This document shows positions 1 to 64,000 of a stretch of DNA of 64,000 nucleotides, piece after piece. The notes beneath the pieces are model-generated. The model worked only from the letters and a program-made list of their open reading frames with translations. It made no database searches and was not told where the DNA came from. This DNA is from Actinomyces israelii DSM 43320 (GTDB lineage Bacteria; Actinomycetota; Actinomycetes; Actinomycetales; Actinomycetaceae). The stretch spans positions 50,075 through 114,074 of the forward strand of contig NZ_KL544004.1 in assembly GCF_000711965.1 (NCBI RefSeq), in the 5' to 3' direction. Every line of letters starts with the position of its first letter. Position 1 is the stretch's first letter. The translations under genes and the position numbers were made by a program.

Positions 1-404
1 ACTCGGCTGGTGACGCTCCGACGGCGGCGTCACCGGGTGGCAGCGGCAGTGGTGCTTCTGGACCGCCGGCCGGAGGCGGCCCCACGTCGGCGGCCGGCGG
101 TGCCACTGCTGCGACGGCTCCGACGGCAGCGTCGCCGAACAGCGCTGGCGGGCCCGGCGACGGGGGCCCAGCAGCGTCGGCTGCTCCGACGGCCGCGACC
201 GTTCCCACGGCGGTGTCACCGGACAGCGGCGGGCCCGTGCCGTCATCCTCGTCGAGCGGCTACCCCGACTACAACTACTACGACTACGAGGAAGGCTCCA
301 ACGGCTCTGAAGGCGGTCGTGGTGGTCCCGGTGGCCCGACCGGTCACGACGGCCCCGAGGCCTTCATGGACGAGGAGTCGTCCTCAGGGTGGGAGGAGGC
401 ATAA
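1..404 (+). CDS. C-terminal tail of a large conjugation protein (partial), low complexity
   Basis: An open frame (first full codon at base 3) runs in from the left edge and stops with TAA at 402-404, giving 133 visible residues. They are almost entirely Ala, Gly, Pro, Ser and Thr, followed by a short Tyr/Asp-rich stretch (YNYYDYEE) and an acidic end (DEESSSGWEEA). No domain is visible. In [15 protein letters not shown] conjugative elements a large polytopic TrbL/VirB6-like protein with such a disordered tail often sits just before the small membrane proteins and the SCO6880/VirB4/VirD4 genes that follow here. That identity is inferred only from position and composition. A GGAGG for the next gene lies inside its last codons. 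Confidence 0.6.
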   Translation, partial: SAGDAPTAASPGGSGSGASGPPAGGGPTSAAGGATAATAPTAASPNSAGGPGDGGPAASAAPTAATVPTAVSPDSGGPVPSSSSSGYPDYNYYDYEEGSNGSEGGRGGPGGPTGHDGPEAFMDEESSSGWEEA

Positions 405-406
405 CG

Positions 407-673
407 ATGCGTTTTGTGACACCTGACACTGATATGTGGGCTGCGATCGCGGACTTCGTCAGCTTCCTGGGCGCAGTGGAGGCGGTCACGCTGCTGGCGT
501 GCGTGGCGGGCCTGGTCCTGTCGGCCCTGGCGTGGGCCGGCGGCCGGGTGGCGGGCATGCCCGGGATCTCGGCCGCCGGAAAGGTCGGTGTCGGGGTGTC
601 GATCCTGAGCGCGTTCTGCATCCCGGTGGTGCCCCGCATGATCGACTGGATCATCCACACACTCTCGGCGTGA
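407..673 (+). CDS. Small two-TM membrane protein, pilin-like (first of two paralogues)
   Basis: Eighty-eight residues. The ATG at 407 was chosen over an upstream GTG at 389 because GGGAGGAGG (391-399) sits at the right distance. Two hydrophobic segments (about residues 19-43 and 52-72) flank a short basic, Gly-rich turn, and the C-terminus is short. The segment ALAWAGG...AAGKVGVGVSI resembles LVWAAGY...AGKAGVVISI in the gene at 759, so the two are paralogues. Size and two-helix hairpin shape fit VirB2/TrbC-type pilins, and small DUF6112-like proteins are common here in [15 protein letters not shown] conjugation clusters. The pilin role is inferred. Confidence 0.6.
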   Translation: MRFVTPDTDMWAAIADFVSFLGAVEAVTLLACVAGLVLSALAWAGGRVAGMPGISAAGKVGVGVSILSAFCIPVVPRMIDWIIHTLSA

Positions 674-695
674 GCCGAGGAGGCAGGGGACGGGG

Positions 696-715
696 TGTGC
701 GCGCCCCGGTCGTAG
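696..715 (+). promoter_or_regulatory. Element-specific repeated promoter-like sequence, copy 1
   Basis: TGTGCGCGCCCCGGTCGTAG ends 43 bases before the ATG at 759 and is followed by ACACGGGTAAGGAGGG. The same 20 bases occur at 12056-12075 (minus), 12314-12333 and 14260-14279, each upstream of a gene or cluster start. The end of the motif plus the next bases (TAGACA here) resembles an [15 protein letters not shown] -10 box. Promoter or operator function is inferred from recurrence and position. Confidence 0.6.
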
Positions 716-758
716 ACACGGGTAAGGAGGGCCGTGGGGCTCTCGTGAGGAGACGGAG

Positions 759-1112
759 ATGATCGTGAAGATCGAGGCTGTGAAGAACCGTGCGCTCGCC
801 GCCGCGGCACTGCTCGTGCCGGCGGACGGGTCCGGCTATGACCCGGGTGTCAGGCCGGACTGGACCTATCTGCCATTCATGGGGACGCTGGGAGCTCTTG
901 TCAACTCGACGGTGGCGATCGTCCTGACGTGCTTGGTAGCGGTCATGGCGATCTCGGGCCTGGTGTGGGCCGCCGGGTATTTCTGGGACCACGGGAGGGC
1001 GAGCCACGCCGGGAAGGCCGGGGTGGTCATCAGCATCATCGCGGCGTTCGTGGTCGGTGGGGCGTCAGCGTTCGTGAAGTGGGCTGCGGGCCTGGGGGCC
1101 TCCAGTGTCTGA
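759..1112 (+). CDS. Small membrane protein, pilin-like (second paralogue, DUF6112-like)
   Basis: One hundred seventeen residues from ATG 759, with a GTGAGGAGA ribosome site just upstream. The N-terminus (about residues 1-40) could be a cleavable leader with AAAALLVPA. Two transmembrane segments follow (about 45-70 and 85-108) separated by a short charged loop (DHGRASHAGKAG). It resembles the gene at 407 in the second half. Its stop overlaps the GTG of the SCO6880-family gene by 8 bases, so the two are translationally linked. A structural pilus or pore subunit role is plausible but inferred. Confidence 0.6.
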   Translation: MIVKIEAVKNRALAAAALLVPADGSGYDPGVRPDWTYLPFMGTLGALVNSTVAIVLTCLVAVMAISGLVWAAGYFWDHGRASHAGKAGVVISIIAAFVVGGASAFVKWAAGLGASSV

Positions 1113-2586
1113 CAGCCGGGGCGGTGCGGGAGCAGGAGCGCAGGGGGAGGTGTTCCCCCGGCGGTCCTCGCGGGGCGTGGTCCTGGGGCTGTCCGGGGCG
1201 GCGATGGGCTGTGTGCTCCTGGGGGCGGGGATCGCGGTGTTCTCGCTGCCGGTGTCGGGGTCCGTGACGGGTCTGGCGGTGACGCTGCCGGTGTGGGGGC
1301 TGCTGCTGGTGCTGGGGCTGGTGCCGATGGGCACAGTCGGTGGCAGGCTCATCGACTGGGTGCCGGTGGGGGTGTCGTACGCCGCGCGCAGGGCGACCGG
1401 GCAGCACCAGTACCGGCGGCCGGTGTTCCGCACCCGCCCGGCGGGGACCCTGGCGCTGCCGGGGTCGCGGGCGCGTCTGCGGCTGGTGGTCGATGAGCGC
1501 ACGGGGACGGCCCTGGTCCATGATCCGCACAAGCGGACGCTGGCGGCGACGTGCCTGGTCGCCCACGGGCAGTTCATGATGTCCGACGGTATCGAGCAGA
1601 CTGCGAAGGCGGACGGGTTCGCTGGACTGTGCTCGGCGGTGGGCGAGGCCGACGGGGTCATCCGCCTCCAGGTCCTGGAGCGGTCGATGGCGGACTCGGG
1701 GGTGGGCGTGCGGTCCCACTGGGAGCAGTGGGACGACAAGGCGCCGCAGGGGGCGGTGGTGCGCACCAACTACGAGACCCTGCTGCAGCAGTCGGCCATG
1801 GAGACTGAGAACCACGAGTCGTCGATCACGGTGGTGCTCGACCTGGAGAGGGTCAAGCAGGCCGTGAAGAGCTACGGCGGGGGCCTGAGGGGCGGGGCGG
1901 CCGTGATGCGGCAGCGGATGCGGCTGGTGGAGGACCACCTGCACGACGCCGGGCTGACGCTGCGCGGCTGGGTGAGTCCGAGCGAGCTGGCGGTCATCAT
2001 CCGCGGCGCCTACGACCCCGGTGTGGCGGTGCGCCTTCAGCAGCATCCCGAGGAGGCCGATGACCTGGCCGATGCCGGCCCGATGGCGGTGGACGGGGGG
2101 TGGACGTCGATGCGGACCGACTCGGGGTGGCACAAGGTCCTCCAGATCACCCGGTGGCCGCGGGTCCGCGCCCAGGCCGGCTTCCTGTCCTCCCTGGTAC
2201 TCCTGCCGGGGGTGAAGATGTCGACCTCGATCATCTACAAGCCGATCGCGGCCGACCGGGCCATTAAGGACGCGCAGCGAGCCGATACCCAGGAGGCTGA
2301 GGCCAGACGGGACCGCCACAAGGTCGGACGCCGGGACACGATCATCAACCGGCGAGAGCGGGCTCAGGCGGAGCGGCACCTGGCGGACCTGGACGACGGG
2401 TGGATCGACATGGATCACGCGACCCTCATCAGCGTGTCGGCTCCGACCAGGAAGGAGCTCGACCGCGCTGTCGAGGACGTTCGGTCAGCGGTGAGGCGGG
2501 CCAAGTGCGCCTGCCGCACGCTGGTGGCCCAGCAGGACGAGACCTTCGACGCCGCCGCGCTGCCCCTGGGGCTGGGGGTGCGGTGA
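1105..2586 (+). CDS. SCO6880-family conjugation protein
   Basis: Four hundred ninety-three residues starting at GTG 1105. Two transmembrane helices lie near residues 24-48 and 52-76. A long soluble domain follows, with a C-terminal Arg/Glu-rich, probably helical segment (about residues 395-430). Length, topology and position directly before the VirB4-type ATPase match the SCO6880 family of [15 protein letters not shown] conjugation systems, whose N-terminal part is PrgI-like and which probably acts as an inner-membrane scaffold partner of VirB4. It overlaps the preceding gene by 8 bases and the following gene by one base (TGATG), so it is mid-operon. Confidence 0.85.
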   Translation: MSDSRGGAGAGAQGEVFPRRSSRGVVLGLSGAAMGCVLLGAGIAVFSLPVSGSVTGLAVTLPVWGLLLVLGLVPMGTVGGRLIDWVPVGVSYAARRATGQHQYRRPVFRTRPAGTLALPGSRARLRLVVDERTGTALVHDPHKRTLAATCLVAHGQFMMSDGIEQTAKADGFAGLCSAVGEADGVIRLQVLERSMADSGVGVRSHWEQWDDKAPQGAVVRTNYETLLQQSAMETENHESSITVVLDLERVKQAVKSYGGGLRGGAAVMRQRMRLVEDHLHDAGLTLRGWVSPSELAVIIRGAYDPGVAVRLQQHPEEADDLADAGPMAVDGGWTSMRTDSGWHKVLQITRWPRVRAQAGFLSSLVLLPGVKMSTSIIYKPIAADRAIKDAQRADTQEAEARRDRHKVGRRDTIINRRERAQAERHLADLDDGWIDMDHATLISVSAPTRKELDRAVEDVRSAVRRAKCACRTLVAQQDETFDAAALPLGLGVR

Positions 2587-4091
2587 TGAGCGTGAGCCGT
2601 GTCGAGACGCTCGTGACCGGTGAGCGCACCCGCGCCGAGGCCCGGGCCGCTGTCAGGGCCGAGAGGAGGCGCCGCAAGGAGCTCGAGCGGGCGCGCAGGG
2701 AGCGGGAGCGCGCCCTGCGCGCCGCCCAGAAGGCGATCTGGGCCGGGGACTACCTGCCTCCGGAGGGGGAGCCGGGCCCGCGTACGGGCAGGGCGGTGCT
2801 CGCCACCCACGTCCGCACGGAGCGCGCCACCACGAGGGTGCTGCGCTGCCAGTACCCTTTCCTGGCCGAGGAGGGGCTCGGTGGGGAGGGTGTCCTTGTC
2901 GGGCAGGACAAGCTCTCGCGCACCGCGTTCGTCTTTGATCCTTTCGGGCTCTATCAGCGGAGGGTGATCTCCAACCCCAACATCACGGTGTCGGGGTCGA
3001 TCGGGTCGGGGAAGTCGGCGCTGATGAAGTGCCTGGCGCTGAGGTCGGCCGCCTTCGGGCGGCGGACCTTCATCCCTGGTGACGTCAAGGGCGAGTGGTC
3101 GGAGGTGGTCCGCGCCGCCGGCGGCACGGTCATCAGCGTGGGCGGCGCCAGCGACGCCCGTCTGAATCCTCTGGACGCCGGACGGCGCCCGGAGCGTGAC
3201 CTGGACGGCCGTGCCGTGGACGACGAGCAGTGGGCATGGATGGTCGCCCGTCAGCGGCACAGCCTGCTGAGCGCCCTGGCCTCAGCGCTCCTGGAGCGGC
3301 CGCTGGACCAGGACGACCACACGGCGCTGGAGACCGCGGTGGAGGCGACCGTCGCCCGTGGCGGCGTACCGATCATGCCGACAGTCGTCGAGGAGCTGCT
3401 CGAGCCCTCCCAGGCCGCGGGCCTGCCCATGGGTACGCGGGACGTCGATCACCTGGCCGACATGGGGCGGCCCACGGGCCTGGCCCTGCGACGGCTGGTC
3501 AAGGGCGACCTGGGCGGCATGTTCGACGGCCCCTCGACCGCTGCCTTCGACCCCGCCGCCCCCATGATGAGCGTGGACCTGAGGAACATCTCGCAGGGGT
3601 CGGAGGCACTGCCTCTGATCATGGCCTGCACGGGCTCGTGGATGGAGGCGGCTCTCAGGGCCGCCGACCTGGGGCAGCGGTACATCATCTACGAGGAGGC
3701 CCACAGGCTCATGTCCCTGCCAGGCCTGCTGGACCGCATGCGGGACCAGTTCAAGCTCACCAGGGCGTGGGGGACCTCCAACGTCCTGGTCATCCACCGC
3801 CTGTCCGACCTGGACGCGGTGGGGGCCGCGGGCTCGCGCGAGCGGGCCGTGGCCGAGGGGCTCCTGGCCGACACCTCCACCAGGATCGTCTACCGGCAGG
3901 AGTCCGATCAGCTCGAGGCCGCTGCGCGCAGCCTCGGCATGAGCGAGACCGGCATGGAGGCGGTCGGCAGCCTGGCCGTCGGGTCGGGCCTGTGGCTGGT
4001 GGGCGAGCGGGCCTTCCTGGTGGCGCATCAGCGCACGGCCTGGGAGACGAGCGTGACCGACACCGACAGCGGGATGGGAGGCCGGGCATGA
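2586..4091 (+). CDS. VirB4/TraC-type conjugation ATPase
   Basis: Five hundred one residues; ATG 2586 overlaps the upstream TGA. The first 50 residues are highly basic and Arg/Glu-rich, probably a coiled coil. A Walker A motif (GSIGSGKSA, about residues 137-145) and a Walker B motif (YIIYEEAHRL, about 366-375) identify a VirB4-like motor that powers pilus assembly and substrate transfer. It is shorter than Gram-negative VirB4 (about 800 residues) because the N-terminal domain is largely replaced by the SCO6880 partner encoded upstream. The 4-base overlap ATGA with the coupling-protein gene supports an operon. Confidence 0.88.
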   Translation: MSVSRVETLVTGERTRAEARAAVRAERRRRKELERARRERERALRAAQKAIWAGDYLPPEGEPGPRTGRAVLATHVRTERATTRVLRCQYPFLAEEGLGGEGVLVGQDKLSRTAFVFDPFGLYQRRVISNPNITVSGSIGSGKSALMKCLALRSAAFGRRTFIPGDVKGEWSEVVRAAGGTVISVGGASDARLNPLDAGRRPERDLDGRAVDDEQWAWMVARQRHSLLSALASALLERPLDQDDHTALETAVEATVARGGVPIMPTVVEELLEPSQAAGLPMGTRDVDHLADMGRPTGLALRRLVKGDLGGMFDGPSTAAFDPAAPMMSVDLRNISQGSEALPLIMACTGSWMEAALRAADLGQRYIIYEEAHRLMSLPGLLDRMRDQFKLTRAWGTSNVLVIHRLSDLDAVGAAGSRERAVAEGLLADTSTRIVYRQESDQLEAAARSLGMSETGMEAVGSLAVGSGLWLVGERAFLVAHQRTAWETSVTDTDSGMGGRA

Positions 4092-5944
4092 GCATGGTGA
4101 AGGGGGACGACACGGGTGCCGGCGTCGTCCTGGCGGCGGTGGGCCTCATCGTGGGCCTGAGCGGGACGGCCAGGCTCGCCGCCGGCGGGGCGTGCGCGAT
4201 CAGCGGGTGCACGGTGGGCGCTCCGGCGCCCACCGGGCTGATGAGGACCATGACCGGCCGCTCGCCCGAGGCCGCGTGGCGGGCCCCGGGGATGGTCGGG
4301 CCCCTGTTCTGGGTCATGTGGGTGATCCTGGTCGCCGCCGCGGTGCTCGCAGTGATGTGGGCCTGGTGCAGGTGGGGCGGGCGTCGGCAGCGGCGTCACG
4401 GCAGCGCCCGCAGGCAGGAGGGCCTGGCGACCGCCGCCCAGGTGCGCAGGCACCTCTCCGCCGCCGCGGTGGAGAAGATGACCTGGCTGCGGCCGGACCT
4501 GACCCGGCCTCGGGCCCGCGACCTGGGCCTGCGCCTCGGGACGGCGCACCGGATGTGGGTGTGGGCGCCGGTCGAGGACTCGATCGTCATCTCAGCGCCC
4601 TCCCGGGGCGGCAAGGGCCGGTACTTCGTCGACCCCATGGTGGTGGAGTACCCGGGCGCCGTGCTGACCACGTCGGTGCGGGCCGAGACCGCCGCCAGCA
4701 CCGTACTGCGCCGCGCCGCGGTGGGGCCCGTCGCGATCTTCGCCCCGTCGGGCATCGACGTCGGCGGGCGGGCCGGGGAGGTCCTGCGCGACGCGTCGAT
4801 CCGCTGGTCGCTGTCGCGCGGCTGCGAGGACACCGAGACCGCCATGCTCAGGGCACGGGCCCTGGCCGCCAACGGCACCAAGGGCACCGGTGATGACAGC
4901 TTCTGGAGCGCCCAGGCCCGCATGGTGCTCGGACCGATGCTGCACGCGGCGGCGATCTCGGGCCTGGGCGTGGACGCCCTGGCCCGATGGGCCAGCAGGC
5001 CGAGCAACGCCCAGGAGGCCGTGAGCATCCTGGCCGACCACCCGCGGGCCGCCATCGGCTGGGCGGACCAGCTCGCCGGCGCCCTGAACGGCGACGAACG
5101 CACGGTCAACAACGTCTGGGCGACCGTGCGCACCTGCGTCAGCGAGCCGCTGATGGACCCGGCCGTGCGCGAGGCCATCTCACCGGCACCGGGCGAGGAG
5201 CTCGACATTGCCGACTTCATCCGCCGCCGCGGCACCCTCTACATCGTCGGCGACGCCACCGCGACCAGCGCGCCGCTGGTGGCGGCCATGGTCGAGGACA
5301 TCTACGCCACTGTCAACCGCCTGGCCAACAGCTCCGAGGGGAACCGGCTGACCCCGCCCCTGGGGCTGATCCTGGACGAGATTCACAACATCGCGATCAT
5401 CCCGTCCCTGCCCAGGATGATGTCAGCCGGCGGCGGCAGCAACATCACCACGGTCATCGTCGAGCAGTCGCGGGCCCAGGCCGCCGCCCGGCTGGGCAGG
5501 GAGGCGTCGGACGCGATCTTCGACTCGGCGACCACCAAGATCATCCTGGGCGGCGCCACCAGGTCCGAGACCCTCAGCGAGGTGACAGGCGCCGTCGGGG
5601 AGCGCGACGTGCCGCGCAGGACCGTGTCCACCGGCCGCGACATGTGGAGCAGCCAGACGTCCTGGGCAGACAACGAGGAGCGGATCCTCACTGGCGCCCA
5701 GGTGCGCGAGCTGCCCAAGGGTGAGGCCCTGGTGCTCAAGGCCTCCGCGCCGGCCGTCATCGTCGAGGGCAAGGAGCTCGACTCGCCCGCCCGGCTCCCG
5801 AGCAGGCCATGGGCCCGGATCTGTAGCGGGCCACTGGCCCGCGGCGCGGCAGGCCTCGAGCAGGTCCGTCAGCGCCTGCGGCGGGCCGCCCTGCGCAGGG
5901 CTCAGGGCACCGCGGGGACCACGACCGCCCAGGCCGAGGAGTAG
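4088..5944 (+). CDS. Type IV coupling protein (TraD/VirD4 family)
   Basis: Six hundred eighteen residues from ATG 4088. Two N-terminal transmembrane helices (about 11-35 and 73-96) anchor a cytoplasmic ATPase. A Walker A variant (APSRGGKGR, about 169-177) and Walker B (LGLILDEIHN, Asp430/Glu431) are present. This family links the relaxase-DNA complex to the secretion channel. The final 30 residues (LEQVRQRLRRAALRRAQG) lie in a 54-bp sequence that is repeated in inverted orientation at 7613-7666. The tail thus shares DNA ancestry with the region beside the relaxase stop. Confidence 0.9.
   Translation: MSMVKGDDTGAGVVLAAVGLIVGLSGTARLAAGGACAISGCTVGAPAPTGLMRTMTGRSPEAAWRAPGMVGPLFWVMWVILVAAAVLAVMWAWCRWGGRRQRRHGSARRQEGLATAAQVRRHLSAAAVEKMTWLRPDLTRPRARDLGLRLGTAHRMWVWAPVEDSIVISAPSRGGKGRYFVDPMVVEYPGAVLTTSVRAETAASTVLRRAAVGPVAIFAPSGIDVGGRAGEVLRDASIRWSLSRGCEDTETAMLRARALAANGTKGTGDDSFWSAQARMVLGPMLHAAAISGLGVDALARWASRPSNAQEAVSILADHPRAAIGWADQLAGALNGDERTVNNVWATVRTCVSEPLMDPAVREAISPAPGEELDIADFIRRRGTLYIVGDATATSAPLVAAMVEDIYATVNRLANSSEGNRLTPPLGLILDEIHNIAIIPSLPRMMSAGGGSNITTVIVEQSRAQAAARLGREASDAIFDSATTKIILGGATRSETLSEVTGAVGERDVPRRTVSTGRDMWSSQTSWADNEERILTGAQVRELPKGEALVLKASAPAVIVEGKELDSPARLPSRPWARICSGPLARGAAGLEQVRQRLRRAALRRAQGTAGTTTAQAEE
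5854..5907 (+). repeat. 54-bp perfect inverted repeat, left arm
   Basis: Bases 5854-5907, inside the coupling-protein 3' end, are the exact reverse complement of 7613-7666. Weaker similarity extends outwards: CTGTAGC occurs at 5821-5827, and its complement lies near 7699-7705, so the original duplication was about 85-90 bp. The arms are 1.7 kb apart and both code for protein C-termini, in different frames. Confidence 0.9.
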
Positions 5945-5946
5945 TC

Positions 5947-6216
5947 GTGGGGGCCGACACCGGTGTCGTGGTCTACGGGCGTCCCGGGTGCGGGGCCTGC
6001 CTGGCCACCAGGTGCGTTCTCGCCGCCCGGGGCGTGGGCTTCATCTGGCGTGACGTCAGCGCTGACGAGTCCGCGGCCGCCCAGGCCGAGACGATTGCAG
6101 GACGCATCGGCTCCCGGCACCTGCCCGTGGTCGTGCTCGGCGGCCGGGAGCGGGCGGGGTTCCGCAAGGAGCGGCTGGACGCGATCACCTCTCCTGGCAC
6201 GGAGCGGGCGCCGTGA
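5947..6216 (+). CDS. Glutaredoxin/NrdH-like thioredoxin-fold protein
   Basis: Eighty-nine residues from GTG 5947, two bases after the coupling-protein stop. The pattern VVVYGRPGCGACLATRCVL (residues 6-24) holds a CxxC redox centre (CGAC). Later residues RHLPVVVLGG provide the cis-proline (LPVV) typical of glutaredoxins and mycoredoxins. It probably reduces disulfides in the cytoplasm. It is embedded in the transfer operon: its stop overlaps the GTG of the next gene (GTGA). Why a conjugative element carries it is unknown. Confidence 0.75.
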   Translation: MGADTGVVVYGRPGCGACLATRCVLAARGVGFIWRDVSADESAAAQAETIAGRIGSRHLPVVVLGGRERAGFRKERLDAITSPGTERAP

Positions 6217-6599
6217 GCGGGCTGCGCCGGCGCGTGCGGCCGCTGCGCACGGCACGGCGCCTGGCCGCGGGAGCGCGGTACGCGGCGTGGATGGGCTCAC
6301 CAGGGTGGCGGGCCCGGCGTCGCCGGTGGGTGCGCGAGGAGACGGTCAGGCTGGGGACGATCGTCTGTGCCGTGTGCGACCGCCCCTGGAGCGAGACAGC
6401 CGGCGACCTGCACCACCTGTCCTACGAGCACCTGGGTGCGGAGAGGCACGAGGACCTCATAGCGGTGTGCCGAGGCTGCCACGAGGACCTCCACAGGGCC
6501 ATCGACGCCTCCAGGGCCTGGCAGGCCCTGATCGCCTCGGGCCACCGGGACGCGGTGACCAGGGCGATCGTCGACCAGCTGAGAAGGAGCATGAGATGA
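6213..6599 (+). CDS. HNH-nuclease-like zinc protein
   Basis: One hundred twenty-eight residues, GTG 6213. The first 40 residues are strongly basic. CAVCDRPW (about residue 52), DLHHLSYEHLG (about 67) and VCRGCHEDLHRAID (about 86) give paired cysteines around a DxHH motif, the layout of small HNH endonuclease domains, with CxxC...CxxCH zinc ligands. It may be a nicking or homing-type nuclease or a structural zinc protein. It is translationally coupled on both sides (GTGA and ATGA overlaps). Confidence 0.6.
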   Translation: MSGLRRRVRPLRTARRLAAGARYAAWMGSPGWRARRRRWVREETVRLGTIVCAVCDRPWSETAGDLHHLSYEHLGAERHEDLIAVCRGCHEDLHRAIDASRAWQALIASGHRDAVTRAIVDQLRRSMR

Positions 6600-7096
6600 C
6601 TGACGGTGACCTCATCGCCCGTGGCGGCGGCCCCGGTGGTAACGAAGACGGGAAGGACACGCCGTTCGCTCCCACCGTGGACTGGTGGGCCATGCGGGAC
6701 GCGGAGCGGGTGAAGACCCTGGAAGAGCTGCGGGTCTTCGTGGCCCGGCTCGTCGTCGTCTACCGGCTCGACGTCCCGCCGTGCTGGGAGAGGCACGAGG
6801 GTGCGGTCCGCCTCCTGGACGCGCTGCACCGCAGCTACCTGATCGCGGTCCACCCGACGCAGGTCGGCGAGGCGCTCATCGGCTGGCACCAGAACTACGC
6901 GTTTATCCGTGAGGAGCTGCACGCCTACTTCGCCGGGCAGGCGTGCAGCCCGACCACCCACGTCAGGCCGCGGCCGCCGGCGTGGGCGGCCGACATCAAT
7001 GAGGGCGGGAGGAGCTCTGAGACGTGGAGGGCCGGTCAGGAGGAGGCGGTGGCCGCCTACCGTCAGCGGGAGGCCGTCCGGGCGGCGGGCGCCTGA
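6596..7096 (+). CDS. DUF4913-like protein
   Basis: One hundred sixty-six residues, ATG 6596 overlapping the upstream TGA. The central part (LEELRVFVARLVVVYRLDVPPCWERHEGAVRLLDALHRSY in pieces around residues 42-82) has the Trp/His/Glu-Ala-Val-Arg-Leu pattern of DUF4913, a small family of unknown function common in [15 protein letters not shown] conjugative elements and phages. No catalytic residues are evident. Assignment rests on pattern recall, so it is moderate. Confidence 0.5.
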   Translation: MTDGDLIARGGGPGGNEDGKDTPFAPTVDWWAMRDAERVKTLEELRVFVARLVVVYRLDVPPCWERHEGAVRLLDALHRSYLIAVHPTQVGEALIGWHQNYAFIREELHAYFAGQACSPTTHVRPRPPAWAADINEGGRSSETWRAGQEEAVAAYRQREAVRAAGA

Positions 7097-7719
7097 TCGC
7101 CCGCGAGCCGGGCTGGTCGCGGGCCACGGTGCTGTGGCCCTGCGGCCACAGCGACGTCCTGGAGCTCGCCTGGCTGCCCGACAGGCGGGCCCGCCGACGT
7201 CGCGCGGTAGAGGCGTGCCGGTATGGGGCTTGCCTGCGCTGCCTCGGCGCCGGGGACGCCTCCCGTGACGGCCTGCTGCGGGAGGCCCTGGTGGGAGCGG
7301 GCGGCGGTGCCGCGCCGGACGAGCGTGCGGGGCGCTCCCAGGACCTGGTCCGGGTCCGGGCCGGCGGCCGGGCCGCGGTCACCGCCGGATCGTGCGCTGA
7401 GCTGGCCGGCGGGCGGGCCGCCGTCGGCGACAGGGGCGTGCTGGTCGCCCGCACCGGGAGGGCGGTGGTGGACGCCGGCGGCCGCGTGCTGCTCGCCGCA
7501 GACGCCCATGACCTGCAGGTGTGGCTCCTGCCGTGGGCTCGCGCCCAGGTCGGGGCGCGCCTGTACCTGGTGCTGGAGCGGCCCTGGGGCGAGGTCCTGG
7601 ACGCGGACGGGACCCTGAGCCCTGCGCAGGGCGGCCCGCCGCAGGCGCTGACGGACCTGCTCGAGGGCTGCCGAGCCATGGGCTCCCACCCGCGGCTTGC
7701 TACAGGTCTGGCCCCCTGA
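7024..7719 (+). CDS. Hypothetical protein with Cys/His motif, last gene of the transfer operon
   Basis: Up to 231 residues if GTG 7024 is used; that start overlaps the previous gene by 73 bases. An in-frame GTG at 7129 is an alternative, and the true start is unclear. Near the N-terminus, WPCGHSD then CRYGACLRCL suggests a small zinc-binding knuckle. The middle is Gly/Ala/Val-rich. The C-terminus (LSPAQGGPPQALTDLLEG) is written by the inverted copy of the 54-bp repeat. The gene ends inside the convergent relaxase gene (20-bp overlap). Function is not recognisable. Confidence 0.5.
   Translation: MEGRSGGGGGRLPSAGGRPGGGRLIAREPGWSRATVLWPCGHSDVLELAWLPDRRARRRRAVEACRYGACLRCLGAGDASRDGLLREALVGAGGGAAPDERAGRSQDLVRVRAGGRAAVTAGSCAELAGGRAAVGDRGVLVARTGRAVVDAGGRVLLAADAHDLQVWLLPWARAQVGARLYLVLERPWGEVLDADGTLSPAQGGPPQALTDLLEGCRAMGSHPRLATGLAP
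7613..7666 (-). repeat. 54-bp perfect inverted repeat, right arm
   Basis: Reverse complement of 5854-5907. It lies 34 bases past the stop codon of the relaxase gene (minus strand) and inside the 3' end of the plus-strand gene at 7024-7719. Homologous recombination between the arms would invert 1.7 kb. Confidence 0.9.
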
Positions 7720-10700
7720 CGCGGTCCGGCCGAGGGTAAGAACGCCCAGGGGCCGGGCGTGCGGGCCGGACGGGGTCCTGGGCCCGGCCGCTGCTGATCC
7801 GCTGGGCGGCGGCCAGGGCGCGGGAGGCGCGGCGCAGGTCCTCGGCCTGGACGCGGTCGGTCAGGCCGGTGCGTACCCCGAGGGGGTCCTCCAGCCCCAG
7901 GTCGTAGTCCCTGCCGGTGGGGCCTGCGGACGGGCTGGTCATGCCCCACCGGTCGCGGTAGGCGGCCACGGTCCGCGCCTCCTGGAGCCACCTGGACCGG
8001 GCGGCGGGGTCTGCCGGCGGTCGTCCGAGGGCTGTGGCCCACGGCTGCCCGTCGTGCAGCGCCTGGTGGAGGACCCTGCTGGCCCTGGAGGTGATGAGCG
8101 CCTCGCGCTCGGCCAGGGCGCGGGAGGTGTCGGGGTCCGCGCACGGCGGGGCGGCGGGGATGAGGCCGACGACGAGGCGCCCGCCTCCCCTGTCCGCGGT
8201 CCTCCTGCGTGCGGCCGCGACGCGGGACGCCAGGTCGGCCGCCGGGTGCTCGGCGTCCAGCGGCACCCGGGCGGCCAGGGCGGGCAGCACGGCGGGCACG
8301 TCCACCCCCGTGCGCGCGGCGCGGGAGAGCTCGGTGGCCAGGGCGTCGGCCCAGGCGTCGGCCAGGAGCGCGTCGGCGTGCTCGGGCAGGAGGTCGGGCA
8401 GGGCGTTCTCCCACCCCCACGCCGCCTGGCCGGCGGCGATGGTGGTGTACTCGTCGGCCAGCTGCGCGATGGACTCGGCCCGCTCGGCGGCCTGGTTGGC
8501 GGCGCGGCGGGCGGTCAGCGGCGCCGTGGAGCGGGCCAGCACGTCCCCCAGGAGCTCCTCGACGCTGCGGGGGGCCTGGGGGACGAGGTCGTCGGCCTGG
8601 TCGGCGGTGTCGGTGACCACGTGCGCGGTGTTCGTGCCCCGGCCGCGGGTCATGGCGACGTAGAGGCCCTGGCGGCCCAGCCCGGCGGGGTCGACCACCA
8701 CGTGGGCGTGGTCGACGGTCCTTCCCTGGGAGCGGTGGATCGTGGTGGCGTAGGCCAGCTCGACGTCCTGGGAGACGTAGGCGGCCGGCAGGTGGATCGC
8801 CCGGGCGGTGGGGTCGGCGGTGGGGGTGACCAGCAGGGCCCCGTCGGCGGTGGCGGCCTGGACCCGCCAGGTGGCGCCGTTGTGCGCCCAGTGGCGTCCG
8901 GAGCGCAGGTGGCGGGCGTTCCTGCGGGTGACCACCGTGTCCCCGGCCGAGGCCCGGTTGCCGTCGGCCAGGGCGACCTCCCTGCCGCCGACGGCGCCGT
9001 CGGCGACCAGGTCGGCGCGGGCCCGGCGGGCCAGCTCGGCGGCGGTGGCGTTGTCGGCGGCGATCATCAGGCTCTCCTGGCCTGCGGTGGTCTCGGCCCG
9101 CCAGGCGGCGTGGACCTGGTCCAGGACCTCGTCCATCCCGCCGGAGCTGACGGCTCCGGCGCCGGCGTAGATGCCGATGGCGCGCTGGTCACCGGCGCGC
9201 AGGGCCAGGGAGGCGGGCCCCTGCCACTGGTCGTCGAACCGGTGGATCGTCCTCAGGGCGGGCGTGTCGGCGCGGCGGTCGACCAGCATGCCGAAGGCGC
9301 CTCCGGCCTCCACGGCGCTCAGCTGGTCGGGGTCGCCCACGGCCAGGACCTTGGCTCCGGCGGCCTCGGCCTGGCGGACGATGTCGTGCAGGGGCAGGGT
9401 GGCGGCCATGGACGCCTCGTCGATGATGACCAGGTCCCCCTCCCTCAGCGGCGCCCGGTCGTCGGTGGCCTCCAGGCGGGCCAGGCGGGAGGCGATGGCG
9501 GCGCGCACGGTGGAGCGCCGCGTGAGCCTGCCCAGGCCGGAGAAGGTGTCCGGGTCGGCCGCGGCCAGGTCGTCGCGCACCTCGCGCGGGCGGGTTCCGG
9601 CGGCCAGCCGCGCGTCGATGCCGCGCAGGGCGTCGACCATCGTCCTCCTCTCGGCGTCGGCGCGCCTCAGAGTCAGCCACATAGCGGTGTTGTCGGCCCG
9701 GGCGCCCAGGGACTCGCCCAGGACCTCGGCGGCCGCCGAGGAGGGGGCCAGGGCCGTCACCGCCCCGCCCTGGGCCTGCCAGGCCTCGACCAGGGCCCGC
9801 AGGGCGGTGGTCTTGCCCGCTCCGGCTGGCCCGACCATGAGGTCCAGGCGCCTGCCGCTGGTGGCCACGGCCTCGATCGCCTCGGCCTGGTCGTCGCTCA
9901 GCCGTCGCCCGCCGGCCACCGGCCGGCCGCGGTCGATGCCGTCCAGGCGGGGCGCTGTGGTGTCCGCCGACAGTCGCACCAGGTCGTCCTCGGCGTCGAT
10001 GAGCGCCTGGACGGTGTAGATCTCCGAGCCCTCGGGGATGAACCGGCTCGACCCGTCCGCCCGCCGGTACCGGGCGGGGGCGTGGGCGCGCCGGGCGTGG
10101 TCGACGCGCACGCAGGAGGCGACGGCGGCCCGGACGACCGCCTCGGTGGCCTGGTCGCGTTGGGCGGGAGACTCGAAGCGCAGGGGCCGGCAGACTCGCT
10201 GGGCCTCGGCGCGCACGTTCCACACCGACCAGGACGGCCGTGAGGCGGTCAGGGCCTCCAGGACCCCGGCGGCCAGGCGCTCGACGTCGCCGTCCCCCAG
10301 GTCGGCGGCGCGCACGGGGTGGGTGCGCGTGCCCCTGGCCCCTGCCAGGGTGCCGGGGGCCGGCAGGGGCCGGCCGAGCACGCCGCGCAGCGCCTCGGGA
10401 CCCGCGGCGCGGCTGGCGCGGGCGCGCCACTCGGCGGTCAGGTCGGCCAGGGACCGGTGCTGCTTGGCCGTGCGGGTCTCCCGCCAGGCCCTCTCGTCGG
10501 CCCGCCAGTGGCCGGGCCCGTCGACCTGGTCGCGTACGGCCTCGATGTCGGCGTGCCTGGTGGAGAAGGCCTCCAGCAGGCGGTCGGGCACGCCGTCGAT
10601 CTCCCAGTGCTCCCGGCCCGTGCGCGAGACGGAGCGTACCGACCAGTCCACCCCCAGGCGCGCGGCGAGGCTGTCCATGAGGTGGCTGTCGTAGGCCTCG

Positions 10701-11473
10701 CTCAGGGCGACCTGGGCGGGCAGGAGCGCCCCGTGGGAGTCCAGGGTCCGCCACCGCCCGTCGGGTCCCTGGACCCGGTTGGCGACCACCAGGTGGGTGT
10801 GCAGGTGCGGGTCCCCGGCCCGGGAGTCCCAGTGGTCGAAGGCGGCGGCGACGACGCCGCGGGTCTCGGCCTGGACCACGCCGCCGGCGCCCTGCCGGGT
10901 GCGGATGGTACGGGCCTCCATCAGCCCGACCACGTGGGCGATCGCGTCGTGGTGGGCCGCCTCCACCTGCTCGCGCACCCCGGCGTCGCCCAGCGCCCAC
11001 ACCACCGACACGCTCTTGGGCGGGGCGAAGGTGAGGTCGAAGCCGTGCACCGCCCGGCTGCGGCTGGTGCGCGCGACCTCCCGCTCGATCTGCTCGACGC
11101 GCGCCGCGCGCTCCTCGGCGCTCAGGTGAGCGGGCAGCGTGCGCACGAGCGCGCGCACCCGGTCAGCGGCGCTCACGTGCACGGCGAAGCGCCGCCCCAG
11201 CGGGCGGCCGCTCACAGGGTCCTCACCGGCCTCGATCAGTGCGCGCAGCTGGTCGGCGCTGACCACCGATCCCGTCTCCAGGCCCTCGCCCTCGGCCAGG
11301 CCGGCAAGGCCTGACCCCACCCACCGCCCGGCCGGGGTACCGGCAGCGGTGTAGTAGGCGGTGCCCTCGAACCGGGCGTGCACGCCCGGTTCGGGCCCGT
11401 CCGCCACGGAGTCAAGCAGGTAGTCGACGATGCCGCCGGTACCGGCGTCGTAGAGGCGCTTGACGGTGATCAC
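7700..11473 (-). CDS. MobF-family conjugative relaxase-helicase (TrwC/TraA type)
   Basis: One thousand two hundred fifty-seven residues from GTG 11473. The N-terminal relaxase domain has candidate catalytic tyrosines (Tyr18, Tyr40-Tyr41) and the metal-binding three-histidine motif DPHLHTHLVV at about residues 221-230. Downstream is a RecD-like helicase with Walker A (VGPAGAGKTT, about 546) and Walker B (LVIIDEASM, about 680). Such proteins nick oriT, stay covalently attached to the strand and unwind it for export. It probably forms an operon with the zinc-ribbon gene 3 bases upstream, read from the promoter-like repeat at 12031-12075. It converges on the T4SS operon. Confidence 0.93.
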   Translation of the reverse strand: MITVKRLYDAGTGGIVDYLLDSVADGPEPGVHARFEGTAYYTAAGTPAGRWVGSGLAGLAEGEGLETGSVVSADQLRALIEAGEDPVSGRPLGRRFAVHVSAADRVRALVRTLPAHLSAEERAARVEQIEREVARTSRSRAVHGFDLTFAPPKSVSVVWALGDAGVREQVEAAHHDAIAHVVGLMEARTIRTRQGAGGVVQAETRGVVAAAFDHWDSRAGDPHLHTHLVVANRVQGPDGRWRTLDSHGALLPAQVALSEAYDSHLMDSLAARLGVDWSVRSVSRTGREHWEIDGVPDRLLEAFSTRHADIEAVRDQVDGPGHWRADERAWRETRTAKQHRSLADLTAEWRARASRAAGPEALRGVLGRPLPAPGTLAGARGTRTHPVRAADLGDGDVERLAAGVLEALTASRPSWSVWNVRAEAQRVCRPLRFESPAQRDQATEAVVRAAVASCVRVDHARRAHAPARYRRADGSSRFIPEGSEIYTVQALIDAEDDLVRLSADTTAPRLDGIDRGRPVAGGRRLSDDQAEAIEAVATSGRRLDLMVGPAGAGKTTALRALVEAWQAQGGAVTALAPSSAAAEVLGESLGARADNTAMWLTLRRADAERRTMVDALRGIDARLAAGTRPREVRDDLAAADPDTFSGLGRLTRRSTVRAAIASRLARLEATDDRAPLREGDLVIIDEASMAATLPLHDIVRQAEAAGAKVLAVGDPDQLSAVEAGGAFGMLVDRRADTPALRTIHRFDDQWQGPASLALRAGDQRAIGIYAGAGAVSSGGMDEVLDQVHAAWRAETTAGQESLMIAADNATAAELARRARADLVADGAVGGREVALADGNRASAGDTVVTRRNARHLRSGRHWAHNGATWRVQAATADGALLVTPTADPTARAIHLPAAYVSQDVELAYATTIHRSQGRTVDHAHVVVDPAGLGRQGLYVAMTRGRGTNTAHVVTDTADQADDLVPQAPRSVEELLGDVLARSTAPLTARRAANQAAERAESIAQLADEYTTIAAGQAAWGWENALPDLLPEHADALLADAWADALATELSRAARTGVDVPAVLPALAARVPLDAEHPAADLASRVAAARRRTADRGGGRLVVGLIPAAPPCADPDTSRALAEREALITSRASRVLHQALHDGQPWATALGRPPADPAARSRWLQEARTVAAYRDRWGMTSPSAGPTGRDYDLGLEDPLGVRTGLTDRVQAEDLRRASRALAAAQRISSGRAQDPVRPARPAPGRSYPRPDRVRGPDL

Positions 11474-11476
11474 GGG

Positions 11477-12010
11477 TCACGCCCGGCTGGTCATCTCGGC
11501 CAGGCGCCGCGTCTCGCACGGCCACGCCCGTGCGCACTCCGCGCACCGGCCGTCCTCGTCGGGCACGTGCAGGCGCGCGATCACCTCGCACGCCCGCGCG
11601 CTCGGCGTCAGAGCGGCCGCGCGCGTGCGCGCCGCGTTGGCGCGCGCACGCCGGCAGGACGCCGAGCAGTACCGCTGCGAGGCGCGGGCCGGCGTGAACA
11701 CCCGCCCGCACACCGGGCAGGCCGCCGGCTCCACCGCCCCCGGTCCGCGGCCGCGCGTGTAGGCGCGCACCTGCCGGCCCTCCCGCTCGGCCGCACGCGC
11801 GTACCGGCGCCGGCGAGCAGCCCCGTCCCGGCAGGCCGCCGAGCAGTACCGCTGCGAGGCGCGGGCCGGCGTGAACACCCGCCCGCACCCCGAGCAGGGC
11901 ACCCGGTGCTCCTGCCTCCACCGGCGACGGCAGGCCGCCGAGCAGAAGCGCCTTGACCGCCGTCTCGCCTCGAAGACACCACCACAACATATGCAAGTGA
12001 CATGTATCAT
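11477..12010 (-). CDS. Triple zinc-ribbon protein upstream of the relaxase
   Basis: One hundred seventy-seven residues. ATG 12010 (MIHVTC) was preferred over a longer in-frame start because AGAGGGA lies 8 bases upstream. Three repeats of CxxCGxVFxxxxxxxxxCSAxCR occur near residues 6-28, 40-62 and 100-122. Two contain the identical stretch GRVFTPARASQRYCSA, and its DNA is near-identical (11692-11725 and 11866-11899). A fourth Cys pair near the C-terminus (CAECARAWPC) is less regular. The fold resembles FCS/MYM-type treble clefts that bind DNA or protein. Its place 3 bases before the relaxase suggests a relaxosome accessory factor. That role is inferred. Confidence 0.7.
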   Translation of the reverse strand: MIHVTCICCGGVFEARRRSRRFCSAACRRRWRQEHRVPCSGCGRVFTPARASQRYCSAACRDGAARRRRYARAAEREGRQVRAYTRGRGPGAVEPAACPVCGRVFTPARASQRYCSASCRRARANAARTRAAALTPSARACEVIARLHVPDEDGRCAECARAWPCETRRLAEMTSRA

Positions 12011-12030
12011 TATTGGCTCCCTCTGCTGCT

Positions 12031-12075
12031 GGGTCCTTTCCTGTCTCACCTGCTCCTACGACCGGGGCGCGCACA
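12031..12075 (-). promoter_or_regulatory. Repeated promoter-like sequence, copy 2 (45-bp inverted-repeat arm)
   Basis: Read on the minus strand this begins with the common 20-bp motif (12075 down to 12056) and continues as GAGCAGGTGAGACAGGAAAG. All 45 bases are identical, in opposite orientation, to 12314-12358. It ends 20 bases before the ATG of the zinc-ribbon gene, so it should drive or control zinc-ribbon and relaxase expression. Function is inferred from repetition and position. Confidence 0.65.
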
Positions 12076-12313
12076 CCGGCTCCCGACACTTCGGCAATCT
12101 CGTTGCCCAGTGCCAGATGTGCCTCTTGTTATCGCTTCTCGGTCGGATAAGAGCAGCCGGGCGGCTTTTCCCGGGTCCTAGGGCATCCGGGACGGGCGTG
12201 CTCGAGGACGCGCGACCTGCCTCGGGGACGGCCGCGGGGCAGGGACCCGGGAGGCGATCCGGCTCGCCATCCGCGACCCGGTGCGGGGCTGTGCGGGCTC
12301 CGGTGGGCGGGAC
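12076..12313. other. Non-coding spacer between divergent repeats, candidate oriT region
   Basis: These 238 bp contain no convincing gene on either strand. They are bounded by the 45-bp inverted arms and lie upstream of the relaxase transcription unit, where MobF systems often place oriT. A local AT-richer stretch (TTGTTATCGCTTCTCGGTCG near 12126) sits in otherwise GC-rich DNA, followed by a short hairpin-like CCGGGCGGCTTTTCCCGGG near 12158-12176. No known nic consensus was recognised, so the oriT label is a hypothesis only. Confidence 0.3.
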
Positions 12314-12358
12314 TGTGCGCGCCCCGGTCGTAGGAGCAGGTGAGACAGGAAAGGACCC
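12314..12358 (+). promoter_or_regulatory. Repeated promoter-like sequence, copy 3 (45-bp inverted-repeat arm)
   Basis: Identical over 45 bases to the reverse complement of 12031-12075 and starting with the 20-bp motif shared by four loci. It lies 36 bases before the ATG of the 29-codon gene at 12395. Together the two arms place the same signal in front of both divergent transcription units. Confidence 0.65.
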
Positions 12359-12394
12359 CGCCCGGGGCCCGCACTTCTGACCTGGGAGGCACCT

Positions 12395-12484
12395 ATGAGC
12401 AGTGACCCGCGACCGGGACCGCCCGACCGGAGGGCCCGCACGGCGGCCAGGACCGTCCTGACGGCCGTCAGGACGGTCGCCTGA
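12395..12484 (+). CDS. 29-residue basic leader ORF coupled to the DUF2637 gene
   Basis: ATG 12395 is preceded by GGGAGG at a good distance and opens a 29-codon frame rich in Arg, Pro, Ala and Thr. The stop TGA (12482-12484) overlaps the ATG of the next gene (TGATG), and the larger gene has no strong ribosome site of its own. It therefore looks like a leader that delivers ribosomes by translational coupling. The peptide itself shows no recognisable feature. Confidence 0.5.
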   Translation: MSSDPRPGPPDRRARTAARTVLTAVRTVA

Positions 12485-13275
12485 TGGGCGGCGCCGGTGT
12501 GGGCGCGATAGGACGCATGGGCCGCATGGCGGGGCGCCTGGCCGTAGTCGGGACCGCGCTGCTCGGTCTGGGAGGGTTCGTGCTGTCATTCACCGCCCTG
12601 CGCGACCTGGCGGTCCGCGTGGGCATGCCCGAGGACCTGGCATGGATCTGGCCGCTGCTCATCGACGGGCTGATCATCGAGGCCACGCTGGCGGTCGTGC
12701 GGCTGTCGCAGCTGCGGTCACGGGCCACCTGGTACGCCTGGGCGCTGCTGGCCGGCGGCGCGCTCACCTCGGTCGGCTCCAACAGCGTGCACGCCGTGGC
12801 CACGGGCCACGGCCTGGCAGGCGCCGCCGCCTCCGCGGTCGCACCCGTCGTCCTGCTGGCCATGACGCACCTGACCGTCCTGCTCCTGGAACCACCCACC
12901 GCCAGGACCGGCAGCAACGCCCAGGCCGACGCCCGCGACGGCACCAGGCCGGGCTCGGCCCCGGCACCGGCGCCCCCCAGCGTCCCGGCCCCTGAGCCGC
13001 CAGCCGCCGAGGCCGCTACGGGCCCCGTCACCGGCAGCGAGAGCACCGCGGTACCCACAGCCGGCACCGGCGACGAGCCGGCCAGCGAGCACGCCGGCGT
13101 GACCACCTGGGAGGACCTGGAGACCTGGGTGCGCGCCCAGGAGGCCGTCGGGGCCACCGTCACCGGCGCACAGGTCGCCAGGAGGATGGGCTGCTCGCCC
13201 TCCACCGGCCGGCGCCGCCTGGCCGCCATCCGCAAGCACAGCCAGCCGCACCTGCGACTGGCGGGAAACGACTGA
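12484..13275 (+). CDS. DUF2637 membrane protein (Spd/transfer-associated) with C-terminal HTH
   Basis: Two hundred sixty-three residues from ATG 12484. Four transmembrane segments occupy roughly residues 17-38, 52-72, 83-103 and 112-134, with the LRDLAVR...AWIWPLLIDGLIIEATLAVV pattern of DUF2637. This family is found in Streptomyces-type plasmids and integrative elements near spread and transfer genes. After an Ala/Pro-rich linker, the C-terminus (VTGAQVARRMGCSPSTGRRR, about 228-247) looks like a helix-turn-helix. It probably links transfer control or mating-pore function to the membrane; the precise role is unknown for the family. Confidence 0.75.
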   Translation: MGGAGVGAIGRMGRMAGRLAVVGTALLGLGGFVLSFTALRDLAVRVGMPEDLAWIWPLLIDGLIIEATLAVVRLSQLRSRATWYAWALLAGGALTSVGSNSVHAVATGHGLAGAAASAVAPVVLLAMTHLTVLLLEPPTARTGSNAQADARDGTRPGSAPAPAPPSVPAPEPPAAEAATGPVTGSESTAVPTAGTGDEPASEHAGVTTWEDLETWVRAQEAVGATVTGAQVARRMGCSPSTGRRRLAAIRKHSQPHLRLAGND

Positions 13276-13290
13276 CGAAGGACGAAGACA

Positions 13291-14037
13291 ATGAGACCAA
13301 GAACGAGGACTCACAGCCGGAAGCGCAAGGCGGCCGAGACGGGGCCGGCGACGCCGGCCCCCGAGGTCCCGGTCACTCCCGCCTACCGGGTCGTGCCCGA
13401 GGGGGCTGGGACCGAGCAGCAGGTGCAGGTGAGAGTGGTCGACGCCCTGGAGGACCAGGAGGTCTGCGTCGTCCCCGACGAGAAGCTCAACGCCGTCCTC
13501 GTCAGCCTGGCGGGCCGGCACGGCCGAGCCATCGACATCGAGGCTGATGACCGGTGGCTGCGCCTCCGCCCCGACGGCACCGCGGCACCCGCCCGCCGCC
13601 CCTGGAGCGTGGTCCGCTGCGAGCAGATGCGCGAGCGGGACCGCGAGGACCGCGCCCTGCTGACCTCCCTCGGCCAGATGCGCGACAGCGCCAAGCGGCT
13701 GTGCCGCGCCCTTCGTCCGCGCCGCCGGCCGGCCAGACTCCGCAGGATAGGCCGACGGCAACTGGTGACCTGGGCCATCAGGAAAAGCTCCCCCGGTACC
13801 GCCGCCCTGAACATCTTCGTCCGCAGACCTCGGATCGAGCATCCCATCCCGATACCGCTCAAGGAGCCGGCCCTCCTCACCGGGACCGGCCGCGCCGTCG
13901 TGGTCAGCAGCAAGGACGGCCTGCTCCTCATGGTCACCATCGACCAGCCCGGCCTTCTGCCCGACCCCGACAGCATCAGGCTGCCCGAGACGAGACAGCT
14001 GGAGGCCGGGAGGGACACGGATGAGGACCAGGTCTGA
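13291..14037 (+). CDS. Hypothetical element protein
   Basis: Two hundred forty-eight residues, ATG 13291, preceded by AAGGACGAAG and 15 bases after the DUF2637 stop. The N-terminus is basic and proline-rich (disordered). The middle is very rich in Arg (residues about 105-165). The C-terminal third (GRAVVVSSKDGLLLMVTI) could be a beta-rich domain. There are no transmembrane helices, signal peptide or recognised motif. It is co-oriented with the DUF2637 gene and probably in the same transcript. Function unknown. Confidence 0.55.
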   Translation: MRPRTRTHSRKRKAAETGPATPAPEVPVTPAYRVVPEGAGTEQQVQVRVVDALEDQEVCVVPDEKLNAVLVSLAGRHGRAIDIEADDRWLRLRPDGTAAPARRPWSVVRCEQMRERDREDRALLTSLGQMRDSAKRLCRALRPRRRPARLRRIGRRQLVTWAIRKSSPGTAALNIFVRRPRIEHPIPIPLKEPALLTGTGRAVVVSSKDGLLLMVTIDQPGLLPDPDSIRLPETRQLEAGRDTDEDQV

Positions 14038-14259
14038 GACCGCGAGGACGACGAGCCCGCACAGCGCCCACGCATCCGCGCGGTCCAGACCCCGCCAGCC
14101 GGGCAGGCCCCGCAGGACAGGCTGACGGGACCGGAGCCCGCGCGCACAACGCGCTCGTCCGCCCCGGGCGCGGCTCACGGGGCGGAGAGGCAACCAGAAG
14201 ACCTGGAGAGAATCGCCGAGACCCCTCTGCACCGCCTCTCCTGCTCCGATACCGGATGC
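14038..14259. other. Non-coding interval before promoter copy 4
   Basis: About 220 bases between two plus-strand genes. No frame with coding character was seen on either strand. Nothing identifiable was found except the approach to the repeated 20-bp motif that starts at 14260. Confidence 0.4.
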
Positions 14260-14279
14260 TGTGCGCGCCCCGGTCGTAG
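14260..14279 (+). promoter_or_regulatory. Repeated promoter-like sequence, copy 4
   Basis: An exact copy of TGTGCGCGCCCCGGTCGTAG, followed by ACATCCGTGACAG. It sits 52 bases before the ATG at 14332, comparable to the 43-base spacing of copy 1. As in copy 1 the last three motif bases plus ACA form TAGACA, a plausible -10 box. Confidence 0.6.
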
Positions 14280-14331
14280 ACATCCGTGACAGTGGCCCTG
14301 ACAGGGAGCTGCGGTACCAAAGGAGGCAACC

Positions 14332-15774
14332 ATGACCGATGTCGATCCGGCCGCCCCGGGCAGGGGCATCAGCTACAGGAGCGTCGAGTACGACGAGTAT
14401 GGCAGACGGGAGGTCGCGGTCCCGGCAGACGTCCGCGCCATCCTCGAGACGCTCAGCGAGCCCGACTACCCGGCAGGGACAGGTACCTTGTACTCGCGCA
14501 CCCCGACGACCTCGCGCGAGCCCGTGGCCGTCGGGGTGCGCGAGGACGGGCAGGTCCTGCTGGTGAAGGACTACCACGATGTCGCGCCGGGACAGCAGAT
14601 CGACAACGGCCCACTCAGCGACGCCGAGCGGGCGGTCGCGGCCCGCGAGGTCACCGCCGGACAGGCTCGGTGGGCGGTGGACAGCGCCCTCATCCGCCAC
14701 GGGCTGGAGCACGATGCCCCCGGTGAGGCGATCGGCCTGGATCGCGGAGGAGACCACAACCATGTTTGGGGGCCCACGGAGAAGGCCGCGCTGGAGATGT
14801 GGGTTCGGGCGCAGAGTGCGCTCGCTCAGAAGGATGTGGAGGTGCGAGCCCTCGACGTCACCAGCGACGGCTTCGACTCCGCCCGACTGGTCGATATCCA
14901 TGGCGACGGCGTGGACTACAGGGTGGAGACGCTCACGGGCGGCGGCGTGAGCGTCTCCACCCCGGACGGGGTGACTCGCCGCGCGACGACCAGCGAGCTC
15001 ACGGCACTAGTTGAGAACGCGCTGCCCGACAGGACTACCCCGGTGCTCGTCGGCAGCGACCCCCGACCGGGGCCCGCCGGTCCACGGCGCGAGCCGCCGG
15101 CCGTCCCGGAGACGCACGAGAGGCCGCCGGACGCGCCCATGGCCGGGCAGACCCGCCAGATGAGCCTGAGCGGCCTGGAGGAGACCAGCCGCCTGGCTGA
15201 GGAGCTCGAGCAGGCCGCCGGGACAGAGACACGCGTCCTTATCGGGAAGGACTCGGTGACCGTCCTCACCGAGGACGAGCCGACTACAAGCCCCCTCGCG
15301 CCCGAAAGCGGGTGGGAACAGGCCCTGACGCGCGAGCAGATCAGCGACGCCCTGGCCGTCGCGGGCAGCCTGCCGCAACGTCCGGCCCAGCTGGAGGTCA
15401 CCGCACGGACCATCACCGTCCCCGTGGGCGAGGAGACCCTGCACGTCACCCGCGTCGGCGACAGAGCCGGGGACGTCAGTTTCTACGTCGCTCGTCCTGA
15501 CGGGGTCGAGGACGTCTACACCAGCCGGGACCAGGTGATCCCTGCCGTGGGCGGCCGGGCCCAGCAGGCCGACAGCGACAGGCCGGTGGAGCACGTGCCG
15601 GCTCAGCCGGGTCGAGAGGCTTACACCCCTGAATCGGGCGAGGCCCAGCGGTCAGCGTCGCCGCCCCCGCCCGCTGTCGGCCAGAGGCGGGTGATGGCAG
15701 GCGCCGGCCCTCAGGTCGGGCAGTACACGTCCCCGGCTCCGCGGGACTCCCGCGGCCCGGACATGCAAGTGTGA
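14332..15774 (+). CDS. Large hypothetical element protein
   Basis: Four hundred eighty residues from ATG 14332 with an AAAGGAGG ribosome site. It is acidic and hydrophilic, with no transmembrane helix or signal peptide. Two segments look alike in pattern: residues about 165-222 (VEVRALDVTSDGFDSARLVD, then VETLTGGGVSVSTPDGV) and about 355-410 (LEVTARTITVPVGEETLHVT, then VSFYVARPDGVEDVYTS). This hints at a duplicated beta-rich domain separated by a Pro-rich linker. The C-terminal 70 residues are disordered. It has its own copy of the repeated promoter motif and may be highly expressed early in transfer. Function is unknown. Confidence 0.6.
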   Translation: MTDVDPAAPGRGISYRSVEYDEYGRREVAVPADVRAILETLSEPDYPAGTGTLYSRTPTTSREPVAVGVREDGQVLLVKDYHDVAPGQQIDNGPLSDAERAVAAREVTAGQARWAVDSALIRHGLEHDAPGEAIGLDRGGDHNHVWGPTEKAALEMWVRAQSALAQKDVEVRALDVTSDGFDSARLVDIHGDGVDYRVETLTGGGVSVSTPDGVTRRATTSELTALVENALPDRTTPVLVGSDPRPGPAGPRREPPAVPETHERPPDAPMAGQTRQMSLSGLEETSRLAEELEQAAGTETRVLIGKDSVTVLTEDEPTTSPLAPESGWEQALTREQISDALAVAGSLPQRPAQLEVTARTITVPVGEETLHVTRVGDRAGDVSFYVARPDGVEDVYTSRDQVIPAVGGRAQQADSDRPVEHVPAQPGREAYTPESGEAQRSASPPPPAVGQRRVMAGAGPQVGQYTSPAPRDSRGPDMQV

Positions 15775-15809
15775 CGGAGAAGACCGGCAGGAGGGACCCG
15801 CCGCGCCGG

Positions 15810-16202
15810 CTATCGGAGCAGCGGTCGGGGCGGTGGCCGCCGCCGGCGGGCCTGCTGGATGATGAAGATGGTCTCGACGGCGAGAACCGTGTAGGCGGTG
15901 CTGAGGAGCACTGCTCCTGCGAGGACTCCGCTGGCGGGCCTGGGGCTGAGGAGCATGCACGCTCCGCCTGCCAGAAGGGCCAGGAGAAAGGCGCCGATGA
16001 AGCCCCAGGGGAGCCGGAACCCGGCGAGCCGGTAGGGGATGGCAGCCCAGATCGTGAGGACAACGACCGCGACGCACAGACCGGCGCACCCAGCCACTGC
16101 GCCCTCCTGGCTGACCGTGGAGACGCGACCGGCCAGGAGGACGACCGTGGCCGCGAACAAGGGCACCAGGCTCCTGAGCATGGTGGTGATGATGAGCATC
16201 AT
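15810..16202 (-). CDS. Small four-TM membrane protein
   Basis: One hundred thirty residues. The first of two adjacent ATGs (16202) is placed by AAGGAGAG a few bases upstream. Four hydrophobic helices (about residues 5-25, 34-54, 64-84 and 90-112) are followed by a basic Arg/Pro-rich tail (RRRRPPPRP), so the C-terminus should be cytoplasmic. It lies 23 bases after the excisionase-like gene and is probably co-transcribed with it. Function not recognisable. Confidence 0.6.
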   Translation of the reverse strand: MMLIITTMLRSLVPLFAATVVLLAGRVSTVSQEGAVAGCAGLCVAVVVLTIWAAIPYRLAGFRLPWGFIGAFLLALLAGGACMLLSPRPASGVLAGAVLLSTAYTVLAVETIFIIQQARRRRPPPRPLLR

Positions 16203-16225
16203 GAGACTCTCCTTATCCTCGCGGC

Positions 16226-16666
16226 TCAGCAGGGCAGAGCAGTGGCGGGCACGGCCCAGCTGCGGCCGATCTTCTTGCCGGGCAGGGTGCCGGCAGTGAT
16301 CCGGTCGCGCACAGCCTGGGGGGTCAGGCCGAGGCGTCCGGCGGCCTCGGTGACGCCTACGAGCTCGACGTCGTCGGCCGGCAGCCCGGACCGGCGGTCC
16401 CAGGCCTCGGTGGTGATGACCTCCAGGCCCTCGAGGGCGCCCAGGGGCGAGGTGAGGGCACGGGCGGTGGTGACGGCCTGGCCCAGGCTCTCCGCCGGGT
16501 AGGTGGTGGTCACCGCCCACGCGCCCGGCGACTCCGGTGCGGGGCTGACCGCGGGGTGGTAATCGGTCAGGGCCTCCATGAACCTGTCGATCACGTCGTC
16601 CTCCTCGACGCCGATGGCGGGTCTGAGCGTGATGGTTGCGGTGTAGCTCGTTGCAGCGCGGTCCAT
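16226..16666 (-). CDS. Excisionase-like helix-turn-helix protein
   Basis: One hundred forty-six residues; ATG 16666 follows GAGGAG. The C-terminus (VGVTEAAGRLGLTPQAVRDR, then GTLPGKKIGRSWAVP) is a MerR/excisionase-type winged helix-turn-helix that reads a DNA site and ends with the characteristic GxxWxxP. The N-terminal 95 residues form an unknown acidic domain. In an integrated element such a protein can act as recombination directionality factor or regulator. It has a near-perfect promoter (16698-16727). Confidence 0.65.
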   Translation of the reverse strand: MDRAATSYTATITLRPAIGVEEDDVIDRFMEALTDYHPAVSPAPESPGAWAVTTTYPAESLGQAVTTARALTSPLGALEGLEVITTEAWDRRSGLPADDVELVGVTEAAGRLGLTPQAVRDRITAGTLPGKKIGRSWAVPATALPC

Positions 16667-16697
16667 GGCAGTCTCCTCAAATCTTGCGTACACCAAT

Positions 16698-16727
16698 ATT
16701 ATAGTGCCTTCTATTTGCCTATGACAA
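16698..16727 (-). promoter_or_regulatory. Strong sigma-70 type promoter for the excisionase-like gene
   Basis: On the minus strand TTGTCA (16727-16722) and TATAAT (16703-16698) are separated by 18 bases. The start codon lies 31 bases further on. The AT-rich character contrasts with the surrounding GC-rich DNA. Confidence 0.75.
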
Positions 16728-16813
16728 GTTATGAGGTAGAGGACGGTGAGCCCGGGGCGCCCCACCCTTTCCGGGGCGGAGGTGCTGGGTCCTCCGCCCC
16801 TGGTCGGGTGTAC

Positions 16814-17017
16814 TTATCGGCGGGGCGGCCACTCGAAGCCGTCGCGGCGCAGCGGGGCGAGGCCGTTCCTCAGGCTGCGGCGGTCGGAGGCGGTGCCGGA
16901 GAAGGTTGTGATCGTCGTGCCGTCGCGGCGGACCACGATGTGGCCCTTGCGGGTGGTCTCGACGTCATAGCCGGCCCTCCTAGCCGCCTTGAGGATCTTC
17001 CGCGGGTCCTTGTCCAT
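16814..17017 (-). CDS. HicA-like toxin-fold protein
   Basis: Sixty-seven residues from ATG 17017, with AAGGAGTC just upstream. The pattern KILKAARRAGYDV, then KGHIVVRRDG, then TASDRRSLRNGLAPLRR matches the small double-stranded-RNA-binding fold of HicA/YcfA mRNA interferases, with His26 as the expected catalytic residue. Related short proteins are frequent in [15 protein letters not shown] phages. No HicB-like antitoxin is encoded beside it: the neighbours are an excisionase-like gene and non-coding repeats. It may be a solitary RNA-binding relative. Confidence 0.55.
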   Translation of the reverse strand: MDKDPRKILKAARRAGYDVETTRKGHIVVRRDGTTITTFSGTASDRRSLRNGLAPLRRDGFEWPPRR

Positions 17018-17097
17018 GTTGACTCCTTGGTCGTCATCGCCGGCGTGCGTGCCAGCGGCCCCCGCCTCGGGGGCGGCCGGCGCTCCAGCCTGCGGCC

Positions 17098-17190
17098 GGT
17101 CCCCGTCATGGCCGAAGAGCGCAGGGGCGCCGCGGTGGTCCCCGTCATGGCCGAAGAGCGCAGGGGCGCCGCGGTGGTCCCCGTCATGGC
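17098..17190. repeat. 39-bp tandem repeat, 2.4 copies
   Basis: Units begin at 17098, 17137 and 17176 with GGTCCCCGTCATGGC. The first two are identical over all 39 bases, and the third stops after 15. Thirty-nine is divisible by three, and the minus strand encodes MTGTTAAPLRSSA repeats in a frame overlapping the HicA-like start, but no ribosome site supports that reading. The position upstream of the HicA-like gene suggests iterons or operators. Confidence 0.8.
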
Positions 17191-17214
17191 GACGGAGGAG
17201 CCGTGACGGGGACC
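17176..17214. repeat. 15-bp hairpin formed by the last tandem unit and an inverted copy
   Basis: Left arm 17176-17190 (GGTCCCCGTCATGGC) pairs with 17200-17214 (GCCGTGACGGGGACC) with one mismatch and a 9-base loop. The direct-repeat motif therefore also occurs inverted, giving a structure typical of protein-binding origins or of a strong RNA hairpin. Confidence 0.7.
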
Positions 17215-17238
17215 AGGGCGGAGGCCCGGAGCGTGCCT

Positions 17239-17273
17239 TGACGCCCGGGAACCGGCCGCGGGCTAGACTGAGC
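17239..17273 (+). promoter_or_regulatory. Possible promoter before the 52-residue gene
   Basis: TTGACG near 17239 and TAGACT near 17265 are spaced about 20 bases, slightly long for a classical promoter. If used, the transcript would begin with the 17299-17326 hairpin and run to the terminator at 17714-17747, giving a 440-nucleotide RNA that includes the small gene at 17533. Confidence 0.35.
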
Positions 17274-17298
17274 GGCCCACGAGACGGGATACCTGGGA

Positions 17299-17326
17299 GT
17301 GGGCCGGCCCCCTAGGGCCGGCCCAC
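17299..17326. repeat. 12-bp perfect hairpin
   Basis: GTGGGCCGGCCC (17299-17310), loop CCTA, then GGGCCGGCCCAC (17315-17326). It lies within about 340 bases without a gene (17192-17532). There is no U tract after it, so it is more likely a structural RNA element or DNA-binding palindrome than a simple terminator. Confidence 0.75.
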
Positions 17327-17532
17327 GGCCCACCGTGCGGCACCCCGGGCCTCCTGGCGCTGGCGCGCTTGTGCCGTCGTGTGCACGGGCTGGGACCGCG
17401 CCCAGCTCTTTTTGCCCTCCCACTCCCAGCGCGCGGCTGGTGTGGCATGCTGGTAGCGCCTCCACGGCGCACCCCGGGTCAACACAGCATCGGCTCTGCC
17501 GGGGAGTGCACCGAGAGGGGGTGAGGCTGGGC

Positions 17533-17691
17533 ATGTCGTCAAGAAGCCGGAAGCGTCGTTCCCGTAAGGGGATGACGCGTACGGGGATGACGGGCGCGCA
17601 GAAGGCCCAGATCTGGCGGACCGCACTGGAAGCCGTTCCGCCGTTGATCTGGGCCCTTGCAGCTCTGATCAACGCCCTGATGGGTCGTTGA
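17533..17691 (+). CDS. 52-residue basic membrane-anchored peptide
   Basis: ATG 17533 gives 52 residues; a GTG at 17521 would add four. The first 20 residues are Ser/Arg/Lys-rich (SSRSRKRRSRKG), followed by a short amphipathic stretch and one hydrophobic segment (AVPPLIWALAALINALMG) at the C-terminus. GAGAGGGGGTGAGG upstream may serve as ribosome site. It is flanked by hairpins and ends before a terminator, so it is a stand-alone unit. Small basic tail-anchored peptides can be toxins or membrane regulators. Function unknown. Confidence 0.45.
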   Translation: MSSRSRKRRSRKGMTRTGMTGAQKAQIWRTALEAVPPLIWALAALINALMGR

Positions 17692-17713
17692 GTCAACATC
17701 CCAGACTGTTTCT

Positions 17714-17747
17714 GGGGAGCCATCCGGTGGGCGCCGGGTGGCTCCCC
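17714..17747 (+). terminator. Hairpin terminator after the 52-residue gene
   Basis: GGGGAGCCATCCGG (17714-17727) pairs with CCGGGTGGCTCCCC (17734-17747), 14 base pairs with one G-U wobble and a 6-base loop. Only a weak AT stretch (GCTATTATG) follows. Confidence 0.6.
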
Positions 17748-17905
17748 GCTATTATGCCCCGCTGAGGATGCTCGTGTCCACGACGCTCCCTCAGCGCCGG
17801 GTCAGCGCCCGGTGAGCTGGTGGCGCAGGCGCAGGACGCGGGTGCTGTGGTCGGCGGCGGGAGTGCCGCTGACGCGCACGATGCAGCGTCGTGTAAGCGT
17901 CTCGT

Positions 17906-18115
17906 TTATACGGGGTGGCTGGGTTTTTTTGCTGTGCTGGTGATGGTGCTGGGGGTGATGGCTGTGTCTAGGGTGCGGTCTCGGGATCCTGTGATGGTGT
18001 CGATCTCGTCGGCGTAGCCGATGGTGATGTGGTCGGGGCCGAGGGTGTCACGGGCGCGGGCTGCGACGGCCCTCCACCACGCGGCGCCCAGGGTCCGGGC
18101 GGGTCCGGGGGGCAT
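17906..18115 (-). CDS. Small hypothetical ORF, possible gene remnant
   Basis: Sixty-nine codons on the minus strand (WWRAVAARARDTLGPDHITI, then GYADEIDTIT). The frame stays open upstream of its ATG through a further 20 or so codons with plausible coding character (WVYFLVYRQDAD). It may therefore be the 3' remnant of a longer gene whose start was lost in the AT-rich patch near 18170. No family was recognised. The surrounding interval 17748-18463 contains nothing else I can support apart from the inverted repeat at 18153. Confidence 0.3.
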   Translation of the reverse strand: MPPGPARTLGAAWWRAVAARARDTLGPDHITIGYADEIDTITGSRDRTLDTAITPSTITSTAKKPSHPV

Positions 18116-18152
18116 GTCCGCGTCCTGCCGGTAGACCAGGAAGTAAACCCAA

Positions 18153-18176
18153 ATATAGTGATGTAGAACACTATAT
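18153..18176. repeat. AT-rich inverted repeat
   Basis: ATATAGTG (18153-18160) and CACTATAT (18169-18176) with an 8-base spacer, in an unusually AT-rich island. This could be a regulator operator or an integrase arm site. No gene starts immediately beside it. Confidence 0.5.
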
Positions 18177-18463
18177 CTGAGCTGCTTGGGCTTCCTGCTG
18201 GCTCCTCCGCTGAGCGCAAGGCGCTCGTCTGCCTCAGTCTCCTCTGCCCTGGCCCCGGGTCCCCGGCCACCACCCAGATTGAGTGGCAGTGCCTGCGTCG
18301 CCCCTCTCCTTGGGCACGGTCCTGCTCGGCCGTCCTCATTTTCCGATGGGGTGTTAGGCGGACAGCCTGCCCCGCCATGGACGGCATTTCCCGCCGTGCC
18401 CCATCGGGTCTGACGGCCCGTACCATTCTCTGCTCCCCCCGGGATTGCTGCTCATTCGGGGTT

Positions 18464-18494
18464 GCCCGCCCTCCGATTGCATCGGAGGGCGGGC
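18464..18494 (-). terminator. Hairpin downstream of the integrase gene
   Basis: GCCCGCCCTCCGAT (18464-18477) and its exact complement (18481-18494) form a 14-bp stem with a 3-base loop, 13 bases past the integrase stop codon (minus strand). No U tract, but position and strength suit a terminator. Confidence 0.65.
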
Positions 18495-18507
18495 GTGCTG
18501 GTTGTGG

Positions 18508-19383
18508 TCAGTTGCTGTTGGGGCGCGGGTTGGGTGTGGCGGCTGTGACAGCGTGGCGCAGGGCGTCGATGGGCGGGGCGGCGTAGCGCTGGGTGGTGGT
18601 GACGGAGGTGTGGCCGAGGAGGCGTTGGACGGCGAGGATGTCGCGGTCCTGGGCGTAGGCGCGGGTGGCGAATCGGTGTCTGAGGGTGTGGAGTGTCCAG
18701 CCGTTGGGCAGGACCCGTGAGGCGAGCTTGGCGACCCAGTGGGGTTGGATGTGTCCGCCGTTGCGTGAGGGGAGTGCCCATTCGGTGGGGCTGGTGCGTA
18801 GGTGGTGGCGGATGAGGGCGGTGATCTCGTCGGTGAGTGGGATCTGGCGAGTGGTGCCGCCTTTGCCGTTGATGATGAGGCTGTGGCCGGTGGGGTCGAG
18901 GATGAGGTCGTTGGTGTGGATCTGAGCGATCTCGGTGCGTCGGAGTCCGGCTTCGCCGGCCATGCGGAGGATGAATCGGGTGCGGGCGTCGGCCTGGGTC
19001 AGGGCGTTGGTGTAGACGGTCTCAGGTGTGGGACGAGGTGATGGTACGGGGCGTTTGACTGATGGGAGGGCGTCGGCGGGGCTGGGTGTCCTGAGGTTGA
19101 GGGCGGTGTAGAAGGCCCGGATGGAGCTGTAGTGGGAGTGGCGGGTCTCGGGTGCCCATGTCTGCTGGCCGGCCCAGGCAATAAGCTCGTCTGCCGTGAG
19201 TTCGGTGGGGGTGATGGGGGCGAGGTCTCGGGCGAGTCGGCGGATGTGGCGGATGCGGGTGCTGATGGAGGATTCGCGGGTTCCCTGGGCTCGCAGGGCG
19301 AGTTCGAGGTGCTCGATCGGTGTCTCCCAGGGGTGGGGGATCGGGGTGAGGGAGGGGCGGTGGGTGATGAGGTGGGTATTCAT
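18508..19383 (-). CDS. Tyrosine recombinase integrase
   Basis: Two hundred ninety-one residues from ATG 19383. A SAM-like core-binding domain (about 20-100) is followed by the catalytic domain with the full set of conserved residues: Arg148 (AGLRRTEI), Lys174 (NGKGG), His232 and Arg235 (LHTLRHRF), His258 (LLGHTS) and nucleophile Tyr267 (TTTQRY). It is compact, like XerC/D-type integrases. It lies about 1.4 kb from the tRNA-derived attachment site and should catalyse integration and, with a directionality factor, excision. Confidence 0.93.
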   Translation of the reverse strand: MNTHLITHRPSLTPIPHPWETPIEHLELALRAQGTRESSISTRIRHIRRLARDLAPITPTELTADELIAWAGQQTWAPETRHSHYSSIRAFYTALNLRTPSPADALPSVKRPVPSPRPTPETVYTNALTQADARTRFILRMAGEAGLRRTEIAQIHTNDLILDPTGHSLIINGKGGTTRQIPLTDEITALIRHHLRTSPTEWALPSRNGGHIQPHWVAKLASRVLPNGWTLHTLRHRFATRAYAQDRDILAVQRLLGHTSVTTTQRYAAPPIDALRHAVTAATPNPRPNSN

Positions 19384-19392
19384 GACCCAGCA

Positions 19393-19419
19393 CGGTGCCA
19401 GGCCTCCGGTCTGGCACCG
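19393..19419. promoter_or_regulatory. Inverted repeat in the integrase leader, candidate operator
   Basis: CGGTGCCAG (19393-19401) and CTGGCACCG (19411-19419) are perfect 9-bp arms with a 9-base spacer, only 10 bases upstream of the integrase start codon. In RNA it would form a hairpin close to the start; as DNA it is a typical repressor site. Confidence 0.55.
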
Positions 19420-19460
19420 CGTAGAGTGACCGTTTTCACTCAGGTGTGGTCTTTGCCGCG

Positions 19461-19766
19461 TCAGGACGCACCCGGCAGCTCACCTCCTCGGGCAGGATCG
19501 TGGTTGTCAGGTCGTCGATATGCTCGAGGAGGTGAGCTGCCGGGGGTGTCGGCGATGAGCTCGTAGAGGGTCTCGATGTCGGTGATCTCGGCTGTCAGGG
19601 TGTCCTGGCCGGCCTGGGTGCCGTCGGCCTGGAGCAGCTCCAGGCTGTGGGAGGTGGTGGTGCGGAGGTCGTCCAGGGCGGCCATGATGAGGACCTGCTG
19701 GCTCGTGGTCAGCACTCTCGTGCTCGTCCTGCTCGCTGTGGTGGTCACTCTCGCTGTGGTGGTCAC
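19461..19766 (-). CDS. Small hypothetical element protein
   Basis: One hundred one residues from GTG 19766. The first 33 residues are Thr/Ser-rich and begin with an 18-base direct repeat (VTTTA then VTTTAS), each copy holding a possible GTG start. The conserved-looking part is MAALDDLRTTTSHSLELLQA onwards, a likely helical segment. The C-terminal codons run through the 20-bp inverted repeat at 19471-19544, so the protein end is encoded by that structure. No family recognised. Confidence 0.4.
   Translation of the reverse strand: MTTTARVTTTASRTSTRVLTTSQQVLIMAALDDLRTTTSHSLELLQADGTQAGQDTLTAEITDIETLYELIADTPGSSPPRAYRRPDNHDPARGGELPGAS
19471..19544. repeat. 20-bp perfect inverted repeat with 34-bp spacer beside the integrase
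   Basis: CCCGGCAGCTCACCTCCTCG (19471-19490) and its exact reverse complement (19525-19544) enclose 34 bases. It lies between two minus-strand genes, 88 bases upstream of the integrase start. Such geometry fits an invertible segment, a recombinase-binding site or a long hairpin; no U tract follows. Confidence 0.75.
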
Positions 19767-19831
19767 TGGTTCTTCCTTCTGCTGGCGTTACTGGTACTGC
19801 TGGTTGTAGTGGTGGCGGTGGTGCTGGTGGG

Positions 19832-20188
19832 CTACTGGGCGCCTGTCGTATAGCGGGTGTGTGCCCGCAGGGGGTCGGCGGCGAGGTCCTCGGGGGTGGT
19901 GGTGCCGGCGTCGTCGGCGACGGCGGCGGCGAGCTCGTGGGCCTCGATGGCGAGTGAGCGGAGGCGCTCGGAGTCGTCCCATGCCTGGTGCGGTTCCCAT
20001 CCCGGGCTGTCGGCGCCGGCGTCCCAGGCGGCGAGCTGGGCGGTCTCCCACCTGTCCTGCTCGGTCGTGCGGGCGGTCTCGGCGCGGTGGTCGAGCTCGG
20101 CTCCCCACAGGCTCAGGGCGGCGGCGACGAGCCGGGCCTGCTGCCCGGTGAGAGCTATCGTGATGAGGTCTTCTGTTGTGTTACTCAT
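19832..20188 (-). CDS. Hypothetical acidic element protein
   Basis: One hundred eighteen residues, ATG 20188 with CGGAGGCGAG upstream. It is acidic and helical, with alternating Ala/Glu/Asp/Arg (residues about 15-100) and no transmembrane segment. It lies 24 bases after the stop of the Cys-rich gene in the same direction, so probably forms an operon with it. No recognised domain. Confidence 0.55.
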   Translation of the reverse strand: MSNTTEDLITIALTGQQARLVAAALSLWGAELDHRAETARTTEQDRWETAQLAAWDAGADSPGWEPHQAWDDSERLRSLAIEAHELAAAVADDAGTTTPEDLAADPLRAHTRYTTGAQ

Positions 20189-20212
20189 TGCTCGCCTCCG
20201 GGCGTGGGGTAC

Positions 20213-20602
20213 TTACTGGTCGAGGAAGTCGTCGATGGTGGTCTGCCGGCCGGGGCCAGCGGGTGGGGTCCAGCCGTGGTGGTTGTCTTGGGCGCAGGGG
20301 CATCGGCTGTCGTGGGTGGTGCCGGTCTCCCACAGCTGCCAGGTGCTGGGGCCGCCGAGGCTGGGGATGGTGGTGTCGGCGTAGGTGACGTAGCCGGCGG
20401 GGACGTCCGCGTGGGCGGCGGCCCAGGCGGCGTGCTCGGGGAGGCTGTAGGGGCACCTGGCGTGGTCTCCTGCTGAGCAGCTGCCGCAGGGCCCGTACTG
20501 GCACGGGCACTTGCTGTGGATCGCCGGGCAGTGTCTGTGTGTCCTGCGCATAGCCCTTGTCCAGGCGTGCTTGCGCACCCACGCGGCCTCGGCCCCGTTC
20601 AT
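20213..20602 (-). CDS. DUF6248-like Cys/His-rich protein
   Basis: One hundred twenty-nine residues if started at ATG 20602 (MNGAEAAWVRKHAW); an upstream ATG at 20650 is also in frame but lacks a ribosome site. CPAIHSKCPCQYGPCGSC (about residue 25), then DHARCPYSLPEHA, then DSRCPCAQDNHHG give multiple Cys/His pairs likely to bind zinc. I recall this layout from DUF6248 proteins of streptomycete elements, which have no established biochemical role. It is the gene closest to the attachment site. Confidence 0.5.
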   Translation of the reverse strand: MNGAEAAWVRKHAWTRAMRRTHRHCPAIHSKCPCQYGPCGSCSAGDHARCPYSLPEHAAWAAAHADVPAGYVTYADTTIPSLGGPSTWQLWETGTTHDSRCPCAQDNHHGWTPPAGPGRQTTIDDFLDQ

Positions 20603-20752
20603 GACGCCAGCCCCCAGCTGTTCGGGCTGGCGGTGAGTGAGTGTTTGCACTGCCCGCTCTGCTTGCGCTGGATCCGGGCACGAGCGCTAGACTCCGCGCG
20701 GAGCAGGGGTAGTATTGCTTCGGCGAGGGTGACCATCCAGGAGACGACCTGG

Positions 20753-20789
20753 AACCCGGAGGTCGCAGGTTCGAATCCTGCCCCCGCTA
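20753..20789 (+). repeat. attR-like site: 3' half of an initiator tRNA (tRNA-fMet type)
   Basis: From the second half of the anticodon loop (AACCCGG) through variable loop (AGGTCGC), T-arm (GCAGG-TTCGAAT-CCTGC, 20765-20781) to the acceptor strand CCCCGCTA (20782-20789), this matches the 3' half of [15 protein letters not shown] tRNA-fMet. The 5' half is absent: upstream DNA does not fold into D-arm and acceptor. Tyrosine integrases commonly use exactly this tRNA segment, so it marks the element's right boundary. The intact tRNA is predicted at the left end, outside the window. Confidence 0.8.
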
Positions 20790-20809
20790 CGAAGTGCCGC
20801 GAGGCGGTG

Positions 20810-20849
20810 AAGACTTCGGCCCCTGATATCAACCAGGGGCCGAAGTCTT
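20810..20849 (+). terminator. Strong intrinsic terminator downstream of the tRNA fragment
   Basis: AAGACTTCGGCCCCTG (20810-20825) pairs perfectly over 16 bases with 20834-20849, 8-base loop, followed by a run of T (20848-20854). It is probably the original terminator of the host tRNA gene, retained on the chromosomal side of the insertion. Confidence 0.9.
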
Positions 20850-20929
20850 TTTTTGCTGTCCGGAACCGAGCCTGGGCGCCGACCGGTGCGGCCAACTTAT
20901 TCATACGTGTCAGCTCTTTGGAAGGTTCA

Positions 20930-22639
20930 GTGTCCTCTCTTTCTGGCGTGAGCGTCGTCTCTCCGGGCTTTGTCGCCGGACTCGCCGTTGTCACCGTGAC
21001 TGCGCTGGCCGCGACGGTCGCTCTGCTGCTGTGGCTTCCACACCGCCGTCGGTGCTCCGGCCACAAGCACGTGAAGAACGCCTCCGCGGGCTCTGCGCGG
21101 CGCTGGCGCCTCCTGGTCGCAGCGCTGCCCGCGGTACTGATCTGCCAGCTCCTCGTCACCGGGCTCGCGACGGCGAAGATCAACTCGAAACTGCGGTTCG
21201 CCAACACGCTCGGGCAGGTCGCCGAGCTGGCATCCGGCTCCGGCCGCGACTCGGGGGTGACCGAGCTGGCGCCGGTGGCCACCCCGGAGGCGACCGGGGA
21301 GGCGGACGCCGAGGCCACCGGCTCGCAGACGCCGCCCGCGCCCGACCCGGCCTACGTCGCCTCGCTGAAGGCGACCTCGGAGGGCGGGAACACCTTCAGG
21401 ACGAGCTTCCACGGTCCCGCCAGCGGCATCACCGACGACGTGTGGTTCTGGACCCCGCGCGGGTACTCCGCCGCCGACGGGAAGTCCTACAACGTCCTGA
21501 TGCTCCTGCACGGCGTGCCCGGCACGGCCGATGGCGTCGTCCCGGGCCTGGAGCTCGGCCGCCAGCTGCAGGCGGCCATCGACGACGGGCGCCTGCCCCC
21601 GACGATCGTCGCCATTCCCTCGCTCAACGCCGACGCCACCCAGCGCTCGGAGCCCGACTGCGCGGACATCGTCGGACACGCCAAGGTCGGGACCTGGATC
21701 CAGCAGGACGTGCCCAAGATGATCCGGGCCACCTTCCCCGGGGTGCGCACGGACCGTCAGGCGTGGGCGCTGGGCGGGGTGTCCTCCGGCGGCTACTGCG
21801 CGGTGTGGACGGCCATTATGCGCTCCGACGTCTACGCGACCGCGGCCTCCCTGTCCGGGTACGACGTCCCCGACGTCGGCGGACTGGCCTCGCCCGAGCT
21901 CCGCGACGCCAACACCCTGAGCACCCTGGTGGCCCGTCAGCGGCACGCCCCGATCAACCTGTGGCTCCTGGGCGCCCAGGACGACCCGCTGGCCAATGGG
22001 ACGGTGACCGCCCTGCCTGCCGCCGTCGGGAAGGGCGACACCGCCGAAGCGGTCAGGCCCGGTGCGGGCGGGCACTCCTGGAGTCTGTGGAAGGAGCAGA
22101 CGACCGCCTTCCTCACCTGGTGGGGGCAGCGTCCGAGCGTCAACCTGAACGGGCCCGTGCCGCTGCCCACCCCGACCCCGTCGCCCGCCCCGACCCCGTC
22201 GCCCACGCCGACCCCCGACGCCTCCGCGTCCCAGGCGCCGCCGGCTGCCGAGACGCCCCCGGCCTCGCCGGAGGAGAGCCTCGGGCTGGGCGGCCGCCTG
22301 GTGCGGTCCCTCACCCAGATCCGCGGCACAGGCGTGATCACCATGGCCTGCCTGCTGACGCTCGCGGCGACGCTGGCGTGCATCGTCGTCCCCGCCCGGG
22401 CGGCGGCTCGTAACGGCCTCTCCGGCGCTGAGGACGGCCCCGGCGCCGAGGCAGGTGCGGCTCGCCCGGGGCGGGGAGGGGCGGCGGTCGGCGTGGCCCG
22501 GGCTGCCGTCAGGACGCTGCTCCTGGTGAGCGCGTGCGTCCTCGCCGCGCTCCTGGTCGGTCTGATCGGCAACCGGATCGGCGCCTTCTACCCGACCTGG
22601 GCGCTGGCCTGGGCGGATGTCGGCCCCGCCCTGCGGTGA
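20930..22639 (+). CDS. Membrane-anchored alpha/beta-hydrolase esterase
   Basis: Five hundred sixty-nine residues from GTG 20930 (GGAAGG upstream; GTG 20948 is an alternative). Two N-terminal transmembrane segments (about 12-34 and 52-73) precede an extracytoplasmic esterase-D/antigen-85-like domain. This domain carries VLMLLHGVPG and the nucleophile elbow GGVSSGGYC (about residue 285), with an acid/His end around GAGGHSWSLW. A Pro/Thr/Ser/Ala-rich spacer follows, then two C-terminal helices. Likely acts on surface or exogenous esters. First chromosomal gene right of the element. Confidence 0.75.
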   Translation: MSSLSGVSVVSPGFVAGLAVVTVTALAATVALLLWLPHRRRCSGHKHVKNASAGSARRWRLLVAALPAVLICQLLVTGLATAKINSKLRFANTLGQVAELASGSGRDSGVTELAPVATPEATGEADAEATGSQTPPAPDPAYVASLKATSEGGNTFRTSFHGPASGITDDVWFWTPRGYSAADGKSYNVLMLLHGVPGTADGVVPGLELGRQLQAAIDDGRLPPTIVAIPSLNADATQRSEPDCADIVGHAKVGTWIQQDVPKMIRATFPGVRTDRQAWALGGVSSGGYCAVWTAIMRSDVYATAASLSGYDVPDVGGLASPELRDANTLSTLVARQRHAPINLWLLGAQDDPLANGTVTALPAAVGKGDTAEAVRPGAGGHSWSLWKEQTTAFLTWWGQRPSVNLNGPVPLPTPTPSPAPTPSPTPTPDASASQAPPAAETPPASPEESLGLGGRLVRSLTQIRGTGVITMACLLTLAATLACIVVPARAAARNGLSGAEDGPGAEAGAARPGRGGAAVGVARAAVRTLLLVSACVLAALLVGLIGNRIGAFYPTWALAWADVGPALR

Positions 22640-22669
22640 TGGGCGGTTGACGACGGCCAGTGGCGCCGG

Positions 22670-23602
22670 TTACCGGCCCGCCGGCGGCGCGTAGGGCCCA
22701 CTGGCGGCGATCTCCGCCCAGCGCTGCTTGCTGATGCGGGAGGCGAGGACCGCGGCGATCACGCAGAAGACCAGGCCGGTCGTGATCCACACGAGTCGGC
22801 GGCTCGGAATGCTCAGGCCCATGATCGCGACGAGCTGGTTGCCGAGGTGGTACCCGCCGTGGATGCCGATGGCGGCCCAGGTGCTGCGCATGATCAGTGC
22901 GAGGCAGGCGGCGGCCAGTGCGAATCCGAGTGGTACGGCGAGGTAGAGGACGTGGTCCAGGGCGTTCTGCTGACCGCCGTTGGAGAGCAGGTGCGGGATG
23001 GTGAAGACGATCACTGCAGTCCATACGGCGCGCCTGGGGTGGTCGGACAGGCTCTGCAGGAGGTAGCCGCGCATGAGCGCCTCCTCACCGATTCCCTGGA
23101 ACACGTAGCTGAACACGATAGTGTTTGCGACCACGAGCCAGAGCGGCAGCACAGCGATCTCCTCCTTTGCCTCTGCCGGGGCCCGGGTCCCGATACCGGC
23201 AGCCAGGAGGACCGCGGCGAGGCAGCCGACGACGGCCACCGAGATTCCGGTTCCGGCCAGCGTGCCGAGCAGCGCTCGGCGGTTGAGGGTCAGGCCGGCG
23301 GCGCGCATGGGCCGATGGTCCGCGCAGCGGGTGAGCAGGACGGTGAACAGGAGGTAGAAGGGAAGGGGGATCAGCCGGATGAGGGTGGTCGCCTCCGCCC
23401 TGAGCAGGAGGTTGTTCGAGCCGTACCCGTCGCGCAGCGGGCCTATGAGGTATGCCAGCGCCGAGGAGAACGCGGCGACCTCGAAGGCGAGGAGGGCCAG
23501 GAGGGTGCGCGCCCAGCCGGGTGGGCGACGAGGAGTCTTCTGCTGCGACTCGGGCGCCTGGGGCCGGGGCTCTGGAGACTCTGCGGTGTGTGAGTGCGTC
23601 AT
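22670..23602 (-). CDS. CPBP-family intramembrane metalloprotease
   Basis: Three hundred ten residues, ATG 23602. About eight transmembrane helices. Catalytic signatures GIGEEALMRG (about 168), VFTIPHLLSN (about 200) and IGIHGGYHLGNQ (about 250) are those of CPBP/Abi (type II CAAX-like) proteases. The first 30 residues are Pro/Gln-rich and cytoplasmic. Family members process membrane proteins or give bacteriocin self-immunity; the substrate here is unknown. A TAGCGT hexamer ends six bases before the ATG, suggesting a leaderless mRNA. Divergent from the two-component pair. Confidence 0.85.
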   Translation of the reverse strand: MTHSHTAESPEPRPQAPESQQKTPRRPPGWARTLLALLAFEVAAFSSALAYLIGPLRDGYGSNNLLLRAEATTLIRLIPLPFYLLFTVLLTRCADHRPMRAAGLTLNRRALLGTLAGTGISVAVVGCLAAVLLAAGIGTRAPAEAKEEIAVLPLWLVVANTIVFSYVFQGIGEEALMRGYLLQSLSDHPRRAVWTAVIVFTIPHLLSNGGQQNALDHVLYLAVPLGFALAAACLALIMRSTWAAIGIHGGYHLGNQLVAIMGLSIPSRRLVWITTGLVFCVIAAVLASRISKQRWAEIAASGPYAPPAGR

Positions 23603-23708
23603 GCCTCGACGCTATGAACCCGCCCGGAGCGGTCTCGCGTGACCGGGGGCAGGAATCCTGACGCGCACCCATGACCCCGGTCATGGGACGTCGGGGTGCG
23701 AGCCGGTC

Positions 23709-23714
23709 TACGGT
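23709..23714 (+). promoter_or_regulatory. -10 box giving a probably leaderless histidine-kinase mRNA
   Basis: TACGGT ends 6 bases before the ATG at 23721, which puts the expected transcription start at the A of the start codon. No ribosome-binding site is present. The same arrangement recurs at several other genes in this window. Confidence 0.55.
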
Positions 23715-23720
23715 GAGCGG

Positions 23721-25001
23721 ATGAGCATCCAGCAGCAGCACACCGGTGGCCGGCCGGATCGATCGGGGGAGATCTTGCCGACGGGCGCCGCCCTTCTGCC
23801 CGTTCTGCAGATCCTCGCACTCGTGTGCCTGGCGATCTTCGGGCTGCGGCTTCTCGAGGCCTCGGCACTCACCGGGGTCGGCGTCGCGGTCCTGTGCTGC
23901 GTCCTTGCCGTGGTCGGTGTGGTCGGCGCCTTGTGGGTGGTACGACGGCGGCTGGGAGCCGGTCGCGGACGCGCGGCCTGCTCGGTGGTCGTGCTGCTTC
24001 TCGTAGCCGGGCCTGCGCAGCTGGGGACGATCGGCTTCTCCGTGCCGGTCCTCGTGGTGGCTGCCGCGCTGCTGGTCGTCGATATCGGTGTGCGCGCGAG
24101 CCTGGTCGGCGACGTGTTCGTGTCCGCCCTGCCGGTGCTGTCCCTGGCCCTTGGGCGATCATGGGCGCAGACCCTGTCCGACGTCCTCTCCTTCATGGCT
24201 CTCATGTCGGTCGGCACTGCTCTCGGAGTGGTCCTGTCCGGGTATGACGTCGCCCTGGCCGCCCAGCGCCGCGCGATCGCCGAGCGCGACGCGGCCCTGG
24301 AGGACACCAGGAGGAGGGTGGCGCTGGAGAAGGAGCTCATGCTGGCCCATGAGCGCGCGCGGGCCGCGCATGAGCTGCACGACGGGCTGGGGCACCGGCT
24401 GACGCAGATCGGGATGAGCCTGGAGTTCGCGGGCCGTGTGCGCGACTCGGACCCGAGCGCGGCGTGGAACGAGGTGGCGGTGGCCGAACGCACGAGCCGC
24501 GAGGCGGTGGGCGAGATGCGCACGTGGGTGCGGGCCCTGAGCCCCGTGCGCGCCGAGGGCTGTCGGGGCGTGGCGGGCCTGGAGGCCGTCGCGGCGTCGT
24601 TCCGCGGGACGGGGCTGGAGGTGCGGGTCCGCGACGAGCTCGGCCCGCACGTGCTCACCGAGGCGGCTGAGCTCCTCATGTACCGCGCCGTGCAGGAGGG
24701 GCTGACCAACGCCCTCAGGCACTCCCGGGCGCGGTCGGTGGAGATCCTGGCGGCTACAAGCGGCGACGGCCTCCTGGTCTCGGTGGCCAATGACATTCCC
24801 GCCGAGCGCCGTCAGGCGGTTCCGCAGGCGCTGGTGGGGCAGGGGGACGGTGCCGTCGCCGGGTTCGGCCTCGGCGGCCTGTCGGAGCGCGCCGCCGAGC
24901 TGGGCGGCGCGGTGACGGCGGGCAGGGTCGACGACTCCTTCCTGCTCACCCTGGTGCTCCCGCCCCGGGAGCTCGTCTCTTCGATCGATCGGAGGGCGTG
25001 A
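23721..25001 (+). CDS. NarL-type two-component sensor histidine kinase
   Basis: Four hundred twenty-six residues. Five to six hydrophobic segments (about 20-180) form a membrane sensor without a large external domain. A coiled coil (RRAIAERDAALEDTRRRVAL) leads to the HisKA_3 box HELHDGLGHRL, with phospho-acceptor His near residue 220. The C-terminal HATPase includes a near-canonical N box (YRAVQEGLTNALRHS) and GFGLGGLSERA. It phosphorylates the regulator encoded immediately downstream; stimulus unknown. It is divergent from the CPBP protease, which may belong to its regulon. Confidence 0.9.
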   Translation: MSIQQQHTGGRPDRSGEILPTGAALLPVLQILALVCLAIFGLRLLEASALTGVGVAVLCCVLAVVGVVGALWVVRRRLGAGRGRAACSVVVLLLVAGPAQLGTIGFSVPVLVVAAALLVVDIGVRASLVGDVFVSALPVLSLALGRSWAQTLSDVLSFMALMSVGTALGVVLSGYDVALAAQRRAIAERDAALEDTRRRVALEKELMLAHERARAAHELHDGLGHRLTQIGMSLEFAGRVRDSDPSAAWNEVAVAERTSREAVGEMRTWVRALSPVRAEGCRGVAGLEAVAASFRGTGLEVRVRDELGPHVLTEAAELLMYRAVQEGLTNALRHSRARSVEILAATSGDGLLVSVANDIPAERRQAVPQALVGQGDGAVAGFGLGGLSERAAELGGAVTAGRVDDSFLLTLVLPPRELVSSIDRRA

Positions 25002-25639
25002 TGAGTGCGCCGATCCGGATCCTGGTGGTTGACGACCAGCAGCTCCTGCGCCGGGGCCTGATCATGCTCTTCGGCACCGTCGACGACGTCGAGGTGGTGG
25101 CCCAGGCCGCCCATGGGGCCGAGGCCCTGGCGGTGCTGCGCGCCAGGGAGGTCGACGTCGTCCTGGCGGACGCGAAGATGCCGGTCATGGACGGGATCGA
25201 GCTCGTGCGGCAGTGCTCCCGGACGCACCCGGGTCTGCCGGTCCTGGTGCTGACCACCTTCGACGAGCCCGACGTCGTCCAGGGGGCGGTCGCCGCCGGG
25301 GCGGCGGGGTTCCTGCTCAAGGACACCTCGATCGAGTCCTTGGCCGAGGCCGTGCGCGCGGTGGCGGCGGGCGGGCTGGTCATCGACCCGCGCGTGGCGC
25401 GGCTCGCCCTCGCCTCCCCGAAGAACGACGAGGGCGAGCCGCCCGTGCTGGCCGTCCTCACCCCGACCGAGCGCGAGGTGGCCGCACTGGTGGCCGAGGG
25501 CCTGACGAACCAGGCGATCGCGGAGCGCATGGTGCTCGCCGAGGGCACGGTCAAGAACCACGTCTCCGCCCTGCTGCGCAAGCTGCAGGCGTCCGACCGC
25601 ACCGTGCTGGCGCTGACCCTGTACAAGGCCCTCCACTGA
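25001..25639 (+). CDS. NarL/LuxR-family response regulator
   Basis: Two hundred twelve residues from ATG 25001, one base overlapping the kinase stop; GGAGGG is four bases upstream. The receiver domain has Asp11-Asp12 and phospho-acceptor Asp57 (VVLADAKMP), plus Thr (VLTTFDE) and Lys (FLLKDTS). The C-terminal LuxR helix-turn-helix includes LTPTEREVAALVAEGLTNQA and GTVKNHVSALLRKL. It partners with the kinase just upstream. Targets unknown. Confidence 0.92.
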   Translation: MSAPIRILVVDDQQLLRRGLIMLFGTVDDVEVVAQAAHGAEALAVLRAREVDVVLADAKMPVMDGIELVRQCSRTHPGLPVLVLTTFDEPDVVQGAVAAGAAGFLLKDTSIESLAEAVRAVAAGGLVIDPRVARLALASPKNDEGEPPVLAVLTPTEREVAALVAEGLTNQAIAERMVLAEGTVKNHVSALLRKLQASDRTVLALTLYKALH

Positions 25640-26032
25640 GCCCGGCCCGCGAGAGCGGCCCCCGCACCGCTAGCTGGTGTCCCTTTTCTCGGCTTGGTTG
25701 GCAGTGATGGTTGGCAGTGCCGGCGACGACGTCGATGAGGCCGCAGGCGATCCGGCCGGCTCGCCCCGTGGATCGGAGCACATCCGCTCGCGCGGGCGGA
25801 CCCGCCAGCAGGGCACGCACCGCCGTCGCCCGCGTGCTGGAGAGGCGCAGGTCTCCAGGGACGCGCGGCCGCCCACGCACGGCCTCGAGGTCATCAGGGT
25901 CATCGACTCCGATGAGCGCTTCCCGGCCCGCTCTCCGGCCCGTTCTCCTGGCCCGTCGCGATCGGCCTGAAAAGCCGCCAGATGCGCCCGTCCGCGCACC
26001 TACGCGTGCACCGAGCGCATAGCCTTGCTCCC
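25640..26032. other. 393-bp interval without a convincing gene
   Basis: Open frames of about 100 codons exist on both strands here (for example 25677-25970 plus and 25670-25999 minus), but none has a ribosome site, an initiation signal or a recognisable fold, and the codon-position bias is weak. The last bases hold TAGCCT (26020-26025), a -10-like hexamer seven bases before the fumarase ATG. I see nothing else definite. Confidence 0.4.
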
Positions 26033-27469
<1,437 letters not shown>

Positions 27470-27484
27470 TCGCGAGCGGCGGCC

Positions 27485-28063
27485 TCACCCGGCGGGGCTG
27501 AGCGCCGCCGCTCCGAAGGACACGCTGAAGTCCTCGCACCACAGGTCGACGGAGGGCCACGCCGCCGGGTCGAAGTCCGCGGGCAGGTCGTAGACCTGGT
27601 TGCCGCGATTGCCCTTGAGGGGGGCCACCTCGAGGTGCTCGTGGTCGCCCGCGGTCGTCCACCCGGCGGCCCCCTCGACGACGGGGCCCGCGCTCAGCCA
27701 CACCCGCACATCGGGGCCGTTGCTGGTCTCCAGGTTGGAGAGCACCAGCTGGTGGGAGCCGTCGGAGCCGCGCACAATGCTCGCCTCGCCGGTGGTGGTG
27801 TGCTCGTGGGAGATGAAGGTGCCGCGTGCGACCAGCTCGGGACCCTCGGCGCCGGCTGCGGGACTCCCCGTCGCGCTGCCCGCCGGCTCCCCGGTGGCGG
27901 GTGCCTGGCCGGCGGCCGCCACCTGGGGGATCTTGTCGTCGACCCTCGTGTTGACGAAAAGGAGCCACGGCTTGAAGACGGGCAGGGCGATGGCGAGCGC
28001 GATGAGGATGAGGCCGCCCAGCCCCAGGAGGAGGCGACGACGGGGGAAACGCGATCCGGCCAT
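27485..28063 (-). CDS. DM13-domain membrane-anchored protein
   Basis: One hundred ninety-two residues. One N-terminal transmembrane segment (about 11-30), an Ala/Gly/Pro linker, then a DM13 domain (about 78-190): ARGTFISHEHTTTGEASI, LSNLETSNGPDVRVWLS and NQVYDLPADFDPAAWPSVDLWC. The fold is related to electron-transfer and redox-sensing modules, with a conserved Cys near the end (LWCEDFSV). It faces outward. Function in the cell envelope is not established. Confidence 0.85.
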   Translation of the reverse strand: MAGSRFPRRRLLLGLGGLILIALAIALPVFKPWLLFVNTRVDDKIPQVAAAGQAPATGEPAGSATGSPAAGAEGPELVARGTFISHEHTTTGEASIVRGSDGSHQLVLSNLETSNGPDVRVWLSAGPVVEGAAGWTTAGDHEHLEVAPLKGNRGNQVYDLPADFDPAAWPSVDLWCEDFSVSFGAAALSPAG

Positions 28064-28191
28064 AAGGACAACCTTTCGAAACGGAGTTCAGAAAACAGGC
28101 ATTTCTATGAATGCGTGTGGGGTGAACCCGGGGCCGCGGGGATCTATTCCCGTCGGCGGGCGGCCGGGCGCGGCAGCTGGTCCGGGGCTCC

Positions 28192-29598
28192 TCAGCGTTC
28201 GAAGACCCGCGCCACCTCGGGGCTGCTGCGGAGGTAGCCGTCCAGGATGCGGCGGGCCGCGCGGACGGAGTCGACCAGGGGATGGGCCGCCAGGGCCCGC
28301 CACGCCAGGGTGAGGTCCCCGCTGAGCGCGGCGTCGATCGCGAGCTCCTCGCAGCCCTTGACGGCGCTGACCAGTCCGAGCTCGGCGCCCGCCAGGCGCC
28401 CCACCCGCCGGGGGTGCACCCCGTCGGCGTCGACCACGCAGGGCACCTCCACCACCGCGTCCTCGCGCAGCTGCGGCACGAGGAGCCCGGCGCCGTCACG
28501 GCCGTGGGCCTGGGCGTTGCCGACGTCGAGGATCATCCGGGCGGGCCTCCCCGTGGACACGGCCGTCATGAGGTCGAGCGCCACCTGCTGGTAGCCGCCG
28601 CCCGCCAGGTCCTCCTCGCGCCGGTCCAGCTCGCCGGGCCGGCGCGACTCGGACATGTACGTGGCCTCCCGCTGCCGGTGGGCGCGGGTCCACAGCTCCC
28701 CGGCCCGTCCGGGCTCCCTCTCGACGGCGTCGTAGAAGGTCTCCTGCTGGCGCTCCAGGAACTGCCCGCGGGTGAGGGCCTCCCGGCGAATGCGGGCCAC
28801 GGACTCGCGGTTGAGGTAGTAGTAGAAGAGGTACTCGTTGGGCAGCATGCCCAGGGCCCGCACCCAGTCGGCGCCGAGGACGCGGGCCTCCTCGATGCGT
28901 TCCAGGGCCTCGTCCGAGGCCAGCAGGTCGGGCAGGCGGTCGTGCCCGGCCGTGCTCAGCGAGCGCAGCCAGCCCAGGTGGTTCAGCCCGACGTAGTCGA
29001 AGTCGAGCTCCCCGCCATCGGCGGTGCCGACCCGCCTCTCGTCCAGCCCCAGGGCCGCCGCGACCCGGTGCACCAGGCCGATCGGGGTGTCGCAGATGCC
29101 CACGACGCGCTCGCCCAGGAGCGTGCGCATCGCCTGAGTGATCAGGCCTGCCGGGTTGGTGAAGTTGATGACCCAGGCCTCGGGCGCGAGGTCCCGTACC
29201 ACGCGGGCGAGCTCCATGGCGGCGGGGACGGTGCGGAAGGCGTAGGCGTAGCCGCCGACGCCCACCGTCTCCTGGCCGAGCACGCCGTGGTCCAGGGCCA
29301 CGCGCTCGTCGACGACGCGCCCGTGCGCGCCTCCCACGCGGATGGCCGAGAAGACGAAGTCCGCCCCGCGCACGGCCTCGGCTGGCTCCGTGGTGGTCAC
29401 GACCGCGGGGGCGTGGGGAAGGCCGAGGTCCGCGATGACGGCGCGCATGACGTCCAGGCGGCGCCGGGAGACGTCGTAGAGGCAGACCTCGTCCACCTTA
29501 AGTCCCGGGTAGGGACCGGTTCCCGCGCGGGCGGCGGCGAGCACCTCGACCACCCGGGGGACGCGGAAGCCTCCGCCGCCTGCGATCACGAGCCTCAT
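28192..29598 (-). CDS. GH4-family glycosidase (6-phospho-glucosidase type)
   Basis: Four hundred sixty-eight residues; ATG 29598 overlaps the regulator stop (ATGA). Starts with the NAD-binding motif VIAGGGGFRVP and carries VINFTNPAGL, the metal-cysteine motif GICDTPIG and NHLGWL, all diagnostic of the NAD+/Mn-dependent GH4 family. CDxPIG resembles phospho-glycosidases rather than the CHSV of alpha-galactosidases. It should cleave a phosphorylated disaccharide by a redox elimination mechanism. It forms one operon with its DeoR regulator, divergent from a kinase and ABC importer. Confidence 0.87.
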   Translation of the reverse strand: MRLVIAGGGGFRVPRVVEVLAAARAGTGPYPGLKVDEVCLYDVSRRRLDVMRAVIADLGLPHAPAVVTTTEPAEAVRGADFVFSAIRVGGAHGRVVDERVALDHGVLGQETVGVGGYAYAFRTVPAAMELARVVRDLAPEAWVINFTNPAGLITQAMRTLLGERVVGICDTPIGLVHRVAAALGLDERRVGTADGGELDFDYVGLNHLGWLRSLSTAGHDRLPDLLASDEALERIEEARVLGADWVRALGMLPNEYLFYYYLNRESVARIRREALTRGQFLERQQETFYDAVEREPGRAGELWTRAHRQREATYMSESRRPGELDRREEDLAGGGYQQVALDLMTAVSTGRPARMILDVGNAQAHGRDGAGLLVPQLREDAVVEVPCVVDADGVHPRRVGRLAGAELGLVSAVKGCEELAIDAALSGDLTLAWRALAAHPLVDSVRAARRILDGYLRSSPEVARVFER

Positions 29599-30344
29599 AC
29601 GGGGATGACCTCCGTGTCGGTGCTCTCCAGGGACGGCAGCGGGTCCGTCGCCGGGGCGGCGGTGGTGACAACCGTCTGAAGGTCGGTGACCGGGCACACG
29701 GGCAGGAGCCCCGACCCCGGGAACTTGTCGGTGGTGGCCAGCAGGCAGGTGCGCTCGGCCGCCTCCCGGATGGCGTGCTTGATGGGAACCTCGGTACCTG
29801 TGGAGTCGAGCACCGTGCCGTCGGGGCGCAGCCCGGAGGCGCCCATGAAGGCCACGTCGGCGCTGAGCTGGGCCAGGGCCTGCAGGGGCAGGGCGCCCAC
29901 GAGGGAGAGGTAGGAGGGGCGCAGCAGCCCCCCGAGCACAATGAGCTCGACGGCGCGATCCTCGCGCAGCTCGTCGACCACGGCCAGCGAGGCGGTCACC
30001 ACGGTGATCTTCCGGCCGCGCAGGTGGCGGGCGGCCGCCGCGCAGGTGGTGCCGATGTCGATGAGCACGACGTCACGGTCTCGCACCAGGCGCGCCGCGG
30101 CGGCGCCGATGCGATCCTTCTCGGGCGCCGAGCGGACGGCCACGTGCGAGAAGGGCTGCTCGTCCGCCTCCGCGGCCCCGCCGCCGCGCACGCGCTGAAG
30201 CCTGCCCTGCCGGTCGAGGTGATTGAGGTCGCGGCGGATCGTCGACTCCGAGACCTCCAGGCGCCGGGCCAGGTCCGCGACGGTGGCCCCGCCCTGCTCG
30301 CGCACCAGGTCGAGTATCGCGGAACGGCGCTGTGGAACCAACAT
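29595..30344 (-). CDS. DeoR-family transcriptional regulator of the GH4/ABC sugar locus
   Basis: Two hundred forty-nine residues, ATG 30344. N-terminal helix-turn-helix (GATVADLARRLEVSESTIRR, about 20-39) and a C-terminal sugar-phosphate-binding domain (about 75-240: DVVLIDIGTTCAAAARHL and FMGASGLRPDG). Members are usually released by a phosphorylated sugar. TAATCT ends six bases upstream of the ATG, so the mRNA may be leaderless. The intergenic region it shares with the kinase gene contains two TTGCTC sites 20 bases apart. Confidence 0.9.
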   Translation of the reverse strand: MLVPQRRSAILDLVREQGGATVADLARRLEVSESTIRRDLNHLDRQGRLQRVRGGGAAEADEQPFSHVAVRSAPEKDRIGAAAARLVRDRDVVLIDIGTTCAAAARHLRGRKITVVTASLAVVDELREDRAVELIVLGGLLRPSYLSLVGALPLQALAQLSADVAFMGASGLRPDGTVLDSTGTEVPIKHAIREAAERTCLLATTDKFPGSGLLPVCPVTDLQTVVTTAAPATDPLPSLESTDTEVIPV

Positions 30345-30373
30345 GCTCGAAGATTACAGCACGTGCGCGATTC

Positions 30374-30399
30374 TTGCTCGACTATGACTGGATTTGCTC
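30374..30399. promoter_or_regulatory. Candidate DeoR operator pair between divergent sugar genes
   Basis: TTGCTC occurs at 30374-30379 and 30394-30399, two helical turns apart, in an AT-richer stretch of the 113-bp divergent region. Direct hexamer repeats on one helix face are typical of DeoR-family operators. Regulator identity is inferred from adjacency. Confidence 0.45.
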
Positions 30400-30457
30400 A
30401 TTATTGGCATCTGGTGGCATCATTGAGGCGGGATGCACTGCTGACAAGGAGGTCGCC

Positions 30458-31489
30458 GTGAGAAGCATCAGCCGTCCTGTCTGCGTTGCGGGCCCCGTCT
30501 TCCTCGACGTCGTCATGAGCGGCCTGTCCCGCGCCCCGCGCCCGGGGGAGGAGCAGTGGGTCCCGGAGTGTGCCGTCGCCCCCGGAGGCGGCGCCAACCA
30601 GGCCGTCGTGCTGGCGCGGCTCGGAGCGCCCGTGATGGTGCGCTGCGACCTGGGCGAGGACCGCGCCGGAGACCTGGTGCGCGGCGCCCTCGCCGAGGAG
30701 GGCGTTGACCTCCGCCACGCCCGCCGGGTGGAGCGCCAGCCGGTCACGGTGTCCCTGGGCCTCGACGGCGACCGGGCCATGACCAGCTGCGGGTCGGACG
30801 CCACCCCGCCGCTGGCGGGCCTCCCCGCCCCCTGCGCGCTCCTGGCCGACCTGCGCGCCCTGGCGGCGAACCGGAGGACCATCAGCTCCTGGCGCACCGG
30901 GCGGGAGCCCGCCACCGTCGTCGGCGACGTCGGCTGGGACGCCACCGGCCGATGGGACCCGGCCGACCTCGCCGCGCTCGACATCGCGGACGCCGTCACC
31001 CCCAACGACGCCGAGGCCGTGCGCTACACCCGCACCGGTTCAGCGCGCCACGCGGCCCGCGCGCTCGCCGAGCGGGTCCCGGTGGCCGTCGTCACGTGCG
31101 GGAGCCGCGGCGTCGTCGCCTGCGACGGCGAGCAGGAGATCGCCCTGCCGGCCGCCCCCGCCCGGGCGGTGGACGCCACCGGCGCCGGAGACTGCCTCAC
31201 CGCCGCCCTGACCTGGGGCCTGATCCACCGCCTGCCCCTGAGGACGGCCCTCAGCCTGGCGAGCATCGCCGCCTCCCTGGCGGTCGAGCACCCGGGCGGC
31301 TCGGCCGGCGCCCCCACCCCCGCTCGGCTCGCCGCGCGCGCCCGCCGGATCAGCCCCGTCCCCGGCTACGACCTCAGCTTCCTGGACCTGCTCGACGCCA
31401 TCGACGCCATCGACGCCATCGACGCCATCGACGACGTCCAGGCGATCTCCCCGACCACTCCGCAACCGCATGAAGGAGCCCTCCGATGA
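30458..31489 (+). CDS. PfkB-family carbohydrate kinase
   Basis: Three hundred forty-three residues from GTG 30458, placed by AAGGAGG. It has the PfkB N-terminal glycine pair (VAPGGGANQAVVLARLGAPV, about 36-55) and the ATP-site signature DATGAGDCLTAALTWGL (about 238-254) with catalytic Asp. Ribokinase-like enzymes phosphorylate free sugars or nucleosides. As first gene of the importer operon it could phosphorylate the incoming sugar before GH4 cleavage. The C-terminal tail contains a 9-bp repeat encoding Asp-Ala-Ile units. Confidence 0.88.
   Translation: MRSISRPVCVAGPVFLDVVMSGLSRAPRPGEEQWVPECAVAPGGGANQAVVLARLGAPVMVRCDLGEDRAGDLVRGALAEEGVDLRHARRVERQPVTVSLGLDGDRAMTSCGSDATPPLAGLPAPCALLADLRALAANRRTISSWRTGREPATVVGDVGWDATGRWDPADLAALDIADAVTPNDAEAVRYTRTGSARHAARALAERVPVAVVTCGSRGVVACDGEQEIALPAAPARAVDATGAGDCLTAALTWGLIHRLPLRTALSLASIAASLAVEHPGGSAGAPTPARLAARARRISPVPGYDLSFLDLLDAIDAIDAIDAIDDVQAISPTTPQPHEGALR
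31394..31429. repeat. 9-bp tandem repeat (4 copies) in the kinase 3' end
   Basis: GACGCCATC is repeated four times without error and encodes (DAI)4 in the disordered tail of the PfkB kinase. Copy-number change would alter only tail length, since nine is a multiple of three. Confidence 0.9.
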
Positions 31490-32880
31490 GCCCCACCCCT
31501 CTTGCCGCCGTTGTCGACTCGCGCCCCATGAGCCGCCGCGGCCTCCTGCTCGGCTCCGGTGCGCTCGCCGTCGCCGCCTCCCTGTCCGCCTGCGCCCCCA
31601 AGGGCGGCTCCGCCTCGGCCGGCGCCACCCCCGTGGAGGTGTCCACCGACATCGCCTCCGCGCCCGAGCAGATCCTCACGGTCTGGGACCAGGAGGTCCG
31701 CGGCAGCCAGAACGAGCAGATGCAGCGCCTCAACGACGCCTTCATGCGGGCCTGCCCGAACATCACCATCAACCGGGTCTCCCAGTCCTTCGACGACCTT
31801 CAGACCACCCTGCGCCTGGCGCTGACCGGCGAGGACGCCCCCGACGTCGTCGAGGCCAACAACAGCCGCAGCACCATGGGCCAGCTCGTCTCCGCCGGCC
31901 AGCTGCGCCCCCTGGACCCCTGGATCAGCGCCTACGGCTGGGACGCCGCCTACCCGCCCTCCATCCTGGCCTACTCCTCCTACTCCGCGGACGGAGCCAC
32001 CTTCGGGGAGGGCTCCCTGTGGGGCCTGCCCCAGGTCGGCGAGGCCGTGGGCATCTACTACTCCAGGTCGCGCCTGTCCGCCCTGGGCCTGGCCGCGCCC
32101 CGGAGCTGGGAGGACTTCACCGGCCAGCTCGCCACCATCAAGGACGCCGGGCAGACCCCGCTCATGCTCGGCAATGTCGAGAAGTGGCCCGGCCTCCACG
32201 TCTTCGGCCCCGTCCAGGGCGCCCACGTGGACGCCGCGACCATCCGCGCCCTCGGCTTCGGCAGTGCCGGGGCCTCCTGGAACACCCCGGAGAACCTCGC
32301 CGCGGCCACCGAGCTCCAGGGGTGGGCCACCAGGGGCTACTTCAACGACGGCTTCAACGGCCTCGACTACGACACCGTGTGGCAGAGCTTCTCCCGGGGC
32401 GACGGCGTCTTCCTCATGGCCGGCTCCTGGCTGGCGCCCGACCTGAAGGCGGTCATGGGCTCCGACGTCGCCTTCATCCTCCCGCCCAGGGCCGCGGGGA
32501 TGGACAAGGTCCGCACCACCGGCGGCACCGGCCTGCCCTTCGCGATCACCTCGGCGGCCAAGGACCCCAATGTCGCGGCGGCCTACATCAGCTTCATCAC
32601 CAGCGCCGAGGCCATGCAGGTCCTGGCCGACACCGGCAACGTCCCGGTCAACGGCACCGCCGGCTTCGCCACCGCCGAGGACTCCGTGACCAACGACGTC
32701 ATGCGCGCCTTCAGCGAGCTGACCACCGACGGCGAGATCCTGCCCTACCTCGACTACGCCACGCCGACCTTCGACCAGGTCCTGGGCGACGCCCTCCAGG
32801 GCCTCCTGGACGCACGGACCCGGCCCCAGGAGTTCACCGACGCCCTCCAGGCCTCCTACACCGAGTTCATCGACGGCTGA
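31486..32880 (+). CDS. ABC sugar transporter solute-binding lipoprotein
   Basis: Four hundred sixty-four residues, ATG 31486 overlapping the kinase stop by four bases. A twin-arginine start (SRRGLLLGSG) and lipobox LSAC (Cys36) mark it as a lipidated, probably Tat-exported protein on the outer face of the membrane. The mature part has the family-1 solute-binding layout (ILTVWDQEVRGSQNEQMQRL, then AFMRACPNI, then LTGEDAPDVVEANNS). It captures an oligosaccharide and delivers it to the two permeases downstream. No ATPase gene is present; a shared MsmK/MsiK-type ATPase must be encoded elsewhere. Confidence 0.92.
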   Translation: MSPTPLAAVVDSRPMSRRGLLLGSGALAVAASLSACAPKGGSASAGATPVEVSTDIASAPEQILTVWDQEVRGSQNEQMQRLNDAFMRACPNITINRVSQSFDDLQTTLRLALTGEDAPDVVEANNSRSTMGQLVSAGQLRPLDPWISAYGWDAAYPPSILAYSSYSADGATFGEGSLWGLPQVGEAVGIYYSRSRLSALGLAAPRSWEDFTGQLATIKDAGQTPLMLGNVEKWPGLHVFGPVQGAHVDAATIRALGFGSAGASWNTPENLAAATELQGWATRGYFNDGFNGLDYDTVWQSFSRGDGVFLMAGSWLAPDLKAVMGSDVAFILPPRAAGMDKVRTTGGTGLPFAITSAAKDPNVAAAYISFITSAEAMQVLADTGNVPVNGTAGFATAEDSVTNDVMRAFSELTTDGEILPYLDYATPTFDQVLGDALQGLLDARTRPQEFTDALQASYTEFIDG

Positions 32881-32976
32881 CGGCCGCTGACGGCCGCTGA
32901 CGGCCGCGGCCCGACCGCCACCGCAGGCCCGCAGGCCGCCACGCCCGCACAGGAGACGCAGGAGACGCAGGAGACC

Positions 32977-33903
32977 ATGAGCGCACAGACCGACAGGCCC
33001 CGCCCGCCGGCGCCGCACCTCCCGGCCAAGCCGTCCAGGCGCAGCGGACGCAGGCTCGCCGCGCTCGGCCTCATGGCCCCGCCCCTGGCCCTCTACGGGG
33101 CGTTCATGCTCTACCCCCTGGCCCGCGTGCTCCTGCTCTCCCTCTACCGGTGGGACGGGCTGGGCACGGGGACCTGGGCGGGGGCGGACAACTACGTGCA
33201 GACCCTCTCCGACGACCGCCTCCTGGGCGCCTTCGGGCACGCCCTGGTCCTCATCGTCTTCTACGCCCTCATCCCCCTGGCCATCGGCCTGGTGCTGGCC
33301 GACCTGCTCACACGCGCCCGGCTGAAGGGCCTCGGCTTCTTCCGCACGGTGGTGTTCCTGCCCCAGGTGGTCGCCATGGTGGTGCTGGCGGTCGCCTGGC
33401 GGCGCATCTACGCCCCCGACGGCTTGCTGAACTCAGCCCTGCGCGCGCTGGGCCTGGACGCCCTGACCCGGGCCTGGCTGGGGGACTTCTCGACGGCGCT
33501 CATCGCCGTCGGCCTCATCGGCACCTGGGTGAGCACCGGGCTGGTGACGGTGCTCCTCATGTCCGGGATCGCCGCCATCCCCAGGGACTACTACGAGGCC
33601 GCCACGCTCGACGGGGCGGGCTGGTGGCGGCGCCTGTGGTACGTGACCCTCCCCGGAGTCAGGGCCGAGGTCCTCGTGTCACTCACCCTGACCATTATCG
33701 CCGCGCTCAAGACCTTCGACCTGGTCTACGTCACCACCTCGGGAGGGCCGGGCGCATCCACGACCGTGCCCTCCTACGAGGTCTACAACCAGGCTTTCCG
33801 GCTGGGCCGGGTCGGGACGGCCTCCTCCCTCGCCGTCATCCTGACCGCGGTCATCTTCGTCATCAACCTGACGATCAACCTCTTCGGGGAGCGCGGACGA
33901 TGA
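32977..33903 (+). CDS. ABC sugar transporter permease (MalF-type)
   Basis: Three hundred eight residues, ATG 32977. Six transmembrane helices; EAATLDGAGWWRRLWYVTLP (about 206-225) is the EAA loop that docks the ATPase. The 96-base gap from the binding-protein gene contains short tandem repeats (CTGACGGCCG three times; GAGACGCAG twice). The second supplies the AG-rich ribosome-site region. The stop overlaps the next ATG (ATGA). Confidence 0.92.
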   Translation: MSAQTDRPRPPAPHLPAKPSRRSGRRLAALGLMAPPLALYGAFMLYPLARVLLLSLYRWDGLGTGTWAGADNYVQTLSDDRLLGAFGHALVLIVFYALIPLAIGLVLADLLTRARLKGLGFFRTVVFLPQVVAMVVLAVAWRRIYAPDGLLNSALRALGLDALTRAWLGDFSTALIAVGLIGTWVSTGLVTVLLMSGIAAIPRDYYEAATLDGAGWWRRLWYVTLPGVRAEVLVSLTLTIIAALKTFDLVYVTTSGGPGASTTVPSYEVYNQAFRLGRVGTASSLAVILTAVIFVINLTINLFGERGR

Positions 33904-34709
33904 GAGCCTCCGCCGCCGAGAAGACCGCCGGCTACGCCGTCCTGGTGCTCTTCGCGCTCCAGGCCCTGGCCCCCATCGCCTACGTCCTGCTCCTGGCGCT
34001 GAGCCCCCAGGGCGTCGGGCAGACGGGCTGGGGCCATGTCGAGAACTTCGCCGCCGCATGGGAGCAGGGACACTTCTCCCAGTACATGCGGAACTCGGCG
34101 CTCATCACCGTCCTGGTGGTCGGCGCCGCGCTGGTGCTCTCGCTCATGAGCGGATACGTCCTGGGGATCCTGCGGCCCCGGGGATCCGAGGCGCTCTTCT
34201 ACGTCTTCCTGCTGGGCATCATGGTCCCCTCCGAGGCGGTCGTCCTGCCCCTGTTCTTCGACCTGCGCGGCCTGGGGCTCACCGACACCGTCTGGGCGGT
34301 GGCCCTGCCGCAGACGGCCCAGTCGCTCGCCTTCGGCACCTTCTGGATGCGGGCCTTCTTCCGGGGCGTGGACCCCGCGATCCTGGAGGCGGCGCGGATC
34401 GACGGCGCCGGCGACATCCGCATCCTGTGCTCCGTGCTCCTGCCCATCGGGCGGCCCGCCGTCGTCACCCAGATCGTCCTGACCTTCATGTGGACGTGGA
34501 ACGACTTCCTCATCCCCCTGGTGATGTCGCCCTCGGGGCGGGTGCGCACCGCGCCGCTGGGGCTGGCCCTCTTCCAGGGCCAGTACACGCAGGGCTCCAC
34601 CCTTCTGGCCGCCGGCGCCGTGCTCGTGGCCCTGCCCGCGGCGGTGCTCTACCTGGCTCTCCAGAGGCAGTTCATCTCCGGGATGACGGAGGGCGCCGTC
34701 AAGGGCTGA
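33900..34709 (+). CDS. ABC sugar transporter permease (MalG-type)
   Basis: Two hundred sixty-nine residues from ATG 33900. Six predicted transmembrane helices, and the EAA loop EAARIDGAGDIRILCSVLLP (about 163-182) near the C-terminal half. It pairs with the upstream permease to form the channel of the importer. It is the last gene of the kinase-binding protein-permease operon; about 165 non-coding bases with GC-rich inverted repeats follow. Confidence 0.92.
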   Translation: MRASAAEKTAGYAVLVLFALQALAPIAYVLLLALSPQGVGQTGWGHVENFAAAWEQGHFSQYMRNSALITVLVVGAALVLSLMSGYVLGILRPRGSEALFYVFLLGIMVPSEAVVLPLFFDLRGLGLTDTVWAVALPQTAQSLAFGTFWMRAFFRGVDPAILEAARIDGAGDIRILCSVLLPIGRPAVVTQIVLTFMWTWNDFLIPLVMSPSGRVRTAPLGLALFQGQYTQGSTLLAAGAVLVALPAAVLYLALQRQFISGMTEGAVKG

Positions 34710-34876
34710 GATCCTCCCCGGGGATCTGTTCCGAGGCCGCCGGCCCGGGCCCGGGGCCGCCGAGGGCCGGGCAGAACCGGCGCCCCCGGAGTCAGTCATC
34801 TAAAATGCGCAGCACCTCCCTGCGCGAGCAGACGCCCGGGACCGAGTACCAGCACGCCGCCCGAGAGGAGGCACGC

Positions 34877-35338
34877 ATGCCCCGCATCGACCACGCCGCC
34901 GTCTGGGTCTCCGACCTCGCCGGCGCACGCGACTTCTACGCCCGCTGGTTCGCAGGACGGTCTAACGGCGAGTACCACAATCCCAGGACCGGCCTGCGCA
35001 CCTTCATCCTCACCTTCGCCCCCGACACCTCCGGCGATGCGCCCGGCAGACCCGGCGGGCGCGGTAGCCGGCTCGAGCTCATGAGCCGCCCCGACATCAC
35101 CGCCCGCCCCGACGCCGAGGCCCTCGGCTGGGCCCACATCTCCTTCGCCCTGCCCGGCCGCGCCGACGTCGACGACCTGGCCGCCCGGGCGCGCGCCGCC
35201 GGGGTGCCCGTGGTCGACGGGCCCCGGCTCACCGGCGACGGCTACTACGAGGCGGTCCTGCTCGACCCCGAGGGCAACTGCGTCGAGATCGTCGCCGGCG
35301 ACTACACCGACGAGGTCGCTCAGCGCCCCGGCGCATGA
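34877..35338 (+). CDS. VOC-family (glyoxalase/bleomycin resistance-type) protein
   Basis: One hundred fifty-three residues; ATG 34877 chosen because GAGAGGAGG sits directly upstream. The paired beta-alpha-beta-beta-beta pattern begins IDHAAVWVSDLAGARDFYAR and ends with DPEGNCVEIVAG, with metal ligand candidates His5, Glu near the middle (SRLELMSR) and Glu near the end (CVEIV). It may be a glyoxalase, isomerase or dioxygenase relative; the substrate cannot be told. TAAAAT at 34801-34806 is a possible -10 box. Confidence 0.8.
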   Translation: MPRIDHAAVWVSDLAGARDFYARWFAGRSNGEYHNPRTGLRTFILTFAPDTSGDAPGRPGGRGSRLELMSRPDITARPDAEALGWAHISFALPGRADVDDLAARARAAGVPVVDGPRLTGDGYYEAVLLDPEGNCVEIVAGDYTDEVAQRPGA

Positions 35339-35399
35339 GCCGCCGGTGTGCCCGATCCCGCAGATCGGCGGCGGGCGCGCGGTCGTAGACTCGCGTCAC

Positions 35400-36248
35400 G
35401 TGAGCACCTCTCCATCCGGGCCAGCACCCGGCCGCGGCATCCGTCGCGGGCTGCGCCGTTCCCTGGCCGTCGCCGAGGCGGCGCTCGCCCGCCGCACCGT
35501 GCGTCTCGCTCCGGAGCCGCCGGGGGAGCGCGAGGGCGTCGTGACGCCCGACGGGACGACGGCGCCCGCCGGCTCCGGGGCCGTCCGCGGCTCCAGCGCG
35601 CCGCTCAGGCTGGCCGCCGTCGGGGACTCCCTCGTCGCCGGCTCGGGCGTGCAGGCCCAGGACCAGGCCCTCGTGCCGCGCATCGCCCGCCTCGTCGCCG
35701 CCGGGGCCGGGCGCGACGTCGAGTGGGCCACCCACGCCAGACTGGGGGCGACCATGCGCCGCGTGCGCTACCGCTTCCTGCCCGAGGTGGACGACGCCGA
35801 CGTGCTCTTCGTGTGCGCCGGCTCCAACGACCTCATGGCCCGCCGCAGCCTTCAGGAGTGGACCGATGACCTCGCGGCCGTCCTGGACGGCGCCGCGCGG
35901 CGCGGTCGGCACGTCGTGGCCTGCAGCGCCGGCCAGCTCTACCGCAGCCCCGCCCTCATGGCGACCCTGCGCTCGGTCCTGCGCGAGTGGACCGACGCCC
36001 AGACCGAGGCCTCGGCGGCCGTCTGCGCCGAGCGGGGCGTGCCCTTCGTCGATGTCGCCCACTGCGACCTCAAGGACGGCTTCTGGGCCGACGACGGCTT
36101 CCACCCCTCCGCCGCCGGCTACGAGATGGCCGCGGGCATGATCGCGCGCGTCGTGCTCGCCGGGCTCGAGGACGACGCGCCCCACGGGTCAGGCAGCGGC
36201 GCGGACGACCTCGTCTCCGCGCACCCGGCCGGGGAGCGGGCCTCGTAA
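35400..36248 (+). CDS. SGNH/GDSL-family hydrolase
   Basis: Two hundred eighty-two residues from GTG 35400. After a basic, disordered 70-residue N-terminus come the SGNH blocks: AAVGDSLVAGSG (catalytic Ser), a Gly block around ARLGATMRRV, CAGSNDLM (Asn) and DGFHPSAAGYEMAA (Asp/His dyad). Probably an intracellular esterase or lipase, as no signal peptide is visible. TAGACT ends eight bases before the GTG. The stop overlaps the next ATG. Confidence 0.85.
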   Translation: MSTSPSGPAPGRGIRRGLRRSLAVAEAALARRTVRLAPEPPGEREGVVTPDGTTAPAGSGAVRGSSAPLRLAAVGDSLVAGSGVQAQDQALVPRIARLVAAGAGRDVEWATHARLGATMRRVRYRFLPEVDDADVLFVCAGSNDLMARRSLQEWTDDLAAVLDGAARRGRHVVACSAGQLYRSPALMATLRSVLREWTDAQTEASAAVCAERGVPFVDVAHCDLKDGFWADDGFHPSAAGYEMAAGMIARVVLAGLEDDAPHGSGSGADDLVSAHPAGERAS

Positions 36249-36658
36249 TGCGGGCCGTCACATCCGTCGGCCTGGCCGCCGCCGTCCTCGCCGCCGCCCT
36301 CCACGTCCTCATCTTCTGGATGGAGTCCATCGCCTGGGAGGGGCCGCTGGCCCGAAAGACCTTCGGCGGGACCCCCGCCGAGGCCCGGCCCCACGCCTTC
36401 TACGCCTACAACCAGGGCTTCTACAACCTCTTCCTCGCTCTTGAGGCCCTCCTCGGCGTCCTCCTCCGGGCCGCGGGCGGCCCGGGCCCCGCCTCGTGGG
36501 CGGGGACGGCCCTGGCGCTGTTCGGCACCGGCTCCATGCTCGCCGCCGCGCTCGTCCTGGCCCTGAAGTCGCCCGCCCACCGCGGCGCCGCCCTCAAGCA
36601 GGGATCGTTGCCCGCGATCGCCGTCGTCTGCCTGGTCCTGGGGGCCCTCCTGGGCTGA
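36248..36658 (+). CDS. DUF1304 membrane protein
   Basis: One hundred thirty-six residues; ATG 36248 overlaps the TAA of the SGNH gene. Four transmembrane helices (about 5-24, 55-75, 80-100, 112-134). HVLIFWMESIAWEGPLARKT and FYAYNQGFYNLFLA are the DUF1304 signature. Function of the family is unknown. Confidence 0.85.
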   Translation: MRAVTSVGLAAAVLAAALHVLIFWMESIAWEGPLARKTFGGTPAEARPHAFYAYNQGFYNLFLALEALLGVLLRAAGGPGPASWAGTALALFGTGSMLAAALVLALKSPAHRGAALKQGSLPAIAVVCLVLGALLG

Positions 36659-36692
36659 GGGCCGGGGCGGTGCCGGCGGACCTGCCGGGCCC

Positions 36693-37676
36693 TCAGGCCC
36701 AGGGCAGGCCCACGAGCTTGCCGGTGTGCGCGCCCGCGGCCATGTCCCGCTGCGCCGTCACGATCTCCTCCAGCGGGTAGGCGTGCACCGGCGCCAGGTC
36801 GAGCCCACCCGCCGCGACCCGGTCCAGGACCCGCTGAAGCTCGGCCGCGGGCAGGTTGTGGGCCTGGCCCGAGTAGGTGGTCAGCCTCACCCCGGTGGGG
36901 ATCCAGTCCATCGGGTAGAAGTCGGGGATCGCCCAGGAGTCCGACAGCATGCCCGCGAAGCACACCGTGCCGCCCGCGGCCGTCGCCGCCAGCGAGTCGC
37001 GCAGCGCGGGGACACCCACGAGCTCCAGGACCGCGTCCACTCCCTCGGGCAGACGACGGCGGACCTGCGCCGCCACGGCGCCGTCGTCGAGCAGGGCCTC
37101 CACGCCCCGGGAGGCCAGGAGCACCCGCCCCGCCTCGCGCCGCGAGGTCGCCAGGACCCGGCAGCCCCGGTCCGCCGCGAGCGCGGCCGCCGCCAGTCCC
37201 AGGGCGGAGGTCCCGCCCCGCACGAGCAGGGACTGCCCCGGCCGCAGGTCCAGGCCGGTGGTCAGCGAGCCGTGCGCCGTCTGCAGGGTCTCGGGCACCG
37301 CGCCGATGACCTTCCACGGCAGGTCGGAGGAGAAGACGATGACCTGCTCGCGGGGCACGACGACGTACTGCGCGTAGCCGCCGTCGAAGGCCCGCCCCAT
37401 ACCGCCCATCATGGTGGCCGCCTGCGAGCCCGCGGCGAGCACGCCCTCGGGGTCGAGGTCGACGACGCCGGCCGCCTCGATGCCAAGGACCCGCGGGTAG
37501 GACATGCCCTCGGCCTGCCCGGTCACCGAGTGGTACTCGCTGCGGTTGAGGCCGAAGGCCATGACCCTGATCCGCACCCAGCCCGGTCGGGGCGAGGGGA
37601 CGGGCAGGTCGGTGACGTGCAGGTTGTCGATGCCGGGCGCGGTCAGGACCGCAGCCCGCATGGTGGTGGGCGTCAC
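36693..37676 (-). CDS. Zinc-type alcohol dehydrogenase/quinone oxidoreductase-like protein
   Basis: Three hundred twenty-seven residues from GTG 37676, which AAGGAG precedes; a longer reading to 37772 only adds a repeat-encoded tail. The MDR fold is evident from MRAAVLTAPGIDNLHV, GLNRSEYHSVTGQAEG, GIEAAGVV and the Rossmann motif LVRGGTSALGLAAAALA. The catalytic zinc ligands of true alcohol dehydrogenases are missing, so a zinc-free quinone oxidoreductase-type enoyl or enone reductase is likelier. It lies directly after the PadR gene and is probably controlled by it. Confidence 0.83.
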   Translation of the reverse strand: MTPTTMRAAVLTAPGIDNLHVTDLPVPSPRPGWVRIRVMAFGLNRSEYHSVTGQAEGMSYPRVLGIEAAGVVDLDPEGVLAAGSQAATMMGGMGRAFDGGYAQYVVVPREQVIVFSSDLPWKVIGAVPETLQTAHGSLTTGLDLRPGQSLLVRGGTSALGLAAAALAADRGCRVLATSRREAGRVLLASRGVEALLDDGAVAAQVRRRLPEGVDAVLELVGVPALRDSLAATAAGGTVCFAGMLSDSWAIPDFYPMDWIPTGVRLTTYSGQAHNLPAAELQRVLDRVAAGGLDLAPVHAYPLEEIVTAQRDMAAGAHTGKLVGLPWA

Positions 37677-37734
37677 AGGAGGCTCCTTGGTCGGCTTGTG
37701 CCCGGCGCGACCGTGCGCCGGAGGTGCGCGCGTC

Positions 37735-38286
37735 TCAGTGCTCATCGTGCTTATCGTGCTCATCGTGCTCATCGTCGAGCATCTCGTGCAGCCACTCGAT
37801 CTCGGCGCGGCGGGCGGCGCCCGCCACGCGCGCCATGCCCCGGCGGTACGGGTCGGGCTCCCGGGCGGAGCGGCGGGGCGCGCCGTCGTCGTAGAAGAAG
37901 GCCGGCGCCGGGGCCTGGAGGATCGCCAGCCGACGGCGGAGCACCGCCTCGCGGTCGGCTGCGGCCGGCAGGCGCGACAGGAAGGCGAGCACCGTCAGGA
38001 AGCGGGGCGTGGAGGTCATCTCCGTCTCGTCGGGGTGGCGCAGCCGGGCGTGCAGGTGCTCGCGGCCCGCCGTCGTGATCTCAATGCGGCGCCGGGCGCG
38101 GCCCCGCCCCCCGGGCCTCGCGGTGCGGACCAGGTAGCCGGCTGCCTCCAGGCGGGCCAGCGCGGGGTAGAGGGCCCCGTCGGACAGGTGGCTCCCGGGG
38201 CCGCCGAGCTCGACGATGCGGCGGCGCAGCTCGTAGCCGTGCAGCGGGCCGTCGTCGAGGAACCCGAGGATCTTGAGGGCGAGCAC
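37735..38286 (-). CDS. PadR-family transcriptional regulator
   Basis: One hundred eighty-three residues from GTG 38286 (MLALKILGFLDDGPLHGYEL, the standard PadR opening). Winged helix (DGALYPALARLEAAGYLV) and a C-terminal dimerisation helix. TATCCT ends seven bases before the GTG, so the mRNA is likely leaderless. The C-terminus is a run of DEH/DKH units encoded by an imperfect 9-bp repeat at about 37742-37777. It may control the oxidoreductase downstream and the divergent OpuC-type operon. Confidence 0.85.
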   Translation of the reverse strand: MLALKILGFLDDGPLHGYELRRRIVELGGPGSHLSDGALYPALARLEAAGYLVRTARPGGRGRARRRIEITTAGREHLHARLRHPDETEMTSTPRFLTVLAFLSRLPAAADREAVLRRRLAILQAPAPAFFYDDGAPRRSAREPDPYRRGMARVAGAARRAEIEWLHEMLDDEHDEHDKHDEH

Positions 38287-38387
38287 GACACGCAGGATAC
38301 ATCGAATCGACGTAAGCGGGTCGGGGCTGCTACGGTGGACGCGCGTGCCGGACAGATGTGCGTGCACGCGGAAGGGAGACCCCGAGC

Positions 38388-39314
38388 GTGAGTTCTGCCC
38401 CCGGCGTGGCCCACACGGCCAGCACCATCGAGTTCGACGCCGTCACCAAGCGCTATCCCGCACTCGCGGGCGGGCGGAGGGACGCCCCGCCGGCCGTCGA
38501 GTCCTTCTCCGCCTGCTTGCCCGTGGGCACCATCACGGTTCTGCTCGGCTCCTCCGGCTGCGGCAAGACGACCCTGCTGCGCATGGTCAACCGCATGGTC
38601 GAGCCCACCGGCGGGCGCATTCTGCTCGACGGCCAGGACGTGCGCGAGCGCGATCCCGTCGCGCTGCGGCGCTCCATCGGCTATGTCATGCAGACCGCCG
38701 GCCTGCTCCCGCACCGCCGGGTTCTCGACAACATCATCCTCGTGCCCCGCCTGAACGGAACCGATCGCCGGGCCGCCCGCACGCGCGCCCTGGAGCTCAT
38801 GGACATGCTGGACCTGGACCGCGAGCTCGCCCAGCGCTACCCCCACCAGCTCTCCGGCGGGCAGGCCCAGCGCGTCGGGGTGGCCCGGGCGCTGGCCGCC
38901 GATCCCGGCGTCCTGCTCATGGACGAGCCCTTCGGCGCCGTCGACCCGCTGGTGCGCCGCGAGCTGCAGCGCGAGCTCCTCCGCATCCAGGCGGACCTGG
39001 CCAAGACCATTGTCTTCGTCACCCACGACGTCGACGAGGCCCTGCTGCTCGGCGACGAGATCATCCTGCTGAGCGAGGGCGCCAACATCGCTCAGCGGGG
39101 CACCGGCGCCGAGCTCGTGGCCGCCCCCGCCGACGGCTTCGTCGCCCGCTTCCTCGGCCTGGACGACTCCGAGCGCGCGCTGCGCCTGCGCGAGGTCGCC
39201 GGGAAGCGGGTCGTCCAGGATGCGGCCGGGAGGACGCTGGGCGTCCTGGACGACGCCTCCGCCGCCGAGCAGGCAGCTGGGCGGGCCCGCGCTCACGAGG
39301 CGGTCGGCACGTGA
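38388..39314 (+). CDS. opuCA: Osmoprotectant (glycine betaine/choline) ABC transporter ATPase
   Basis: Three hundred eight residues from GTG 38388 behind GGAAGGGAGA. Walker A GSSGCGKTT (about residue 50), signature LSGGQAQRVGVARAL (about 153), Walker B VLLMDEPFGAVDP and the switch His THDVDEA. The order ATPase, permease, permease, binding protein matches OpuC/ProU-type importers. The usual CBS tail is short or absent. TACGGT at 38331-38336 is a likely -10 box. Confidence 0.9.
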   Translation: MSSAPGVAHTASTIEFDAVTKRYPALAGGRRDAPPAVESFSACLPVGTITVLLGSSGCGKTTLLRMVNRMVEPTGGRILLDGQDVRERDPVALRRSIGYVMQTAGLLPHRRVLDNIILVPRLNGTDRRAARTRALELMDMLDLDRELAQRYPHQLSGGQAQRVGVARALAADPGVLLMDEPFGAVDPLVRRELQRELLRIQADLAKTIVFVTHDVDEALLLGDEIILLSEGANIAQRGTGAELVAAPADGFVARFLGLDDSERALRLREVAGKRVVQDAAGRTLGVLDDASAAEQAAGRARAHEAVGT

Positions 39315-39979
39315 GCTGGCTGCTCGCCAACATCCCGCAGGTGGAGGCCCACCTGATCGCCCACCTCCTGCAGGTGGTCCCGGCGGTCCTGGCCACGTTC
39401 GTGCTGTCCCTGCCCCTGGCGCGCCTGGCGCAGCGGGTCGCGCCCCTGCGGGCGCTCATCGTCTCCGGGGCCTCGCTGATGTACGCCGTCCCCTCCCTGG
39501 CCATGTTCGTCATCCTCCCGCTCGTGCTGGGCACGGGGATCCGCGACGTCGCCAATGTCGTGGTCGCCCTGACCCTCTACGGGCTGGCGCTGCTCGTACC
39601 GACCGCCGTCGAGGCCCTCGAGGCGGTCGACCAGCGCGTGCGCGACGCCGCCACGGCCGTGGGCATGGGGACGGTGCGCCGCTTCCTCACCGTCGAGCTG
39701 CCGCTGGCCGGCCCCGCCATCCTGGCCGGGCTGAGGGTGGTGACCGTCTCCACGGTGTCCCTGACGACGGTCGGGGCGGTGCTGGGCGTGCGCAGCCTGG
39801 GCTGGCTCTTCACCGAGGGTCTGCAGCGCGGCCTGACCGCGGAGATCCTCACCGGCCTGGTGATCACGGTGCTGCTGGCCCTCGTCCTCGACGGCCTGGT
39901 CGTCCTGGGAGGACGGGTGCTCATGCCCTGGACCCGCGGCCGGCGCGCCGGGGCGCAGGCCGACCAGGAGGACGCATGA
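39311..39979 (+). CDS. opuCB: Osmoprotectant ABC transporter permease (OpuCB-type)
   Basis: Two hundred twenty-two residues, GTG 39311 overlapping the ATPase stop (GTGA). Five to six transmembrane helices with YAVPSLAMFVILPLVLGTGI and the ATPase-contact loop VDQRVRDAATAVGMGTVRRF. It forms the translocation pore together with the next permease. The terminal residues are basic and cytoplasmic. Confidence 0.9.
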   Translation: MSWLLANIPQVEAHLIAHLLQVVPAVLATFVLSLPLARLAQRVAPLRALIVSGASLMYAVPSLAMFVILPLVLGTGIRDVANVVVALTLYGLALLVPTAVEALEAVDQRVRDAATAVGMGTVRRFLTVELPLAGPAILAGLRVVTVSTVSLTTVGAVLGVRSLGWLFTEGLQRGLTAEILTGLVITVLLALVLDGLVVLGGRVLMPWTRGRRAGAQADQEDA

Positions 39980-40650
39980 ACTACCTTGAGAGCACCCTCG
40001 ACTACATCCTGGACGCCGACCACTGGACCGGTGCCATGGGCCTCGGCACTCTCATTGCCCAGCACGTGGGCTACTCCCTGCTGGGCGTGGGCGTCTCCGC
40101 GATCATCGGGGTGCCGCTGGGATGGTGGGTGGGCCACACCGGCAGGGGGCGGGGCCTGGCCGTGGCCGTCTCCGGGGCCGTGCGCGCCCTGCCGACGCTG
40201 GGCCTGATCACCCTGTTCGGCCTGGCGCTGGGCATCGGTCTGCGCGCGCCATTGCTCGCCCTGGTCATCCTGGCCCTCCCCAGTGTGCTGGCGGGCGCCT
40301 ACACGGGCATCGAGGCCGCCGACCACATGGCCGTCGACGGCGCCCGCGCCAGCGGCATGAGCGAGGCCCAGGTGCTCGTCCGCGTCGAGATCCCCCTCGG
40401 AGCGCCCCAGCTCGTCGGCGGGCTGCGCTCGGCCAGCCTCCAGGTCATCGCCACCGCGACCCTGGCCGCCTACACCGGCGCGGGCGGGCTCGGCAGTCTC
40501 ATGTTCCTCGGCCTCAAGACCCAGGAGTACACCATGATGCTCGTGGCCTCCCTTCTGGTCGTCGTCCTGGCACTGTTCTCCGAGGCCGTCTTCAGTACCG
40601 TTCAACGAGCCGTCGCACCGGCCGGCACGCGCCACAGGAAGGACTCCTGA
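39976..40650 (+). CDS. opuCD: Osmoprotectant ABC transporter permease (OpuCD-type)
   Basis: Two hundred twenty-four residues; ATG 39976 overlaps the upstream TGA. Transmembrane topology and motifs (ALPTLGLITLFGLALGIG, then DGARASGMSEAQVLVRVEIP) match OpuC permeases. Its stop overlaps the binding-protein ATG, so all four genes are translationally linked. Confidence 0.9.
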   Translation: MNYLESTLDYILDADHWTGAMGLGTLIAQHVGYSLLGVGVSAIIGVPLGWWVGHTGRGRGLAVAVSGAVRALPTLGLITLFGLALGIGLRAPLLALVILALPSVLAGAYTGIEAADHMAVDGARASGMSEAQVLVRVEIPLGAPQLVGGLRSASLQVIATATLAAYTGAGGLGSLMFLGLKTQEYTMMLVASLLVVVLALFSEAVFSTVQRAVAPAGTRHRKDS

Positions 40651-41642
40651 TGCTCTCCACCACCCGCCGCCGTCTTCTTTCCGGGACGGGCCTGGCTGCT
40701 CTGGGCGGCGCGCTCGGCGCCTGCGGTCTCGGCAAGGACCCCTTCGCCTCTGAGCGCGGCGGCAGCGGGGGGAACGGGCCCATTGTCGTGGGCAGTCAGC
40801 AGTACTTCTCCAATGAGATCATCGCCGAGCTCTACGCCCAGATCCTGGAGGAGGCCGGCTACACGGTCACGCGCACCTACCAGATCGGGCAGCGCGAGAT
40901 CTACCTGCCCCAGCTCGAGTCCGGCGACATCGACGTCATCCCCGAGTACGGCGGCAACCTCCTCCAGTACTACACCAGCAAGGACCAGGCCACCACCGGG
41001 GCCTCCGCGGAGGCGCCCACCGGTACGGTCTCCGACGCCGGGACCGGGACGGCGGCCGACGCCGACTCCGTGCGCGCCGAGCTGCTCGCGGTCCTGCCCG
41101 GGGGTCTGACCATCCTGGCCTCGGCCGAGGCCACCGACCAGGACACCTACACGGTCACCCGTCAGGCCGCCGACGCCCACGGCCTGACCTCCATCGCGGA
41201 CCTCGCCAAGCTCGGGCGAACCGTGATGGTCGCCGCGAACTCCGAGCTGTCCACCCGCCCCTACGGGCCGAGCGGGCTGAAGTCCGCCTACGGCGTGGAC
41301 GCCAAGGTCGAGCCGGTGGAGGACACCGGGGGCCCGCTCACAGTCAAGGCGCTGACCGACGGCACCGTGGACGCGGCCAATATCCCCAGCTCCAGCCCGG
41401 CCATCGTGGACAACGGCCTCGTCGTGCTGGAGGACCCCAAGGGCCTCATCCTCCCGGAGAACGTCACCCCGCTGGTGCGCAGGACCCTCGCCGTCGGCGC
41501 CGCTCAGGCCATTGACACGGTCTCGGCGCGTCTGGGCATTGAGGAGCTGCGTGCCCTCAATGCCCGCTCCACCGAGGAGAAGGTCGGCTCGGGCGTCATC
41601 GCCTCCGACTGGCTCAAGGAGCAGGGCCTGGTCGGGGGCTGA
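40650..41642 (+). CDS. opuCC: Osmoprotectant ABC transporter substrate-binding lipoprotein
   Basis: Three hundred thirty residues from ATG 40650. A basic start with a lipobox (LGAC, Cys25) directs lipid anchoring. The mature part begins PIVVGSQQYFSNEIIAELYA, the standard OpaC/OpuCC opening. IDVIPEYGGNLLQYYT is the ligand-contact loop seen in glycine betaine/choline binders, with an Ala/Thr-rich insertion at about 120-145. The last 29 bases overlap the convergent LacI gene. Confidence 0.9.
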   Translation: MLSTTRRRLLSGTGLAALGGALGACGLGKDPFASERGGSGGNGPIVVGSQQYFSNEIIAELYAQILEEAGYTVTRTYQIGQREIYLPQLESGDIDVIPEYGGNLLQYYTSKDQATTGASAEAPTGTVSDAGTGTAADADSVRAELLAVLPGGLTILASAEATDQDTYTVTRQAADAHGLTSIADLAKLGRTVMVAANSELSTRPYGPSGLKSAYGVDAKVEPVEDTGGPLTVKALTDGTVDAANIPSSSPAIVDNGLVVLEDPKGLILPENVTPLVRRTLAVGAAQAIDTVSARLGIEELRALNARSTEEKVGSGVIASDWLKEQGLVGG

Positions 41643-42702
41643 TGCCGGTCCACCGGCGATCGGCCCCGGCGGGCGGGGCCGTCGAGGCCCGCTCGATCAG
41701 GCGGGGGACCAGCACCTGCTCGGTGGGCAGATACTGGTCTGCGGCGCGCCCGATCGCCCGCTCCAGCGCGAGCCGGGCCATAAGACCCGGGTTCTGGTCG
41801 ATGGTCGTCAGCGGGACGAGAGCGGCATCGGAGCGGCGGGCGTTGTCGAAGCCGATCACGCTGACCCGCCCCGGCACGTCCACGCCCGCCATGAGCAGCC
41901 CCTGGAGGAGGCCGAAGGCCGCCCGGTCGTTGAAGGCCGTGATCGCCGTCGGCAGCTCGTGGCCGGATTCTTCGAGGAGCTCGGCGGCCGCATGCGCCCC
42001 GTGCTCCTGCTCGAGTCCGCCGGGCAGGACCGAGGCCTGCGCGCTCAGGCCGTGCGCCGCCATCGCCTCCAGGTAGCCGGCCCGCCGCTCGGGGCTCGAC
42101 GGCGCGGTCCCGCCGTCGACGTGCACAATGCGCCGGTGCCCGAGGCCCACGAGGTGGTCGACCGCCATGGCGATGCCGCCGCGGTCGTCGATGCGCACGA
42201 CATCGACGCCGGGGCAGGACAGCGGGCGGGCGACCGCGACGACGGGGACCTCGGCGGCCAGCATGCGCAGACGGGCGGTGCCGAACGCGGGGGCGACCAT
42301 GATCAGCGCCTCGCAGCGGTCGCGCAGAAGGGTCTCGGCGGCCCGCCGGTCATCGACCGGTCCGACCACGGCGGACAGCACCAGCTCGTGCCCGCTGGCC
42401 TCCGCGGCCGCGTACAGGCCGTCGATGATCTCGGCGTGAAAGGGCTGGTGCACCCCGAAGGTGACCCCGATGAGCCCCGAGCGCGCCGATCGCAGGGCGC
42501 GCGCCCGCTGGTCGGGTCGGTAGCCCAGGCGCGCGGCGACCGCCTTGACCCGGCGCCGAGTCTCCTGCGAGGCCCCGGCGGCGTCCCGCATGACGATCGA
42601 GGCCAGGGAGACCGAGCAGTCGGCCTCGCGGGCGACATCGACGAGCGTCACCTTCCGGGCGCGCCCCCGTGAGCGCCCGCCCTCTCGTGGCTTTTTCGTC
42701 AC
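41614..42702 (-). CDS. LacI-family transcriptional regulator
   Basis: Three hundred sixty-two residues if GTG 42702 is used (GGCGGGAAAG upstream). ATG 42765 is in frame and possible. LacI helix-turn-helix VTLVDVAREADCSVSLASIV with hinge helix RRRVKAVAARLGYRPDQRAR. The periplasmic-binding-like effector domain follows. It likely represses the divergent isomerase/transporter genes and itself through two TCTAGAACGT sites 100 bases apart. Confidence 0.88.
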   Translation of the reverse strand: MTKKPREGGRSRGRARKVTLVDVAREADCSVSLASIVMRDAAGASQETRRRVKAVAARLGYRPDQRARALRSARSGLIGVTFGVHQPFHAEIIDGLYAAAEASGHELVLSAVVGPVDDRRAAETLLRDRCEALIMVAPAFGTARLRMLAAEVPVVAVARPLSCPGVDVVRIDDRGGIAMAVDHLVGLGHRRIVHVDGGTAPSSPERRAGYLEAMAAHGLSAQASVLPGGLEQEHGAHAAAELLEESGHELPTAITAFNDRAAFGLLQGLLMAGVDVPGRVSVIGFDNARRSDAALVPLTTIDQNPGLMARLALERAIGRAADQYLPTEQVLVPRLIERASTAPPAGADRRWTGISPRPGPAP

Positions 42703-42792
42703 GGCTTTCCCGCCTCTCTTCGACTGCGCCGTCGCCCGGCGTTCCGCTGAGCGACGGCGGAGCATTACGGGAGCAACTGTATCAGCTAGAAA

Positions 42793-42802
42793 TCTAGAAC
42801 GT
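42793..42802. promoter_or_regulatory. Candidate LacI operator 1
   Basis: TCTAGAACGT (followed by TATC) has the central C-G step and partial symmetry of LacI-family operators. It lies just upstream of the predicted -10 (TACAGT on the minus strand, 42781-42776) of the regulator's own promoter, so it would allow autorepression. Confidence 0.55.
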
Positions 42803-42892
42803 TATCGCGAGACTCGCATGTCATATATCGTTGTGATTGCTGAGAAAGATCACTATCAATTTATAGACTTGACGTCGCCTCGGTCCTATGTG

Positions 42893-42902
42893 TCTAGAAC
42901 GT
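42893..42902. promoter_or_regulatory. Candidate LacI operator 2, overlapping the catabolic promoter
   Basis: The same TCTAGAACGT, exactly 100 bases from the first copy. TTGACG at 42869-42874 would be the -35 element, which places this operator over the -10/start region of the plus-strand promoter. Repression by occlusion plus looping to operator 1 is plausible. Confidence 0.6.
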
Positions 42903-43015
42903 GCTAGTTTCCTTGTCACCACTGGCCGGCACCGGAGCCGTCCGGTGGAGCCTCGGACCCGCCCTCGAGGCGCGGGCTCCGCCGCACATGACGCGCACAT
43001 GACGAAGGAACCACC

Positions 43016-43069
43016 ATGTCACCCGCTCCGCCCGTCCGCATCGTCGCCACCCAGGAGGCCGCCCGATGA
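43016..43069 (+). CDS. 17-residue leader ORF before the isomerase gene
   Basis: ATG 43016 (GAAGGAACC upstream) opens 17 codons, MSPAPPVRIVATQEAAR, and its TGA overlaps the ATG of the isomerase gene (ATGA). GGAGG for the isomerase lies inside it. It could be a coupling leader or the remnant of an earlier gene. Confidence 0.4.
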   Translation: MSPAPPVRIVATQEAAR

Positions 43070-43914
43070 GCACTGTCACCGTTCCCGCCGACAACGCCTT
43101 CACCCTCGCCGCCTGCGCTGAGATGATCTTCACCGACCTGCCCTTCCTCGACCGCGCGCAGCGCATCGCCGCCCGCGGGCTGAAGGTCGAGATGTGGGAC
43201 TGGTCCGCCAAGGACCTCGACGCCCTGGCCTCCGCGCGCGCCGACGGCGTCGAGGTCGTCTCCATGACCGGCTACATCGAGGGCGACCTCACCACCGACG
43301 ACGGCACCGCCCGCCTGCTGGCCACCGCCGAGCAGTCCCTGGCGGCCGCCGAGAAGATCGACTGCCCGCGCCTCAACGTCCACGGCACCGGGCTGGGGGA
43401 GGGCGGCATCCCCGTCGTCGCCAACGAGCACCCCACGCCCGCGGACTGGCTGCGCGCCGCTCACACCCTGCGGCGCCTGGCCGAGCTCGGAAGGGCGGCG
43501 GGCCGCACCTTCACCCTGGAGAACCTCAACCTGCCGGTCGACCACCCCGGATGCCCCTTCGCCCTGGCCCGGGACACCCGCACCCTGGTCCGGGCCGTCG
43601 ACTCCCCGCACCTGCGGATGAACCTCGACCTCTACCACGCCCAGATCGGGGAGGGGAACCTCATCGAGCTGTGCCGCGCCTGCCGGCCGTGGATCGGGGA
43701 GATCCAGGTCGCCGACGTCCCCGGGCGCGCCCAGCCCGGCACTGGCGAGATCAGCTACAGCGCCGTTGCCGCCGCACTGGGGGCCATGGGCTACCACGGC
43801 ACTGTCGCCATGGAGGCCTTCGCCACCGGGAGCAGCGACGACGCCCTCGACGACTTCATCCGGACCTTCTCCCTGCCGCCTGAGTCCCTGCCGTCCGAGG
43901 GGGCGCCCGCATGA
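43066..43914 (+). CDS. Hydroxypyruvate isomerase-like TIM-barrel protein
   Basis: Two hundred eighty-two residues from ATG 43066. The AP-endonuclease-2/xylose-isomerase-like barrel shows ACAEMIFTDLPFLDRAQRIA, MTGYIEGDL, TLENLNLPVDHPGCPF (metal Glu), LRMNLDLYHAQIGEGN and IGEIQVADVPGR, which match Hyi-type isomerases. Expected reaction is aldose-ketose interconversion of a 3-6 carbon sugar. It is first in the LacI-regulated operon, overlapping the transporter gene by four bases. The true substrate may not be hydroxypyruvate. Confidence 0.82.
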   Translation: MSTVTVPADNAFTLAACAEMIFTDLPFLDRAQRIAARGLKVEMWDWSAKDLDALASARADGVEVVSMTGYIEGDLTTDDGTARLLATAEQSLAAAEKIDCPRLNVHGTGLGEGGIPVVANEHPTPADWLRAAHTLRRLAELGRAAGRTFTLENLNLPVDHPGCPFALARDTRTLVRAVDSPHLRMNLDLYHAQIGEGNLIELCRACRPWIGEIQVADVPGRAQPGTGEISYSAVAAALGAMGYHGTVAMEAFATGSSDDALDDFIRTFSLPPESLPSEGAPA

Positions 43915-45346
43915 GCGCCGCGACCAACCGGCCCGCCTCCGACCGGCCCGCGCCTGACCAGCGCGGCGTCGACCGCCGTCTGCTGACCATCCGCTCCATC
44001 GCCACCCTGGGCGGCCTGCTCTTCGGCTACGACACCGGGGTCATCTCCGGGGCGCTGCCCTTCCTGAGGAACCCGGTCGCCGAGGGCGGCCTGGCGCTGA
44101 CCGCCTTCGACGAGTCGATCGTCACCAGCGCCCTGACCGTGGGGGCGGCCCTGGGGGCCCTGAGCGGCGGGAGGCTGTCCGACCGCTTCGGCCGCAGGCG
44201 CAACATTATGATGGTGGCCGTCATCTTCCTCATCGGCGCGCTGGGCTGCTCGCTGGCTCCCAGCATGCCGGTGCTCACCGTCTTCCGCTTCGTCCTCGGG
44301 CTGGGCGTCGGCGGGGCGTCGGCGGGGCATCGGCAACCGTGCCGGTCTACCTCTCCGAGCTCTCACCGGTGGAGATCCGCGGCACCATGGTCTCCCGCAA
44401 CGAGCTCATGATCGTCACCGGCCAGCTCCTGGCCTACACCTGCAACGCCGTCATCGCCACGGTGTGGCCGGGCGCCAACGCCTGGCGGTGGATGCTGGTC
44501 CTGGCCACCCTGCCGGCGATCGGGCTGTGGGTCGGCATCCACCTGCTGCCCGAGTCGCCCCGCTGGCTGGCCCGCAAGGGACGCCTCGAGGAGATGTGGG
44601 CCGTCCTGAACGAGGTCCGCACCCCCGACCGGGTGGAGGAGGAGGGCGAGGACATCGTGCTCCGCGTCGAGGAGGAGGCCCGCATGGGCGGCGGCTCCTG
44701 GGCCGACCTGAAGGTGCCGTGGATCCGCAGGATCACCCTCATCGGCATCGGCCTGGCCCTGCTGTCGCAGCTCACCGGGGTCAACGGGATCATGTACTAC
44801 GCCCCCACCATCCTGATCTCCACGGGAATGGGGTCGCAGGCCTCGATCGTGGCGACCATCGCCAACGGGGCGGTCTCGGTGATCTCGGTGTACATCGGCA
44901 TCACCTACTTCCTCAGGCGGCTGCCGCGCCGCCGCATGATCGTGACCGGGCAGATCGGCTGTGTGGCCTCGCTGATCGCCCTGGGGCTGGTCTTCCTGCT
45001 GCCCGAGTCGATGGTGCGCAGCCTCCTGGTGCTGCTGTTCATGCTCTCCTTCCTCTACTTCATGCAGTGCTTCATCGGCGTGACCTTCTGGCTCATGCTC
45101 TCCGAGATCTTCCCCATGCGCGTGCGCGGCCTGGCCAACGGCATCGCCGTGCTCTGCAACTGGGTGGGCAACGTCATCGTCACCTTCACCTTCCCGAATC
45201 TCATCGAGGCGGTCCAGGGCAATGTGTTCTTCATCTTCGCGGCCGTCAACCTGGGGACCCTGGCCTTCTACGTCAGGTTCCTGCCCGAGACCAAGGGGCA
45301 CTCCCTGGAGTCCCTGGAGCGCCACTTCGAGGAGAGGTACTCCTGA
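43911..45346 (+). pseudogene. MFS sugar-porter transporter disrupted by an 11-bp duplication
   Basis: The first frame (43911-44411) gives helices 1-4 with GGLLFGYDTGVISGALPFL and the RFGRRR loop, then runs into nonsense after GLGVGGAS. The second frame (from 44339) resumes at VPVYLSELSPVEIRG and continues through PESPRWLARKGR to PETKGHSLESLE, the sugar-porter C-terminal signature. Tandem GGCGGGGCGTC/GGCGGGGCATC (44310-44331) accounts for the shift: removing one 11-base unit restores a single 474-residue protein. It is either a recent loss of function, a slippage-switchable gene or a sequence error. Confidence 0.85.
44310..44331. repeat. 11-bp tandem duplication causing the frameshift
   Basis: GGCGGGGCGTC (44310-44320) is followed directly by GGCGGGGCATC (44321-44331), differing at one base. 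The unit is not a multiple of three, so copy number decides the reading frame of the transporter gene. Confidence 0.9.
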
Positions 45347-45361
45347 CCGTTCTCCTACGAC

Positions 45362-45400
45362 GCCGGGGCCCGGAACCGCGCGAAGGCGGCGGGCCCCGGC
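45362..45400. terminator. Bidirectional hairpin between the transporter and aldolase genes
   Basis: GCCGGGGCCCG (45362-45372) and CGGGCCCCGGC (45390-45400) form an 11-bp stem; the loop can extend pairing through CCGC/GCGG. It lies in the 77-bp gap between convergent genes. Confidence 0.6.
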
Positions 45401-45423
45401 TCGGGTCGGCCTCCCCGGCCCGG

Positions 45424-46110
45424 CTACAGCAGGGTCTCGCGCCCGAAGGTGCCCGCCCAGTCCCGGGTGAAGCCGGCCAGGGCGGCGGTGACGTCGGCGG
45501 ACTCCAGGGCGCCGCGCACCACCTCGGGGGCCGCGGTCACAGCGTGCGCCCCGGCGGCCAGGGCCCGGTTGACCTGTCCGGCGTTCTTGAAGCTCGCCGC
45601 CAGGACCTTCGAGCCCGTGCCGGCCCGGTCGGCCATCGCCGCCAGGTGGGCCACCACCGCGTAGGGGTCCACATCCAGGCTGGCCATGCGGTTGACGTAG
45701 GGGGCCAGGTAGTCCGCCCCCGCCGCAATGGCCATGGTGCCCTGAAGGCGGGTGTAGACGGCGGTGGCGGTCACGCGCACGCCGTCGGCCTTGAGCGCCT
45801 TGATGGCGCGCAGGCCCTCCTCGGTCACCGGGACCTTGACGTACACCCCCTCGTCCACGCCGTCGAGGAGGGCACGGGCCTCGGCCAGCATCCCGTCGGC
45901 ATTCGGGGCGATCACCTGCACGTGCAGGCCGCGCTCGGCGCCGATGATGCTCCGGACGGCGCGCAGGTGGTCCAGCAGGTCCACCGCGCCCTCCTTCTTG
46001 ATAATGCTGGGGTTGCATGTGATCCCCGTCAGGGGGTAGATGTCCGCGCCGGCCTCGACCTGGGCGAGGTCGGCGGTGTCGAAGAGGATCTCCAGTCCCG
46101 TGGTGGTCAT
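45424..46110 (-). CDS. Fructose-6-phosphate aldolase/transaldolase-like (FSA, TalC)
   Basis: Two hundred twenty-eight residues, the size of the small FSA subfamily rather than full transaldolase. LEILFDTADLAQVEAGADIY, TGITCNPSIIKKEG, EGVYVKVPVTEEGLRAIKAL (Schiff-base Lys in VKVP) and KVLAASFKNAGQVNRALAAG are all intact. FSA enzymes cleave fructose-6-phosphate or its 1-deoxy analogue into a C3 ketone/ketol and glyceraldehyde-3-phosphate. It is downstream of, and likely co-transcribed with, the glycyl radical enzyme 35 bases away. The same gene pair occurs in E. coli (fsaA next to ybiW-ybiY). Confidence 0.9.
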   Translation of the reverse strand: MTTTGLEILFDTADLAQVEAGADIYPLTGITCNPSIIKKEGAVDLLDHLRAVRSIIGAERGLHVQVIAPNADGMLAEARALLDGVDEGVYVKVPVTEEGLRAIKALKADGVRVTATAVYTRLQGTMAIAAGADYLAPYVNRMASLDVDPYAVVAHLAAMADRAGTGSKVLAASFKNAGQVNRALAAGAHAVTAAPEVVRGALESADVTAALAGFTRDWAGTFGRETLL

Positions 46111-46145
46111 ATCCGTGCTTCTGCTCCTCGTCCTGTCCGCCCGGC

Positions 46146-48608
46146 TCAGAGGCTCTGCTCCGTGCGGGCGATAATGTCGTCCTGCGTGGCCCGGGACAGC
46201 ACGTTGAAGAAGGCGGAGTAGCCGGCCACGCGGACAATGAGGTCGCGGTGCTTCTCCGGGTGGGCCTGGGCGTCCAGGAGGGTCTCGCGGGAGACCACGT
46301 TGTACTGGACGTGGAAGCCCTCCAGGCGGTTGAAGAAGGTCCGCAGCATCATCATGAGCTTGGCGCGGTCCTCCGGCTTGCGCAGCATGGAGGGGTTGAC
46401 CTTCTGGTTGAGCAGGACTCCGCCGGTGATGTCGTGCGTGGGGAGCTTCCCCACGGACTTGAAGACCGCGGTGGGACCGTTGACGTCGGCGCCGTGGCTG
46501 GGGGAGCAGCCCTCCGCCAGCGGCTCGCCGGCGCGGCGGCCGTCGGGCGTGGCGGCGGTGCCGGCGCCCTGGGGGACGTTGGCGGAGATGGAGGAGGTGC
46601 CGGCGTAGTAGACGCCGCCGATCGGGCCGCGGCCGTAGCGGGTGTTGCGGCTCTTGCGGATCTCGTCAATGCAGCTGTTGTAGGCGTCCACGAGCAGGGC
46701 GTCGACGTAGTCGTCGTCGTTGCCGTACTTGGGGGCCGCCACGAGCTGCTCGCGGATCTGCTCGCCGCGCTCGCCGGCGAAGTCGGACTGCAGGGCCGCC
46801 CACAGCTCGTCGGCCCCCATGCTGCGGTCCTCGAAGACGCACTTCTTGATGGCGGCCAGGGAGTCGCCCAGGTTGGCGATGCCCACCTGGAGGCCGGAGA
46901 TGTAGTCGTAGACGGCGCCGCCCTCCTTCAGGGGCCTGCCGCGGCCGATGCAGTCCTCCACCAGGGCCGAGCACAGGATGTCCGGCACCAGCTCCTCCAG
47001 CGCCAGGTCGCAGGCCGAGTCCAGGGTGACGGCGGCCCGCTGGAAGGCGCGCACGGTTACGTCCCAGGCGCGCATGACCTCGTCGAAGGAGGTCATGTCC
47101 CCCAGGCGGCCGCAGGCCGGGGCCAGGCGCGTGCCCGTGGCCGGGTCGAGGCCGTCGTTGAGGGCCACCAGCAGCGTCTTGGGGAAGTTGAGGAAGCTCA
47201 TGCCGGTGCAGCGGTAGCCCCACTTGCCGGGTACGGCCACCTCCACGCAGCCGATGGCGGAGAAGTCGCGGGCGTCGGCGGGGTCGACCCCCTTCTCAAT
47301 GAGCGAGGGGATGATGACCTCGTCGGAGTTGAAGGCCGGCATCCCGAACCCCAGGCGCATGACCTCGACGCACTCGGAGAGGAACTCCTCACTCAGCCCC
47401 CGGTGGTAGCGCACCGTCAGGTTGGGCTGGGGCAGGTGGGTCTGGGCGACGGCGCGCAGCACCACGTAGGAGAAGGCGTTGACCGCGTCCCTCCCGTCCC
47501 GGGTCTGCCCGCCGACGGTGACGTTCTGGTAGAGCGGGCCGCCGGCGGAGAAGCGGGTGTGGGACCAGCTGCGCAGCTTGGCCACGGTGATGACCTTGAG
47601 CCACAGGTTGGTCAGCAGCTCGGTGGCCGAGTCCCGGGTGATGCGGCCGGCGGCCAGGTCGGCGTCGTAGAAGGGGCCCATGTACTGGTCGAAGCGCCCA
47701 AAGCTCAGGGAGTGCCCATTGGACTCGATCTGCAGGACCGCCTGGATGAGCCAGACCGCCTGGACGGCCTCGTGGAGCGTGGTGGCCGGGTGCTCGGGCA
47801 CGCGGCGCAGGATCCGCGCCATCTCGGTCAGCTCGGCGCGGCGCTCGGCGGCCGGCTCGGCGGCGGCCAGGTCCTCGGCCAGGTCGGCGTAGCGGTGGGC
47901 GAAGGCGATGACGGCGTCGATGACGATGAGGACCGCGCGGTAGAAGTAGGACTTCCTCAGGCCCTCGGCGTCGGTGGCGTCCAGGGCGTCGAGCGCCTCC
48001 CGGGTGCGCCGCTTGTAGGCGGCCAGGCCCTCGGCCAGGAGCCGCGGGTAGTTGACCGCGATGTGGGCGTCGCCGGAGGTGATATTGCCCTCGGGGTGGA
48101 TGATGCCCAGGTCGTAGAAGACGCGCGCCTGCGGCGGCATGTTCGCCAGCCCGTGCTCCTTGAGGGTCCGCCCCTCCCAGAAGGGGGCGATGTCCCGCAG
48201 GGCCTGCTTGGTCTCCTCGGTGATGGTGTAGCGGTCGCCGGGGCGCTTGTCGAACTCGTCGAGCTCCTCGATGACCCAGTCCATCGCGTACTCGGGCATG
48301 ATGGCGCTGGCCCGGTTGGTGGAGGCCAGGTTGCCCGCGATGAGGGTCTCGGGCTCGATGTAGATGCTCATGCCCTCCAGGACGGAGCGCAGCATGTGGG
48401 CGCGCCTGAGGACGACGGGGTCGGCCGCGTGCTCCCGGTAGACGCGGGTGGTGATGGTGGCCCGCTCCGCGCAGACCGATGGCGTGGTCTCCAGGAGGCG
48501 GTCGCGCCAGGCGGCCATGCGCGGGGTGAGGGCGCCGAAGTGCGGCTCGGGGGCCGCCTGGGCGGCGTCGGCGCCGCGGGTGGATGCGGGGGCCTGGAGG
48601 ATGGTCAT
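46146..48608 (-). CDS. Glycyl radical enzyme of the dehydratase/lyase (GCVE) class
   Basis: Eight hundred twenty residues from ATG 48608. The thiyl site is AIGCVEV (Cys454, Glu456) and the glycyl loop RVAGYSAFF (Gly796), 24 residues from the C-terminus. A single Cys followed by Val-Glu is the pattern of eliminases such as glycerol dehydratase and the E. coli YbiW/PflD group. True pyruvate formate-lyase has two adjacent cysteines there, so this is not a PFL despite probable database labels. The neighbours (FSA aldolase, divergent activase, ROK kinase) suggest a sugar-phosphate substrate. It needs anoxia. Confidence 0.9.
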   Translation of the reverse strand: MTILQAPASTRGADAAQAAPEPHFGALTPRMAAWRDRLLETTPSVCAERATITTRVYREHAADPVVLRRAHMLRSVLEGMSIYIEPETLIAGNLASTNRASAIMPEYAMDWVIEELDEFDKRPGDRYTITEETKQALRDIAPFWEGRTLKEHGLANMPPQARVFYDLGIIHPEGNITSGDAHIAVNYPRLLAEGLAAYKRRTREALDALDATDAEGLRKSYFYRAVLIVIDAVIAFAHRYADLAEDLAAAEPAAERRAELTEMARILRRVPEHPATTLHEAVQAVWLIQAVLQIESNGHSLSFGRFDQYMGPFYDADLAAGRITRDSATELLTNLWLKVITVAKLRSWSHTRFSAGGPLYQNVTVGGQTRDGRDAVNAFSYVVLRAVAQTHLPQPNLTVRYHRGLSEEFLSECVEVMRLGFGMPAFNSDEVIIPSLIEKGVDPADARDFSAIGCVEVAVPGKWGYRCTGMSFLNFPKTLLVALNDGLDPATGTRLAPACGRLGDMTSFDEVMRAWDVTVRAFQRAAVTLDSACDLALEELVPDILCSALVEDCIGRGRPLKEGGAVYDYISGLQVGIANLGDSLAAIKKCVFEDRSMGADELWAALQSDFAGERGEQIREQLVAAPKYGNDDDYVDALLVDAYNSCIDEIRKSRNTRYGRGPIGGVYYAGTSSISANVPQGAGTAATPDGRRAGEPLAEGCSPSHGADVNGPTAVFKSVGKLPTHDITGGVLLNQKVNPSMLRKPEDRAKLMMMLRTFFNRLEGFHVQYNVVSRETLLDAQAHPEKHRDLIVRVAGYSAFFNVLSRATQDDIIARTEQSL

Positions 48609-48705
48609 TGCTGCTGTCTCTCGTTGTGGGCGGCCGGCTGCCGCGGGCGGGTCGGTGGGGCCCGGGGGAGGGAGGTTCGCCGGATCTCTTGCTCCCTTCG
48701 AGCAC

Positions 48706-48743
48706 AAGTATATATACTTACGAACGAAAGATACAAGTACTTG
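48706..48743. promoter_or_regulatory. Two palindromes in the divergent glycyl-radical promoter region
   Basis: AAGTATATATACTT (48706-48719) and CAAGTACTTG (48734-48743) are perfect palindromes sharing ACAAGTA and TACTT half-sites, in the 148-bp gap between the enzyme and activase genes. A similar CAGGTACCTG lies at 52029-52038 before the ROK kinase gene. They are probably binding sites for one regulator controlling both directions. Confidence 0.5.
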
Positions 48744-48756
48744 CGGAGGAGTCTCG

Positions 48757-49536
48757 GTGCCGGCTGACAGGGGGCAGGTCCTCAACATCCAGAAGTTCTC
48801 CATCCACGACGGGCCGGGTATCCGCACCGTCGTCTTCCTCAAGGGCTGCCCCATGAGCTGCCCCTGGTGCGCCAACCCGGGGTCCCGCAAGCTCCAGGCT
48901 CTCCAGGTCCACGACCCCGACCGGCCCGGGGTCCTCGTGCCCGACTCCAGGCAGTGGACGGTCCAGGAGGTCCTCGACGTCGTCATGCAGGACAGGCCCT
49001 TCTACGAGGAATCCGGCGGCGGGGCCACCCTGTCCGGGGGGGAGGCCCTCGTCCAGCACCGCTTCGCCGTCGCCCTGCTGGACGCCTTCCGTGCCGAGGG
49101 CCTGAACAACGCCATCGAGACCACCGGGTACTGCGCCCCCGCCATCTTCGAGAAGGTCCTGGACCGTATCGACACCCTCCTTATCGACGTCAAGCACTGG
49201 GATGCCGTCGCCCACCGCGTGTGGACCGGTGTGGACGACGCGCTGCCCAAGGCGAACCTGCGCCGCGCCCTGGAGCGGGGTGTGCCCACCGTGGTGCGCA
49301 TCCCCTGCGTCCCCGGGGTCAATATCACGCGCGACGACGCCCACGGCTTCGCCCGGGTCCTGCGGGGCCTGGGGGTCGAGGAGGTCCAGCTCCTGCCCTT
49401 CCACCAGTTCGGGGAGCGCAAGTACGAGCTGCTGGACTGGGAGTACCGCTTCTCGGGGGTGCCGGCCCTCCACGAGGAGGACCTGGAGGATTTCCGCCGC
49501 ACCCTGGCCGGCGACGGCGTCGCCGCCTACTTCTAG
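48757..49536 (+). CDS. Glycyl radical enzyme activase (radical SAM)
   Basis: Two hundred fifty-nine residues from GTG 48757 with GCGGAGGAG upstream. The radical-SAM cluster motif is CPMSCPWC (about residues 30-37) within the activase signature FSIHDGPGIRTVVFLKGC, followed by NPG. The SAM-binding segments ATLSGGEAL and AIETTGYC are present. The ferredoxin-like insert with two extra [4Fe-4S] clusters, usual in activases of GCVE-class enzymes, is absent between residues 40 and 80. It installs the radical on Gly796 of the divergently encoded enzyme. Confidence 0.9.
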   Translation: MPADRGQVLNIQKFSIHDGPGIRTVVFLKGCPMSCPWCANPGSRKLQALQVHDPDRPGVLVPDSRQWTVQEVLDVVMQDRPFYEESGGGATLSGGEALVQHRFAVALLDAFRAEGLNNAIETTGYCAPAIFEKVLDRIDTLLIDVKHWDAVAHRVWTGVDDALPKANLRRALERGVPTVVRIPCVPGVNITRDDAHGFARVLRGLGVEEVQLLPFHQFGERKYELLDWEYRFSGVPALHEEDLEDFRRTLAGDGVAAYF

Positions 49537-49590
49537 GCGTCTGCTCTCAGTCCCGGCCCCGGGCCGCCACTCTCCCGCCCGGCTTCAAGC

Positions 49591-49645
49591 GCCCGGGGCG
49601 ACGGTGTCCTCGCCGCAGGAGCGCGGCGAGGACACCGCCCCGGGC
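49591..49645. terminator. Long bidirectional hairpin between activase and EIIC genes
   Basis: GCCCGGGGCG...GGTGTCCTCGCCGC (49591-49616) pairs with 49623-49645 over 23 bases apart from a 3-base bulge, with a 6-base loop. It lies in the gap of about 160 bases between two convergent genes. Confidence 0.75.
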
Positions 49646-49698
49646 CGGGGCCGGGCCCCGGAGGCTGTGCGAGGCGCCTTTCCGGAAGTCCGGCCTTC

Positions 49699-50892
49699 TC
49701 ACGTGCGGATCGCCTCACCGTCCTTCAGCGCTGCCGGCTCACTGGGGAAGCGCATGATGAGTGAGAGCGCGAAGGCCAGGACCATTGCGCCCAGACACCC
49801 GACGGCCATCAGGGCGAAGCCGTGGCCCAGGAAGACCGGCAGGGTGGCCAGGCCCGGGAAGGCGAAGCTCATGGCGGAGGCCCCGGAGGCTCCAACGATG
49901 GCGCCTCCTACGGCGCCCGAGATGCACACGGCGACCAGGGGCTTCTTCAGCGGAAGGGTCACGCCGAACATGGCGGGCTCGGTAATGCCGAAGCAGGCGC
50001 TCATCGCGGCGGACAGGCAGATCGCGCGATAGGGGCGCGAGCGGGTCTTGATGCACACGGCCAGGCAGGCGCCTGCCTGGGCGAAGACCGCTGGGGCGAA
50101 GAAGGCCAGGATCGTGTCCGATCCGAACTCGCTGATATTGCTTATTGCGATGGGCACCAGCGCCCAGTGGAAGCCGAAGAGCACCATGAGCTGGATGAGT
50201 CCTCCCAGGATCGTACCGGCGGCAACGGGGCTCAGTGCGTAGACCCAGTTGTAGCCGGCGGCCAGGGCGCTGCCGATCGTCGTGCCGAGCGGCCCCAGCG
50301 CGACCAGGGTGGCGCCGCCGACGACGAAGACGCTGATCAGTGGGGTGAAGGGGCCCTCGACAACCTCGGGCAGCAGGCGCCTGCACGCCGCCTCCACGTA
50401 GCGCAGCAGCACGACGGCCAAGATGATCGGGATGACGCTGGCGGCGTAGTTCACCTTCCCCACGGGGATTCCTACGAAGGTGACGGGCTGGCCGCCGGCG
50501 AGCGCCTCTGTCAGCTTCGGGTAGAGCAGCACCACGGCGATGAAGACGGCGGTGAAACGGTTGGCCTTGACCAGGTTCGCCGTGGTGAAGGCCAGGAAAA
50601 CCGGCAGGAAGGCGAAGAACGCGTCCGCCATGGCATTGAGAACGGCGTACGCGGAGCTCTCCGTGGGGAGCCGGCCGGTCATGGTCAGGGCCGCGAGCAG
50701 GCCCTTGAGGATGCCAGCGGCGGCCAAGGCGTTGAGCAGCGGAAGGAAGATCTGCGAGATCGCACTGATGGCCGCATCGAGCAGCCCCCGGGGTGAGAAC
50801 CCGGAGCCCTTCGAAGTGGTGCTCTCCGGCGGCTCAGGGCGGTTCTCGGGTGCAGGTGCCGGCTGCTCGGCGGGGTGCGCGGCGGTGCTCAC
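49699..50892 (-). CDS. PTS-type EIIC permease, beta-glucoside/sucrose family, lacking EIIB and EIIA
   Basis: Three hundred ninety-seven residues; GTG 50892 overlaps the kinase stop (GTGA). After a Pro/Glu-rich 30-residue tail come about ten transmembrane helices with GGLIQLMVLFGFHWALVPIA, SACFGITEPAMFGVTLPLKK and GASGASAMSFAFPGL, typical of BglF-like EIIC. The EIIB domain with its phosphocysteine, normally fused at the N-terminus, is missing, and no EIIB or EIIA gene is nearby. It may act as an uncoupled facilitator whose sugar is phosphorylated by the ROK kinase encoded upstream, or use a distant EIIB. Confidence 0.85.
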   Translation of the reverse strand: MSTAAHPAEQPAPAPENRPEPPESTTSKGSGFSPRGLLDAAISAISQIFLPLLNALAAAGILKGLLAALTMTGRLPTESSAYAVLNAMADAFFAFLPVFLAFTTANLVKANRFTAVFIAVVLLYPKLTEALAGGQPVTFVGIPVGKVNYAASVIPIILAVVLLRYVEAACRRLLPEVVEGPFTPLISVFVVGGATLVALGPLGTTIGSALAAGYNWVYALSPVAAGTILGGLIQLMVLFGFHWALVPIAISNISEFGSDTILAFFAPAVFAQAGACLAVCIKTRSRPYRAICLSAAMSACFGITEPAMFGVTLPLKKPLVAVCISGAVGGAIVGASGASAMSFAFPGLATLPVFLGHGFALMAVGCLGAMVLAFALSLIMRFPSEPAALKDGEAIRT

Positions 50893-51965
50893 TGGAACAT
50901 CAGCTCCGCAGCGCCGATAATGCCGAAGTCGTTGCCGAGCTCGGCCTCCTTGAAGTACACGGGCATGTCGTTGTCGTTGTAGGCGTCGAAGAGCTCGCGC
51001 ACGCGGGGAAAGAGCCGATCGCCGAAGTTGAGCAGACCGCCGCCGAAGACGAAGCAGTTGATATTGAGCAGCACGTAGAGGTTGTAGGTCCACACCGCCA
51101 TGTACCGGGCCATCTGCTCCACCGCCCACCGGGCCAGCTCGTCGTCGGCGTCCCAGGCCTCTTCCAGGGTGCGTGCGGTGATATTCTGCGCGCCCCCGGC
51201 GAGCTCGGGCATCATGGACGCCGCGCCCGCCTCAAGACGGGCGCGGACATGCTTGACGATCATGGACCCAGAGCAGTACGACATGAGGCAGCCGCGGTTG
51301 CCGCAGCCGCACTCGATGCCCTCGCCCGGCGTGACGATCATGTGCCCCGACTCCCCGGCCCAGCCGTAGCGGCCGCGGAAGAGGTCGTTGTTGATAATGA
51401 TGCCCGAGGAGATACCGGTCGACACCGGGCAGTAGAGCATGTGCCGGAATCCCCGCCCCGCCCCGTGACGGTGCTCGGCGAGCGCCCCGGTGTGCGCGTC
51501 GTTGTCGATGAGGACGCGCACGCTCCCTCCCAGGGCGGCCCTGAGATAGGAGCGCGCCGGGACGTCGTGCAGCAGCGGAAGGTTGGCTGTCTTGATGATC
51601 CGGCCCTCCTCGTACAGGACGTAGGAGGGCATGCCGATGCCGATGCCGCGGAGCTCGTCGATCTTCAGCCCCTGGTCCTCAGCCAGTGCGCGGCAGGTCC
51701 CGACAATGCTGTCGAGGAACTCCTCGGGGGAGGCGGAGGGGTCGGCGGGGACCTGGACGCGGCTGGTCAGCTCGCGCTCCCCGTTGAACAGCCCGTAGGC
51801 GACCTTGGTTCCGCCGACGTCGACTCCGATGGTGAAGCCGGTGCGGGTGGTGGGCGTGAAGACGGATGAGCTGGTGCTGCGGGGCAGCGTCTCAGTTCCG
51901 GGCGGCCGGGTGTCGCGCTGGCGGCGCAGTGAGCCAATGTGCTCAATGGGTACGGTCAGAGTCAT
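50889..51965 (-). CDS. ROK-family sugar kinase
   Basis: Three hundred fifty-eight residues, ATG 51965 behind AGAGAGG. The ATP-phosphate motif IGVDVGGTKVAYGLF (about residue 45), catalytic IDNDAHTGALAEH, ROK signature around GHMIVTPGEGIECGCGNRGC with the CxCGxxGC zinc site, and LLNINCFVFGGGLL are intact. It lacks an N-terminal helix-turn-helix, so it is a kinase, not a repressor. Glucose-like hexoses are the usual substrates. It forms a two-gene operon with the EIIC permease. Confidence 0.88.
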   Translation of the reverse strand: MTLTVPIEHIGSLRRQRDTRPPGTETLPRSTSSSVFTPTTRTGFTIGVDVGGTKVAYGLFNGERELTSRVQVPADPSASPEEFLDSIVGTCRALAEDQGLKIDELRGIGIGMPSYVLYEEGRIIKTANLPLLHDVPARSYLRAALGGSVRVLIDNDAHTGALAEHRHGAGRGFRHMLYCPVSTGISSGIIINNDLFRGRYGWAGESGHMIVTPGEGIECGCGNRGCLMSYCSGSMIVKHVRARLEAGAASMMPELAGGAQNITARTLEEAWDADDELARWAVEQMARYMAVWTYNLYVLLNINCFVFGGGLLNFGDRLFPRVRELFDAYNDNDMPVYFKEAELGNDFGIIGAAELMFQ

Positions 51966-52028
51966 AGTAGGCACCTCTCTGTGCGGATTCCTTGGACTGG
52001 TTCGCGGTACGCGGATCATGGACAGGTA

Positions 52029-52038
52029 CAGGTACCTG
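52029..52038. promoter_or_regulatory. Palindrome upstream of the ROK kinase gene
   Basis: CAGGTACCTG is a perfect 10-base palindrome preceded by a further ACAGGTA. It resembles CAAGTACTTG at 48734-48743. The rest of the 260-bp gap 51966-52225 shows no gene; it must hold the ROK-EIIC promoter. Confidence 0.4.
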
Positions 52039-52225
52039 CCATTGGCCGCAATGGCCCGGGGCCGGCTCCCGGTTGGAGCCGCCCTGAGGCTTCACGGGTG
52101 GAAGGACGGGTGCGCGTCACGGACCCGGCGGCCAGTGGCCGGGGCCTGCGCTGTGGATGTCGGGATGGCGCCTCGGGCGTGCCTCGGCGTCGGCCGGGCG
52201 GCCTCGCTGCCGCCCGGTGACTGGA

Positions 52226-53020
52226 CTAGAGCCTGTGGGGGCGAGCCTTGCGGTCGCTCACCGCTCCGTCGGGCGCGACCGTGGAGACGTCAACGCCCGC
52301 GGAGGTCAGCTCCTCGACCATCTGCTCGCTGATCGCCGCATCGGTCCACACACGGGTCACGGCGGAGGCCTCCAGCAGGGGGACCGGGCCGTGGGAGCCG
52401 AACTTGTCCGACTCGGTGAGGATGATGACGTGCTCGGCACGCTCGGCCATGGTGCGCACGGCCTCCGCCCTGAGCTGGTCCCTGCCGGTGAAGCCGACAC
52501 GGGGGGAGAACCCGTCGGTTCCGATGAACAGCTTGTCGACAAGGAACTGACTGACGGCCTGGCGGATCATGGGACCCACCATCACCTGGGAGTCGTTCTG
52601 GTAGCTGCCGCCGAGCAGGATGGTCGAAGCGTGCGGCTGGCGTCTGATGTGCTCGGCGATGAAGGCCGAGTTGGTCACAATGGTGCAGGAGCGCTTGGTG
52701 CGGGCGATCTCCCCGGCCAGAAGCGAGCAGCACGATCCGGCCTCGATCATGACCGTCTCCCCCTCGGAGACGGAGCCCGCCGCCGCCTGCGCGATGCGGA
52801 GCTTGGCCGCGTAGTGGTGGGCGATCCTGCCCGCGGGATCGTCGCTGGACACCGGCGTCGCGATCCCCCGTTCCCGGCGTACCAGGCCCTGCTCCTCCAA
52901 CGTGTCCAGATCCTTGCGGATCGTGACCTGAGAGACTGACAGGGCCTCGGCCAGAGCGGTGACGGATGCCTCGCCGTCGCGAGTAACGGTCTCGAGGATC
53001 GCCATTTGACGTGCGGCCAT
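52226..53020 (-). CDS. DeoR-family transcriptional regulator
   Basis: Two hundred sixty-four residues from ATG 53020; the ATG nine bases earlier is too close to AAGGAGG. Helix-turn-helix EASVTALAEALSVSQVTIRK (about 15-34), then the phosphosugar-binding domain (VMIEAGSCCSLLAGEIARTK, GTDGFSPRVGFTGRDQLRAE). It lies upstream of the ROK-EIIC operon in the same direction and probably regulates it and the glycyl-radical genes. A 12-bp inverted repeat in its own promoter (53113-53139) suggests autoregulation. Confidence 0.88.
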   Translation of the reverse strand: MAARQMAILETVTRDGEASVTALAEALSVSQVTIRKDLDTLEEQGLVRRERGIATPVSSDDPAGRIAHHYAAKLRIAQAAAGSVSEGETVMIEAGSCCSLLAGEIARTKRSCTIVTNSAFIAEHIRRQPHASTILLGGSYQNDSQVMVGPMIRQAVSQFLVDKLFIGTDGFSPRVGFTGRDQLRAEAVRTMAERAEHVIILTESDKFGSHGPVPLLEASAVTRVWTDAAISEQMVEELTSAGVDVSTVAPDGAVSDRKARPHRL

Positions 53021-53112
53021 GGTGTGCATGCCTCCTTTCTACCCTATGCGGCGGGCTGATGGACACAAGCGTACGCAACCAAGAAAGTTGCAAAAAAGGG
53101 ACATTAGTCCTT

Positions 53113-53139
53113 CGTTAGAAAGTTCTGAACTTTCGAACG
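53113..53139. promoter_or_regulatory. Inverted repeat upstream of the DeoR gene, candidate operator
   Basis: CGTTAGAAAGTT (53113-53124) and AACTTTCGAACG (53128-53139) are 12-bp arms with one mismatch around CTG. The GAAA...TTTC symmetry is common in DeoR-family operators. The site is 93 bases before the start codon. The rest of 53140-53248 shows nothing identifiable. Confidence 0.5.
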
Positions 53140-53248
53140 GAAGTCTTGGTGGCGGTTCGTCATGCGGTGACACCTCCTCGCGCCGGTCCAGCGGACTGCG
53201 GGCGCGGACAACCGGGCGATGGGGCGGGAAAGGGGCGGCGCCCCGGCC

Positions 53249-53872
53249 TCACAGGCGGCGCCAGGTCTCCACGCGCCAGCGGGCGTCCCCGGAGACGGGG
53301 CGCCAGGTCCCCGGGGCGTCGGAGCGGGCGGGGTCGATGCGCCACTGCCGGGCGCAGACCGCCGGCGCCCGCACCAGGTCTGGCTCCGGCAGGCCGCGCT
53401 CGCGGGCCCGCTCGGCGGCGTCCAGGTCCAGGACGCTGACCACGAGCACATCGGGCAGCCCCGCCGCCAGGGCCTGGTCATAGACGCTCCCGCCGCCGAT
53501 CACCCACAGCCTGGGCAGCCCCGCGGCCTCGCCCGTGCGGGGGTCCTCGCCGAGCTCGGCCGACAGGCCCCGGGCGGCCGCGGCCAGGCCCTGGCGCAGG
53601 CCGGAGGCGCGCAGCGCCCCCGGGGCCCGCCAGCGGCGGTCACGGGTGAGGACCACGTTGCGGCGCCCCGTCAGCGCCCCGGCCAGGGAGTCCCAGGTGG
53701 AGCGGCCCATGACCAGCCCGCAGCCCATGGTGGTGGCCCTGAAGTGCCTGAAGTCCGCGGGCACCCGCCACAGCATCCCTCCCCGCGCGCCGAGCAGGCC
53801 GGTGGCGTCCTGCGCCCAGATCATGCCCAGGCCGCCCGCCGGCGCCGCGGGCCGCACTTCCCCTCCGCTCAC
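53249..53872 (-). CDS. folA: Dihydrofolate reductase
   Basis: Two hundred seven residues from GTG 53872. GLGMIWAQDATGLLGARGGMLWRVPADFRHF gives (in two parts) the folate site with conserved Asp in RVPADF. MGRSTWDSLAGALTGRRNVVLTR and VIGGGSVYDQAL are the NADPH-binding segments. Longer than E. coli FolA because of Ala/Gly-rich insertions, as usual in actinobacteria. It regenerates tetrahydrofolate used up by the thymidylate synthase encoded 22 bases upstream. Confidence 0.93.
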   Translation of the reverse strand: MSGGEVRPAAPAGGLGMIWAQDATGLLGARGGMLWRVPADFRHFRATTMGCGLVMGRSTWDSLAGALTGRRNVVLTRDRRWRAPGALRASGLRQGLAAAARGLSAELGEDPRTGEAAGLPRLWVIGGGSVYDQALAAGLPDVLVVSVLDLDAAERARERGLPEPDLVRAPAVCARQWRIDPARSDAPGTWRPVSGDARWRVETWRRL

Positions 53873-53894
53873 GGGAGCCCGGCTCTCGGCGCGC

Positions 53895-54761
53895 TCACAC
53901 GGCCACCGGCGCCTTGATCGCGGGATGGTGGAGGTAGCCGGCCGAGGCGTCGATGTCCTCCATGGTGTAGGCGTCGATCGACTCCGCCGGCCTCAGGCGG
54001 AGCACGGGGAAGGGGTGGGCGGCGGGCACCCGGGAGAGCTGGGTGCGCACCTGGACGACGTGGTTGTCGTAGATGTGGCAGTCTCCGCCACTCCAGATCA
54101 GCTCGCCGGCCTCCATGCCGGTCTGCTGGGCGAGCATGTGGGTCAGCAGGGCGTAGGAGGCGATGTTGAACGGCACCCCCAGGAACAGGTCGGCGCTGCG
54201 CTGGTAGACCTGCAGGCTCAGGCGCCCGCCGGCCGCGTAGCACTGGAAGAAGGCGTGGCAGGGAGCCAGCGCCATGGCGCCCAGGTCGCCTACGTTCCAG
54301 GCGGACACGAGCATGCGCCGCGAGTCAGGGTCGTGGCGCAGGGTGTCGACCAGGCTCGCGATCTGGTCGATCGCCCCGCCGTCGCGGGTGGGCCAGCTGC
54401 GCCACTGCGCCCCGTAGAGGGGCCCGAGCTCGCCGTCGTCGTCGGCCCACTCGTCCCAGATGGTGATGCCGCGCTCGCGGAGCCAGCCCACGTTGGTGGA
54501 CCCGCGCAGGAACCACAGCAGCTCGCCCTTGACGGCCCTCATGGCCACGAACTTGGTGGTGATGCGCGGGAAGCCGGCCCCCAGGTCGTAGCGCAGCTGG
54601 CGGGCGAACAGCGAGCGCGTGCCCGTCCCGGTGCGGTCGCCCTTGGGCAGGCCGTGGGACAGGACCTCGGCGAGGAGCTCCTCGTAGGCCACGTCGACGC
54701 CGTCGGGCGCCCGCAGCCCCAGCTCGCTCAGGGCGGGGTAGCGGTCCGCGGAGCGGCTCAC
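53895..54761 (-). CDS. thyA: Thymidylate synthase
   Basis: Two hundred eighty-eight residues, GTG 54761. [39 protein letters not shown], the active-site [10 protein letters not shown] (nucleophilic Cys), [20 protein letters not shown] and [11 protein letters not shown] are all intact. It methylates dUMP with methylene-tetrahydrofolate. The start overlaps the EcsC-like gene stop (GTGA), giving an EcsC-thyA-folA operon. Confidence 0.96.
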
Positions 54762-55444
54762 GCGTCGATCACCTCGGCGCGGTCGGCCGGCTGCACGGCC
54801 GGGCCGAGCGCGGAGCGGGTGCCCTCGATGACCTGGTTGGCCAGGGCCCTGCCCCCGGTCCAGCCGATGGCGGCGCCGACCCCGAAGGGGATGAGGCGCC
54901 CCAGCGCAAGGGCGCCGCTCTTGGCGGCCACCCGCTTGGTCATCCGCCGCGTGAGCTGCTTGTTGACGGCCTTGACGGTGGGCAGCGGCATCTGCGCCAG
55001 GTACTGGGCGGCCCAGAACAGGGTGGTCAGGCCCAGCGAGCCCTGGATCGCCTCGGATCCCTCGCGTCCGAGCAGGGCCGACATCACCAGGGCCCGGCGC
55101 CTGTCGGTGTCGATGACGCGCAGTCCCTGCAGCTCGGCGATGGTGAGCACGTAGGTGACCGCCGAGGCCAGGAACATCGCGGTCTGGCCGATGGTCAGGG
55201 CCGTGGCCGTGCCCGCCCCCACCACCGGGAGCGCGGCCGAGGCCCCGACGGCGCCGGACGACAGGCCGGCCTCGGTGCGGAACCGCGAGGCCGCCAGCTC
55301 GACGAGCTCTGCCGTGTCGGCGCCGGGGCGGTCGCGGCGCATGCGGGCGATCCGCTCCTCGATGCGGGCGGCCGGGATGGCGAGTGCCTTGTCGAGCGCG
55401 CGCTCGAGGGCGGAGCGACCGGTGGAGCGGTCGGATGCGGCCAT
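54758..55444 (-). CDS. EcsC-like family protein
   Basis: Two hundred twenty-eight residues, ATG 55444. Basic, helical N-terminus, then Gly/Ala-rich amphipathic segments ([40 protein letters not shown]) that fit EcsC-type membrane-associated proteins. Stable function unknown. First gene of the thyA-folA operon. Confidence 0.6.
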
Positions 55445-55508
55445 GGGGTACCTCCTGGAATGAGAGCCGGATGGGCGGGCCGCCGGGACCGGAGCCGGGC
55501 CGGGGACG

Positions 55509-55952
55509 TCAGTCCCGGTCGTCGAGCAGGTGCAGGCGCACCGAGGCGCCCTTCTCGATGGTGTGGCCGACGGTGCAGGCGCGCTCGACAGCGGCCTCCA
55601 CCCTCGCGGTGAGGGTGTCGCGCTGCTCGGGGGTCAGGGCGGCGAAGTCGGCGACGATCTGGACGTCGAAGTCGCTGTAGCGCTCCTCATCGTCGTCCTT
55701 CAGGGTCGCGACGACGACGTTGGCCTCGAAGTCCTCGCCCAGCGCCCTGGCCAGCCGGTGGTCGGCCGACAGGGTGTTGCAGGTGCCCAGGGCGAGCTTG
55801 ATGAGCTCGCCGGGGGAGAACTCGCCGGGCCCCGTGCCCACGCGCACCTGCGCGCCGCGGGCGTTGTGGCCCAGGTACTGACGGGTGCCCGTGCGCTCGG
55901 CCCACACGGAGTTGGACTCTGTCGGCGTGATGACTTCGGACTGCTCGCTCAT
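55509..55952 (-). CDS. OsmC/Ohr-family peroxide-resistance protein
   Basis: One hundred forty-seven residues, ATG 55952. GEFSPGELIKLALGTCNTLS carries one Cys of the OsmC pair; the second is in VERACTVGHTIEKG near residue 128. The two cysteines reduce organic hydroperoxides. CACCAT ends six bases before the ATG, suggesting a leaderless transcript. Confidence 0.87.
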   Translation of the reverse strand: MSEQSEVITPTESNSVWAERTGTRQYLGHNARGAQVRVGTGPGEFSPGELIKLALGTCNTLSADHRLARALGEDFEANVVVATLKDDDEERYSDFDVQIVADFAALTPEQRDTLTARVEAAVERACTVGHTIEKGASVRLHLLDDRD

Positions 55953-56067
55953 GGCGCGATGGTGCCACGGCGACGGCGTCATGCGACGCAGGCTCGCGCA
56001 CGGCGGAATGTTGAGTCGCAGTAACCCACAGCGAATCGCAGCGATCTGCGGCCGGCCGCAGCGCCAC

Positions 56068-56121
56068 CGAGCCCTCCGGAGCGGGGCGAACAGGGTGTTC
56101 GGCCTCGCTCCGGAGGGCTCG
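56068..56121. terminator. 16-bp hairpin downstream of the DUF2505 gene
   Basis: CGAGCCCTCCGGAGCG (56068-56083) pairs exactly with 56106-56121; the loop contains a second pairing CGAACA/TGTTCG. It lies within the 222-bp gap between two minus-strand genes (55953-56174), which is otherwise without a gene. Confidence 0.7.
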
Positions 56122-56174
56122 ACGGCGGCCTGCGGGGACGCGCCCTGGGCCCGCGGCCCCGTGTCTCAGTGCTT

Positions 56175-56672
56175 TCAGTGCTCGGCCAGCCAGGCGGTGG
56201 CGCGGGCCTCCTCGTCGGCGACGGCGCGGTCGGTGAGCGACATCGCCTTCTCCTCGATCTTGTGCCCCACCAGGGGGACGCTGACGCTCAGGTCGACCTC
56301 GATGGTCAGCTCGGTGGCGTTCTCGCCGGCCGGGCGCATCGCGGTGGTGGCGCCGGCGGTGACCGGCGCGCCCTTGAGGGTGATGTCGATGTCTCCGGTG
56401 CGGGAGCCGTCGTCGGCGGGCTCGCCCCAGGACTCCGCCAGGGTGAAGGAGATGGTGGAGCGCACGAATCGCTTGGCGGCGGCGGGCAGGAGGCTGGGCG
56501 GCACGGAGCCTGCGATTGTGGACACAAAGCCCTGTCCGCGCGCGGCCACGTCCACAGTGGCGTCCTCGAGCCCGAAACGGTCGACGCGGCCCTGCTGGTA
56601 GGCGGGGTCGGAGAGCATCGTGGCAACGCGCTGGGGGTCGGCTGGGTACGTCATGGAGATGGTTTTCCTCAT
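56175..56672 (-). CDS. DUF2505 domain protein
   Basis: One hundred sixty-five residues, ATG 56672. MRKTISMTYPADPQRVATML opens a START/polyketide-cyclase-like fold typical of DUF2505, with ESWGEP and TELTIEVDLSVSVPLVGHKI in the strands. Probably binds a hydrophobic ligand; function unknown. CAAGAT ends six bases before the ATG, divergent from the similarly arranged pdtaS promoter. Confidence 0.85.
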   Translation of the reverse strand: MRKTISMTYPADPQRVATMLSDPAYQQGRVDRFGLEDATVDVAARGQGFVSTIAGSVPPSLLPAAAKRFVRSTISFTLAESWGEPADDGSRTGDIDITLKGAPVTAGATTAMRPAGENATELTIEVDLSVSVPLVGHKIEEKAMSLTDRAVADEEARATAWLAEH

Positions 56673-56724
56673 GGGGCGATCTTGCCACGAGGACCGGGCC
56701 TCGCGCCGCCGGTAACATCGGGTT

Positions 56725-58197
56725 GTGCCCAACCTCCTGTCTCCCTCGACCCGCGGCGCCATCGATCTCCCTGCTGCGGACCTCGACTGGCTCCATCAGC
56801 TCATCGCCGACTGGCAGGTGATCGCCGATCTGTCGGTGTCCGACCTGGTGCTGTGGATCCGCACCGACACCGGTCGCTTCGTCGCCGTGGCCCACTGCCG
56901 TCCCGCCACCGGGGCCACCGTCCACCTCGAGGACGTCATCGGCCGGCGCATGCCCGCCGTTCGCGAGGCCCTGGCGCTGGAGACGTTCACGAGCGTGCAG
57001 GTCGTCGTCGCCGCCGACCCGGAGTGGACGGGCACGACCGCCGTGCGCGAGGAGTACGTGCCGGTGGTGCGCGACAGCGAGCCGATCGCGGTGGTCACCC
57101 GGGAGTCCTCGGTGGGGGTCATGCGGGGCGGGCGCATCGTCCACCAGGCCCAGGAGGACCTCGCAGACGCCCTGTGCCTCATGATCGCCCAGGGCGACTT
57201 CCCGATCCGCGGCGCCGCCACCGGGGTGCGCCACGGCACGCCCCGGGTGGGCGACGGCGTCGTCCGGCTGGATGACGACGGCCGTGTGGTCTACGCCTCG
57301 CCGAATGCGCGCTCCTGCTTCCACCGCCTGGGGCTGACCGACGAGATCGACGGGCACGTGCTCGCCGAGGCGGTCCCCGCCATCATCCCCGAGCGCACGC
57401 CCGTGGACGAGACGATGGCGGTGGTGCTCATGGGCCGCCAGGCCTGGCTGGCCGAGGTCGAGGTCAGCGGCGTGTTCCTGTCGATCCGCTCCATCCCCCT
57501 GCGCCGTGACGACCGGCGCATCGGGGCCCTGCTGCTGGTGCGGGACGTCTCGGAGATCCGGCGCCGCGAGCAGGCGCTGCTCAACAAGGACGCCACTATC
57601 CGTGAGATTCACCACCGTGTGAAGAACAACCTGCAGACGGTCTCCGCGCTGCTGCGCCTCCAGGCGCGCCGCGCCACCAACGACGAGACGCGCGAGGCGC
57701 TGGCCGAGGCCGAGCGCCGCGTCGCCACCATCGCGACGGTGCACGCGGCCCTGAGCCAGAACGTGGACGAGACCGTCGACTTCGACGAGGTCTTCGCCTC
57801 GGTGCTGCGCGGCGCCGCGGCCGTGGCGACCGCCAGCGGACGCGTGACCACGCACATCGAGGGCACCTTCGGCGTGGTGGAGGCCGATGCCGCCCAGGCG
57901 CTGGCCACCGTGCTCGCCGAGCTGGTCACCAACGCCGTCGAGCACGGGCTGGAGGCCCGCGACGGCACGGTGACCGTCACCGCCGAGCGCGACGGCGACG
58001 ACCTGACGGTCCACGTGATCGACGACGGCGTCGGCCTCGAGCCGGGCACGGTCATGACGGGGCTGGGGACCCGGATCGTGAGCACTCTTGTGCACGGCGA
58101 GCTGCGCGGCGTCATCGACTGGCGGCCCGTGACCGATTCCGCGCGCGGCGGGCAGGGGACCGATGTCGTCGTGCGGGCCCGGCTCGCCCCGACCTGA
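56725..58197 (+). CDS. pdtaS: PdtaS-type sensor histidine kinase
   Basis: Four hundred ninety residues from GTG 56725. No transmembrane helix. An N-terminal GAF-like domain (about 25-165) and a PAS domain (about 180-280) precede HisKA_2 EIHHRVKNNLQTVSALLRLQ (His296/297) and an HATPase (ELVTNAVEHGL, DDGVGLEPG). This soluble layout and the adjacency to whiB1 match [13 protein letters not shown] pdtaS (Rv3220c), whose partner PdtaR is an RNA-binding antiterminator, not encoded here. TAACAT ends six bases before the GTG. Confidence 0.9.
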   Translation: MPNLLSPSTRGAIDLPAADLDWLHQLIADWQVIADLSVSDLVLWIRTDTGRFVAVAHCRPATGATVHLEDVIGRRMPAVREALALETFTSVQVVVAADPEWTGTTAVREEYVPVVRDSEPIAVVTRESSVGVMRGGRIVHQAQEDLADALCLMIAQGDFPIRGAATGVRHGTPRVGDGVVRLDDDGRVVYASPNARSCFHRLGLTDEIDGHVLAEAVPAIIPERTPVDETMAVVLMGRQAWLAEVEVSGVFLSIRSIPLRRDDRRIGALLLVRDVSEIRRREQALLNKDATIREIHHRVKNNLQTVSALLRLQARRATNDETREALAEAERRVATIATVHAALSQNVDETVDFDEVFASVLRGAAAVATASGRVTTHIEGTFGVVEADAAQALATVLAELVTNAVEHGLEARDGTVTVTAERDGDDLTVHVIDDGVGLEPGTVMTGLGTRIVSTLVHGELRGVIDWRPVTDSARGGQGTDVVVRARLAPT

Positions 58198-58256
58198 GCG
58201 CCCTGGCCGCCCCGGGCGGACGGCGCGGGCCGCCCGGCGCTCCCCGGATGAGACAA

Positions 58257-58286
58257 CGCCCGTCGGACCGATCGGTCCGACGGGCG
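58257..58286. terminator. Bidirectional terminator between pdtaS and whiB1
   Basis: CGCCCGTCGGACCG (58257-58270), a two-base centre, then the exact complement (58273-58286). A 14-bp perfect palindrome placed between convergent genes. Confidence 0.75.
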
Positions 58287-58308
58287 AGGCGGGGCTGGTG
58301 GCGGGGCG

Positions 58309-58557
58309 TCAGGAGGAGCGGCGGGCGCGAGCCGCCCGGCGCTTGAGGGAGCGGCGCTCGTCCTCGCTCATGCCGCCCCACACGCCGGCGTCCTGGCCGT
58401 TCTCCAGGGCCCACTTCAGACAGGTGTCGACGACCTCGCAGCGGGCGCACACCTCCTTCGCCTCGGCGATCTGGGCGATAGCCGGGCCGGTGTTGCCGAC
58501 GGGGAAGAAGAGCTCCGGGTCAACGGTGAGACATGCTGCCTGGCTGCGCCAGTCCAT
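58309..58557 (-). CDS. whiB1: WhiB1 iron-sulfur transcription factor
   Basis: Eighty-two residues starting MDWRSQAACLTVDPELFFPV, very close to [13 protein letters not shown] WhiB1. Four cluster cysteines (Cys9, Cys37, Cys40, Cys46), the G(V/I)WGG turn GVWGGMSEDERR and a basic C-terminal DNA-contact tail are intact. WhiB1 is an essential, nitric-oxide-responsive regulator that binds the primary sigma factor. The 220-bp stretch upstream (58558-58780) has no gene and probably holds its promoter and leader. Confidence 0.93.
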   Translation of the reverse strand: MDWRSQAACLTVDPELFFPVGNTGPAIAQIAEAKEVCARCEVVDTCLKWALENGQDAGVWGGMSEDERRSLKRRAARARRSS

Positions 58558-58780
58558 GAGGGCTCCCTTCGGGGGTACGTAGTGCGGCCGCCCCGTGCCC
58601 GCCTGTCCGAGCCGTGCTCGGAAATGAGCAACAGGTCGTCGCTTCCTTGGAAAACTTTCACACGCGTGCGGGGACCTGGCAAGAGTTCAGCGGTGAGAGG
58701 TGCGTCGACGGCATGTCATTATGCTCACAGCTGGGAGTATTCGGTCCCGGGCGCCTCGCGCTCACGACACGGCCCGGGAC

Positions 58781-61700
58781 TCAGCCCGCAGCCGCCCCCG
58801 CGTCGCCGGCGACCTGAAGAGGGACTGCGCTCGCCCTGGAGACCAGGGCCCCCCGGCCCGGCAGCGTCAGCGCACGGGGGTCGGTCACCGGCCGCAGGGA
58901 GCGCCCCGCCACCTGCGACGCGGGCCCCAGGGCGGGCCACAGCACGACCAGGTCGCCGCGCTCGCGCAGGGTCGCCAGCGGCCCCCGGTAGGTCGCCACG
59001 GTGCGCTCGGTGCTCGCCGAGGCCAGGACCGAGCGCCCGGCCCGCAGGGCCTCCTCGACCCCGACGTGCACGGCCGCCTCGGCCATGTCGAGGTCGTCGA
59101 CCACCAGGAGCTCCTCCGGCGTCTCGTGCCGGCACCGTTGCAGGGCGCGCAGGGCGGTCGTGCGGCCCGAGCCCGGAGGCCCCACCACGAGCACGCACCC
59201 GCGGGGCACCGGCAGCGGCAGGGCGCCGTCCCCGCCCACCGCCCACGTCCCCGGGCCGGGCGGCACCGTGCGGGGGATCGCGGCCAGCCGGCGCGCCGGG
59301 CGCCCCGGGGCCCTGCGGGGCGCCCGCGGCACGATCACCTGGACGGCCAGGGCCCGATCCGCGTCGGCGGCGCCGTCGACAATGACGCCGCGTCCCGCCC
59401 CCGAGCCCGTCACCACCCCGCGCGGCAGGCCCGCCACCGCCGCCTGGGCCGGCTGCGGCGCCCCCAGCACCAGGCGCAGCCCGATCCGGGCCGCCCACCT
59501 CGCGCCGGCCATGGCCAGCGGAGCGGTCACCACCAGGCCCGTGCCCGTCGCCGGGGCCGTGCGCACCATCAGCTCGAGCAGGCCCTGCCCCTCGCCCGGG
59601 CCCAGCACCTCGTCAACGGCGGCGGCCATCGCGTCCGCGTCGTCGACGACGACCAGCTCTCCGGCCAGCTCCCCGGCGGCGGCCAGCGACCACAGCCGCG
59701 TCAGGCGCCGCGGGTCCTCCGGCCCGACGACGGTGCCCAGGCCGGTGCCGGGAACCGCCGCCAGCTGCGGGGGCACGGCCCCCGCCAGGCACAGCGAGAC
59801 GGCCAGGCCCGACTCCAGGGCGGAGGTCGCGGCCGCCAGCGCCGCCGTCGTGCGCCCCGATCCCGGCGAGCCGAGCACGGCCAGGGGCTGGTCCGCGGAC
59901 CACCGCCAGTGGCCCAGCCGCTGCTCCTGCGGGTGGTCCGTGGCCGCCAGGACCAGGCCGTCTGCCGGGCCCGTGGCGGGGCCGAGAGCCACGGCCTCCT
60001 GCGCGCCCAGCGACGTCGGCAGCGGCGGAGCCCAGGGGCGCCACGGCGGGGAGGAGGTGCGGGCGGCGGCGCGCACCTCGGCCACGAGCGCCCCCAGGTG
60101 GGCCTCGGACCCGCACCAGGGCGCCTGAGCCGGCCCGCCCGCGTCGGCGGATCCCGCGCCCGTGACCAGGACCCGCCCGGGGTGCGGGGCGAGGGCGGCG
60201 GCGCCGTCGTGCCCCAGGACGTCCCGGGAGTCACCGACGTCGAGCACGCGCAGGCACACGCGCAGCGTCGTGTTGGCGCGGATGGCCGGCGAGACCGCGC
60301 CCGCGGGCCGCTGGGTGGCCAGCACCAGGTGGATTCCCAGGCTGCGCCCCTGGGCGGCCACCCGCACGAGGCAGTCCAGGACATCGGGGTGCTGGGTCGC
60401 CAGCGTGGCGAACTCGTCGACCGCCACCACGAGCCGGGGCGGCGCCTGGGCGGGAGTCACGGCCCTGACGTCCTTCGCCCCCGCCTCGGCCAGAAGGCGC
60501 TCGCGGCGCCGCACCTCGGCCTCCAGGGAGGCCAGCGCCCGCGCGGTCGCCGCCGGGTCGAGGTCGGTGAGCACCCCGGCGGTGTGCGGCAGGCGGGCCA
60601 GCGGCCCGAAGGCGGCCCCGCCCTTGTAGTCCACCAGGATCAGGGCCAGGCGCGAGGGCGGCAGGCCGAGGGCGAGCTGGAGCAGCCAGGAGGTCAGCAG
60701 CTCGGACTTGCCCGAGCCGGTCGTCCCCGCCATGAGCGCATGAGGGCCGTCACCCACCAGGTCGGCCGTCACCTCCCGCCCGCCGCGGACCCCGAGCACC
60801 GCCGGCAGGGCGCCGGAGCCGCCGCGGGAGACCTGGAGGCGCCAGCGCGCCCCGATACCGTCGCGATCCACGGGCCCGGTGACCTCCTCCAGGGCGACCT
60901 CGTCGGGCGCCGCGACCTCGGCGGAGGCGCGCGAGGAGCCGAGGCCCATGAGCTCGCCCGCCGCCTCCCACCACCGCTCGCCCAGGAGCGGGGCGCCCGA
61001 CGGCGCCGCGCGCACGGTGCGGGCTCTTCCCGGCGGGGCCCCGGGGGCGGCCAGCAGCTCGGCACGGCACGCGGCCGCCTCACGCCCCCAGGTCAGCCGA
61101 TAGCCCTGGTCGGTGGCGGCCACGTGCGCCCGTCCCCGGGCCGCGATCTGCGCGATCCACCACCGCACCGCCGCCCGCGAGGACGGACCGGTCAGCGCCG
61201 TGCGCTGGCCGGCGGCCAGCTCGAGCAGGTCGGCGCGCCTGCGGCGGGCGAGCCAGGCAGTGCGCGGGCCGTCCTGCGCGGCGGCGGCCGCCTGCTCGTC
61301 GGCGCGCACCGCCAGGGACAGCAGCATGGAGGGCGGGTCCGGGTCTCGCCCGCACCAGCCGGCGCCGGCGGGGCGGCGGCGACCACGCTCGCCCCCAGGG
61401 GCCGGGGAGCCCAGCCGCATGACGGCCATGAGCACCATGGGGGCCACCGCCAGCAGCCCGTAGGCACCCCGCCCGGTGGCGCGCATGGCGACGGCCGCCA
61501 CGACGACGAGCATGAGCGCGGCCGCCACCACGGCCGCCCGCACCCAGCGGCGCCGGGAGCGCCCGGCGGGCGCGGGAACCGTGAGGTCGTGGGGGCGGCG
61601 CCGCACCTCCAGCAGGGTGTCGCCCACCAGGACGAGCGCGCCCGCCCGGCAGCGCGCCCGTCGCCGGCCCAGGCTCCGCCACCAGAGGCCGCGACGCACG

Positions 61701-61987
61701 TGGGTGCCGTTGACCGACCCGGCGTCGGCCACGGTCACGGACTTCGCGGTGGTGCCCAGCAGCAGGTGGCGGCGGGAGACGGCGGGGTCGGTCATCACCT
61801 CGCCTCGCCCGACCGTGCCCTCGGCCGGCACCGGCAGGACGAGTCCCGCGTCCGGCCCCGTGAGCACGGCCAGGTGCCAGGGCCGCGACAGCGCCTCCCG
61901 GGCCGCCCGGGCGCCCGCGTGCGGCGCCTCGGCGGGCGGGTCGTGCAGCGTGCCGGGGGCGGGGCCGGCGGGGGAGGGCGAAGGCAT
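58781..61987 (-). CDS. FHA-domain FtsK/EssC-type ATPase (T7SS-like)
   Basis: One thousand sixty-eight residues, ATG 61987. N-terminal FHA domain (about 60-110: GTVGRGEVMTDPAVSRRHLL, GSVNGTHV), two transmembrane helices (about 148-185), then three FtsK/SpoIIIE ATPase modules: MAGTTGSGKSELL (about 413-425) with VVAVDEFATL; LGSPGSGRTTAAL (about 700); and VVGPPGSGRTTAL (about 930). FHA-TM-TM-triple ATPase is the EssC plan of type VII secretion. No WXG100, EccB/D/E or mycosin gene lies in this window, so it is an orphan or belongs to a split system. Confidence 0.85.
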   Translation of the reverse strand: MPSPSPAGPAPGTLHDPPAEAPHAGARAAREALSRPWHLAVLTGPDAGLVLPVPAEGTVGRGEVMTDPAVSRRHLLLGTTAKSVTVADAGSVNGTHVRRGLWWRSLGRRRARCRAGALVLVGDTLLEVRRRPHDLTVPAPAGRSRRRWVRAAVVAAALMLVVVAAVAMRATGRGAYGLLAVAPMVLMAVMRLGSPAPGGERGRRRPAGAGWCGRDPDPPSMLLSLAVRADEQAAAAAQDGPRTAWLARRRRADLLELAAGQRTALTGPSSRAAVRWWIAQIAARGRAHVAATDQGYRLTWGREAAACRAELLAAPGAPPGRARTVRAAPSGAPLLGERWWEAAGELMGLGSSRASAEVAAPDEVALEEVTGPVDRDGIGARWRLQVSRGGSGALPAVLGVRGGREVTADLVGDGPHALMAGTTGSGKSELLTSWLLQLALGLPPSRLALILVDYKGGAAFGPLARLPHTAGVLTDLDPAATARALASLEAEVRRRERLLAEAGAKDVRAVTPAQAPPRLVVAVDEFATLATQHPDVLDCLVRVAAQGRSLGIHLVLATQRPAGAVSPAIRANTTLRVCLRVLDVGDSRDVLGHDGAAALAPHPGRVLVTGAGSADAGGPAQAPWCGSEAHLGALVAEVRAAARTSSPPWRPWAPPLPTSLGAQEAVALGPATGPADGLVLAATDHPQEQRLGHWRWSADQPLAVLGSPGSGRTTAALAAATSALESGLAVSLCLAGAVPPQLAAVPGTGLGTVVGPEDPRRLTRLWSLAAAGELAGELVVVDDADAMAAAVDEVLGPGEGQGLLELMVRTAPATGTGLVVTAPLAMAGARWAARIGLRLVLGAPQPAQAAVAGLPRGVVTGSGAGRGVIVDGAADADRALAVQVIVPRAPRRAPGRPARRLAAIPRTVPPGPGTWAVGGDGALPLPVPRGCVLVVGPPGSGRTTALRALQRCRHETPEELLVVDDLDMAEAAVHVGVEEALRAGRSVLASASTERTVATYRGPLATLRERGDLVVLWPALGPASQVAGRSLRPVTDPRALTLPGRGALVSRASAVPLQVAGDAGAAAG

Positions 61988-62185
61988 GGCACGAGGGTGG
62001 CGCAGTCGGCGCGGCGCGCGCACCGGGGGTGTGGACGGGCGCCCCCCGTCCCCGCGCGAGCCCCGGCTGTGGAGCCCCGCGCCCCGGCCCCTCGCCGAGA
62101 TCGGTCCGCTTCAGCCTCGAGATCGCTCGGGCTGCGGCCCGAGGCCGCAGTCGCGGGACTGGAGGCGGTGTGCCAGGCTGGCCCC

Positions 62186-64000
<1,815 letters not shown>

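Follow-up and report, generated by a model that had tools for sequence, protein, structure and literature searches.

Gene content of the locus

The 64,000-nucleotide stretch of Actinomyces israelii DSM 43320 analysed here (the window) harbours, at positions 45424-53029, an intact set of genes for an FSA-type aldolase, a glycyl radical enzyme (GRE), its activase, an EIIC protein, a ROK kinase and a DeoR-family regulator. All Pfam matches of the cluster proteins are above the Pfam cut-offs. The gene of the 228-residue aldolase (45424-46110, minus strand; PF00923, 143.8 bits) starts 35 bp from that of the 820-residue GRE (46146-48608), on the same strand. A divergent intergenic region (48609-48756), which contains an A+T-rich stretch and what may be a DeoR half-site, separates the GRE gene from that of a short-form radical SAM activase (48757-49536, plus strand; 259 residues, GTG start). 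As the activase gene is on the opposite strand, the cluster is not a single operon. Beyond a hairpin identified by DNA folding, which might be a two-way terminator (49590-49645, the outer end being approximate), the minus strand codes for a lone PTS EIIC of the beta-glucoside/glucose family (49699-50892, 397 residues), whose GTG start overlaps the stop of the gene for the ROK kinase, a predicted 1,5-anhydro-sugar 6-kinase (50889-52019; PF00480, 182.7 bits). The DeoR-family regulator gene follows on the same strand (52226-53029; PF00455, 134.7 bits, and HTH_DeoR), with a palindrome, possibly a DeoR operator, upstream of it (53113-53139). The window cluster has no GldA gene. The initial annotation had listed these same components, including the GCVE and Gly796 motifs of the GRE and the 35-bp distance to the aldolase gene, and all were found intact. 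The isolation of the EIIC and the opposite strand of the activase gene are two points beyond that inventory.

The glycyl radical enzyme and its activase

The GRE scores 684.7 bits with PF02901 and 120 bits with PF01228, and its GCVE motif (Cys454, Glu456) and Gly796, within RVAGYSAFF, are invariant across 30 aligned GREs. Its nearest characterised relative is YbiW of Escherichia coli (51% identity over 802 residues). In phmmer searches, YbiW-type chains reach 874-878 bits, compared with 595.5 bits for glycerol dehydratase, 578 for diol dehydratase, 564 for 9rco (titled 1,2-propanediol dehydratase), at most 559.6 for CutC and 514.1 for PflD. Glycerol, diol or choline as the substrate was rejected on these scores, which bear out a grouping with YbiW rather than with the glycerol, propanediol or choline enzymes, as proposed at the outset. 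The placement with YbiW rather than PflD also agrees with a 90-row tree from which the other dehydratases are absent. There, the window GRE falls in a clade that YbiW adjoins, with PflD outside; this tree has SH-aLRT support only and comes from a short search, with L089 left out and L020 and L062 entered as their longest open part, and its YbiW branch is long (1.82), with a program warning that long branches meet there.

Of 308 columns that are near-invariant in 26 clade members, 253 are in common with YbiW, 187 with PflD, and 170 and 172 with two other GREs. Following the catalytic Cys, the window GRE and YbiW both have GKWGYRCTGMSF, whereas the PflD stretch differs. PflD belongs to the same family and catalyses the same kind of reaction, on 1,5-anhydromannitol-6-phosphate (title of 8id0), but it is about 39% identical to the window GRE (294 of 762 aligned positions) and sits on a separate branch. 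A PflD-type substrate is less likely, given the differences in motif stretch and tree placement. The structural model has the GRE fold, with Z scores of 41.9 to 8id7, 43.8 to 9rcp (1,2-propanediol dehydratase) and 42.1 to 5a0u (choline lyase); as the latter two reach the level of YbiW, the fold does not discriminate between substrates. The assignment of the window GRE to the YbiW type is supported, and its sequence predicts that it acts on 1,5-anhydroglucitol-6-phosphate, the ligand named with YbiW in the title of 8id7. As for the activase, it exceeds the cut-off of TIGR02494 (245.1 bits against 174.35), matches PF04055 with 52.4 bits and has the CxxxCxxC motif; it is 32% identical to YbiY, which is about 40 residues longer.

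The aldolase and the published route

The aldolase scores 277.1 bits with NF009299 (cut-off 214) and falls under the cut-offs of NF009296 and TIGR00875. It is 40% identical to E. coli FsaA, and the VKVPVT segment, whose lysine we take to be the active-site lysine, is kept in the alignment. It is predicted from this similarity to cleave 1-deoxyfructose-6-phosphate, yielding glyceraldehyde-3-phosphate and hydroxyacetone. Among related loci, taken as the best 80 of at least 589 GRE relatives and thus biased to close ones, 51 have an FSA gene no further than 8 kb from the GRE gene and 46 have it within 300 bp, while DeoR matches and GldA genes are found within 8 kb in 58 and nine, respectively.

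The 1,5-anhydroglucitol route of Ma et al. 2024 reportedly includes FSA and GldA steps. According to the accessible part of a review, YbiW makes 1-deoxyfructose-6-phosphate, and the pathway, already published, is entered by PTS phosphorylation (PMC12441222). Together with the title of 8id7, this shows that the chemistry put forward in the initial annotation is real; no paper devoted to the pathway was among the literature matches listed. Of the published parts, the GRE and the FSA are present in the window, and the PTS step is apparently replaced by a kinase.

The E. coli ybiW-ybiY-fsaA neighbourhood does pair the same enzyme classes, as had been noted, with a YbiW-type GRE, an activase and an FSA, and residues around the catalytic Cys are common to both systems. 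It differs in having no kinase or regulator gene directly adjoining and in its entry by PTS, whereas the window has a ROK kinase, a lone EIIC, a DeoR regulator and a short activase encoded on the opposite strand. Clusters of streptococci and enterococci (e.g. L027, L028, L038), in the order DeoR - chitobiose-type PTS - GRE - FSA - GldA, share the regulator, the aldolase, the activase and a GRE 61-64% identical to that of the window, but they harbour all three chitobiose-type PTS parts and GldA, and no such ROK kinase.

A ROK kinase with an altered sugar-site motif

The likely start of the ROK kinase is the ATG at 51965 (358 residues), preceded by a ribosome-binding-site-like stretch; the PDB-sequence search, the class-wide genome search and the motif scripts used the protein from 51968, one codon earlier. 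DVGGT (DxGxT), DND with the catalytic Asp, ESGH (ExGH) and the Cys-rich zinc motif CGCGNRGC are all present, and there is no match to an HTH domain in Pfam. The ROK motifs given in the accessible part of PMC5458393 include CxCGxxGCx(E/D), and at the position of the closing acid the window kinase has Met. Met is found at this position in 13 of the 13 GRE-linked ROK kinases with a readable motif, the window included. Background ROK kinases have an acid in all 45 motif-bearing rows (44 Glu, one Asp; 44 distinct genes, one being counted twice), from 50 loci of which five gave no motif match. This background comes entirely from the phylum of the window, the GRE-linked kinases mostly from other phyla, and the Fisher value of 4e-13 treats related rows as independent and is therefore overstated. 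E. coli NagK has Glu at the same position.

In PsNagK, Asp187 engages the 1'-OH of the sugar, as described in the accessible part of PMC10031466. This residue aligns with the Met position of the window kinase. 1,5-Anhydroglucitol has no 1-OH. Loss of the acid need not mean an anhydro sugar, since the equivalent residue in monocytogenes NanK is Asn (PMC5458393, accessible part). The expectation that the kinase is not a canonical glucokinase held up: it scores 184.1 bits with the ROK glucokinase model, below the cut-off of 260.35, and it has Met for the sugar-site acid, like the rest of the GRE-linked group. As the motif acid is missing, we do not file it as a canonical ROK glucokinase, and glucokinase as its main reading was rejected on these two grounds. 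1,5-Anhydroglucitol is a promiscuous substrate of hexokinases and of ADP-dependent glucokinase, according to the accessible part of PMC12965863, so that the route could in principle do without a dedicated kinase. No paper on a ROK kinase for 1,5-anhydroglucitol was among the matches listed. The best reading of the window protein, judging from its motifs and relatives, would be a dedicated anhydro-sugar kinase.

ROK-GRE neighbourhoods in other genomes

In the same set, the best 80 of at least 589 relatives, a ROK gene adjoins the GRE gene or lies within about 3 kb of it in 13 loci, 12 with a readable motif; L030, L065 and L080, with a distant ROK match (24-28% identity), are not counted. When 39 of the genomes of these 80 loci were searched, 13 had ROK homologues at E <= 1e-50. 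The window kinase is 50-61% identical to 12 GRE-linked ROK kinases of spirochaetes and clostridia. In loci of these bacteria (L011, L016, L019, L023, L044), a Met-motif kinase stands beside a GRE 66-69% identical to that of the window, and DeoR and activase genes are present in most of the ROK-type loci that are long enough. These loci differ from the window in having no match to its EIIC and no FSA nearby; ABC sugar-transporter permeases are found within 8 kb in three of the 13 (L011, L019, L022).

The 13 further ROK-type loci, among the best 80 of at least 589 relatives, all lack an FSA gene within 8 kb, and ten of them have at least 660 bp of sequence 3' of the GRE gene; the Fisher value of 2e-7 treats related rows as independent and is overstated. 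An FSA-like match, in one case a fragment, occurs in three of the 13 genomes, many of which are metagenome bins, making FSA absence uncertain. As no FSA lies beside them, those ROK-GRE pairs may serve a different route.

A lone EIIC

The EIIC matches PF02378 (110.5 bits) from position 2 to the end of the 319-position profile, and TIGR01995 only at 94-452 of 618. The GITEP and FGFHW motifs are kept, and its model matches the MalT EIIC 5iws (Z 18.9, rmsd 5.0 over 335 residues), with no match among PDB sequences at 0.001. No EIIB or EIIA is fused to it or present on contig C10. Among 297 genomes of the order and 39 GRE genomes, each set having 20 genomes with a match (the host's own included in the former), no relative exceeded 43% identity. 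We infer that this lone EIIC could be a sugar facilitator.

A putative kinase-fed radical route

The genes present, their intact motifs, their placement in families, the conserved vicinity of ROK and GRE genes and the change in the ROK motif are direct observations, and we consider it likely that they reflect the catabolism of 1,5-anhydroglucitol, or of a close 1,5-anhydrohexitol, by a variant of the published radical-mediated glycolysis that is fed by a kinase. The chemistry is known, and the kinase-based entry is apparently the new part. The sugar would enter through the lone EIIC by facilitated diffusion, and the ROK kinase, whose sugar site has no acid for the missing 1-OH, would phosphorylate O6 with ATP. 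The activase would generate the glycyl radical at Gly796 of the GRE, whose Cys454 and Glu456 would, by similarity to YbiW, drive ring opening to 1-deoxyfructose-6-phosphate under anoxia, the product that the aldolase would then split into glyceraldehyde-3-phosphate and hydroxyacetone. Speaking against this account are the published PTS entry, the other PTS parts of the host, a cluster in A. oricola with neither ROK nor EIIC (see below), the other ROK-type loci without FSA, and a GRE model that does not separate YbiW from other GREs.

It is conceivable, albeit unlikely, that the same machinery in truth serves not 1,5-anhydroglucitol but 1,5-anhydromannitol or some further hexitol-like sugar that has no 1-OH. 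The lack of a nearby FSA in the 13 ROK-type loci beyond the window would fit, and genes in some of these loci code for a D-lyxose isomerase (in L009 and L023), a lactonase-family protein (in L009 and L019) or a Gfo/Idh/MocA oxidoreductase (in L009); in Propionicimonas (L007), a GH92 gene is found beside a different kinase gene of its own. However, the residues after the catalytic Cys are as in YbiW and differ from those of PflD, the 1,5-anhydromannitol-6-phosphate type, and an FSA gene adjoins the GRE gene in the window.

Unlikely as well is that the EIIC is a normal PTS permease served by EIIB and EIIA of other transporters, with the 6-phosphate formed at uptake and the ROK kinase confined to a minor part or to salvage. 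In favour of it, a PTS feeds the published pathway (PMC12441222, accessible part), and the host genome has six EIIB, seven EIIC and five EIIA matches, one EIIB being in a 95-residue open frame. EIIA cross-talk between glucose-family transporters is described in the accessible part of a published paper, but in its strains separation of EIIB from EIIC impaired glucose phosphorylation. The absence of EIIB and EIIA from contig C10 and the overlap of the EIIC and kinase genes also argue against a normal permease, as do the 13 ROK-type loci, from two other phyla, in which chitobiose-, mannose- and BglF-type PTS queries found no match within 8 kb. That the ROK protein is an ordinary glucokinase or a sugar sensor, here by chance, is very improbable: its best solved relatives by sequence are glucokinases, its closest curated model is the ROK glucokinase and some ordinary ROK kinases also have no motif acid (PMC5458393, accessible part), but it stays below the cut-off of that model, the same subfamily adjoins GREs across phyla with the acid lost in every motif read, and it has no HTH domain match.

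It is tempting to extend the kinase-fed reading further, although the combination is a tentative one: a family of 1,5-anhydro-sugar kinases, with the Met motif, in spirochaetes, clostridia and Actinomyces, together with a PTS-free YbiW route, an EIIC facilitator and an FSA-free route in spirochaetes. If so, the kinase would free the YbiW-type radical route from the PTS, the window EIIC would be a PTS permease that has shed its phosphorylating domains and now acts simply as a facilitator, and the spirochaete kinase-GRE pair would feed a new route without FSA.

1,5-Anhydroglucitol also occurs in blood. In the accessible parts of PMC12441222 and PMC12965863 it is described as a glucose analogue from food, the 6-phosphate of which is behind two inherited neutropenias. 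A bacterial 1,5-anhydroglucitol kinase, if confirmed, would serve to measure or remove that sugar and would reveal a second entry to the radical route; in addition, Met versus Glu or Asp would offer an easy residue test of how kinases discriminate an anhydro sugar from glucose. The lack of FSA at other ROK-GRE loci suggests that the same radical product is put to another use as well.

Regulation and distribution of the cluster

The cluster would be under DeoR control, with the palindrome at 53113-53139 as a possible binding site; this palindrome has 13-base arms with one mismatch and a one-base spacer. An 11-mer with one mismatch is common to the GRE-activase and deoR upstream regions, no more than chance gives. 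The hairpin at 49590-49645, between the convergent ends of the EIIC and activase genes, has a 13-pair inner stem and its loop at 49617-49622; folded as DNA it has a z-score of -4.19, and none of 200 shuffles was as stable. A terminator scan (with a T run) and a promoter scan gave no match.

The A. oricola cluster has the GRE, activase and FSA genes at about 95% nucleotide identity, with no ROK or EIIC gene beside them, and no ROK match was found in that genome at E <= 1e-50. A. oricola seems to have lost the two genes together, and their joint absence, like their overlap in the window, speaks for the kinase-fed reading. At its junction one arm of the window hairpin is kept and the DeoR frame reads across, making a late insertion of EIIC and ROK genes in the window less likely than their loss in A. 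oricola, a reading that rests on this one junction.

The complete set had been called unusual in an actinobacterium. This holds for the set with the ROK kinase, which at E <= 1e-60 is found in one of 394 genomes of the class, namely the host's own. GRE relatives at E <= 1e-100 occur in seven of 200 genomes of the family, four of them at 73-100% identity, the host's own included. The claim does not extend to the pairing of GRE and FSA, which is also present in Coriobacteriia (e.g. L070, L081).

Gene content of the cluster

From its gene content and sequence comparisons, the cluster probably mediates a kinase-fed breakdown of 1,5-anhydroglucitol, which is glucose without the 1-OH. The sugar would enter through an EIIC permease and be phosphorylated by a ROK kinase, a glycyl radical enzyme (GRE) with its activase and an FSA-type aldolase (FSA) would follow, and a DeoR regulator would exert control. 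The initial annotation had reported these genes, with GCVE and Gly796 motifs in the GRE and the FSA gene 35 bp downstream, and all were found intact in the host genome (4.03 Mb, 102 contigs). In order of transcription, the minus strand carries deoR (53029-52226), the ROK kinase gene (52019-50889, likely start 51965), the EIIC gene (50892-49699), whose GTG start overlaps the kinase stop, and the GRE (48608-46146) and FSA (46110-45424) genes. On the plus strand, the activase gene (48757-49536) is divergent from the GRE gene and convergent with that of EIIC; its product is short (259 aa) and does not have some 40 residues found in E. coli YbiY after the radical SAM cysteines. A sugar-porter gene (43911-45346) is interrupted by a frameshift or sequencing error: its homology extends through both of two overlapping frames, 43911-44411 and 44339-45346. 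A separate sugar-uptake locus (28192-33903) encodes a GH4 glycosidase, a PfkB-type kinase, a solute-binding protein and an ABC permease.

Placement of the glycyl radical enzyme

The central chemistry is not new, since in gut bacteria 1,5-anhydroglucitol and 1,5-anhydromannitol are phosphorylated by the PTS and their 6-phosphates converted to 1-deoxyfructose-6-phosphate by YbiW and PflD (Ma et al. 2024, as reviewed in PMC12441222). YbiW-type chains top the PDB sequence ranking for the window GRE (6xs4, 877.7 bits; 8yjn, 873.8; 8id7, 873.7), followed by glycerol dehydratase (1r8w, 595.5), diol dehydratase (5i2a, 578), 9rco (564), CutC (559.6 or less) and PflD (514.1). The grouping with YbiW proposed initially is thus borne out, and these scores, 595.5 or less for glycerol, diol and choline enzymes, speak against a clustering with the latter. 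The window enzyme and E. coli YbiW are 51% identical over 802 residues. A tree of 90 GREs, in which the YbiW branch is long and glycerol, diol and choline enzymes are not among the rows, groups the window enzyme with those of Actinomyces oricola, A. glycerinitolerans and propionibacteria (7 rows, support 100). This group belongs to an 81-row clade that adjoins YbiW and excludes PflD and the remaining GREs. YbiW agrees at 253 of the 308 columns that hardly vary among 26 clade members, compared with 187 for PflD and with 170 and 172 for two further GREs. C454, E456 and G796 are invariant across 30 aligned GREs, and the stretch following the catalytic Cys, GKWGYRCTGMSF, matches YbiW and differs from PflD. 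The predicted model (mean pLDDT 82.9) has the GRE fold, which cannot decide the type, because 1,2-propanediol dehydratase (9rcp, Z 43.8) scores above YbiW (8id7, Z 41.9). By their PDB titles, 8id7 is YbiW in complex with 1,5-anhydroglucitol-6-phosphate and 8id0 is PflD bound to 1,5-anhydromannitol-6-phosphate.

A substituted sugar-site residue in the ROK kinase

The published list of ROK motifs closes with CxCGxxGCx(E/D) (PMC5458393). In Plesiomonas shigelloides NagK, Asp187 engages the sugar 1'-OH, and altering it reduces efficiency (PMC10031466); when E. coli NagK is aligned with this protein, Asp187 falls at the acid position of the motif. The GRE-linked ROKs whose motif can be read (the window's and 12 others) all have Met at this position, 13 of 13. 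In background ROKs, all from the window's phylum, the motif was found in 45 of 50 loci, with 44 Glu and one Asp (two loci, L213 and L216, are one gene, leaving 44 distinct), and no motif match was found in the other five. Met in place of the acid fits a 1,5-anhydroglucitol kinase, as a substrate without the 1-OH would need no such acid. We infer that the kinase may be tied to the GRE substrate. However, Pseudoalteromonas NagK lacks the acid too (PMC10031466), Listeria monocytogenes NanK has Asn there (PMC5458393), and hexokinases phosphorylate 1,5-anhydroglucitol with no change of this kind (PMC12965863); adding the ROK exceptions slightly lowered our confidence in the kinase-fed pathway. Close ROKs (E <= 1e-50) occur in 13 of the 39 genomes searched, drawn from those of the 80 GRE loci compared, one (G506) at only 43% identity. 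Within the window's class, a match at E <= 1e-60 was found in one of 394 genomes, the host's own.

A lone EIIC permease

The EIIC protein spans the whole PF02378 profile and retains the GITEP and FGFHW motifs, but its match to the EIIBCA model is confined to a central part (94-452 of 618). Its predicted model (mean pLDDT 86.2) resembles EIIC structures, including the solved MalT EIIC (5iws, Z 18.9, rmsd 5.0, 335 residues) and, scoring higher, the integrative models of PTTBC (9a6a, Z 40.4, rmsd 9.4) and PtsG (9a3b, Z 24.4). Its relatives share at most 43% identity, and their open frames measure at least 460 aa in all but two cases (429 and 393 aa). EIIC might work with the PTS in trans: the host genome has six EIIB, seven EIIC and five EIIA domain matches. 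There is no EIIB or EIIA match on the window's contig, and among the other six EIICs only one weak match, on another contig (C5), likewise has no EIIB match on its contig. We read EIIC as a predicted facilitator serving the kinase.

Cluster history

Among the matches listed, the named species with the closest GRE is A. oricola (95%). Nucleotide identity to that species is 94.7% over 45416-49616 and 89.3% over 52265-53185, versus 68-77% in the flanks, which suggests that the cluster may have moved recently between the two species. It lies between thyA and dfrA in A. oricola and beyond both in the window. Between the two match blocks, the window has 2,648 bp, encoding EIIC and the ROK kinase, and A. 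oricola 15 bp. The break coincides with the loop of a window hairpin (about 49590-49645, z -4.19), of which A. oricola retains one arm (no significant hairpin, z 0.16), and its DeoR frame continues beyond the break, to 9062. The simplest reading is that A. oricola would have lost both genes jointly, in agreement with the two working as a pair.

Neighbourhoods of related enzymes

Within 8 kb of the GRE, the best 80 loci of at least 589 relatives have an activase in 67, DeoR in 58, FSA in 51 (at most 300 bp away in 46), chitobiose-type PTS in 12, GldA in nine and mannose-type PTS in two. FSA reportedly splits 1-deoxyfructose-6-phosphate, and GldA is said to reduce the hydroxyacetone. In 13 of these 80 loci (nine spirochaetes, four clostridia), a window-type ROK adjoins the GRE or is at most about 3 kb away, and three (L030, L065, L080) have only a distant ROK match. 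In three loci (L005:6508-7353, L007:5013-5846, L057 about 1311-1997), the kinase next to the GRE is ROK-like but of a different kind, lacking the zinc motif, and may reflect a second, independent recruitment.

None of the 13 ROK-type loci shows FSA within 8 kb, versus 51 of the other 67. When the window is compared with these 80 loci, it alone is seen to combine this type of ROK with a nearby FSA. In the whole genomes of the 13, many of them metagenome bins, an FSA-like match (E <= 1e-10) was found in three, one a fragment, and any transaldolase/FSA family match in five. In these 13 loci the GRE product may therefore take a different route. Near the kinase, three of them (L009, L019, L023) encode a D-lyxose isomerase, a lactonase-family protein or a Gfo/Idh/MocA oxidoreductase. 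Two (L022:2960-5320, L023:1707-4061) carry, a few kb away from the ROK-type enzyme, a second GRE of another branch with an adjoining activase match; that of L022 is 35-36% identical to the window GRE.
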